A stretch of DNA of 37,132 nucleotides from Prevotella sp. (GTDB lineage: Bacteria; Bacteroidota; Bacteroidia; Bacteroidales; Bacteroidaceae), in NCBI GenBank assembly GCA_017618275.1, contig JAFZUS010000154.1, positions 1-37,132 on the forward strand. Reading direction: 5' to 3'. Both the position numbers and the translations under genes were made by a program. Positions within the stretch are counted from its first letter, which is position 1, and each line of letters opens with the position of its first letter. The notes below the pieces were generated by a model. That model was given only the letters and a program-made list of their open reading frames with translations. It was not told the origin of the DNA and ran no database searches. Shown one piece after another: positions 1 through 37,132 of the stretch.

Positions 1-23
1 AACCGGGCTAATGAAAGGAGGAG

Positions 24-96
24 TGGTACCTCCAGGAATCGAACCGGGGACACACGGATTTTCAGTCCGATGCTCTACCAACTGAGCTAAGGCACC
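24..96 (-). tRNA. tRNA-Phe (anticodon GAA)
   Basis: Read on the minus strand, the sequence folds as a complete 73-base cloverleaf. The acceptor stem GGTGCCT pairs with AGGTACC (one G-U pair), followed by discriminator A. The D arm contains AGCTCAGTTGGTAGAGC, the anticodon loop is CTGAAAATC with anticodon GAA, and the T arm contains GGTTCGATTCC. The 3' CCA is not encoded (the next bases are C and T), so it must be added after transcription. It lies downstream of thiL on the same strand but has its own promoter at 131-162. Confidence 0.97.
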
Positions 97-130
97 ATTG
101 TGTCAACTGCATTCCTTTCGTTTGCGGGTG

Positions 131-162
131 CAAAGGTACTGCTTTTTTTTGAACCCACCAAA
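131..162 (-). promoter_or_regulatory. Promoter of tRNA-Phe
   Basis: On the minus strand TTTG (159-162) is followed by a 20-base spacer and TACCTTTG (131-138). This matches the Bacteroidetes primary sigma factor consensus TTTG-N19-21-TAnnTTTG exactly. The predicted start is near 126-127, giving the tRNA a 5' leader of about 30 bases for RNase P to remove. Confidence 0.85.
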
Positions 163-179
163 TTTTTTCCCAACTTTTT

Positions 180-1244
180 TTAAAAATTACTTGTCCAGCC
201 CTGTGCTTTCAGTTCGAACTCCTGATTGTCACGGGTGACGAGCACCTTTCCGAACTTCTCTTCCGTGATATGACCGATGAGTTTGATACCGTCAATCTGC
301 TCAATCTTTTCGTGGTCGCCTATGGGTACGGTGAACAACAGTTCGTAGTCTTCGCCGCCGTTGAGGGCACAGGTGGTGACGTTCATGTTCATCTCTTCGG
401 CCATGACGGCGGTTTGGTAGTCGATGGGGATATTCTTCTCGTAGATGCGGCAACCGACACCAGACTGCTTGCAGATATGCAGGAGTTCTGAAGAGAGACC
501 GTCGCTGATATCCATCATTGCTGTTGGGCGGATGCCTGCCTCGCGGAGTTTCTCGATGATATCGCCACGGGCCTCGGCCTGTAACTGACGCTGCAACAGG
601 TATTCCTTGCCGCTGAAGTCGGGACTGAAGTGGGCCAACTCTTCCAGTGCCCGCTTGTCACCTTTCTTCTTGGCATCCTCTACCTGACTGTAATAGACGC
701 TCTTCTCGCGTTCCAACAACTGGAGACCCATATAGGCGGCACCCAAGTCGCCGGAAACACAGACCAAATCGGTGTTTTTGGCTCCGTTGCGGTAGACGAT
801 ATCTTCCTTGCTGGCCTCGCCGATACAGGTAATGCTGATGGCGAGTCCAGTGTAACTGGAGGTGGTGTCACCGCCTACGATGTCCACCTGCCATTTGTCG
901 CAGGCCAGACGAAGACCGCTATAGAACTCCTCAATGTCCTCTACGCTGAAGCGTTTGCTGATGGCCAATGATACCGTCATCTGGCGCGGGGTACCATTCA
1001 TGGCGAAGATGTCACTGATGTTCACCATCGCACTTTTGTAGCCAAGGTGCTTCAGGTCGATATAGGTCAGGTCGAAGTGGACACCTTCCATCAGCAGGTC
1101 GGTGGTGACCAGTACTTCCTTATCGGGATAATGGAGTACGGCGCAGTCGTCGCCTACGCCGTATTTCGTACTCCCGTTCTTGATTTCTATGTCTTTCGTG
1201 AGTCGGTCTATCAGGCCGAACTCCCCCAGTTTCGCTATATCCAT
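180..1244 (-). CDS. thiL: Thiamine-monophosphate kinase ThiL
   Basis: 354 residues, near the usual length of the family. ThiL phosphorylates thiamine monophosphate with ATP to give the active cofactor thiamine pyrophosphate, in the cytoplasm. Visible motifs of the AIR-synthase-like fold are the glycine/Asp motif GVGDDCAVL near residue 30, TTDLLMEGVHF, ISDIFAMNGTPRQM and VGGDTTSS in the N-terminal half, and MMDISDGLSSEL in the C-terminal half. The Asp residues in these motifs bind Mg-ATP in known ThiL structures. Its start codon lies inside the end of punA (10-base overlap), so the two are probably translationally coupled. It is the last gene of the sppA-lpxK-punA-thiL operon. Confidence 0.95.
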   Translation of the reverse strand: MDIAKLGEFGLIDRLTKDIEIKNGSTKYGVGDDCAVLHYPDKEVLVTTDLLMEGVHFDLTYIDLKHLGYKSAMVNISDIFAMNGTPRQMTVSLAISKRFSVEDIEEFYSGLRLACDKWQVDIVGGDTTSSYTGLAISITCIGEASKEDIVYRNGAKNTDLVCVSGDLGAAYMGLQLLEREKSVYYSQVEDAKKKGDKRALEELAHFSPDFSGKEYLLQRQLQAEARGDIIEKLREAGIRPTAMMDISDGLSSELLHICKQSGVGCRIYEKNIPIDYQTAVMAEEMNMNVTTCALNGGEDYELLFTVPIGDHEKIEQIDGIKLIGHITEEKFGKVLVTRDNQEFELKAQGWTSNF

Positions 1245-2107
1245 CCTTCTGTCGGGTGATCGGTGTTGAATTCCTCTTTCTTAGTGCTTTCCACCTTTTC
1301 GGAGCGGACAATCATCTCACGCATGATCTCTGTCATGTAAGGCTGAGCCTTGTTGGCCGCCTCTTGCACTTCCTCGTGGCTGACTTCTACAGGATTGTCG
1401 AAGCCGCCCAGGTCGGTGATAACGGAGATACCGAAGGTATTGATGCCGCAGTGATGGGCCACGATAACCTCGGGCACTGTGGACATGCCGACAGCATCGC
1501 CACCCAACAGACGGTACATCTTATATTCGGCAGGTGTCTCGAATGTGGGACCCTGAACACCGACATAGACGCCATATGTGATGCGGATCTTTTTCTTTCT
1601 GGCGATGTCTGTAGCCTCTTTGATGAGGTTCAGGTCATAGGTTTCGTGCATATCGGGGAAACGTGGACCTGTGGGGAAGTTCTTGCCACGCAATGGGTGC
1701 TCAGGGAAGAAATTGATGTGATCGGTGATAATCATCAGGTCGCCGATCTTGAAGGCGGGGTTCATGCCACCTGCAGCATTTGATACGAAGAGGGTCTTGA
1801 TGCCCAGTTCGTACATCACACGGACAGGGAAGGTGACCTCTTTCATCGAGTAGCCTTCGTAGAAATGGAAGCGACCCTGCATGGCGAGGATATCTACACC
1901 GCCGAGTTTTCCGAAGATGAGTTTACCGCTATGGCCTTCCACAGTAGAAACGGGGAAGTTCGGGATTTCTGAATAGGGGAACTCCAGTTTGTCAGTTATT
2001 TCTGAAGCTAATTGTCCGAGACCCGTTCCCAGAATGATGGCTGTCTTTGGACTTGTGGTCATCCTTGCCTTTAGCCAGGATGCTGTTTCTTGGATTTTTT
2101 CGTACAT
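1235..2107 (-). CDS. punA: Purine-nucleoside phosphorylase (trimeric PNP-I type)
   Basis: 290 residues. The enzyme splits purine nucleosides with phosphate into free base and ribose-1-phosphate for purine salvage. Family signatures seen include the phosphate-binding start IILGTGLGQLASEI, VEGHSGKLIFG, VSNAAGGMNPAFKIGDL, TFETPAEYKMYRLLGGDAVG (catalytic Glu in FETPAE) and the base-binding Asn in LGGFDNP. The chosen Met gives the normal N-terminus (MYEKIQETASWLK). With that start the first 116 bases lie inside the 3' end of lpxK in another frame. The end overlaps thiL by 10 bases. Confidence 0.95.
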   Translation of the reverse strand: MYEKIQETASWLKARMTTSPKTAIILGTGLGQLASEITDKLEFPYSEIPNFPVSTVEGHSGKLIFGKLGGVDILAMQGRFHFYEGYSMKEVTFPVRVMYELGIKTLFVSNAAGGMNPAFKIGDLMIITDHINFFPEHPLRGKNFPTGPRFPDMHETYDLNLIKEATDIARKKKIRITYGVYVGVQGPTFETPAEYKMYRLLGGDAVGMSTVPEVIVAHHCGINTFGISVITDLGGFDNPVEVSHEEVQEAANKAQPYMTEIMREMIVRSEKVESTKKEEFNTDHPTEGWI

Positions 2108-3182
2108 AACCTATAATTTTTTCATTGAATAATTCTTCTCCTTGCAACATAAATTCGATGCTGATGGGTAGCACATAGAGGCTGCGCCTTGTTTCCGGAG
2201 TTAGTCCTTCTACATCTTTCAGCCTGACGGCATCCTTTTCGGTGGTGACAATCAGTTTTGGTGCAGGCAGGGCCTCGAATGTCTCATTGATTTTCTTGAT
2301 GTCCTTCTTCTTGAAGTTGTGATGGTCGCCGTATCTGAGCGGATGGATGTTGGGAGTATAAGCCTTCAGGTCGTAATAGATCTGCTTCGGTGAGGCGATG
2401 CCCGTCAGCAACAGGATGTTCTTCCCTGCCAGAATAGACGGAAGTCCTGGATTACTCGGAACGTCCGGTACTTCTGGGAACAGGGGTCTCAGCGGCTCGT
2501 ATTTGATGGTGGTGAAGTAGAGTTGCTGGTAGGGGTAGAGGTTCATCTGCTTGGTCAGCACACGGAACTCCATCGGGTTGAGCGTCTTTGGACATTTGGT
2601 GACAATGACGATGTCGGCCCTGTCCTTTCCCTTGACCGGTTCGCGGAGTCTTCCTGCAGGCAACAACTTGTCGTGGATAATCAGACGATGAAAGTCTACC
2701 AGCAGGATATTCAGTCCAGGTTTGACATAGCGATGCTGATAGGCATCATCCAGTAAGATGGCATCCACTTCTTTCTCGGTGTATGCCCCGCTGATCAGGT
2801 TCTCAATACCTCTTGTCCTTTTTGCGTCTACGGCAACGACGATTTCCGGATATTTCTGTTTCATCTGATAGGGCTCGTCGCCAAGGTCGCGCATGGGCGT
2901 TTCTGGCGTTGCCATCAGGAAGCCTCTGCTTTTCCGCTTGTAGCCCCGGCTTAGTACCGCTACGTGGATATGGTCTTTCAGCAGATTAATCAGGTATTCC
3001 ACGTGTGGTGTCTTTCCAGTGCCGCCTACGGTGATGTTGCCAACAGAGATAACGGGCGTCTTATAGGAGTGTTGTTTCAGGATTCCCATTTCAAAGAGAA
3101 GATTCCTGAATCCCACTCCCAAACCATAGAACCAACTAAATGGAAGCAGTTTTTTGTTCAACTTAATGAAGTTGCCCTCCAT
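1992..3182 (-). CDS. lpxK: Tetraacyldisaccharide 4'-kinase LpxK
   Basis: 396 residues, somewhat longer than typical LpxK. It phosphorylates the 4' position of the lipid A disaccharide at the inner face of the cytoplasmic membrane. The N-terminus has a hydrophobic stretch (LLPFSWFYGLGVGFRNLLF), then the P-loop VGGTGKTP around residues 52-59, and downstream VLSRGYKRKSRG, LGDEPYQM, LDDAYQHRYV and the C-terminal TTEKDAVRL. The last 38 codons run into punA in a different frame and encode a Lys/Ser/Asn-rich tail outside the kinase fold. It begins 10 bases after the sppA stop, so it is co-transcribed with it. Confidence 0.95.
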   Translation of the reverse strand: MEGNFIKLNKKLLPFSWFYGLGVGFRNLLFEMGILKQHSYKTPVISVGNITVGGTGKTPHVEYLINLLKDHIHVAVLSRGYKRKSRGFLMATPETPMRDLGDEPYQMKQKYPEIVVAVDAKRTRGIENLISGAYTEKEVDAILLDDAYQHRYVKPGLNILLVDFHRLIIHDKLLPAGRLREPVKGKDRADIVIVTKCPKTLNPMEFRVLTKQMNLYPYQQLYFTTIKYEPLRPLFPEVPDVPSNPGLPSILAGKNILLLTGIASPKQIYYDLKAYTPNIHPLRYGDHHNFKKKDIKKINETFEALPAPKLIVTTEKDAVRLKDVEGLTPETRRSLYVLPISIEFMLQGEELFNEKIIGYVRKNPRNSILAKGKDDHKSKDSHHSGNGSRTISFRNN

Positions 3183-3192
3183 CCTTAACCCA

Positions 3193-5001
3193 TTACTTGA
3201 CTCTTACATCTTCCAGCATTCTGGCCTGGATGCGACTGTCGTTCTGTAGATCGTTGCGAATCTGCATCAATGGCTCATAGAAGTCGCCTAAAACAGCCTT
3301 CAGTTCAGCCTGTATCCGGCTGTCGAGGTAGGTGCCTTTGTTTTCTTTCGGCAGGAACTGATCCATCCAACTGCCCTTGCCGGGATAAGTGGCTGTGTAG
3401 TATTCTTTGACCTTGGCCAATTCTGCGGCTTTCTTCACGGCATCGTCAAGGCTGCCGAGTTTATCAACGAGTTTAATCTTGATGGCATCGGTGGCCAGCC
3501 ATACACGACCCTGGCCGATAGAATCGACCTGGGCAGGCTTTATGCCACGACCTTCTGACACGATGTTGAGGAAGTCCTGATAACCCTGATCAATGTAGGT
3601 CTGCATGTGCTTCATGATTTCGTCGTTGTTCTTGCCGAGTATGAGGTCTGTCTCATAGTCAGTAAACTTGTGGGTGGTTACGCCGTCGAAGGTCACACCA
3701 AGTTTGTCCTGCACCAGACCGCTGAAGTTGGGTATCAGCCCGAAGATGCCGATACTACCTGTGATAGTGGTGGGCTCAGCAAAGATATAGTTGGCAGGCG
3801 AACTGATCCAGTAACCACCGGAGGCTGCCATACCGCCCATGGATACGACAACGGGCTTCTTCTCCTTCAGGAGTTTGAGGGCGTGGCGGATCTGCTCGGA
3901 GGCCACGGCACTACCACCGCCTGAGTTCACACGGAAGACAACTGCCTTCACGTCGTCATCATCGGCCAACTTGCGCAAGTCCTCTGCCGTGCTTCTGCCC
4001 ACAATACTATGTCCGCCGCCATCGAGCAGGTTCATGGCCTGACTGTCGACGATATTGCCGTAGGCATAGTAGATGGCGACCTTCTCACCGTCGTCCTTCT
4101 TCTTCGACTTGACGTTGAGCATGTCGGAGAGGGTCAATTGGTTGATGTCGTCATCCTTTTCGAGTTTCAGGCGCTCTTTGATCTCAGCCTTGATTTCCTC
4201 GGGGAACATGATTTTGTCGATGAGTTTTGCCTTGACGTAATCTTCTGCATTGGCAAAAGCCATGATGCTGTCGTTGGCCAACTGATCCAGATCCTCCACC
4301 TTCACCTTGCGTCCTTCGGCCATCTCCTTAGCCCAGTAGTTCCAGATACCAGTCAGATAGGCTACACGCTGCTCACGGTCGTATTCGCTCATACCTGTCA
4401 GGGTGTTGCTCTCCACATAACTCTTATATTTACCCACCTTGGCCACCTGGTACTTGATGCCGAGTTTGTCGTACAGTCCTTTCATATACTGCCCCTTGCC
4501 ACCGAGACCCTTAAGGTCGATCATACCATGATTGTTCAGGTATATCTTGTCTGCGACGGTAGCCACATAGTAGGATGCCTGCATATACTGGTCGGCATAT
4601 GCCACGATCCATTTGCCGCTCTTTTTGAAGTCTTTCAGGGCATCACGCAATTGCTGGGCTGTGGCAGGTGCATCGAAACTGGTGGTGCCACCCTCTAAGT
4701 AGATACCCTTGATGTCTTCGTTGTCTTTTGCTTTGCGGATGCTGGCAATCAAGTCGTCGAGGCCCATCGCGCTCATGTCGCCCATGCCTAGGAAGGTGTC
4801 AAATGGTGTACCCTCCTCTGCGCGTTCGCTAATGGTACCGCCCATCTTGATGACGAAAACGGAGTTGTCCTTAACCTTGGTTGATGCCGAGTCGCTGGCA
4901 ATCATTCCAACCAATGAAATCACAAAGAAAAGCCCCATCAGAGTGATGAAGATTGCAATACCACAGATGGTGGCAAGCGTCATTTTGAAAAACTGTTTCA
5001 T
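3193..5001 (-). CDS. sppA: Signal peptide peptidase SppA, 67K type
   Basis: 602 residues, the long tandem form with two ClpP/crotonase-like domains. It is a membrane-bound serine protease that degrades cleaved signal peptides. Residues 8-33 form an N-terminal membrane anchor. The general-base Lys expected in the first half is K193 in the context VGKYKSYVES. The nucleophile Ser in the second half is S394 in GGMAASGGYWIS, followed by TTITGSIGIFG. This is the Lys/Ser dyad layout known from the E. coli enzyme. It is the first gene of the minus-strand operon, with a TATCTTTG element about 36 bases upstream of its ATG. Confidence 0.95.
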   Translation of the reverse strand: MKQFFKMTLATICGIAIFITLMGLFFVISLVGMIASDSASTKVKDNSVFVIKMGGTISERAEEGTPFDTFLGMGDMSAMGLDDLIASIRKAKDNEDIKGIYLEGGTTSFDAPATAQQLRDALKDFKKSGKWIVAYADQYMQASYYVATVADKIYLNNHGMIDLKGLGGKGQYMKGLYDKLGIKYQVAKVGKYKSYVESNTLTGMSEYDREQRVAYLTGIWNYWAKEMAEGRKVKVEDLDQLANDSIMAFANAEDYVKAKLIDKIMFPEEIKAEIKERLKLEKDDDINQLTLSDMLNVKSKKKDDGEKVAIYYAYGNIVDSQAMNLLDGGGHSIVGRSTAEDLRKLADDDDVKAVVFRVNSGGGSAVASEQIRHALKLLKEKKPVVVSMGGMAASGGYWISSPANYIFAEPTTITGSIGIFGLIPNFSGLVQDKLGVTFDGVTTHKFTDYETDLILGKNNDEIMKHMQTYIDQGYQDFLNIVSEGRGIKPAQVDSIGQGRVWLATDAIKIKLVDKLGSLDDAVKKAAELAKVKEYYTATYPGKGSWMDQFLPKENKGTYLDSRIQAELKAVLGDFYEPLMQIRNDLQNDSRIQARMLEDVRVK

Positions 5002-5036
5002 ATACCTTATTTATTATTATATGTATTTTCAGATGG

Positions 5037-5044
5037 CAAAGATA
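5037..5044 (-). promoter_or_regulatory. -7 element of the sppA-lpxK-punA-thiL operon
   Basis: On the minus strand the box reads TATCTTTG, a full match to TAnnTTTG, 36 bases before the sppA ATG. No good TTTG lies at the expected 19-21 base distance, so the -33 element is weak. It sits back to back with the promoter of the gene at 5120, about 40 bases away. Confidence 0.6.
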
Positions 5045-5084
5045 GTGTTTTTTTTCCAATTGTGTGTAAAAAATATATGAATTC

Positions 5085-5115
5085 TTTGTGTTTTTATGGA
5101 AAAATAGTACCTTTG
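5085..5115 (+). promoter_or_regulatory. Promoter of the thioredoxin-like lipoprotein gene
   Basis: TTTG (5085-5088), a 19-base spacer and TACCTTTG (5108-5115) match the Bacteroidetes consensus fully. The predicted transcription start falls at about 5119-5121, practically on the GTG codon at 5120, so the mRNA is expected to be leaderless or nearly so. Confidence 0.8.
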
Positions 5116-5119
5116 TGCT

Positions 5120-5617
5120 GTGAAATCCTTGATTCGTGCGGTTTTTCTGGTGCTGTTGTTGGTAGGATGTACTTTCGATGACCACAAAGACAGTCCTGAT
5201 CCTGATGAGACGAACCTTATCAGGGTGGGGGATCGTTTGCCTTCTTTTTCTGTGGATGTCATAACGGGTGAGGGGACTGGTGTGTTCTCTACTGAGAAAC
5301 TTACAGGCCTTACCGTTATCGTCTTCTTTCATACGGGTTGTTCAGATTGTCAGCGTGAACTTCCTAAACTCAACGACTATTATTTAGCACATCGCGATGA
5401 GTCTGGATTCCAGATGGTGGCCATTGCTAGGGAGGAGCAGCAGGAGAGCATTGCGGCCTTCTGGCAGGAGCACCATTTGTCGATACCTTATTCTCCACAG
5501 AAAGACCGTCGCATATTCAGCCTTTTTGCCACTCAGACCATTCCTCGAGCCTATATTTGTTCGGCTGACGGGATTGTGCAGTGGATGGGAATTGAACAAT
5601 TCACAATTAATTACTAA
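5120..5617 (+). CDS. Thioredoxin-like (TlpA/redoxin type) lipoprotein
   Basis: 165 residues. The N-terminus is a lipoprotein signal peptide with lipobox LLLVGC (Cys near residue 17). A redoxin domain follows: VGDRLPSFSVDVITGEG, then VIVFFHTGCSDCQRELP with a CxxC active site (C-S-D-C), and the cis-Pro-type stretch TIPRAYI near residue 142. The likely role is thiol-disulfide exchange or peroxide handling in the periplasm. The start is GTG. A TTG three codons later would also leave a workable signal peptide, and the promoter position makes either possible. It is transcribed divergently from sppA. No dedicated partner gene is visible, so the substrate is unknown. Confidence 0.8.
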   Translation: MKSLIRAVFLVLLLVGCTFDDHKDSPDPDETNLIRVGDRLPSFSVDVITGEGTGVFSTEKLTGLTVIVFFHTGCSDCQRELPKLNDYYLAHRDESGFQMVAIAREEQQESIAAFWQEHHLSIPYSPQKDRRIFSLFATQTIPRAYICSADGIVQWMGIEQFTINY

Positions 5618-5717
5618 AACCTCCACAAATTGGCCTTTTGCTTCTTAAAAGACGTTAAATATTTTCCATTTCTGCATTTTTGTCGATAGAACTCTACATT
5701 TTATCGTCAAAAAACAC

Positions 5718-5725
5718 TATCTTTG
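5718..5725 (+). promoter_or_regulatory. -7 element of the fimbrial operon
   Basis: TATCTTTG fits TAnnTTTG exactly and lies 76 bases before the GTG of the first fimbrial-operon gene. No TTTG-like -33 box is found at the right distance (bases 5693-5698 read TCTACA), which suggests a weak or activator-dependent promoter. Its last base is the first base of an inverted repeat (5725-5750). Confidence 0.6.
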
Positions 5726-5750
5726 CAAAACAATAAGTGCAATGTTTTGC
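5725..5750. repeat. Inverted repeat at the predicted fimbrial-operon transcription start
   Basis: GCAAAACA (5725-5732) and TGTTTTGC (5743-5750) form a perfect 8-base inverted repeat around a 10-base spacer. It begins at the end of the -7 box and covers the predicted start site, so it could be an operator or a hairpin at the 5' end of the mRNA. Sequence alone does not decide between these. Confidence 0.6.
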
Positions 5751-5801
5751 GCAACTAATAAACGATCTTGATAGTTACTCAACTAACGTAAAAATAATAA
5801 G

Positions 5802-6389
5802 GTGAAGAAGAATTTGCGAAAGACGTTGATGGTCTTTTTGACCATTCTATTGGCGGCAGACATCGGTACTGCACAAGCCCAGCAAGTAGCCCTGAAGACG
5901 AACCTGCTCTATGATGCTACGACTACGCCCAATATCGGCGCGGAGATGGGCATTGGCAAGAAGTCCTCCGTCCAGTTGTTCTACGGTCTAAACCCTTGGA
6001 AGTTCGGCCATGACGGCGACATGAAGTATGCCAAGCACTGGATTCTCAATCCAGAATACCGCTATTGGTTCTGTCAGCGGTTCAATGGTTCGTTTGTCGG
6101 CATCCATGCCTTTGGCGGTGAATACGATGCAGCCAATGTCAACCTGCTTTTCTGGGATGAATTGAAGGACCATCGTTTCGAGGGCTGGTATGTTGGCGGC
6201 GGCATCAGTTACGGCTATCAGTGGGTGCTCTCCCGTCACTGGAACTTTGAGGCAGCCATCGGTGTTGGAGCCGCCTATATCGACTTTGACAAGTTCAACT
6301 GTGGTGAATGTGGCAAGAAGGTCGACGACGGCCATAAGATATACATTGGCCCCACCAAACTGGCCCTTTCCTTATTATATATGTTCTAA
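5802..6389 (+). CDS. DUF3575 family outer-membrane-type protein, first gene of the fimbrial operon
   Basis: 195 residues starting at GTG. A signal peptide ends near AQAQQ (residues 24-28). The mature part begins with VALKTNLLYDATTTPNIGAEMGIG, followed by alternating aromatic strands such as SVQLFYGLNPW, WILNPEYRYW and GWYVGGGISYGYQW, and ends in an aromatic C-terminus (LLYMF). This is typical of DUF3575, a small beta-barrel-like family commonly found next to fimbrillin genes in Bacteroidales. A role in outer-membrane placement of fimbrial components is an inference from its neighbours. The downstream gene starts 12 bases later. Confidence 0.85.
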   Translation: MKKNLRKTLMVFLTILLAADIGTAQAQQVALKTNLLYDATTTPNIGAEMGIGKKSSVQLFYGLNPWKFGHDGDMKYAKHWILNPEYRYWFCQRFNGSFVGIHAFGGEYDAANVNLLFWDELKDHRFEGWYVGGGISYGYQWVLSRHWNFEAAIGVGAAYIDFDKFNCGECGKKVDDGHKIYIGPTKLALSLLYMF

Positions 6390-6401
6390 TTCCGAGAATC
6401 C

Positions 6402-7886
6402 ATGAACAATCGCTATTTCCTCATAGTAGTACTGTCTGCCTGTATGTCGGCAGCAGTCGCACAGACTTCCATTCTGCTGACTGGCGAGAAGAGTGGCAGT
6501 GACACCCGTGTGAAGGTCAGTAACTATCAGGTGGGTCATGTAGGCGACCAGACAGTGGTGTCGCTCGATTTCGTGCTCGACTCCCTGTTCGTTCCCTCCA
6601 ACCGCTACCGTGCCTTCACTCCGATCATCAAGACTAAGGACGGCGTTCATGAGCAGCGTATGAAGACCCTGCTTGTCACGGGTCGCACTCAGGAGATTAT
6701 CTTTGAACGCGAGGGCATTGATCCCCTCTATGCTGACAATTGCGTGAAGGTACGTCGCCAGAAGGGCGAGCCTCAGACCTACAAATATGCCGATGCTGTG
6801 GAAAGCCAGTCCTGGCATGATGGGGCCGATGTCTTTGTGGAGTGTGACCTCTGTGGCTGCGCAGATCGGTTGAAGTCAGACATGGCCTATATCACCAGTC
6901 TCCTGCCGCCCGATCCCTACGAATTGGTGGAATATGTTGAGGCAGTGCCCACCCATGCCAAGAAAGAGCGTAGTCTGCATGGCTCAGCCTATATCACCTT
7001 TGTGGTTGATAAGTGGGAGATGAAACCCGACTATATGGACAACCGTCGTGAAATCCGCAAGATTACCGATACACTTGATGTGATGGTGGCAGATCCCAAT
7101 ATCACTGTTCGCGAGATTAAGATTCATGGCTGGGCTTCGCCAGAGAGCCCCTATAAGCATAATGAGATGTTGGCCAACAATCGTGCCAAGTCGCTTACCG
7201 AGTATGTGAAGGGTCTCTATAACCTGCCTGCTAACGTCTTCGCTCCTGCCGAGGCTACGCCGGAAAACTGGATTGGTTTGCGTGCTGCCGTCGAGGAGAT
7301 GGACGAGCAGACTCTTCCTCATAAGCAACAGATCCTTACTATTATTAATAAGGTGTTGGCAGACCTTGACAAGAATGTCACCAACCAGGCCGACCGCGAC
7401 GAACTGTCTATCCGCAGCAAGTACCCCGAAGAGTACCGTTATCTGTTGAAGGAAGTCTATCCCGGTCTGCGCCGCTCCGACTATGAAATCTCTTTCAACT
7501 TCCACGATTTCACTGTCAGTCAGGCCAAGGAGATCTTTAAGACCAAGCCCTATCAGTTGTCGCTACGCGAGATGTGGGATGTTGCCAATACCTACGAGCA
7601 GTATAGTCCTGAGTACAATCAGGTCATCCAGACGGCCGTTAATGTCTATCCCGATGAGCCGGAGGCCCTGATTAATCTGGCTAATGTTGCCATGCACCAG
7701 AAGGATCTGCTGAAGGCTGAGACGCTATTGAAGCGTGCTGGCGACAGTGCCGAGGCTGATCAGGCCCGTGGTGTATTGGCCATGCTCCAAGGCAATTATG
7801 CCGAGGCGGAGAGGCTGCTCAATGCCGCCGCCAGCAAGGGCCTTAATGTTTCCAAGAACCTCGAAGCCCTCAAGCAATTACAATAA
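6402..7886 (+). CDS. DUF3868 / OmpA-like / TPR protein of the fimbrial operon
   Basis: 494 residues. A signal peptide is cleaved near AVAQ (residues 18-21). The N-terminal third fits the DUF3868 family and contains a CDLCGC cysteine cluster. From about residue 195 an OmpA-like peptidoglycan-binding region follows (ITFVVDKWEMKP, then IKIHGWASPESP and NEMLANNRAKSLTEYV). The last 90 residues look like TPR helices (EALINLANVAMHQKDLLKAE, QARGVLAMLQGNYAEAERL). DUF3575 followed by DUF3868 is a usual opening pair of Bacteroidales fimbrial operons. The likely role is to fix or assemble the pilus in the envelope, with the OmpA part holding the cell wall. Confidence 0.85.
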   Translation: MNNRYFLIVVLSACMSAAVAQTSILLTGEKSGSDTRVKVSNYQVGHVGDQTVVSLDFVLDSLFVPSNRYRAFTPIIKTKDGVHEQRMKTLLVTGRTQEIIFEREGIDPLYADNCVKVRRQKGEPQTYKYADAVESQSWHDGADVFVECDLCGCADRLKSDMAYITSLLPPDPYELVEYVEAVPTHAKKERSLHGSAYITFVVDKWEMKPDYMDNRREIRKITDTLDVMVADPNITVREIKIHGWASPESPYKHNEMLANNRAKSLTEYVKGLYNLPANVFAPAEATPENWIGLRAAVEEMDEQTLPHKQQILTIINKVLADLDKNVTNQADRDELSIRSKYPEEYRYLLKEVYPGLRRSDYEISFNFHDFTVSQAKEIFKTKPYQLSLREMWDVANTYEQYSPEYNQVIQTAVNVYPDEPEALINLANVAMHQKDLLKAETLLKRAGDSAEADQARGVLAMLQGNYAEAERLLNAAASKGLNVSKNLEALKQLQ

Positions 7887-7941
7887 AACAAAATATATTT
7901 CAAATCAATTTAATAATTAACTCTTTTAAAACAACAAGCTT

Positions 7942-9879
7942 ATGAAAAAATTAAGTTTCTTGGCATTAGCAGCAGTAGGATTACTGCTCGGTGCTTGCTC
8001 GTCCGACAAGGATGTGGCAAATGAGCCTACTCCTATTGGAGAAGATGGTAACCAGTTTATTGCTTTGAACATCAACCTGCCGGTTGACAACTCTTTTGCA
8101 ACTCGTAATGCTACTGAGGCAGACGACAACAACTACGAAGACGGCACTTTTGAGTTGAACGATGGTCTTAATTCAGAGTACACCGTTAATAATGCAACTC
8201 TGGTTGTTTTCCATCCTGCAGCTTCTGGCAAAGAATCTGATGCTACCTTTGTGGCTGCCTATGACATTAATCCTGAGCCTTGGAAGACATCAACAGACTA
8301 TCAGGTAACAGATTACAGTACAAAGATCGTTCAGAAAGTAGGTACAACGGTTCGGGCTGGTGATCTCGCACTTGTCATTCTGAATAGAAATAGTCTGGTC
8401 GGTTTTAAAGCAGATGGTACGTTCCAGGTTAATGATGCAGATTTCTCTGGTACTTTCGGAACTTTGCAGTCAGAGATAGCCGCATCTGCTGGTAAGGGCA
8501 AGACTGCTGCTGCTGAGATGATAACAGATGGTTTTTATATGGCTAATTCTCCTTTAACAGATGTGCCAGGTTCACAAGCTGTTAAACCTACAGGCGCAAC
8601 AACCCGCACGCTCGTAGAAATCAAGAATGTATATGAGACAGAGGCTGCTGCTCGTGCTGGAGAATGTGCAGAGATATATGTAGAGCGTGGTATGGCTAAG
8701 GTAACAGTTCACTCTGATATTACAAATTCCAAACTGACGACTCAGTATGGTGTAGGCGTAGAGGGTGTAACAGCAGCCGACCTTAAACTTACTCTGGATG
8801 GATGGGTTCTTGACCACACGAACACGAAGTCTTTCTTTGTTCGTTCAGTAGAAGGTCATGATGACTTCATCGGCCTGATCAATGCTGATGCCAACAAGTA
8901 TCGATATATTGGTAAGACCGATATCGTAGAAGGTATTGGCGCTTCAGATACCTATAAGTATCGCACTTATTTTGCAAAGGATCCAAACTACGAAAAGGCA
9001 TTCACTAATTTTGGAGAAGCAATGGGTGAATTGGCGTCAGTTGGTGACATTACTGCTGATGGAGTTTTATCTGATAAGTTTGGTGATTCCAACCCCTTGT
9101 ATTGCTATGAGAATACATTCGATGTTGCTCACCAGTCTGTCAACAATACGACGCTTGTCCGTCTCAAGGTGACTGCAAAAACTGGTACTGCAGGAGAAGA
9201 TCTCTATATTATCAATGGCAACAACAGTACTATTTATAAGTATAATGATGTCATTACGTTACTCCAGAAAAAGTGCGTTGAACTTTATGCTGCTTCTGGC
9301 GTTGTTGTAAATTCCACAGTTGTAGGCACTGACTTTGCTATTACATTAAGTGCAAGGGATGCTGACGGTTATCAAAACATAAGCGCTATTGATCCTGCTA
9401 CTGCGGCAGCGAAAGTTACTTCAGGAACTGCTCCTACTGCAGCTGAGTTGCTTGCTGCTGTTAAACTGCTCTATAAGGATAATACCGTCGGGAAAAAGAA
9501 TGGTGGTATTCTGTGTTATGAAGGTGGCGTGTCTTACTACACTATCCGTATCAAACATTTCGGTGACGTGTTGACTCCTTGGAAGAAGGCAGGTTCAAGT
9601 ATTACGCCTGTACCATCATTAACAAACGGTTCATATCCTGATTTTGATAGTGATGATGATGATAAAAAACTTGCATGTACTAACAACTACCTTGGCCGCT
9701 ATGGTGTGCTCCGCAACAACTGGTATGACATTCAGGTGGCTGATATCAAGTATCTCGGTGAGGCTGTACCTGTGAACTACACTAATGACCCAACCCCGGA
9801 TGATGAGATTGAGGGCTACATCGCCGTTAAGATTAACATTCTCTCATGGGCTAAGCGTACTCAGAACTGGCACCTCTAA
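7942..9879 (+). CDS. Mfa1-type major fimbrial subunit (type V pilus lipoprotein)
   Basis: 645 residues. It has a lipoprotein signal with lipobox LLLGAC (Cys19), then the fimbrillin start FIALNINLPVD and a Thr-Arg site (FATR55) where an Arg-specific protease would trim the precursor. Other fimbrillin traits are ATLVVFHPA, the MAKVTVHSD strand near residue 252, and the closing RNNWYDIQVADIKYLG and INILSWAKRTQNWHL. In Porphyromonas the cleaved subunits polymerise by strand exchange, and the same is expected here. It is longer than P. gingivalis Mfa1. Coding DNA is more AT-rich than in the flanking core genes. It lies 55 bases after the DUF3868 gene with no strong promoter between them. Confidence 0.88.
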   Translation: MKKLSFLALAAVGLLLGACSSDKDVANEPTPIGEDGNQFIALNINLPVDNSFATRNATEADDNNYEDGTFELNDGLNSEYTVNNATLVVFHPAASGKESDATFVAAYDINPEPWKTSTDYQVTDYSTKIVQKVGTTVRAGDLALVILNRNSLVGFKADGTFQVNDADFSGTFGTLQSEIAASAGKGKTAAAEMITDGFYMANSPLTDVPGSQAVKPTGATTRTLVEIKNVYETEAAARAGECAEIYVERGMAKVTVHSDITNSKLTTQYGVGVEGVTAADLKLTLDGWVLDHTNTKSFFVRSVEGHDDFIGLINADANKYRYIGKTDIVEGIGASDTYKYRTYFAKDPNYEKAFTNFGEAMGELASVGDITADGVLSDKFGDSNPLYCYENTFDVAHQSVNNTTLVRLKVTAKTGTAGEDLYIINGNNSTIYKYNDVITLLQKKCVELYAASGVVVNSTVVGTDFAITLSARDADGYQNISAIDPATAAAKVTSGTAPTAAELLAAVKLLYKDNTVGKKNGGILCYEGGVSYYTIRIKHFGDVLTPWKKAGSSITPVPSLTNGSYPDFDSDDDDKKLACTNNYLGRYGVLRNNWYDIQVADIKYLGEAVPVNYTNDPTPDDEIEGYIAVKINILSWAKRTQNWHL

Positions 9880-9883
9880 TCTC

Positions 9884-9897
9884 CTTTATATATAAAG
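9884..9897. repeat. Palindrome between major subunit and anchor genes
   Basis: CTTTATATATAAAG is a perfect 14-base palindrome starting 5 bases after the stop of the Mfa1-type gene. It could act as a weak hairpin that lowers expression of downstream accessory genes relative to the major subunit. It has no T run and is AT-rich, so it may equally be chance. Confidence 0.35.
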
Positions 9898-9931
9898 AAG
9901 GTATATACAATAAGTTTTTAATACTACGACA

Positions 9932-11074
9932 ATGAACGTTCGAAACATCTTACACAAGGGCGTACTGCTGCTGATGGCAGCAATGTTGATGAACAGTTGC
10001 GACATGATGAAGGAAGACCTGAGTGACTGTCCTACAGGCTTGTACGTCAACTTCGTTTACGACTACAACATTCAGCGTGCTGACATGTTCAAGGATCATG
10101 TAGGCGGCCTGACGCTCTATGTATTCGATGAATCGGACCGCATTGCCGCTCAGCGGACGGTGAGCGGGAGCGAACTCTCCAAATATGGATATTATATCCA
10201 TTTCACGGAACAAGAGTTGGCTCCCGACCACCTGTACCGTCTGATTGCCGTTGCCATGCAGAACGACTGGTCTACAGCATCTGCTGCAACAGGCTATAAA
10301 CCAACAATTAACGACAATCGCACGTCGCTCAAGGTGTCGCTGACTCATCAGACCGGTGTTCCCTATGGGGCTGTTTCCAATGTTGCTCCACTTGATACGC
10401 TTTGGCACACACTGACCACTCTCAAGGCCGATGCCGAGAACCTGCCTGCCGCTACCCGATACCGTCTATCAACTGATGGTACTATCAGTACGAACGGTAT
10501 AGATCAGGTGAGTGTAATCAGTGGTGAGCCGACATACGCTACGGTCAGCCTGATTCGTGACACCAACCATCTGAATATCTCCCTCCGTGAACTTGATACA
10601 CCGGAGGAGGTGAAAGATGAGGATTTTGAGGTGTTCATCATTGATGCGAACACCGATGTGGACTATGCCAATAATCTCCTGATGCCTGGTGACTCTGTCA
10701 TCTATCGCCCATACGCGCAGTGGACCACTGTTGTCGAAGGCACAGGCAGTATTGCTGCAGATTACTCTGCACATTACGATCTGATGTTCAACCGCTTGAT
10801 GTATAACACCACGACTAATGACAACGCAGTGTTATGCATCCGTAATAAGAAGACTGGTGAGAATGTGGCCATGCTCAATCTGCCCTACATCCTATGTACG
10901 GGTCGCATGGCATACGAGATCAATAATTACTCTCCACAGGAATATCTGGATCGTGAATACGACTATCGTCTCGAACTGTTCCTGAAGAATGGTAAGTGGG
11001 CGCAGGGCGCATTCATCGATGTCTGTGTCGATGTGCTTTCATGGGCGCGACGGATACAATATGTCAGTCTGTAA
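9932..11074 (+). CDS. FimB/Mfa2-type fimbrial anchor lipoprotein
   Basis: 380 residues. The lipobox is MNSC (Cys23). Soon after comes the family hallmark DLSDCPTGLYVNFVYDYN, then GGLTLYVFDESDRI and YRLIAVAMQND. The C-terminus ends IDVCVDVLSWARRIQYVSL. In Porphyromonas the Mfa2/FimB protein keeps its lipid, anchors the pilus base in the outer membrane and limits its length. In agreement with that role, no Thr-Arg trimming site is seen shortly after the lipidated cysteine. Its end closely resembles that of the preceding major subunit (LSWA[KR]R.Q...L). Confidence 0.9.
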   Translation: MNVRNILHKGVLLLMAAMLMNSCDMMKEDLSDCPTGLYVNFVYDYNIQRADMFKDHVGGLTLYVFDESDRIAAQRTVSGSELSKYGYYIHFTEQELAPDHLYRLIAVAMQNDWSTASAATGYKPTINDNRTSLKVSLTHQTGVPYGAVSNVAPLDTLWHTLTTLKADAENLPAATRYRLSTDGTISTNGIDQVSVISGEPTYATVSLIRDTNHLNISLRELDTPEEVKDEDFEVFIIDANTDVDYANNLLMPGDSVIYRPYAQWTTVVEGTGSIAADYSAHYDLMFNRLMYNTTTNDNAVLCIRNKKTGENVAMLNLPYILCTGRMAYEINNYSPQEYLDREYDYRLELFLKNGKWAQGAFIDVCVDVLSWARRIQYVSL

Positions 11075-11081
11075 ATTGTAA

Positions 11082-12695
11082 ATGTTAATGTCTTTCTACA
11101 GTAAACATCTCGTCAAGTCTCTTCTGGCAGTCTTTCTGACCGCCCCTCTACTCTTGTCGTGCTATAGTTACGATAAGGATGAGGAGGCTATTGAGAAGGC
11201 TGTAAAGGAAGGCGAGAATTATTTATGCCTGACGATTGCCGTCAATACGGATTCCAACGCCAGAACTCGAGCACCTCAGGGTGGAGAGAATGGTGATGGC
11301 CGTGAGGCTGGCTTCCAGCGGGAAAACGAGGTGACTGGCATAACATTGATATTATATGAGGATGCCGATGGAATCAATACGACCGGTAATCCTACACTTT
11401 CTTTTGTGAAATACTTCCCAACAACACTTGTCAGCCGTGATGCAGCAGGTTCGCCGCAGAGTGGCTCACATGATTCTGGTGCCGACAAGAGTGGCCTTGA
11501 TGAGGCTTATTATACCACTGGCGACCAGTTAGTGAAAAAAGGTAATCTGACATTTGGCAAGACGTATCATGCTATTGTCGTTGCAAATAGAGACCTGACT
11601 TCTGAACTGAACACTACGTCTAAACTCAATGACGTGAAAGGCCTTATTTATGGTTCCGATGACTTGTATTCCGGTGAATATGGCAAGGCTGCCTATCTCT
11701 GCCATAACTTCATGATGAGTTCTGAATATGATTATGTGTTGGATTTGACAACCCCAACACTTGTCGAACCCACTAAAGTATATTATCGTCCCACAAATCC
11801 AATCCGTATTGAGCGCCTTACTGCTCGTATAGACTTCTGGGCTGCTGGTGGAACCTATACAGAGAAGGTTGACAAGAGTGGCACACCTACCGATATATAT
11901 GGGAATCGCTATGGCTATGTCTATAATGTTGATGGCTCAAGTGATAAGTTTGTTGTGGTCAGCATCACACCGTTCAATCTTTATTCCAAAGGAACGACAT
12001 ACGGTGGAGAAAAATTATTGAAGCAGTTGAACACAGGCTATTTGTTGGATGAAACAACAACAAACTATGTTCTCGATCCTTCTACGGCTCAGAAGACTAT
12101 CGCAAATGTCTCGGCATTTGCTTCTGATGCAACGTATCTTAATCCGCTCAGTGCCATCTATAATGACTTGAATGCCGTTACTCCGAAAGCAATGTCTGCT
12201 GCTGGTACCCCGGCATACTATCAGACGGTAACGGCCATGCACAACAAAATTTCCAACCAAGGAGGCTTTGGTGCAACGTTTGATGATAATACAGGAGGTG
12301 CTAAGACGGGTGAAAATATCATAGTGGCCTATCCGATGGAGAACACGCTTCCTGAGGAGGCAACACCATCAACGCCTCTTTACACCTATGCGACGGGTGT
12401 TGTCATCGAGGGTGATTACTATGCAGGTGGTGATTTGACTGTTGCACCGACGGGAACCCGTGTCTATATTGGTTATCTGATGCATCAGAATGGTACAGCC
12501 ACTTATACGCCGTTTAAGTCGGATGATCCTACCGTCCAGACCGCAGTTCCCTCTGTAACACCGATGAACTACGGCGTTGTGCGCAATAACATTTACCGTA
12601 TAAACATAGATAAGATAACTCCTGACAAATCGCTTGTCTTGAAGATTAAGGTGAAGATGTGGGATCCGTTCTGGCATGACTATATCTATATGTAA
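11082..12695 (+). CDS. Fimbrillin-like (Mfa family) lipoprotein subunit
   Basis: 537 residues. The lipobox is LLLSC (Cys27), then an acidic linker, the strand YLCLTIAVNTD and a Thr-Arg site (ARTR63-A). Further fimbrillin-type features are VTGITLILYEDADG, YHAIVVANRDL, IRIERLTARIDFWA and the terminal VVRNNIYRINIDKI and LKIKVKMWDPFWHDYIYM. It starts 7 bases after the anchor gene, so it is surely co-transcribed. By position and fold it should be an accessory or shaft-adaptor subunit comparable to Mfa3/Mfa4. It could also be an alternative major subunit, given its full-length fimbrillin layout. A second Met two codons in is an equally good start. Confidence 0.8.
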   Translation: MLMSFYSKHLVKSLLAVFLTAPLLLSCYSYDKDEEAIEKAVKEGENYLCLTIAVNTDSNARTRAPQGGENGDGREAGFQRENEVTGITLILYEDADGINTTGNPTLSFVKYFPTTLVSRDAAGSPQSGSHDSGADKSGLDEAYYTTGDQLVKKGNLTFGKTYHAIVVANRDLTSELNTTSKLNDVKGLIYGSDDLYSGEYGKAAYLCHNFMMSSEYDYVLDLTTPTLVEPTKVYYRPTNPIRIERLTARIDFWAAGGTYTEKVDKSGTPTDIYGNRYGYVYNVDGSSDKFVVVSITPFNLYSKGTTYGGEKLLKQLNTGYLLDETTTNYVLDPSTAQKTIANVSAFASDATYLNPLSAIYNDLNAVTPKAMSAAGTPAYYQTVTAMHNKISNQGGFGATFDDNTGGAKTGENIIVAYPMENTLPEEATPSTPLYTYATGVVIEGDYYAGGDLTVAPTGTRVYIGYLMHQNGTATYTPFKSDDPTVQTAVPSVTPMNYGVVRNNIYRINIDKITPDKSLVLKIKVKMWDPFWHDYIYM

Positions 12696-12713
12696 ACGCT
12701 CAAAACGATAATA

Positions 12714-14588
12714 ATGATGAAACGATTCACTTCTCTATATTATATAGCCCTTTCAGCACTACTGATGCTGACTGCCTGTCAAAGTGACGAGGTGTCAGAA
12801 CAGGGTGGGGGGCAGTTGCTTGATGGCAAGGTTGGTGTTCACCTGAGGGTGGGAGTGGCAGGTTCTCATGCCACTCGTGCTTGGGAAGATGCGACCAATG
12901 CCGTCACTGCAGAGATGATGAACGTTTGGACAGTCGTGGTCGTCAATAATTCTGATAATAAAGTCGTATCCATCTATGCCTGCAAGCCTTCAGGAGATCC
13001 TGACCAGGAAATCGACGATTATGTGGAACTGCCAGCCGCAGGTACTACTTATCGTTTCTATTCCTTTGCTAACATGTCTCCGAAGGTGGTGATGTCACTT
13101 TTGGGCATCAGTGGTGAGGGTACTGCTTCTGAGAAAGCCTTAGCACGGACTCGTGATGCCAGTGCTGGAACACAGTATGCAGATTCTCCTTCTCAGGGAA
13201 CCAATAATAATGCTACAGGAATGGTCACTTCTTATGTTGGTGACGGGGATGACTTTTATTCCAACCAAACTTATACGAATAATACCTATTATTCCATTGC
13301 TTTTAATGCTGATGAAACCGTCACAGAGGATGATGCTAATGCAAAGACCGTTAACATTGCAGGTAATAATTTCAATGTAACGGCAGATAATGGCTATGGG
13401 GCTGTTGGCATCCCGATGAGCAACGTTCAGACGATTGAGGTTAGTTCATCCACAGAGACTGTTGATCTGATTGTCATCCGTATGATGGCTAAGTTTGAGT
13501 TGCGTGTTTATAACGATAAGGGTTCAGATGTTACAATTGAATCCATCACTTTGACGGATGTGACGGCAAATACGAATGGAAATTTGAAACTCCTACCTAA
13601 TCTAAGTGCTGCAGGACACGGTTCTATGGAGGTTACGACACATGGCGATATTCGACCAAACCTTGGTACAGTTACACAGAAAGATTTGACATTATATCCC
13701 AATTCCTCACAGGGGGTAGTCAGCGCTACAGCGAATAACACATCAGGCACTCCTACCATTTTCACTTTCTATGTCAACGAGAGTTCTGCCCCTAATAATG
13801 CCTATGGCCAATTCTTCCTGAAAATAAAACTGACAGGAGAGACAGAGGAACGTTATGCCCTTATCGATAATGCCAATGCTGCTGGTTATACAGGTACATG
13901 GAACTACATCGCCCGCAATGACTACCGTATCATCCCGATTGTGCTCGATGACTATAAGTTTGATATCATTCCTTACGACTTCCCTGCCATTGGTGTCTAT
14001 CCAGCCTCGGTGAAGGAAGAGGATGGACTATATACCATTAACTTTCATGACTATGGACATTTCCATTTGCTTCCCGTGGTGAAGAAGGTTAGCGATGGCA
14101 GTATCGTGCCATTTACAGCTGCGACACCAACGGCTACCTATGTAATTAGTTCGTGGGGTTTGGTTGATAATGACTTTTCTCATTCTTGGAGTTCATGGAC
14201 GGATGTTTCGAAAGCGACAGCAACCACGGATAACGGTTCGTTCTACCTCAGTGGCTATAGTGTAAATCCCCCAGTGGATGGTGATGAGGTAGGTGGCTTC
14301 CCCGTCTGGTATCCGAATGATGGTGTAGCAGGCCCTCAGTGGGATCCTGTAGGAGGAACAACTTATAATCCCTTTATTTTTGGCTATATCGCTGATCCAG
14401 GAGCAGCATTGACTGCCGACAAAAAGATTTACCATGAGTTCTCAATCTACCTATATAAGCAAGGAATGAGTGCTCCTCGACAGATAACCTACCGAATTCT
14501 GATGATTCTCGATAAAGACCAGATGATGTATGCCCGCCAGCGTAGTGTTTCAGGGTACAGATTTCACGACTATTCTAATTGCAGATAA
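12714..14588 (+). CDS. Fimbrillin-like accessory lipoprotein
   Basis: 624 residues. The lipobox is MLTAC (Cys22), then VGVHLRVGVAG and the Thr-Arg site HATR55-A. Fimbrillin-like pieces are NVWTVVVVNNSDNKVVSIYA, YRFYSFANMS, IVIRMMAKFELRVYN and IARNDYRIIPIVLDDYKF. The C-terminal part (from about residue 430) is different, with the unusual closing stretch RQRSVSGYRFHDYSNCR instead of a typical final beta strand. It is probably an accessory or tip-proximal subunit. Specific family membership is not certain. A run of six G (12807-12812) lies near the N-terminus. The next ORF starts 8 bases after the stop. Confidence 0.72.
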   Translation: MMKRFTSLYYIALSALLMLTACQSDEVSEQGGGQLLDGKVGVHLRVGVAGSHATRAWEDATNAVTAEMMNVWTVVVVNNSDNKVVSIYACKPSGDPDQEIDDYVELPAAGTTYRFYSFANMSPKVVMSLLGISGEGTASEKALARTRDASAGTQYADSPSQGTNNNATGMVTSYVGDGDDFYSNQTYTNNTYYSIAFNADETVTEDDANAKTVNIAGNNFNVTADNGYGAVGIPMSNVQTIEVSSSTETVDLIVIRMMAKFELRVYNDKGSDVTIESITLTDVTANTNGNLKLLPNLSAAGHGSMEVTTHGDIRPNLGTVTQKDLTLYPNSSQGVVSATANNTSGTPTIFTFYVNESSAPNNAYGQFFLKIKLTGETEERYALIDNANAAGYTGTWNYIARNDYRIIPIVLDDYKFDIIPYDFPAIGVYPASVKEEDGLYTINFHDYGHFHLLPVVKKVSDGSIVPFTAATPTATYVISSWGLVDNDFSHSWSSWTDVSKATATTDNGSFYLSGYSVNPPVDGDEVGGFPVWYPNDGVAGPQWDPVGGTTYNPFIFGYIADPGAALTADKKIYHEFSIYLYKQGMSAPRQITYRILMILDKDQMMYARQRSVSGYRFHDYSNCR

Positions 14589-14596
14589 TTGATATT

Positions 14597-17500
14597 ATGA
14601 TGAAATATATTAAAAGACATATCCTTCTGCTTTTAATCTTGTTCTGTTTTTCATTACGGACTGTTTTTGGACAAGACTTAACAACTGCCAATTATAATAA
14701 TTCTTCGGCATGTGCCTATGTGTTGGGTAGTAGCCAAGAGAGTGGTGTCACCCTTTATGGTGATTGGAATGTTTCACCCGAGAATTATGCAGATTTATCA
14801 AACTTAGGAAAACTGATGGCTCTATTTGAAGGAGCAACTCCTCGGTTTTTATTCAATGAAGACGGATCTACAAGGCTGGAAATCACAGGTTCTGGAGATT
14901 ATGCAAGTGTTCAGGGTAATCTGATTACCATAGACTTGGCTAAGATAAAAAGTGATAAAGGCTATGCTCGTCTGAATGCTATCAAAGTGAACTGGGGGGC
15001 TACTACCACTCTAAATGTCTTAAGATTGGAGAATTTTAGAGAGGCTAGCGAGGCCAACTGCGTGGAGCATGTCCTCTATGTGAAATATACAAATGAATGG
15101 GAAAAGATTTTCTCGATAGATTTCGCAGGGCTGTTTAAAGACAAGATATTGGAGTGTTTCGGTAAGTCGAATATCAATGAATTTGGCGATTTGTATCTGC
15201 GCTGGTATATTGCTGATAATACCACCAACTCGTATATTAAAGGTAGTGACGGTTTACCCATATCTCAGAAGGAACCAATATTGACTGCTGCAGGTTCAAA
15301 TCGTTATTATGAGAATGTAGGAACACTTTGGTTCCATCAAGGTGCCAATGCTTTTTCTTCTGATGCCGATTTCTCGAATGCAATTAATGTGAATGTTGAT
15401 ATGAATTCTACCACGGGATTCTTTCAAAGCAATGTTCACATGGTCTGCCTGATGACTGATGATTTGACAGGTATATCTCCACAATTAGAACCATCTAACC
15501 TGAAGCATAAATTTATCATTCGGTTCATAAAAGAGGAGGATGCATTGAGTGTGGGCTTCCCGTTGTCTGCGAATTCTCCTACAGAAACCTTTACCAAGCG
15601 GGTGGAAGGAATGAATGATTCTGAAAACACCTACTACTTTCAGTCGGCAATGGCAGAACTATACACACGAGCCACGGCTGCAGGTAAGCCATTGAATGGA
15701 AAAACTCCGAAGTATGCCCGGTTCTATTTGACCAGTTCCAGTGGTGTGGTGATGGATGCCTCTTCGACATTTGAGGCTGTTGGGGGCAACAGTTTAAGTT
15801 ATTATCAGGATAAAGGATCTAAAGGACTTGTATGGACTAGTGATAGTTGGCCAGGTGATTTCTTGATTGGTAATCTGTCAGTTACAAAGTCCAGCAGTCA
15901 ATCTTGGAAAGACCTTCGGGTCGTCTGTGACCTGACAGATGACTTGCGTAGCAGTTACAAAGTCGGTGATGTGTTGATGGAAGAACCGACACAGTTGGCG
16001 GCCCGATTGATAATCGGTTTCAAAGACAATGCCGAACCAGATGGTTTTGAGGGAGTGTTGTCGGAAGATGCCTTTACCCACACCAAGGAAGTCTTTATGA
16101 CTGCTGCTGATATATCAAATGGCTATGTAGTGCTTCCTCTAAGCGAGTCATTTGATAAAATATTGAGTGAGTATAATACTACTGCTGATGCTTTGGGCAA
16201 CAGTCTGCATTTGCGTTGGTATGTAACTTACCGTAATGAGGTAGTGGCTAATTCAGAGTCCTTATTGGCACCCAATGTGTGGTATGCCCATAAGATAAAG
16301 TCGGGAGAAGGCCTTTATTGGAATTCTGCCACAACAGGATATCCTAATCCATGGAATAGTTACTCCACTTCCTCAAGTGATGAAGTGAAGAATGTGTTGA
16401 ACGTGAAGTTCACAAAGACCGATGGCTCAAAGCAATGGACGGACTATAAGATTATCGTTGTGATGAGCAATGATATCTCAGAATTCAATGGTCAGGAAGT
16501 CAATGGTAGCGGTGACTTGGAAAAGGAACCCCGTAGGTTGAACATGAAATACACATTCAGTATCTATAATGAGTCTGATTTCCAGTTTGTACACTATAAA
16601 GGAGCTTCTGGACGTGACTATATAACCCATACTGACGATGCTTCTATTAGTACGACGAAACCTACAAGCCAGTCTTCATGGAATGAGACAACCGATAATA
16701 TTGAAAATGCTGCGATAGACATCCGACAAGGCGTACATACAGTGGAGTATGATGTCTTTATCAATAAGAACGGAGGTGCTAAGAGTATTCTTTTGCCGTT
16801 TGAAGGATATACAGGTACGGAAGGTAATAATCTGGAGCCAATGGCCTATATCCGCTGGTATGACTGGGCGACAGACTTGAACTCTACACGTCTCAATCAA
16901 GTGGGTACATGGCTGGAAAATAAGACTGAGAATTCTGTAAGTCGTGGCTTTTTCATGCTGAACAATAGTTGGGGTGGCCAGAAACCCACACACAGCAAAG
17001 TTGGTGTGACCTATGATCCCAGTAGCCTAACAGATGCAGGTGACATCATTGCCTGTGATGTCAGTAAGTACTACGATGGCATTTTCAAAGGCGTTTCGGC
17101 AGATCCTCGTGGAGACTTTGCGGCTCAGGGATACACTGTACCAGTGTTGGTACATGAACCAACGCTGAGTACACGCTATCTGTTCCATATTTATCCGTCA
17201 TCAGTTGTAGCCGACAAAATTACTACTGCTAGTAATAGGTATCTTTCGACTGTTAATGAATTAAAGGCCGGCACTAAGACCTTTTCTCAGGTGAGGACAT
17301 CCATTTTCGACTTCTATGAAAATAACGGGCGTGTAATCGTGTCACTTAATGGTACGACAGGTGATTTCGCTCTGCGTGCACAGTTACAATCGATAGATAA
17401 TTATTTTGTGGTGGAAAATGAACCCTGTACCGATATAAGATGGGTCGCTTATTTTGAAGACGAGAAAGGGTTGTGGGAACCAACAGAATTGTGGGCATTA

Positions 17501-20500
17501 ACGGTAAAAGAGCAGAGGGGAAGAGTTTTTAAATTTGACCTGTCGAGCCTCACAGGAAGTTATACTTTACTGAGCAATTCTTCTGAAACAAAGACTGTGA
17601 CTGCATCAACTGGTATGCGTTTTCATGTCATTGGTGTGGCAAGAGATGGTTCGTGGCATCAAGCAGGTGTTATTCACTATGAACTCCAGTTTATCAATGC
17701 ACCTGCATATCTGGCCGAAGAACTGACTACCAAAGATGTCAAGCGCACGGATGAGTATATGAGCCTGCATTTGGATCATGCTGGCGTGGTGAATTTTGAC
17801 AATTATTTCCCAGACACCAACGAACCGACTACTGAGGAAGAGAATATCCGCACTATGCCCTTGGACTGGAAAGAGGCTGAATATGGATTCTGTTACCCTA
17901 GCATCGACAGGTTCCGTATTGCCACGGGCTATTCAGGATTAACGCCTATCCATGGCGATTATATTCTTTTGAAGACGATGAAAAAGGCCGGAATTTCAGC
18001 AGGTACGAGTTGGGGTAATATGTCGAATAACAATCCCGATGCTGGGTATAACCACACGTATCTTTGGTATAATTGGGATGGTATAGAGTTGGATGACTAC
18101 ACGCATACTGTTACCGACAATAATAGGTATGGTGCATTTTTCTATGTGGATGCTTCTGATGAGTCGCGTACTATTGCTACACTTGACTTTAATGCTCACC
18201 TATGCCAAGGGTCCCAGATATATTTTACAGCGGCTATTGCCGACGTGACAAGCAGTGGATTGACCAGCCCGCAGTTGATGGCACACGTCTATGCTTTTGA
18301 TCCAACTACTGGTGAAAAAATACAAGTGATATCGTTCCTGACCTGTGTGCTGAATACTGTTAGTAATAATGATGATGGCTATCAATACAACAAGTGGTAT
18401 CAGGTGTATGGCTATGGTACGATTCCTGAGTATATAGATATTAGTAATTATGAAGATTTTACTGTAGATATAGACAACTATTCGAAAGATACCAACGGTG
18501 CTGACTTCTGCGTAGACCAGATAACGTTCTATACCAGTACGGCACAGGTAAACATCCTACAGGATGACGTTGCCTGTGGTACCGATAATATCACGATGAG
18601 GATCTATATGGATGGCGAGACGCTGAAGACGGCTCTTGGCGCTTCCGACACCTCGAAGGATATATATTGGAGTATCTGTGATGAAACTGGAACACCAGTA
18701 GAGAGTAATGTCATCTATGAGGGAACCGTCAGTGGCACAGATAAGTTCGGTAAAAGGTCTGTTATTCCTAACTATACGCTTAATGCTGATGGTACGTTGA
18801 CCGCAGCATCAATAGCCCAGGGTTTCTATAAAGGTAGCGATGGCAATGTTTACTTTACATTGTTAGAAAAACCATTGCCATTGGAGGAGGGAAAACGGTA
18901 CTATGTGTCTATTTATTCTCTCGGTAATATACCAACTGTTGATTCACCTTCGCCAGCCTCTGGCTGGGGCTCCCCAGAGATAGGCTGTACAGTCTGTAGC
19001 GGTTATTTTGTTGCTCAGAAGATGCACCTCACTTTTTCGAGTTTTGGTGGTGATGTGACGGGTACGGTTGTGGGTAATTGCGATGGTAGTCCTGTTGATG
19101 TGTCTACGGGTATGGAGTTGAAACGGCCAGACAGCACCAATCCGTCTGGATTCGTAACCTATAGCAATCTTCCTTTCGACTTCTATAGGGGAACAAAGGA
19201 AGAATTGCTGGCCTCTACCAGTGTTGCTTCGCTTGATTACATTACTGAGGCCATAAGGGCATTTCGGTCATGGGATTATTCGCAGCATTCTTCATCCTAC
19301 ACGGATTACCAGACAAATCCTTCTGGACTTGCTGCTGACATTGCTTCGTTTAAGGCATCAGATGATACAAATGGTGCTATCATCGAGACTATGGCTACTA
19401 CTGGCGATTTGATTTTATCGGCCACACAAACATTCAAGGACCAGATGTATGGCACGGACAAAAAGGAGTTCAACTATTTGGCATTCTCTATCTCAGAAAA
19501 TACTTTAGACAGCAAGGTCATCTGTTCGCCTTTAGCCTTTTCGTTTTCTTACGATCCTACTTATTCTACGCCGCTTATCACTCTTGGCTTTAGTGATGTG
19601 ACTTATCCTGATGATAACAGAGGGGTGCGTCTTGGATTGGAGCAGTTGAATAACATGAAGAATGACTATACTGTTCATATTCCTGTACACAGTTATTTGG
19701 ACAAGGATCGTGACAATATAAAGCCAAGCCAGCGTGCTTTGACTATCAAAGGAAATCTGGTGCTTTATTCTTCTACCGATCCAGTGGTGCAGGCAGACCT
19801 TACTGTTAATGGTATTAGGACAGCAGCGGTGTTTACGCAATCATCAGTGAATGCGGATAATATGTATATCTCACTGAACTTCCATGGAACAGGTGTTGAT
19901 GACATCCAATATCATGAGGGTTATTCATACGACATGATGTTTGAGTACCGTGAATCAGATGATGCTGATGGCTTGTGTGATCCGACTTGTTTGTTGACTC
20001 TGAAGGTTGTGCCTAAATATGTAACATGGAATCAGACTGAAATAACTGGTAATGACAACTGGAGTAATGATGGAAGTTGGAAGCGTTCGGTAAAGGAAGA
20101 ATTGTACAGCACAAACTATCAGAACAATACAGACATCAATACTAGTTTGGACAATTCGCATGCAAACTATGTGCCGATGAAGTTCACATATGTCACGATA
20201 CCGACAGCTAACAAGGCTCCGAATTTAAAATACTTGACTACAGGAAGCAACGGTCTGTATAATAATGTAGGTTCAAATGCGACGATAAATATCGAATACG
20301 ATATGATGGTGCGCTATGGTGAGGATGGCTGTCACGGTCATTCCACAAGCAGTGGAACTTATACTGCCACAGGTACATCCATCTATGACTGTGAAAAGTT
20401 TTATTCAAATTGGTGTAAGGAAATATACTTCAAACCAGGGGCAGAACTGCTGAATCAGCAGTATCTGACTTACGAAAAGGCTTGGGTGGAGAAGGAAATG

Positions 20501-21985
20501 GTAGCAAACAGATGGTATCTGATGTCCGCTCCATTACAAAATACATATGCTGGAGATATGTATGTGCCATATTCGAGTGTAGAAGCCAATAAAGGACGGC
20601 AGATAACAGAGGCATTCCAGTCCATTACGTTTAACTCTACCAATTATAGTCGCACACTTTATCCAATCTACCAGAGATTATGGAAACAGACGGGAGCGAA
20701 GGTCTATACAAAGACGTACGACATTCGCCAGACGGATTATAGCGCTAACCTGAACTTTGGTGCAGTGTCGAGTGTGGCAACGGAATGGAGCCATACTTAC
20801 AATGATGTTCAGGTGCCTTATACTACCTTGACGGGCTTCTCCATCCGTGCCCATAAGAAAGATCAGGCGGCAAACGCCCTTATTAGACTGCCTAAGGAAG
20901 ATACGAGTTATGACTACTATCAGTGGGATAACACATCTCCGACGGATGGAAAACTGACGCAGAATGTTACAAAGCCTGTTACTGGCAAGCTGTTAACGGA
21001 TGGTATGGCAAACATTTCTGGCGTTACCTATGGTGTAGCATACGGCACCCAAGCGAGGACAGCAGGTGATGGTACTCAAACAGAGACCCTCAGCAACTTA
21101 CAGTCAAACGATGGTTATGTGCTTGTAGGCAATCCATATATGTCATCAATTAAGATGTCCGAGTTCTTTACAGTGAACAATAGCGTTTTGAATGACCATA
21201 ATTACTGGACATACGAAGCAAATACTGTTGGAGCATACAAGGATGCTGGCACCATTAAGCCGCTTCAGGCTTTTTTCGTCAAGGCAACGGGTAACATTCT
21301 GTTTACTCCAGCGATGATGATTGATGGAAATACCGCTCCAGAGAGTGCGACTGCTCAGGCTCGCCCCAGAGTGACTATGACGGCGGCTAATAGTCGGGGC
21401 AGTAGTTCTGCCAGTGTGGAGATGGATGATGAGGCTTCGGCAGATTATATTAGTTCAGAAGATGTGGAAACGCTGTTTGACTCAAATCTCTCAGATGTGC
21501 CGATGATATATACTGTTGCAGGAGACAGAGCTGTGAGTATTGATGTGAGACCCGACTTTGGCATGGTGCCTTTTGGTGTGGCCTGTGCTTCGTCCGACCA
21601 GCCAGTAGAGGTGACAATCGATACTTCTCTTTATGTCTTTGATGCTGTGACGGGAGAGACGAATGCTGTGAGTGAGGGTAGTTCCTTCACCATTCAGCCA
21701 AACGATTACGGACGTTACTTCTTAACAACGAATAAGGACATCACAGGTATTCGTGAGATGCAGACTGATGAAGGTGTCGTGGTGAGTGTGCGTGGAAAGA
21801 CTGTGACGGTACGCTCTACCTCTAGGCTGAAGTCGGTGCGTGTACTGACTATCGGTGGTGATATTGTTGCCAGCCAAAAGAATTGTGGCACAGAGACGAC
21901 CCTTGACCTCGCTGTTGGTGGCGTGTTCCTCGTGGAAACGCAAACGGCAACTTGTCAGAAGGTCATAAAGGTGATGGCTAGATAG
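14597..21985 (+). CDS. Giant secreted fimbria-operon protein with repeated modules and a sorting-type C-terminus
   Basis: 2462 residues from the ATG at 14597. An upstream in-frame TTG at 14579 overlaps the previous gene and is less likely. A signal peptide ends near TVFGQ (residue 26). The first 800 residues hold diverged modules of about 170-210 residues: an [IV]RWY- or RFY-containing strand (near residues 199, 374, 537 and 751), and in the first three a later strand with TDDL or SNDI (near 280, 439 and 616). The middle is rich in Asn, Thr, Ser and Tyr. Near 1970 comes NRWYLMSAPLQNTYAGDMY. The last 85 residues (VVVSVRGKTVTVRST to KVIKVMAR) resemble a type IX secretion sorting domain. By position it may be the counterpart of Mfa5, a large accessory or tip protein, but no von Willebrand A domain was seen. 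Confidence 0.75.
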   Translation: MMKYIKRHILLLLILFCFSLRTVFGQDLTTANYNNSSACAYVLGSSQESGVTLYGDWNVSPENYADLSNLGKLMALFEGATPRFLFNEDGSTRLEITGSGDYASVQGNLITIDLAKIKSDKGYARLNAIKVNWGATTTLNVLRLENFREASEANCVEHVLYVKYTNEWEKIFSIDFAGLFKDKILECFGKSNINEFGDLYLRWYIADNTTNSYIKGSDGLPISQKEPILTAAGSNRYYENVGTLWFHQGANAFSSDADFSNAINVNVDMNSTTGFFQSNVHMVCLMTDDLTGISPQLEPSNLKHKFIIRFIKEEDALSVGFPLSANSPTETFTKRVEGMNDSENTYYFQSAMAELYTRATAAGKPLNGKTPKYARFYLTSSSGVVMDASSTFEAVGGNSLSYYQDKGSKGLVWTSDSWPGDFLIGNLSVTKSSSQSWKDLRVVCDLTDDLRSSYKVGDVLMEEPTQLAARLIIGFKDNAEPDGFEGVLSEDAFTHTKEVFMTAADISNGYVVLPLSESFDKILSEYNTTADALGNSLHLRWYVTYRNEVVANSESLLAPNVWYAHKIKSGEGLYWNSATTGYPNPWNSYSTSSSDEVKNVLNVKFTKTDGSKQWTDYKIIVVMSNDISEFNGQEVNGSGDLEKEPRRLNMKYTFSIYNESDFQFVHYKGASGRDYITHTDDASISTTKPTSQSSWNETTDNIENAAIDIRQGVHTVEYDVFINKNGGAKSILLPFEGYTGTEGNNLEPMAYIRWYDWATDLNSTRLNQVGTWLENKTENSVSRGFFMLNNSWGGQKPTHSKVGVTYDPSSLTDAGDIIACDVSKYYDGIFKGVSADPRGDFAAQGYTVPVLVHEPTLSTRYLFHIYPSSVVADKITTASNRYLSTVNELKAGTKTFSQVRTSIFDFYENNGRVIVSLNGTTGDFALRAQLQSIDNYFVVENEPCTDIRWVAYFEDEKGLWEPTELWALTVKEQRGRVFKFDLSSLTGSYTLLSNSSETKTVTASTGMRFHVIGVARDGSWHQAGVIHYELQFINAPAYLAEELTTKDVKRTDEYMSLHLDHAGVVNFDNYFPDTNEPTTEEENIRTMPLDWKEAEYGFCYPSIDRFRIATGYSGLTPIHGDYILLKTMKKAGISAGTSWGNMSNNNPDAGYNHTYLWYNWDGIELDDYTHTVTDNNRYGAFFYVDASDESRTIATLDFNAHLCQGSQIYFTAAIADVTSSGLTSPQLMAHVYAFDPTTGEKIQVISFLTCVLNTVSNNDDGYQYNKWYQVYGYGTIPEYIDISNYEDFTVDIDNYSKDTNGADFCVDQITFYTSTAQVNILQDDVACGTDNITMRIYMDGETLKTALGASDTSKDIYWSICDETGTPVESNVIYEGTVSGTDKFGKRSVIPNYTLNADGTLTAASIAQGFYKGSDGNVYFTLLEKPLPLEEGKRYYVSIYSLGNIPTVDSPSPASGWGSPEIGCTVCSGYFVAQKMHLTFSSFGGDVTGTVVGNCDGSPVDVSTGMELKRPDSTNPSGFVTYSNLPFDFYRGTKEELLASTSVASLDYITEAIRAFRSWDYSQHSSSYTDYQTNPSGLAADIASFKASDDTNGAIIETMATTGDLILSATQTFKDQMYGTDKKEFNYLAFSISENTLDSKVICSPLAFSFSYDPTYSTPLITLGFSDVTYPDDNRGVRLGLEQLNNMKNDYTVHIPVHSYLDKDRDNIKPSQRALTIKGNLVLYSSTDPVVQADLTVNGIRTAAVFTQSSVNADNMYISLNFHGTGVDDIQYHEGYSYDMMFEYRESDDADGLCDPTCLLTLKVVPKYVTWNQTEITGNDNWSNDGSWKRSVKEELYSTNYQNNTDINTSLDNSHANYVPMKFTYVTIPTANKAPNLKYLTTGSNGLYNNVGSNATINIEYDMMVRYGEDGCHGHSTSSGTYTATGTSIYDCEKFYSNWCKEIYFKPGAELLNQQYLTYEKAWVEKEMVANRWYLMSAPLQNTYAGDMYVPYSSVEANKGRQITEAFQSITFNSTNYSRTLYPIYQRLWKQTGAKVYTKTYDIRQTDYSANLNFGAVSSVATEWSHTYNDVQVPYTTLTGFSIRAHKKDQAANALIRLPKEDTSYDYYQWDNTSPTDGKLTQNVTKPVTGKLLTDGMANISGVTYGVAYGTQARTAGDGTQTETLSNLQSNDGYVLVGNPYMSSIKMSEFFTVNNSVLNDHNYWTYEANTVGAYKDAGTIKPLQAFFVKATGNILFTPAMMIDGNTAPESATAQARPRVTMTAANSRGSSSASVEMDDEASADYISSEDVETLFDSNLSDVPMIYTVAGDRAVSIDVRPDFGMVPFGVACASSDQPVEVTIDTSLYVFDAVTGETNAVSEGSSFTIQPNDYGRYFLTTNKDITGIREMQTDEGVVVSVRGKTVTVRSTSRLKSVRVLTIGGDIVASQKNCGTETTLDLAVGGVFLVETQTATCQKVIKVMAR

Positions 21986-22007
21986 TGAGAAAATGCTCTT
22001 TATTAAA

Positions 22008-22045
22008 TCAAATCATCGATCGAGATAATTCAATCGATGATTTGA
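22008..22045. repeat. 13-base perfect inverted repeat, possible 3' end signal of the fimbrial operon
   Basis: TCAAATCATCGAT (22008-22020) pairs perfectly with ATCGATGATTTGA (22033-22045) around a 12-base loop, starting 23 bases after the giant gene's stop. No T run follows, so it is not a standard intrinsic terminator. It may protect the mRNA end. Confidence 0.6.
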
Positions 22046-22212
22046 GTTAACTCACATGTTTTTGTGGATTATAAGTTCGCTCGATTCAGATGACAAATCG
22101 ACTCGAATGAAGGGTTCGGAGAACCTTGCCGCTGACAAGTTGGCAGATTCGGCTGAGAGTTGGGAACCGGGAGTTGAGAGCTGGGAGTTTGGCACGGTTT
22201 TGGCAGAATGAA

Positions 22213-22242
22213 AGGCGAGGCGGTAGAAATACTGTCTCGCCT
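22213..22242. repeat. 13-base-pair hairpin with GAAA tetraloop upstream of groES
   Basis: AGGCGAGGCGGTA (22213-22225) pairs with TACTGTCTCGCCT (22230-22242), including two G-U pairs, closing a GAAA loop. It is GC-rich and lies 64 bases before the groES ATG. It is not followed by a T run on the plus strand. It could be a structured leader of groESL or a 3' end of the upstream transcript. Confidence 0.55.
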
Positions 22243-22306
22243 ATATATTAATAAGGTATAGGATAGATGAGAGTTTTTAGAATTTAAAGTTTAAAATAAA
22301 AGTATT

Positions 22307-22579
22307 ATGAACATCAAACCATTAGCAGACCGCGTGCTGGTATTGCCGGCACCTGCAGAAGAGAAGATTGGCGGTATTATTATTCCTGACACCGCAAAGG
22401 AAAAACCCTTGCACGGCAAGATTGTGGCCACGGGTAAGGGAACCAAAGACGAAGAAATGATTCTGAAAGAGGGCGACGAAGTGCTCTATGGCAAGTACTC
22501 CGGCACAGAACTTGAGTTCGAGGGCACCAAGTATCTGATGATGCGTCAGAGCGATGTCCTTGCAGTCATTGAGAAGTAG
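22307..22579 (+). CDS. groES: Co-chaperonin GroES
   Basis: 90 residues, normal for GroES. It forms the heptameric lid of the GroEL chamber in the cytoplasm. Signatures are [21 protein letters not shown] at the start, the mobile loop [13 protein letters not shown], and the closing [19 protein letters not shown] and [13 protein letters not shown]. It is followed after 26 bases by groEL, as is usual. No CIRCE operator is visible upstream. Confidence 0.97.
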
Positions 22580-22596
22580 TTAAGATGTTAAAGTAG

Positions 22597-24237
<1,641 letters not shown>

Positions 24238-24255
24238 TCAAGTAACCTCATCTAT

Positions 24256-24284
24256 ACCGGTTGTCGCAAGACAGCCGGTTTTTT
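24256..24284 (+). terminator. Intrinsic terminator of groESL
   Basis: ACCGGTTGTC (24256-24265) pairs with GACAGCCGGT (24270-24279) over a GCAA tetraloop, directly followed by a run of T (24279-24284). This gives a 10-base-pair stem with one G-U pair, 18 bases after the groEL stop. Confidence 0.9.
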
Positions 24285-24296
24285 ATGCCCAATATG

Positions 24297-24328
24297 TTTG
24301 GACGTTTCGCAAAAATGTTGTATCTTTG
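24297..24328 (+). promoter_or_regulatory. Promoter of the kinase-RapZ fusion gene
   Basis: TTTG (24297-24300), a 20-base spacer and TATCTTTG (24321-24328) match the Bacteroidetes consensus. The ATG at 24335 is only 6 bases after the box, so transcription is predicted to begin at or within three bases of the start codon (leaderless mRNA). This also rules out the in-frame TTG at 24326, which lies within the promoter. Confidence 0.85.
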
Positions 24329-24334
24329 CAGCGC

Positions 24335-25906
24335 ATGAAGAAATTATTAGAACTCTACCAGCAGTGGCGTGGCGAAGAGCCCGCCAATGTCCAGCAGTTG
24401 CCAGGAGCAGGCAGCAATCGTTCCTATGTCCGTCTTACAGATCATGAGGGCAAGAGCGTGATTGGCGTCATCGGTACTAGTCGTGACGAAGATCATGCCT
24501 TTATCTATCTGACAGAGCACTTTAGCAAGCGGAAACTCGCTGTTCCAAAGATTCTTGCCAAGAGCGACGACCTGTTGCGCTATATCCAGACTGACTTGGG
24601 CAGTAACTCCCTTTTTGATGCCATTCGAGGAGGACGTGAGGCTGGTGGCCGTTATACGCTGAAGGAACAGGAACTGCTGAAACGTACCATTCGTGAACTG
24701 CCGAACATCCAAATTCGGGGGGCAAGAGAACTGGACTTCTCCAATTGTTATCCACAGGCGGAATTTGATGTGGATAGCGTGCTCTTCGACCTGAATTATT
24801 TCAAGTATTGTTTCCTGAAGGCTACTGAACTTGACTTTCATGAATTGAAATTGGAGGCAGATTTCCGTCTTTTGGCAAAAGACCTGACCACGGATGAGTA
24901 CATGGTTGGCGGGGATTTGCAATCCCCCACAGTGACAAGTTTCCTGTATCGCGACTTTCAGGCCCGCAACGTGATGATAGACCATGATGGCAATCCTTTC
25001 TTTATTGACTATCAGGGAGGTCGAAAGGGGCCTTACTACTATGACTTGGCCTCATTCCTCTGGCAGGCATCGGCCCGTTATCCCCATAAACTCCGCCGCG
25101 AACTGGTCTATGAGTACTATAATTCGTTGAAGAACTATATTGAGGTGCCACCTGCCCGTCATTTTGTCAACCGTCTATCGCTCTTCGTGCTTTTCCGCAC
25201 TTTACAAGTGCTGGGGGCATACGGCTTCAGAGGTTATTTCGAACAGAAGAAACACTTCATCGAGAGCATCCCGCCTGCCATGCAGAACCTGCGTGAACTG
25301 CTTGCCATCTCTACTACTTTCCACTATCCATACTTGATGGGTATCCTGCGTCAACTCACCGAACTGCCGCAGTTCCAGCAGATAGAGAAAACGGCCAGTC
25401 GTGCAGATGGTTATAAGACCACTGACCTTAACCCTTACAAGGCTCATCCGCAGGACGGTCCTGCTACCTTCTCGAAATATGATGCGCAAGGTCCGTTGGT
25501 GGTCAGAGTGTTCAGTTTTTCATATACCAAGGGCATCCCTGAGGATGAGAGTGGTAATGGTGGTGGCTATGTGTTCGACTGCCGCAGCACGCACAACCCC
25601 GGGCGCTATGAACCCTATAAGCAGTTGACAGGTCTCGACGAGCCAGTCATCCGTTTCTTGGAAGACGACGGTGAGATACTCACCTTCCTCGACAGTGTCT
25701 ATAAACTGGCGGATGCTCATGTGCGCCGTTATATCCAACGCGGCTTCACCTCACTGATGTTCTGTTTCGGTTGTACTGGTGGTCAGCACCGTAGCGTCTA
25801 TTCTGCCCAGCATCTCGCAGAGCACATTCACGAGAAGTTCGGCATCGAGGTCCGTATCTGCCATCGTGAACAAAACATCACTCAGATTCTCCTACCCAAG
25901 CCCTAG
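24335..25906 (+). CDS. AmgK-like sugar kinase fused to a RapZ C-terminal domain
   Basis: 523 residues. Residues 1-340 form an aminoglycoside-phosphotransferase-like kinase: GAGSNRSYVRL (24-34), the catalytic loop YRDFQARN with D207 and N212, and FIDYQGGRKGPYYYDLASFL with metal-binding D225. The last two resemble AmgK, the anomeric MurNAc/GlcNAc kinase of cell-wall recycling. Residues 388-512 match the C-terminal domain of RapZ (VFSFSYTKGIP, VFDCRSTHNPGRY, FGCTGGQHRSVY). In E. coli that domain senses glucosamine-6-phosphate. The Walker-type N-terminal domain of RapZ is absent and the kinase takes its place. The likely product is MurNAc- or GlcNAc-1-phosphate, possibly under control of an amino-sugar signal. 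The stop codon lies inside an 11-base tandem repeat. Confidence 0.85.
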   Translation: MKKLLELYQQWRGEEPANVQQLPGAGSNRSYVRLTDHEGKSVIGVIGTSRDEDHAFIYLTEHFSKRKLAVPKILAKSDDLLRYIQTDLGSNSLFDAIRGGREAGGRYTLKEQELLKRTIRELPNIQIRGARELDFSNCYPQAEFDVDSVLFDLNYFKYCFLKATELDFHELKLEADFRLLAKDLTTDEYMVGGDLQSPTVTSFLYRDFQARNVMIDHDGNPFFIDYQGGRKGPYYYDLASFLWQASARYPHKLRRELVYEYYNSLKNYIEVPPARHFVNRLSLFVLFRTLQVLGAYGFRGYFEQKKHFIESIPPAMQNLRELLAISTTFHYPYLMGILRQLTELPQFQQIEKTASRADGYKTTDLNPYKAHPQDGPATFSKYDAQGPLVVRVFSFSYTKGIPEDESGNGGGYVFDCRSTHNPGRYEPYKQLTGLDEPVIRFLEDDGEILTFLDSVYKLADAHVRRYIQRGFTSLMFCFGCTGGQHRSVYSAQHLAEHIHEKFGIEVRICHREQNITQILLPKP

Positions 25907-25956
25907 CCAAGTCCTACCCAAACTCTACCCAAGCCCTACCCAAGCCTAAATAAGCC
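25891..25956 (+). repeat. 11-base tandem repeat across the stop codon
   Basis: Five consecutive 11-base units, CCTACCCAAGC, CCTAGCCAAGT, CCTACCCAAAC, TCTACCCAAGC and CCTACCCAAGC (25891-25945), are followed by a degenerate sixth. The first unit codes for the last residues of the kinase-RapZ protein. The second contains its TAG stop, formed by a C-to-G difference from the consensus. Confidence 0.9.
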
Positions 25957-26041
25957 CTTTGGACGAACTTAGGACAAGGGGAGGGCGAAAGAAGGGCGAG
26001 GCTGTTGGGATGATATAATTGACTGATTTTTATTCTTTTTC

Positions 26042-26072
26042 TTGCGTATTTCGGAAAAAATGTCTACCTTTG
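26042..26072 (+). promoter_or_regulatory. Promoter of the CotH operon
   Basis: CTTG (TTG at 26042-26044), a 20-base spacer and TACCTTTG (26065-26072) match the Bacteroidetes consensus closely. The start is predicted near 26077, giving a leader of about 45 bases before the ATG at 26123. Confidence 0.75.
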
Positions 26073-26122
26073 CAGCCGAAAATGAGTAACTCTAGCAAAA
26101 TGTTCAACAATCCCATTTACGT

Positions 26123-29100
26123 ATGAGAAAAGTAATGAAAATAAAGACTATATTTCGTCTAGTAACGATGGTATGGCTGCTGGTGCTTTCTGGAAAGGGA
26201 ATGGCACAGTCGTTAGTCTTTAATGAGATCATGGCATCAAACGCTGGTGTCGTGATAAGTCCGGCATACAATTTTGACGGCTGGGTTGAATTCTATAATC
26301 CGACAGATAATGCGCTTGATCTTTCGGGTATGCATCTAAGTGATGATGCCAATAACTTGAAACGCTGGAAGATGCCAGCCGACATCGGCACTGTCCCTGC
26401 CAAAGGATTCCTTGTGGTGTGGTTAGGCTCCGATGACATCAAGAGCAATCAGGCTCCTTTCAAACTCGATTGCGACGGAGGCACCATTTGTCTAAGTGAT
26501 GCCAGTGGAAAACTCATCGTCAGTCAAACTTATCCCAAGGCTATGAGTCGTACTGCTTGGGCTCGCAAAACCGATGGAGTTGGAGACAAAGACAGTTACT
26601 GGAGTTGGACTGCTAATCCCACGCCTGGTGCAACAAACGCTACTTCGGTCTTTGCCACCAATCGACTTGACGCACCTGTTGTCAACGAAGGGAGTAAACT
26701 CTTCACCGGCACCCTGCAGATAAAAGTAGACATTCCCGAAGGAACCAGACTGATATACACTACCGACGGCAGTGTGCCTACGTCTGTACCAACGTCTGGC
26801 TCTTCCTCGCAAGGCGGTACGGGAAGCAACGAGCCGACATGGATCAACTGGATAAAAAACGGTGACTGTGAGGGCAATGATGCGACCTGCTTCGTCAGTT
26901 ATAACGGCGATGAAGGTAATGATGTGAACCGCATTACCAATGGTGTCGGCTACAACAACTCGCGTGGTATAAAGGTGCATGCTATTGACAATCCGCCGAC
27001 CGCATGGGCTACACAATTTTTCGTCTATACTCCAGACCACGTATGGAAAGCAGGTGAGCAATATCGTTTTAGCATGAAAGTGCGCGCTGACAATGACGCA
27101 AGAATCTCTGTGCAGTCGCACAATGGGCCACATAATTATATCAGTGGTAACATGCTCAACACCAACTATAACATTACTACTGCGTGGCAGACAATCGATT
27201 TTGAAGGCACTATTACCAACGAACAGGCTGGGTCTTCTGGTATGAATACGATCGCCTTCAACCTGAACGAGTTGAAGGAGGCAAACAATTACTATTTCGA
27301 CGACATTGTCTGGGAATCATTTGGAACAGAAGAAAGCAATATTAACAGCAACTACGAAATTGCCGTCAGGGATAATCCAGGCCAAGAGAGCACGAACGGA
27401 AGATTTTCTATTAATAAGACGACGAACTATGTGTTCCGGCTGTTCAAGGACGGCTATCTTCCCAGTGTGCCTGTGACACGTAGTTATATCAAGACCGATC
27501 ACAATTATACCATACCTGTCGTTTCCATTGTTGGTGATGATAAGTATTTTAATGACCCGATGTGGGGCATTTATGTCAAGGGAACAAATGGTATTACCGG
27601 CAACGGTCAAGACTCTCCCGTAAACTGGAATCAACCGTGGGATCGTCCAGTCAACTTCAGTTACATCAGTCCTACAGAGGGGATGCTGTTCAATCAAGAT
27701 GTGAATGTCAGTATCTCTGGCGGCTGGACCCGTTCGATTGACCCGAGGTCGATGAAATTGAAGTCAAATAAGGTCTTCGATGGACTGAACCACTTAGATC
27801 ATCCTTTCTTCCCTCAGAAACCTTATATCCGCAGTAAAGCCCTGCTTGTACGCAATGGCGGTAACGATGTCTGGAGAGATCGGTCCCGCTTCATGGATTC
27901 AGCGCTTACAACTATCGTTCAGCGTTCGGGTATCGACCTCGACGTGCAGAGCACGGTTCAGGTGGCTGAGTACATTAACGGTACGTTCAAGGGCATATTG
28001 AACCTGCGTGAGCCGAATAACGATAAGTTCGTCTATGCCAACTGGGGCTACGACGATGAGGAGATTGATGCATTCGAGAATGGTACATTCAATAATGGCA
28101 CCAGCGAAACGTACGACTATCTCGTAGAGTTGAGCGAGAACATTAACAACTCTGGGGTCTATGAAAAAGTTACGAAGTTGTTAAATATTGATGAGTTCTC
28201 CAATTATATGGCTGCAGAACTGTATCTTGGCAACGATGACTGGCCCAACAACAATGTTAAGGGTTACCGTAGTCAGAAAGACGGTCGTTACCGTTTCGTA
28301 TTCTTTGATCTCGACTATGCCTTTAATGAATGGGATCATGACATTACTTATCTTGACCATGACGACTGTGCCGGCATCAAGTTGGTGCGCCTATTTAAGA
28401 ACCTACTCAAGCACGATGGCTTCCGCAAGAAGTTCATCGACACCTTCTGTCTTATGGGTGGCAGCGTTTTCGAGCGCGAACGCGCTACGGGGATTGTCGA
28501 TGAACTGGCTACTGCCATGCGGCCTATGTCAGAGTACGACGGTTATTTGCCTGATGGTGCGGCAAACACCATCAAGTCAAATCTGACGACCCGTATAGAA
28601 GATCTGACGACCCAACTGCAGCAGTATGGACCAATGAAATTGTCAGCCACAGAGAGGCAATCAGTTACGCTGAGTGCCGACACTCCAGGTGCCCACATCA
28701 CCATTAACGGCATCGATGTACCTTATGCTGATTTCAAGGGCTATCTCTTCCAGCCCGTGACCTTAGAGGCCAAGGCTCCTGCCGGCTACCGCTTTGCCGG
28801 ATGGACAACTGGTGCGGTCACCGCTTCTAATCGTCTTATCGCGACAAACGACACCTGGAAGTACTACGATAAGGGTGAGGCCCCATCCAACTGGAAAGCC
28901 AGTGGCTTCAGCGACAGTAATTGGGCTTCGGGCAAGGCTCCATTAGGCTACAATATGACGGGGGTGACAACAACCGTGAGTTACGGTTCAGACTCCAGTA
29001 ATAAAAATCCGACCACTTATTTCCGTAAGACTGTCAGTCTCAATTCTACGCCTTCTAGCAATGACATATTCCGTCTTAACTATCAACTTGATGATGGTTT

Positions 29101-31024
29101 TGTCGTCTATGTTAATGGAACGGAAGCAGGTCGTGTCAACATGAATGGAAATGTAAATTACAATAGTTACGCTTCTGCCTATGCTGAAAAAATACCTTTG
29201 GAGGGAACCCTTGAGTTAGATCCTTCATTCTTCAAGAGCGGTGATAATGTCGTTGCCGTTGAAGTCCACAATAACCAAGCAGCCTCCAGCGACCTGTTCT
29301 GGGCTGCCGAACTGTATACGACCGTAGATGCCGCTTCAGAAGGTTTCGTCTCGACAGATGCTAAATTTCCTTTGCCTGCTGATGCTACTGCGCTTACCGC
29401 TACCTTTACGAAACTCTCTGATGAGGAACAGATGGCACAGGGTTTCGTTCCGCTGCGCGTCAATGAGGTAAGTGCCGGCAATACCGTCTATGTCAACGAG
29501 TTGTACAAGCACAACGACTGGTTTGAGATTTATAACACCACCGACACAGAACTCGATGTGGCCGGACTCTATGTCAGCGATGATCAGGACAATCCTCTCA
29601 AATATCAGATACCTACAGATGGTGTGTTGGATACCAAGATCCCAGCCGGAGGACACCGTGTCGTCTGGGCAGATGAGACGGCTGCTGTTTCCCAGTTGCA
29701 TACCAATTTCAAACTGAAGAATGAGGATGACAAAATAGTATTTTTATGTAGCAGCGACGACTTCGTGGCTAACAATCAGGCTTATTTTGACAGTCACCCG
29801 GAGATGAAAGACTTTGCCGACGGCATCATCTACTCGGCACACAATGGTGACCAGAGCGTAGGCAGGTATCCTGATGGTGGCAAGTCAATATATAAGATGA
29901 ACCGGCCAACCATAGAGAGTACCAACATCTATACGAGCGCAGATGAGTGGCTGTATGATGACGAAGGTCTGATAGATATCAATAAAGGTGAGTTCACTCT
30001 GGCGCTGGCAGAAGGTTGGAACTGGATATCGCATCCGATGTTAGAACCGATTGCGGCTTCCCAATTGTCGGAGCATGCTAACCGCATTGTTGGCAAGGAC
30101 AGAGAGGCTATCCTCGACTCGCAGAAAGGTATGACAGGAGCCCTGAAAGAGTTGGAAACAGGGCATCTGTACAAGGTGAACATGCAACAGGCTGACGAAT
30201 ACAATGATAAAGGTTTCTTCTGCGAGGGTGGCAGGCCCATCATGCTACAGCCAGGCTGGAACTGGATTGGTTACACTGTGAATGGCCAACAGTCGCTCAG
30301 TGATGCTTTGGCAGACTTTATGGCCGAGGAGGGCGACAAGATTATGGGTAGCGCTGGCATCGCCACCTATGAGAACGGCACATGGGGCGGTACGCTCTCA
30401 ACACTGGAAACAGGCATGGGCTATATGTACTATACAAAGCAGGCAAAGACCCTGACGTTTAGGTCACCGTCAACGAAGGTCAACCTCAGTCGACTGCACC
30501 AGAGGATGAGTCGTGCAGCCCGTACACGTTCAGCCTCTCTCTTCCGTCCCGTATCCAAGCATGCATACCCCAACGTGATGGGTGTTGTTGCCGAAGTTCA
30601 GAAAGACAACGAGAAGGTTGAGGCAGGCCGTTTTATGTTGTATGCCTATGATGCCGACGGTGAGTGTCGTGGAGAGGGTAAATGGGTGAACGGACTTGCG
30701 TGGATGACCCTTTATGGCAAGGGTGGGGAGGCACTCTCCTTCCGTGCGGTAGACCTCATGGATGGCACGGTCTATACTATCCGAGAGACCACCTCGTTTG
30801 TCCAGAATATCACAGGCAGTGTCAACCAGCCCTTCGTACTGACACTAGGTAAGGTGGAGGGCAATGTCACCATGATAGAAGACGTGCCGGTTGCTCCAGC
30901 CTCATCAGAGATTGACGGCTATTATAATCTGAATGGTACCCGCGTATCCTTCAGGACGGCCAGTCGCGGTATATACCTCGTGAAATACAAGGATGGCTCA
31001 TTCAAGAAAGTAATCGTGAAATAG
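26123..31024 (+). CDS. Multidomain secreted CotH kinase-family protein
   Basis: 1633 residues with a signal peptide ending near GMAQS (30). A lamin-tail domain comes first (about 32-165: LVFNEIMASN, WVEFYNPTDNALDLSGMHLS). A chitobiase C-terminal-like domain starts at IYTTDGSVPT (211-220) and resumes at VFRLFKDGYLPS (437-448), interrupted by an inserted carbohydrate-binding-like jelly roll (about 235-405). The CotH domain follows (about 460-830), with NDDWPNNN (D706) and FFDLDYAF (D729, D731) as likely catalytic and metal residues. Then come a second jelly roll (about 900-1075), a second lamin-tail domain (from 1113), two GWNWI repeats (near 1299 and 1378) and a tail ending KKVIVK, like a sorting domain. 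CotH proteins phosphorylate proteins in known cases; the substrate here is unknown. It is co-transcribed with the gene 10 bases downstream. Confidence 0.85.
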   Translation: MRKVMKIKTIFRLVTMVWLLVLSGKGMAQSLVFNEIMASNAGVVISPAYNFDGWVEFYNPTDNALDLSGMHLSDDANNLKRWKMPADIGTVPAKGFLVVWLGSDDIKSNQAPFKLDCDGGTICLSDASGKLIVSQTYPKAMSRTAWARKTDGVGDKDSYWSWTANPTPGATNATSVFATNRLDAPVVNEGSKLFTGTLQIKVDIPEGTRLIYTTDGSVPTSVPTSGSSSQGGTGSNEPTWINWIKNGDCEGNDATCFVSYNGDEGNDVNRITNGVGYNNSRGIKVHAIDNPPTAWATQFFVYTPDHVWKAGEQYRFSMKVRADNDARISVQSHNGPHNYISGNMLNTNYNITTAWQTIDFEGTITNEQAGSSGMNTIAFNLNELKEANNYYFDDIVWESFGTEESNINSNYEIAVRDNPGQESTNGRFSINKTTNYVFRLFKDGYLPSVPVTRSYIKTDHNYTIPVVSIVGDDKYFNDPMWGIYVKGTNGITGNGQDSPVNWNQPWDRPVNFSYISPTEGMLFNQDVNVSISGGWTRSIDPRSMKLKSNKVFDGLNHLDHPFFPQKPYIRSKALLVRNGGNDVWRDRSRFMDSALTTIVQRSGIDLDVQSTVQVAEYINGTFKGILNLREPNNDKFVYANWGYDDEEIDAFENGTFNNGTSETYDYLVELSENINNSGVYEKVTKLLNIDEFSNYMAAELYLGNDDWPNNNVKGYRSQKDGRYRFVFFDLDYAFNEWDHDITYLDHDDCAGIKLVRLFKNLLKHDGFRKKFIDTFCLMGGSVFERERATGIVDELATAMRPMSEYDGYLPDGAANTIKSNLTTRIEDLTTQLQQYGPMKLSATERQSVTLSADTPGAHITINGIDVPYADFKGYLFQPVTLEAKAPAGYRFAGWTTGAVTASNRLIATNDTWKYYDKGEAPSNWKASGFSDSNWASGKAPLGYNMTGVTTTVSYGSDSSNKNPTTYFRKTVSLNSTPSSNDIFRLNYQLDDGFVVYVNGTEAGRVNMNGNVNYNSYASAYAEKIPLEGTLELDPSFFKSGDNVVAVEVHNNQAASSDLFWAAELYTTVDAASEGFVSTDAKFPLPADATALTATFTKLSDEEQMAQGFVPLRVNEVSAGNTVYVNELYKHNDWFEIYNTTDTELDVAGLYVSDDQDNPLKYQIPTDGVLDTKIPAGGHRVVWADETAAVSQLHTNFKLKNEDDKIVFLCSSDDFVANNQAYFDSHPEMKDFADGIIYSAHNGDQSVGRYPDGGKSIYKMNRPTIESTNIYTSADEWLYDDEGLIDINKGEFTLALAEGWNWISHPMLEPIAASQLSEHANRIVGKDREAILDSQKGMTGALKELETGHLYKVNMQQADEYNDKGFFCEGGRPIMLQPGWNWIGYTVNGQQSLSDALADFMAEEGDKIMGSAGIATYENGTWGGTLSTLETGMGYMYYTKQAKTLTFRSPSTKVNLSRLHQRMSRAARTRSASLFRPVSKHAYPNVMGVVAEVQKDNEKVEAGRFMLYAYDADGECRGEGKWVNGLAWMTLYGKGGEALSFRAVDLMDGTVYTIRETTSFVQNITGSVNQPFVLTLGKVEGNVTMIEDVPVAPASSEIDGYYNLNGTRVSFRTASRGIYLVKYKDGSFKKVIVK

Positions 31025-31034
31025 AATAGAAGAT

Positions 31035-32693
31035 ATGAAAAAGATAACGAGTATAGCAATATTACTCATGCTGGTGATGACCCGTATGCCAGCCCAGGAT
31101 GTCATTGTGATTGAGTACAATGGCTCTACGGCCACAGTCACTGTTCCCGATAATATTCCTGATGTCATTCCCGTAGTGAATGGTACCAACGTAACCATTA
31201 TTTCCAATACCACCCAAAAGGAGTATACTTATCAGGTCAAAGGTGCATCTACTGACGGCTCGCTCATAATCAATGGAAGTTACAAACTGACGCTACAGTT
31301 GGCTGGAGTGACACTGACCAATGCTCATGGCGGTGCTGTTATTGACGTGGAGTGCGGTAAACGCATTGCCGTGGAGTTGGCTGACGGCACCGTCAATACG
31401 CTCAGTGATGCTGCAATGGGCAGTCAGAAGGCAGCTTTCTACATTGATGGACATGCAGAGTTTAAGGGAGGTGGTACACTTAATGTGTACGGGAAATTGA
31501 AACACGCCATCAGAGCCAAGGAATACGTCGAGTTGAAAGGATCCACTGGTACAATCAATGTGCTGGGAGCCGTCAGCGACGGTATCCACTGCGGCAAGGG
31601 TAAGGTGAACAATGAAAACAATTACTTCTTGATGAAAGGTGGCATTGTTAACGTCTTCAATGTTGGGGGGGACGGTATCGATAGCGATGACTATGGTGTT
31701 ATCAGAATTGAGGGTGGAACTCTTAGTCTGAACATCAAGGATGGTGATGGACTCAAGGCTGACAGCACGGTTACTATCAATGGTGGTAAAATCAATATTT
31801 CTGTGAAAGGAGAAGACTGCAAGGGTATACGTGCGAACTATGCTGTCAATATCGCGGGCGGAAAGACAAACATCATTGTAGAAGGTGATGGTTCGAAGGG
31901 CATCAAAGCCAAGAGATATGAGTCAGGATCGACTGTGCTTAATGGTGGTGAACTCAATATTAGTGGCGGTGAAATCTCTGTCCAATGTAATGGTAAGAAT
32001 CTGTATACTGAGTCCGACATCACCAAGTGCGTTGCCGTCAGTGTTGATACAGACCTAAAACAGACGGCGGGCGATGTTTATATCATAGTATTTGACGAAG
32101 CCCTCGCCTATACCTTGGGCGGTGAGACGTATCAAGGCAGTGAGACCCACACAGGTGGTACCTTTAACATCCGACAAGTACCCTGGCAGGTCAAGACTAA
32201 AGACTGTCAGTATGACATGACAGCCTATGTTGTTGTGAGTAACAACGATGAAAGGCTGACCAACTATGACGCTGTTTCCATAGGTGCATTTATCGGGGAC
32301 GAATGTGTGGGCTATGGAATTTTTGATGAGGAAGACTACGGCGTCATCCGGATAAAAGGCAATGACGATGCTTTGGCTCAATCTGTTACCTTCAAACTGT
32401 ACAGTTTCAGTGATCAGTCAGAATATAATCTCACTCCTAACGAAACTGTCACATTCCAAGAGAATGCCAGTATGGGTGAGCCTAGCAATCCCATAGTGCT
32501 AAATTATAAAATGAAATTAAATGGCGACGCAAACGACGATGGAGAAGTGAATGCAGAAGACATTGTTGCCATTACCAACTATATCGCAGGAAAGGATGGT
32601 GATGTGACGGAAGAGAATGCTGACGTCAATGGCGACGGAGTCGTGAATATTGCCGATATTATTGCAGTCACTCATATAATTTTAGGCAATTGA
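31035..32693 (+). CDS. DUF4353 (Cthe_2159-like) beta-helix protein with dockerin-like C-terminus
   Basis: 552 residues with a signal peptide ending near PAQ (21). Residues 30-330 carry repeating beta-helix turns with GG and DG corners (GGGTLNVYGKLKHAIRAKE, SDGIHCGKG, GDGIDSDDYGVIRIEGGTL, DGDGLKADSTVTINGGKI). This is the pattern of the DUF4353 family, whose Cthe_2159 member binds pectin-type polymers. Residues 493-552 contain two calcium-loop segments, DANDDGEVNAED and DVNGDGVVNIAD, each followed by a helix, as in type I dockerins. It starts 10 bases after the CotH gene. A seven-G run lies at 31665-31671. The role is probably surface polysaccharide binding, or serving as a substrate or partner of CotH (inference). 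Confidence 0.82.
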   Translation: MKKITSIAILLMLVMTRMPAQDVIVIEYNGSTATVTVPDNIPDVIPVVNGTNVTIISNTTQKEYTYQVKGASTDGSLIINGSYKLTLQLAGVTLTNAHGGAVIDVECGKRIAVELADGTVNTLSDAAMGSQKAAFYIDGHAEFKGGGTLNVYGKLKHAIRAKEYVELKGSTGTINVLGAVSDGIHCGKGKVNNENNYFLMKGGIVNVFNVGGDGIDSDDYGVIRIEGGTLSLNIKDGDGLKADSTVTINGGKINISVKGEDCKGIRANYAVNIAGGKTNIIVEGDGSKGIKAKRYESGSTVLNGGELNISGGEISVQCNGKNLYTESDITKCVAVSVDTDLKQTAGDVYIIVFDEALAYTLGGETYQGSETHTGGTFNIRQVPWQVKTKDCQYDMTAYVVVSNNDERLTNYDAVSIGAFIGDECVGYGIFDEEDYGVIRIKGNDDALAQSVTFKLYSFSDQSEYNLTPNETVTFQENASMGEPSNPIVLNYKMKLNGDANDDGEVNAEDIVAITNYIAGKDGDVTEENADVNGDGVVNIADIIAVTHIILGN

Positions 32694-32714
32694 GCGTTAA
32701 AAACAGTTAATGAT

Positions 32715-32745
32715 TTTGCAATATAATAAATTATTCCTATATTTG
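32715..32745 (+). promoter_or_regulatory. Promoter of the cohesin-like/dockerin-like gene
   Basis: TTTG (32715-32718), a 19-base spacer and TATATTTG (32738-32745) match the Bacteroidetes consensus exactly. The leader is about 50 bases. It separates this gene transcriptionally from the CotH-DUF4353 pair. Confidence 0.85.
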
Positions 32746-32799
32746 CACAATAAAAACCAGTTCGAATAATTATAATTGACAAATAAATACTTAACGAGT

Positions 32800-33540
32800 A
32801 TGAAAATTAAAAATTTACTTATGACAGCCGCTTTCCTGACGATGTCGGGTGGGGCTATGGCACAGACAACCATCACAGCAGGAAATGCGAAGTTTGTTGC
32901 AGCCAAAGAAGCAGGTTTGACGTATTATTACAAAAACACTAAGGCTATGGGTGGCTTCCAGATGGTGGTTTCACTTCCTGAGGGTGTTACTTTGGTGGAA
33001 GATGAAGAAAAAACAGAATTGAACATTAATGGTTCAAAGGCTTCTGCTGATTTCTTTAATGTAACAGTACCTTCTGGATTTGAATGTATTGGTGTTAAAG
33101 CAGATGTTGATGGAACAACATCTGACGGAACTGCTTACAAGGCAGGTGATGTACTACTCGTTTGTTTTCCTGTAAAGGCTGGAACAAAATATAAAGCAAC
33201 TAGTAAAGCGTCTTTCCTTTGCACACTGAGATTAAAAACATCTGGAACATCAGTAAAACCTTTAAAGAAAGTCGCAGTTCAAGGTTTTGTTGGTAGTGAC
33301 ACGAATGGTACTGGTGCCGAAACGACTGCTCAATATGTAGCATCTGCAGATAGTAAATTGTCACCAACAAAAGTTTTGAAGGAGGGTGATGCCAACAATG
33401 ACAGCGGTGTTGATGTTGGTGATATTGACTATGTTATTGAGGCGATTGGTGGTGACTATGTAACGTACGAGGATGCCGATGTCAATGCTGACAGCGATAT
33501 TGATGTTGGTGATATTGATTTCATCATTGAGCGAATTTAG
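32800..33540 (+). CDS. Small secreted cohesin-like protein with dockerin-like repeats
   Basis: 246 residues from the ATG at 32800. The frame stays open upstream to a TTG at 32776, but the signal peptide MKIKNLLMTAAFLTMSGGAMAQ fits the ATG. Residues 22-185 form a beta-rich domain with GGFQMVVSLPEGVTL and AGDVLLVCFPVKA, resembling the strand order of cohesin-type beta sandwiches; this match is by eye only. Residues 194-246 hold two calcium-type loops, DANNDSGVDVGD and DVNADSDIDVGD, each followed by a short helix (IDYVIEAI, IDFIIERI). The same loop type ends the neighbouring DUF4353 protein. It has its own promoter and a strong terminator. The function is unknown; a calcium-stabilised surface or scaffold role is possible. 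Confidence 0.7.
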   Translation: MKIKNLLMTAAFLTMSGGAMAQTTITAGNAKFVAAKEAGLTYYYKNTKAMGGFQMVVSLPEGVTLVEDEEKTELNINGSKASADFFNVTVPSGFECIGVKADVDGTTSDGTAYKAGDVLLVCFPVKAGTKYKATSKASFLCTLRLKTSGTSVKPLKKVAVQGFVGSDTNGTGAETTAQYVASADSKLSPTKVLKEGDANNDSGVDVGDIDYVIEAIGGDYVTYEDADVNADSDIDVGDIDFIIERI

Positions 33541-33585
33541 TCAATAGTTTTGGGTTTTGACTTAGTCGAAGACCGCTTCACTTGG

Positions 33586-33621
33586 AAAAAATAGATTTGA
33601 GACTACTCAAATCTATTTTTT
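33586..33621. terminator. Strong bidirectional-looking terminator
   Basis: A perfect 16-base stem: AAAAAATAGATTTGAG (33586-33601), loop ACTA, CTCAAATCTATTTTTT (33606-33621). The A and T runs allow it to work in both directions. It ends the dockerin-like gene and insulates the nucleotidyltransferase promoter that follows. Confidence 0.9.
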
Positions 33622-33632
33622 GTGCTCTAATG

Positions 33633-33664
33633 TTCGTCGTTTCGGCTTTTTTTGTGTAATTTTG
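33633..33664 (+). promoter_or_regulatory. Promoter of the nucleotidyltransferase-guaA operon
   Basis: TTCG (33633-33636, one mismatch to TTTG), a 20-base spacer and TAATTTTG (33657-33664). The ATG at 33674 begins 9 bases after the box, so the leader is predicted to be only a few bases. Confidence 0.7.
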
Positions 33665-33673
33665 CAATCGATT

Positions 33674-34432
33674 ATGAAACAAGCGATGATATTGGCCGCA
33701 GGGCTGGGGACAAGACTGAAACCACTGACGGACACGATGCCCAAAGCGTTGGTGCCAGTGGGTGGTATGCCTCTTATCGACCATATTATCCGACGGTTGA
33801 TAGGCTTTGGATTTGACCATTTCGTAGTGAATGTCCATCATTTTGCTCAGCAGATTGTAGATCATGTGACGATTCAGGACTATGGTGGGATGGTGTCGTT
33901 TAGCGATGAGAGTGACTTGTTGCTTGACACGGGTGGTGGACTGAAAAAGGCGGCTTCTCTGTTTGATGGCGACGAGCCGATTTTGATACATAATGTCGAT
34001 ATTTTCGACAACGTGGACTATGACTGGTTTTTGCGTCAACATCAGGAGAATGAGGGGGCTGTCTTGCTGGTGAGCCGTCGCCATACAAAGCGCTATCTGC
34101 TGTTTGACAATGCCATGCGACTGATGGGCTGGAAAAATGTCGAGACGGGTGAAATCAGAAGTCCCTACGAATATATCCGTCGCACGGGGCTATCGCAGCA
34201 TGGTGAGGAATTGCATATGTTTGCCTTCAGTGGTATTCATTTGTTCTCGCCCCGCCTGTTCCCGTTGATGGAGCGTTTCCCCGACAGGTTCAGTATCATC
34301 GATTTTTATCTCTCTGTCTGTCACCGTTCCAACATCGTGGGACTGATTAAAAACGACCTACAGATACTTGACGTGGGTAAGTTGGATTCCCTCAAGACGG
34401 CAGAGGACTTTCTGGTAAATAAACATTTATAA
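33674..34432 (+). CDS. Sugar-1-phosphate nucleotidyltransferase, MurU-like
   Basis: 252 residues from the ATG at 33674. The frame extends upstream into the promoter and terminator, so that longer version is rejected. The N-terminus has the nucleotide-binding signature LAAGLGTRLKPLT (7-19) and PKALVPV (23-29). LLLDTGGGLK (82-91) and the metal-binding Asp in HNVD109 follow. This pattern fits MurU (MurNAc-1-phosphate uridylyltransferase) well, but related enzymes act on other sugars, so the substrate is an inference. With the AmgK-like kinase at 24335 it would rebuild UDP-MurNAc from recycled MurNAc. guaA starts 6 bases after its stop, so they form an operon. Confidence 0.8.
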   Translation: MKQAMILAAGLGTRLKPLTDTMPKALVPVGGMPLIDHIIRRLIGFGFDHFVVNVHHFAQQIVDHVTIQDYGGMVSFSDESDLLLDTGGGLKKAASLFDGDEPILIHNVDIFDNVDYDWFLRQHQENEGAVLLVSRRHTKRYLLFDNAMRLMGWKNVETGEIRSPYEYIRRTGLSQHGEELHMFAFSGIHLFSPRLFPLMERFPDRFSIIDFYLSVCHRSNIVGLIKNDLQILDVGKLDSLKTAEDFLVNKHL

Positions 34433-34438
34433 TAAGAA

Positions 34439-36049
34439 ATGACACAAAAGATCATTATTTTGGATTTCGGTTCACAGACCACGCAGTTGATTGGCCGCAG
34501 GGTGCGTGAACTGGATACATTCTGCGAGATTTTGCCCTACAACAAGTTCCCGAAGGACGACCCCTCGGTAATTGGCGTAATCCTGAGCGGTTCGCCGTAC
34601 TCGGTTCACGACCCTGAGGCGTTTAAAGTTGATCTGTCGCAGTTCGTGGGCAAGATCCCCGTCTTGGGTATTTGTTATGGGGCGCAGTTTATCTCACATA
34701 CCCTTGGCGGAAAGGTGGAGAAGGCCGACAGCCGTGAGTACGGACGGGCCAACCTTGAGGCCATCAATCTGTATAACCCGCTTTTTAAAGGCTTCGATAG
34801 AGGCTCTCAGGTGTGGATGTCCCATGGAGATACCATTACTGCCATCCCCGAAGATTTTGAGGTCATCGGTTCGACCCACGATGTCAGGAATGCCGCTTTC
34901 GCTTCTACGAAACAGCCCATTTGGGCCGTACAGTTCCACCCCGAGGTGTTCCATTCGCTTCAAGGTTCCCTGCTGCTGAAGAACTTTGTGGTTGACATCT
35001 GCGGCTCTCGTCAGGAGTGGAGTGCAGCCTCATTTGTCGATACCACGGTGGCAGAGTTGAAACAACAGTTAGGACAGGATCGCGTGATTCTTGGTCTTTC
35101 CGGCGGTGTCGATTCTTCTGTGGCTGCCGTGCTGCTGAACCGAGCCATCGGCGACCGTCTTACCTGTATCTTCGTCGATCACGGCATGCTCCGCAAGAAC
35201 GAGTTCCGTCAGGTGATGGACGACTACAAAGTGCTGGGTCTGAACGTGATAGGTGTCGATGCGAGTGAGAAGTTCTTTGCCGATCTCGCTGGTGTCGTGG
35301 AGCCTGAGCAGAAGCGAAAGATCATTGGTCGTGACTTCATCGAGGTGTTCAATGCCGAGGCGAAGAAGATTACCGATGCCAAGTGGCTGGCGCAGGGCAC
35401 CATTTATCCTGACCGTATCGAGTCGCTGAACATCACGGGCAAGGTCATAAAGAGCCACCACAATGTGGGTGGACTGCCGAAGGAGATGAACCTCCAACTC
35501 TGTGAGCCGCTGAAATGGCTGTTCAAGGACGAGGTGCGTCGCGTGGGTCGTCAACTCGGTATGCCTGAGCATCTCATCACCCGTCATCCTTTCCCTGGAC
35601 CTGGCCTTGCCGTCCGTATCTTGGGTGACATCACCCCTGAGAAGGTGCGAATCCTTCAGGATGCCGATGATATATATATAAGAGGTTTGCGCGAGTACAA
35701 GGTGAAACTTTCTGGCGAAGAGGCTCGCAAGGTCCTGGCTGCCGGTGTGCCTGCCGACATGAAGGACGGAACCATCGAAGTGTCGCTCTACGACCAGATC
35801 TGGCAGGCTGGTGTCATCCTTCTGAGTACCGTTCGTAGTGTCGGCGTGATGGGCGATGAGCGAACCTATGAGAATCCCGTTGCCCTGCGTGCCGTCACCT
35901 CCTCTGACGCGATGACAGCCGACTGGGCTCATCTGCCTTACGACTTTCTGGCGAAGGTTTCTAATGAAATAATAAATAAGGTACGTGGGGTGAATCGTGT
36001 CTGCTACGATATCTCTTCAAAGCCCCCTTCGACGATTGAGTGGGAGTGA
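34439..36049 (+). CDS. guaA: GMP synthase, glutamine-hydrolysing
   Basis: 536 residues, slightly longer than the E. coli enzyme. It converts XMP, ATP and glutamine to GMP. The glutaminase domain has the triad C79 (LGICYGAQF) and H167/E169 (AVQFHPEV). The ATP-pyrophosphatase domain starts with the P-loop SGGVDSS (221-227). The C-terminal dimerisation domain includes [17 protein letters not shown] and ends in the conserved [11 protein letters not shown]. It is co-transcribed with the nucleotidyltransferase and followed by a shared terminator. Confidence 0.97.
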
Positions 36050-36051
36050 AG

Positions 36052-36081
36052 AAAAAGTCTCGCCAATCGGCGAGACTTTTT
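36052..36081. terminator. Bidirectional terminator between guaA and mscL
   Basis: A perfect 13-base stem, AAAAAGTCTCGCC (36052-36064), loop AATC, GGCGAGACTTTTT (36069-36081). It lies 2 bases after the guaA stop and 6 bases beyond the mscL stop, so it serves both converging genes. Confidence 0.93.
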
Positions 36082-36087
36082 GTTTTC

Positions 36088-36507
36088 TTACTGTTTCTTC
36101 AGCAAGTCGCGGATCTCAGTGAGGAGTTCCTCCTGGGTGGGACCCTTAGGAGCCTCAGGCTCTGCGGGCTTCTCTTTCTTCAGTTTGTTCATGCCCTTGA
36201 TCATCAGGAAGATACAGAAGGCGATGATGATGAAATCGATGATGTTCTGGATGAACTGGCCGTAGGCTAAAACGGCAGCGCCGGCCTCTTGGGCTTCTGC
36301 CAGTGTCTTGTACTCGCCATCACCGAGGTTGACGAAAAGGTCAGTGAAACTGACACCGCCAGTGACCTTGCCAATTAATGGCATGAGAACGTCGCTAACG
36401 AGTGAACTGACAATTTTACCGAATGCACCACCGATGATCACACCGACAGCCATGTCCATTACGTTGCCCTTCATGGCAAACTCCTTGAATTCACTAATAA
36501 ATCCCAT
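36088..36507 (-). CDS. mscL: Large-conductance mechanosensitive channel MscL
   Basis: 139 residues, the usual size. The homopentameric inner-membrane channel opens under high tension to release osmolytes. It has the N-terminal amphipathic helix ([20 protein letters not shown]), the first membrane helix with [22 protein letters not shown], a periplasmic loop ([19 protein letters not shown]), the second helix ([19 protein letters not shown]) and the charged C-terminal bundle ending [12 protein letters not shown]. It converges with guaA and diverges from gap. Confidence 0.96.
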
Positions 36508-36573
36508 AGTCCTAAATGTTTAATGTTTAACGGATATTTTTAATATAAGATTTGTCATCTTGGTTTTACAATC

Positions 36574-36590
36574 ATCAGCATTTTGCTGAT
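36574..36590. repeat. Inverted repeat in the mscL-gap divergent region
   Basis: ATCAGCA (36574-36580) and TGCTGAT (36584-36590) form a perfect 7-base inverted repeat with a 3-base loop. It sits between the divergent mscL and gap genes, about 67 bases upstream of mscL. It may be a regulator site or a hairpin; no T run suited to termination follows. Confidence 0.5.
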
Positions 36591-36672
36591 ATTTATAGTC
36601 TTTTCACTTTTTACTTTTCACTTTTTAGTTCTTTTTAGAAAGAAATTCAGTGCAAATATAAGAATTATTTTG

Positions 36673-36680
36673 TAATTTTG
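36673..36680 (+). promoter_or_regulatory. -7 element of gap
   Basis: TAATTTTG matches TAnnTTTG and lies 81 bases before the gap ATG. The -33 region is weak (no TTTG at 19-21 bases). The leader of about 77 bases is AT-rich, as is common for highly expressed Bacteroidetes genes. Confidence 0.65.
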
Positions 36681-36761
36681 CATCCGAAATCAGAAAAAAG
36701 TTTCAAATAGACGCAAAAAAGTTAGTAATTTAGGTATAAACCCATTTAATTTTTAAGTAAA

Positions 36762-37132
36762 ATGACAAAAGTTGCAATTAACGGTTTTGGCCGTATTGGT
36801 CGCCTCGCTTTCCGTCAGATGTTCGAGGCTGAAGGTTATGAAGTAGTCGCTATTAACGACTTGACAAGTCCAAAGATGCTTGCTCATCTGCTGAAGTATG
36901 ACACTGCTCAGGGTGGTTTCTGTGGCAAGTTCGGTGAAAACAAGCACACTGTTGAGGCTGGTGAGGACTTCATCGTTGTTGATGGCAAGAAGATCACCAT
37001 CTATGCTATTCCTAACGCTGCTGAACTGCCTTGGGGCAAGTTGGACGTAGACGTTGTTCTGGAGTGCACAGGTTTCTATACTTCTAAGGAGAAGGCTTCT
37101 GCTCACCTGACCGCTGGTGCCAAGAAGGTTGT
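36762..37132 (+). CDS. gap: Glyceraldehyde-3-phosphate dehydrogenase, 5' part (cut by window end)
   Basis: An open frame from the ATG at 36762 to the window end covers 123 complete codons. It starts [21 protein letters not shown], the NAD-binding Rossmann motif GFGRIGR, and continues with [20 protein letters not shown], then [19 protein letters not shown] and GAKKV. These are the standard first 123 residues of GAPDH. The enzyme oxidises glyceraldehyde-3-phosphate to 1,3-bisphosphoglycerate in glycolysis. The catalytic Cys motif lies beyond the window. Confidence 0.96.

Follow-up and report, generated by a model that had tools for sequence, protein, structure and literature searches.

A Prevotella mfa-type fimbrial operon in which a giant T9SS-tailed protein and the preceding fimbrillin share their tree history

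What role could a giant secreted protein play at the end of a fimbrial operon? The question is raised by a contig of Prevotella sp. (assembly GCA_017618275.1, contig JAFZUS010000154.1; the whole stretch of 37,132 nucleotides is hereafter called the window), in which a set of fimbrial genes ends in a reading frame of 2,462 codons. The initial annotation suggested that this last gene may define a different tip or adhesin class. Here, the gene content of the operon, the domains of the giant, its genomic context in relatives and the trees of the individual genes are considered together.

Gene content and layout of the operon

Seven open reading frames were found on the forward strand, separated by gaps of 12, 55, 52, 7, 18 and 8 bases; the single-strand set, its coordinates and its spacing of 7-55 bases, as initially annotated, were all confirmed. 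Gene 1 (5802..6389, GTG start) encodes a DUF3575 protein of 195 residues (PF12099, E 3.9e-73). Gene 2 (6402..7886, 494 residues), which has homologs in the operons of relatives, had been described as a DUF3868/OmpA/TPR protein; the TPR part of this description stands, with TPR_2 scoring above its cut-off, whereas the DUF3868 match (21.1 bits) falls under the curated cut-off of 27 and OmpA appears only as a trace. Gene 3 (7942..9879, 645 residues) encodes an Mfa1-family major fimbrial subunit, matching NF038041 with 157.9 bits (cut-off 130) and Fimbrillin_C with an E-value of 4.9e-24, and was judged by eye to be a lipoprotein. It is followed by gene 4 (9932..11074, 380 residues), an Mfa2/FimB-type anchor by its match to PF08842 (E 1.7e-40; 139.8 bits against a cut-off of 21.2).

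Two further lipoprotein genes precede the giant. The product of gene 5, here fimX5 (11082..12695, 537 residues), is an Mfa1-like fimbrillin at the Mfa3 position, with matches to NF038041 (59.3 bits, cut-off 130) and Fimbrillin_C (21.9 bits) that both lie under cut-off. Gene 6, here fimX6 (12714..14588, 624 residues), occupies the Mfa4 position; its product is fimbrillin-like, carries a lipobox recognised by eye and has no significant match in Pfam or NCBIfam. Gene 7 (14597..21985, ATG at 14597) encodes the giant, which family searches characterise as a T9SS-type secreted protein. The DUF3575, Mfa1-family and Mfa2 profile matches, with the giant in last place, bear out the mfa-type plan; as read from gene content, the locus is a real mfa-type (type V) seven-gene operon with two extra fimbrillin-like lipoproteins and a giant last gene.

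The Bacteroidota -7 promoter consensus is TAnnTTTG. A weak candidate that fits it, TATCTTTG, lies upstream of gene 1 (5718..5725, + strand). The window holds 32 such matches against 20.1 expected, several of them inside genes, such as that at 14375-14382, which precedes the giant by 214 bases; the gaps separating the seven genes contain none. No terminator-like site was found on the + strand in the six gaps, in a scan whose total (11 against 12.5 in shuffles) makes it little informative. An inverted repeat directly 3' of the giant (22003..22050, + strand) may mark the transcript end: the segment 21990-22075 folds with -23.1 kcal/mol (z -4.0) and has no T tract, and the repeat was not listed by the terminator scan. 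The giant gene starts 8 bases after fimX6 in the window, whereas mfa5 of P. gingivalis is described as a separate transcript (PMC5954841).

Domains, repeats and sorting tail of the giant

Searched alone against Pfam, NCBIfam and the PDB, the giant returned nothing at E ≤ 1. The initially noted absence of a vWA domain agrees with the profile scans, which gave no Pfam vWA match for the window protein at E ≤ 1 and none at E ≤ 0.1 for 18 family members; known domains in these members comprised Por_Secre_tail (six members) and single-member matches, the best being F5/F8 type C (3.2e-7). Residues 1027-1355 had no PDB match at E ≤ 5, and the single PDB match of profile A3 (residues 22-1221), an antibody chain at E 1, was rejected. 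An N-terminal domain common to CotH-type proteins was likewise considered and dropped, as the CotH protein of the window itself lacks the similarity. Residues of about 33-145 resemble proteins of about 1,250 residues in three other loci (L080, L081 and L083).

The family is Prevotella-centred and spans about 1,500-4,550 residues, the largest member having 4,549. The window giant contains four degenerate repeats (residues 194-878; 15176..17230, + strand), and a profile grown from them indicated that length across the family tracks an expandable N-terminal repeat array; the giants of one class (class B, below; 2,848-3,220 residues) score only 0-1 copies despite their length because the profile was grown from the window repeats.

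The C-terminal 80 or so residues (21743..21982, + strand) form a T9SS type A sorting domain when judged by the family profile. At E ≤ 1, TIGR04183 matched 34 of 40 family tails and PF18962 matched 20 of 40, whereas the tail of the window giant gave only NF033708 (E 0.072), with no T9SS model above cut-off, and the whole protein had no match to TIGR04183. The initial description of the protein as sorting-tailed is thus right by way of its relatives and not of its own score, and it is on this family evidence that we read the tail as a type A signal. Against the PDB, the family tail profile matched RemA (5.2e-12) and the C-terminal domain of Arg-gingipain (1.7e-5); weaker matches to an endonuclease (0.0025), a glucosaminidase (0.018), fatty-acid-binding proteins (0.06-0.34) and a proteinase inhibitor (0.56) were set aside. 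The family profile matched RemZ at E 9.8e-13. The alignment to RemA and RemZ is confined to about 290 C-terminal profile positions and does not extend to full-length homology. What the giants share with these two T9SS type A substrates of Flavobacterium johnsoniae is the C-terminal domain, the module before it and a near-invariant lysine five residues from the C-terminal end, corresponding to RemZ Lys1110, which bonds PorV; the rest of the giant is unmatched, and the available descriptions of RemZ and RemA mention neither a fimbrial operon nor a repeat array. The host genome encodes the T9SS components SprA (2625 bits) and PorV (505 bits), both above cut-off, and PorU (E 1.8e-255).

Genomic context and gene trees in relatives

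Loci in relatives were chosen by their giant matches, not their fimbrial ones, and from the better-scoring matches only; members were eligible with a full reading frame and at least 2 kb of upstream sequence, and close if the core score was at least 250 bits. Same-strand fimbrial genes lay upstream in 40 of the 44 eligible close members, so that, among close relatives, homologs are tied to fimbrial loci and not found mainly outside them. Twenty DUF3575 regions were also sampled, picked largely for lacking an already-sampled giant, which makes them uninformative on giant frequency. In the window the giant is the last gene, after the two accessory lipoprotein genes; in relatives fimX6 usually lies directly before it, although in some loci an additional reading frame or another giant intervenes or fimX6 was not detected, and the two genes are spaced between -13 and about 3,000 bases apart in the mapped loci.

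A redoxin/AhpC-TSA (ResA-like) lipoprotein gene with a GTG start lies 184 bases upstream of the operon (5120..5617, + strand; PF00578, E 1.2e-12). Homologs, detected with a profile built from sequences of 130-230 residues, follow the giant at -3 to +25 bases in 12 loci and precede the operon in one (L079), as in the window; only ATG-started frames were counted, so the GTG-started redoxin of the window is excluded. The redoxin lipoprotein is a probable associate of the operon.

Each gene tree includes the loci, 21-23 of the 23 chosen, that have a detected copy of the gene. Class B loci (L076, L078, L079 and L126) form a single clade in both the fimX6 and the giant tree (SH-aLRT 99.5 and 99.6), whereas this clade was rejected for DUF3868 (p-AU 0.011), Mfa2 (1.2e-45), fimX5 (3.7e-8) and Mfa1 (8.8e-70), p-values that are optimistic because classes A and B were named partly after seeing BLAST-type scores and the first tree. 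The B label changes once on the fimX6 and giant trees, against three to four times on the other four. A single A+B clade was rejected for fimX6 (6e-8) and the giant (4e-67), was not rejected for DUF3868 (0.052) or Mfa2 (0.18), and was recovered for fimX5 with support 90; its rejection for Mfa1 (1.8e-10) implies that the stalk gene also departs from the rest of the operon. Tandem arrangements occur as well: in two loci (L040 and L042) a fimX6-giant pair of class A comes after a giant of class B, and in another (L035) a B-type fimX6 comes after an A-type one. The shared tree history of the giant and fimX6 conflicts with that of the rest of the operon, as that of an exchangeable two-gene tip cassette would. 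Pairwise distances gave rank partial correlations with the giant of 0.411 for fimX5 and 0.406 for fimX6 (each with 0 of 1,000 permutations as high), and do not separate the two, so that only the trees distinguish them as companions of the giant. Neither a fimX6-giant pairing nor giant T9SS tips in Prevotella were reported in the open-access literature searched, which is no proof of absence.

The giant as a candidate fimbrial tip protein

FimC-FimE, accessory subunits of FimA fimbriae, are lipoproteins and are not known to be T9SS cargo. They resemble the giant as accessory proteins of a type V fimbria, but are matured by gingipain digestion (PMC8313007). The closer counterpart is Mfa5, a T9SS cargo and tip complex member in P. 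gingivalis (PMC5954841, PMC7712824), whose mfa1-mfa5 cluster has the same order of stalk, anchor, two accessory lipoproteins and T9SS cargo with a C-terminal domain. Published mfa5 genes range from 2,946 to 6,615 bp, the latter (genotype E) corresponding to about 2,200 residues; the vWA domain is confined to genotypes A-C, D and E having no vWF domain, and both tandem copies and an mfa5 genotype independent of mfa1-4 are on record (PMC8313007), as further points in common with the giants. As genotype E already represents a large, vWA-less, T9SS-tailed terminal protein, and as vWA is not strictly defining for Mfa5, both grounds for proposing a different class, namely a size far beyond known accessory subunits and the missing vWA, are weakened. 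Since published mfa5 genes show the same operon position, the T9SS tail, variation in size, tandem copies and forms that lack vWA, the giant might simply be an Mfa5 ortholog, with no other novelty at the locus. This appears somewhat unlikely, since neither the giant nor its profiles matched an Mfa5 chain in the PDB, where the solved Mfa5 structure covers residues 99-664, the N-terminal half (PMC7835359). The giants also differ in length, in their N-terminal repeat arrays and in the uniform lack of vWA among the 18 scanned. In P. gingivalis, moreover, the mfa4 genotype tracks mfa1, not mfa5 (PMC8313007), whereas here the penultimate fimbrillin shares the class of the giant. The redoxin neighbour is a further difference.

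Could the giant instead be a T9SS surface adhesin like RemZ and the gliding adhesin RemA, standing on its own, anchored to the cell away from the fimbria and linked to it only through shared expression? We regard this as quite improbable. RemZ and RemA, not Mfa5, are its closest solved relatives by profile; the core profile, which consists largely of the module preceding the C-terminal domain, has matches at E ≤ 1e-5 in 117 of 247 genomes of the order; and 7 of the 11 eligible weaker relatives (core score below 250 bits) lack detected fimbrial genes, four of them within the genus (L131-L134), three of which (L131, L133 and L134) adjoin a reading frame of 813-884 residues instead. Against this stand the fimbrial setting of nearly all close members and the class groupings that the giant has in common with one particular fimbrillin gene. 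Adjacent genes are able to move together without physical contact, and the fimX6-giant pairing might be physical linkage only, the two being exchanged as neighbours; the distance test, which weighs fimX5 equally, would fit this. We regard it as unlikely, given that fimX5 lies only 18 bases from fimX6, comparable with the 8 bases to the giant, yet falls outside the class B grouping.

We favour reading the giant as a tip protein that is exported by the T9SS and takes the place of Mfa5 in the operon, its location at the tip being suggested by gene position, and we consider the following explanation as a whole likely. The locus would make a type V fimbria with gene 3 as stalk, gene 4 as anchor and the products of fimX5 and fimX6 as accessory lipoprotein fimbrillins. 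We infer that the giant would reach the periplasm by a Sec signal, cross the outer membrane by T9SS through its C-terminal domain, which PorU would remove, and be held at the fimbrial tip as an adhesin, the repeat array setting its reach or the number of binding domains. FimX6 is probably its direct partner, because the pair is inherited together and moves between otherwise different operons. More tentatively, at a little under an even chance, Prevotella may possess interchangeable two-gene tip cassettes, each an adaptor (fimX6) and a T9SS giant with expandable repeats, that are swapped or stacked in tandem and matured with a dedicated redoxin lipoprotein.

If the stalk is displayed by the lipoprotein route and the tip by T9SS, two export routes would have to meet at one fibre, and the co-inherited gene pair names an adaptor-tip contact that is open to testing. 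The pairing suggests a way in which Prevotella could vary the binding properties of its surface on an otherwise unchanged fibre.

Organisation of the operon and predicted export of its terminal protein

Seven ORFs occupy positions 5802 to 21985 of the forward strand, separated by intergenic gaps of 12, 55, 52, 7, 18 and 8 bases. Profile scans assigned a DUF3575 protein, a DUF3868/TPR protein (the DUF3868 match of gene 2 being below the cut-off), an Mfa1-family major subunit, an Mfa2 anchor and a weakly Mfa1-like fimbrillin (fimX5, in the Mfa3 position); the gene 6 lipoprotein (fimX6, in the Mfa4 position) had no significant match in the profile libraries. Judged by eye, the products of genes 3-6 have lipobox cysteines, and the giant, the 2,462-residue product of gene 7 (P0007; 14597..21985, forward strand), has a Sec signal of the non-lipidated kind. 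Coordinates, gaps and scans together confirm the type V fimbrial operon ending in a giant protein that was described in the initial annotation. No terminator-like site was found on the forward strand between the seven genes, the scan total being no higher than chance, and an inverted repeat lies directly 3' of the giant gene (folding z -4.0). The sequence TAnnTTTG, the Bacteroidota -7 promoter consensus, occurs 76 bases upstream of gene 1; a second match lies within gene 6, 214 bases upstream of the giant, so that the giant may have a promoter of its own.

Residues 194-878 of the giant form four degenerate repeats. Across 49 giants, length correlated with repeat number (0.87; 0 to 16 copies), a count that is too low for one group of giants (class B, below), since the repeats of the window itself seeded the repeat profile. 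Nine cysteines were invariant in two alignments of close relatives, one of 13 and the other of 11, with C1643 as the single one invariant across 18 diverse members.

The tail of the window's giant was by itself too diverged for library models. Among 40 family tails searched at E<=1, TIGR04183 was matched by 34 (best 3e-7) and PF18962 by 20 (best 1.3e-5), and the tail profile retrieved RemA (5.2e-12) and the Arg-gingipain CTD (1.7e-5) from the PDB. A profile of the C-terminal 1,200 residues matched RemZ (9.8e-13, about 290 positions). RemZ (1,114 residues) is bonded to PorV by one conserved lysine, 1110 (PMC10994853), and the giants have a near-invariant lysine equally far from their C-terminus. 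The window's genome (3.6 Mb, 92% complete) encodes SprA and PorV above cut-off and a PorU match of 1.8e-255; PorU, found above cut-off in 286 of 299 genus genomes, is nearly universal and therefore permits export of the giant while showing no association with it.

Further along the window, the end of the ORF at 24326-25906 carries an 11-base tandem repeat in five copies (25891-25946), upstream of a gene (26123-31024, forward strand) whose 1,633-residue product is an LTD/CotH protein with a tail that, by eye, resembles a sorting domain. Ten bases beyond this gene lies one for a Cthe_2159-like carbohydrate-binding protein that includes a dockerin domain (31035-32693, forward strand). GroES and GroEL genes also lie downstream of the giant; in L042 (7166-19423), a locus from a relative, the giant is followed by one ORF and then a GroEL gene, and the giant-GroEL neighbourhood is a conserved synteny across species.

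Distribution and genomic setting of the giant family

P0007 matched 84 of 299 genus genomes at E<=1e-3, many matches spanning only residues ~33-145. A scan of public genomes gave 13 loci, assigned by record titles to Prevotella or Prevotellaceae (12) and Bacteroidaceae (one); a rumen sample is the stated source of one, and the RUG names of others denote rumen genomes. Sixty further regions were fetched through matches to the giant or to its core profile (four of these through the N-terminal stretch only), and 20 more through DUF3575 matches. Distinct giant-like ORFs numbered 71, and 56 reached at least 250 bits with the core profile. Forty-four of these 56 were eligible, with a complete ORF and 2 kb or more of upstream sequence (12 were not eligible), and fimbrial genes preceded the giant on the same strand in 40 of the 44. 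In two of the four exceptions the ORF is interrupted within the gene (L054, L055); the third lies after another giant (L059), and in the fourth, L057, no fimbrial genes were detected. Within the close family, homologs were thus not found mainly outside fimbrial loci, and the proposed link to such loci stands.

A divergent branch of relatives exists outside detected fimbrial loci: among 11 eligible weaker relatives, four rows were fimbrial (two being pieces of L073) and seven were not (L118, L120, L121, L131-L134). An order-wide search of 247 genomes showed that, beyond the genus and among the matches listed, only G403 and G507 exceeded 250 bits, both within DUF3868 operons (L116, L117), and that most other matches listed covered part of the core only, commonly the module before the CTD. 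In L131, L133 and L134, where no fimbrial genes were detected, the relatives (1,571-1,589 residues) adjoin a secreted-looking ORF of 813-884 residues, possibly as another two-gene surface system. On contig C109 of G245 (~38-94 kb; L059, L062), three giants share one strand, with a DUF3575 gene (93.6 kb) upstream of them; they may be an array of candidate tip proteins.

The 20 regions chosen by DUF3575 were picked largely as places without an already fetched giant. L097, L098, L100 and L101 end in giants of 3,786-3,877 residues with T9SS-like tails by eye, and L102 in one cut off at 3,809 residues; none of the five matched the profile of the window's giant, a Pfam beta-helix match was obtained in L097 only, and these proteins make up a second class of giants at operon ends. 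The operon end of L107 has at least 3,695 residues, its ORF reaching the edge of the fetched stretch. Lipoprotein-like ORFs of 933-1,139 residues close L089-L091, L095 and L096, with DUF4906 in L089 and L090; L094 holds a partial ORF matching the family's N-terminal stretch, and the second DUF3575 operon of the window's own genome (L106) is short, with a fimbrillin as last gene. No vWA domain was detected at E<=0.1 in 13 proteins scanned, about ten of them operon ends. The single-contig genome G024 had 11 DUF3575 matches, which suggests many fimbrial operons within one strain.

A ResA-like redoxin lipoprotein is encoded 184 bases upstream of the operon (5120-5617, forward strand). Its homologs lie -3 to +25 bases downstream of the giant in 12 loci; among the 24 giants that score at least 250 bits with the core profile and have 700 bases or more of downstream sequence, 8 are followed by one. 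In L079, the window's sister in the DUF3868 tree, the redoxin is upstream as in the window. The lipoprotein probably belongs to the fimbrial system, where it may serve disulfide maturation. In L104, a redoxin-like domain containing a CPDC motif and a fimbrillin-like portion are joined in one 599-residue ORF (4872-6671, forward strand), a hint that thiol chemistry and type V fimbriae are linked.

Paired inheritance of fimX6 and the giant

Loci and giants were grouped into classes A and B. Class B loci (L076, L078, L079, L126) were dispersed among class A in the DUF3868, Mfa1, Mfa2 and fimX5 trees and formed a single clade in the fimX6 and giant trees. Quick IQ-TREE trees with a mixture model and AU tests agreed with these first per-gene trees: the B clade was rejected for DUF3868 (p 0.011), Mfa2 (1.2e-45), fimX5 (3.7e-8) and Mfa1 (8.8e-70), and recovered for fimX6 (support 99.5) and the giant (99.6). 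A and B as a single clade were rejected for fimX6 (6e-8), the giant (4e-67) and also Mfa1 (1.8e-10), were not rejected by AU for DUF3868 (0.052) or Mfa2 (0.18), and were recovered for fimX5 (support 90). L056, L060 and L063, far from class A in DUF3868 and Mfa2, group with it for the giant (98) and fimX6 (92, not starred). Identity between L079 and the window falls from 69% (DUF3868) and 63% (Mfa2) to 38% (fimX5), 26% (fimX6) and 27% (giant). L040 and L042 have a class B giant upstream of a fimX6-giant pair of class A; in L035 an A-type fimX6 precedes a B-type one.

On the simplest reading, fimX6 and the giant form a two-gene tip cassette, which can be exchanged between operons or arranged in tandem. 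Three points count against this reading: rank partial correlations with the giant gave fimX5 (0.411) and fimX6 (0.406) equal weight, the classes were partly named after the data had been seen, and physical linkage by itself can make adjacent genes move together.

Comparison with Mfa5 of P. gingivalis

In P. gingivalis the gene order is mfa1, mfa2, mfa3, mfa4, mfa5; Mfa5 is exported by the T9SS, and the tip complex is formed by Mfa3-5 (PMC5954841, PMC7712824, PMC7835359). According to PMC8313007, mfa5 ranges from 2,946 to 6,615 bp, its genotypes D and E have no vWF domain, it can occur in tandem, and its genotype varies independently of mfa1-4. A large size and the absence of vWA hence do not alone define a new class, which weakens the suggestion of a different class made on these grounds in the initial annotation. 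The giants differ from Mfa5 in sequence family, as judged against its N-terminal half, in their greater lengths and in their repeat arrays, and may yet belong to Mfa5 proper. They also pair with the penultimate fimbrillin, whereas P. gingivalis mfa4 goes with mfa1 in the same source (PMC8313007); Mfa4-Mfa5 binding was absent in vitro in that species. Overall, the initial reading is partly supported: the giant is a real variant of the Mfa5-type terminal protein, widespread in Prevotella, with a specific proposed pairing to gene 6, and it would be located at the fimbrial tip.
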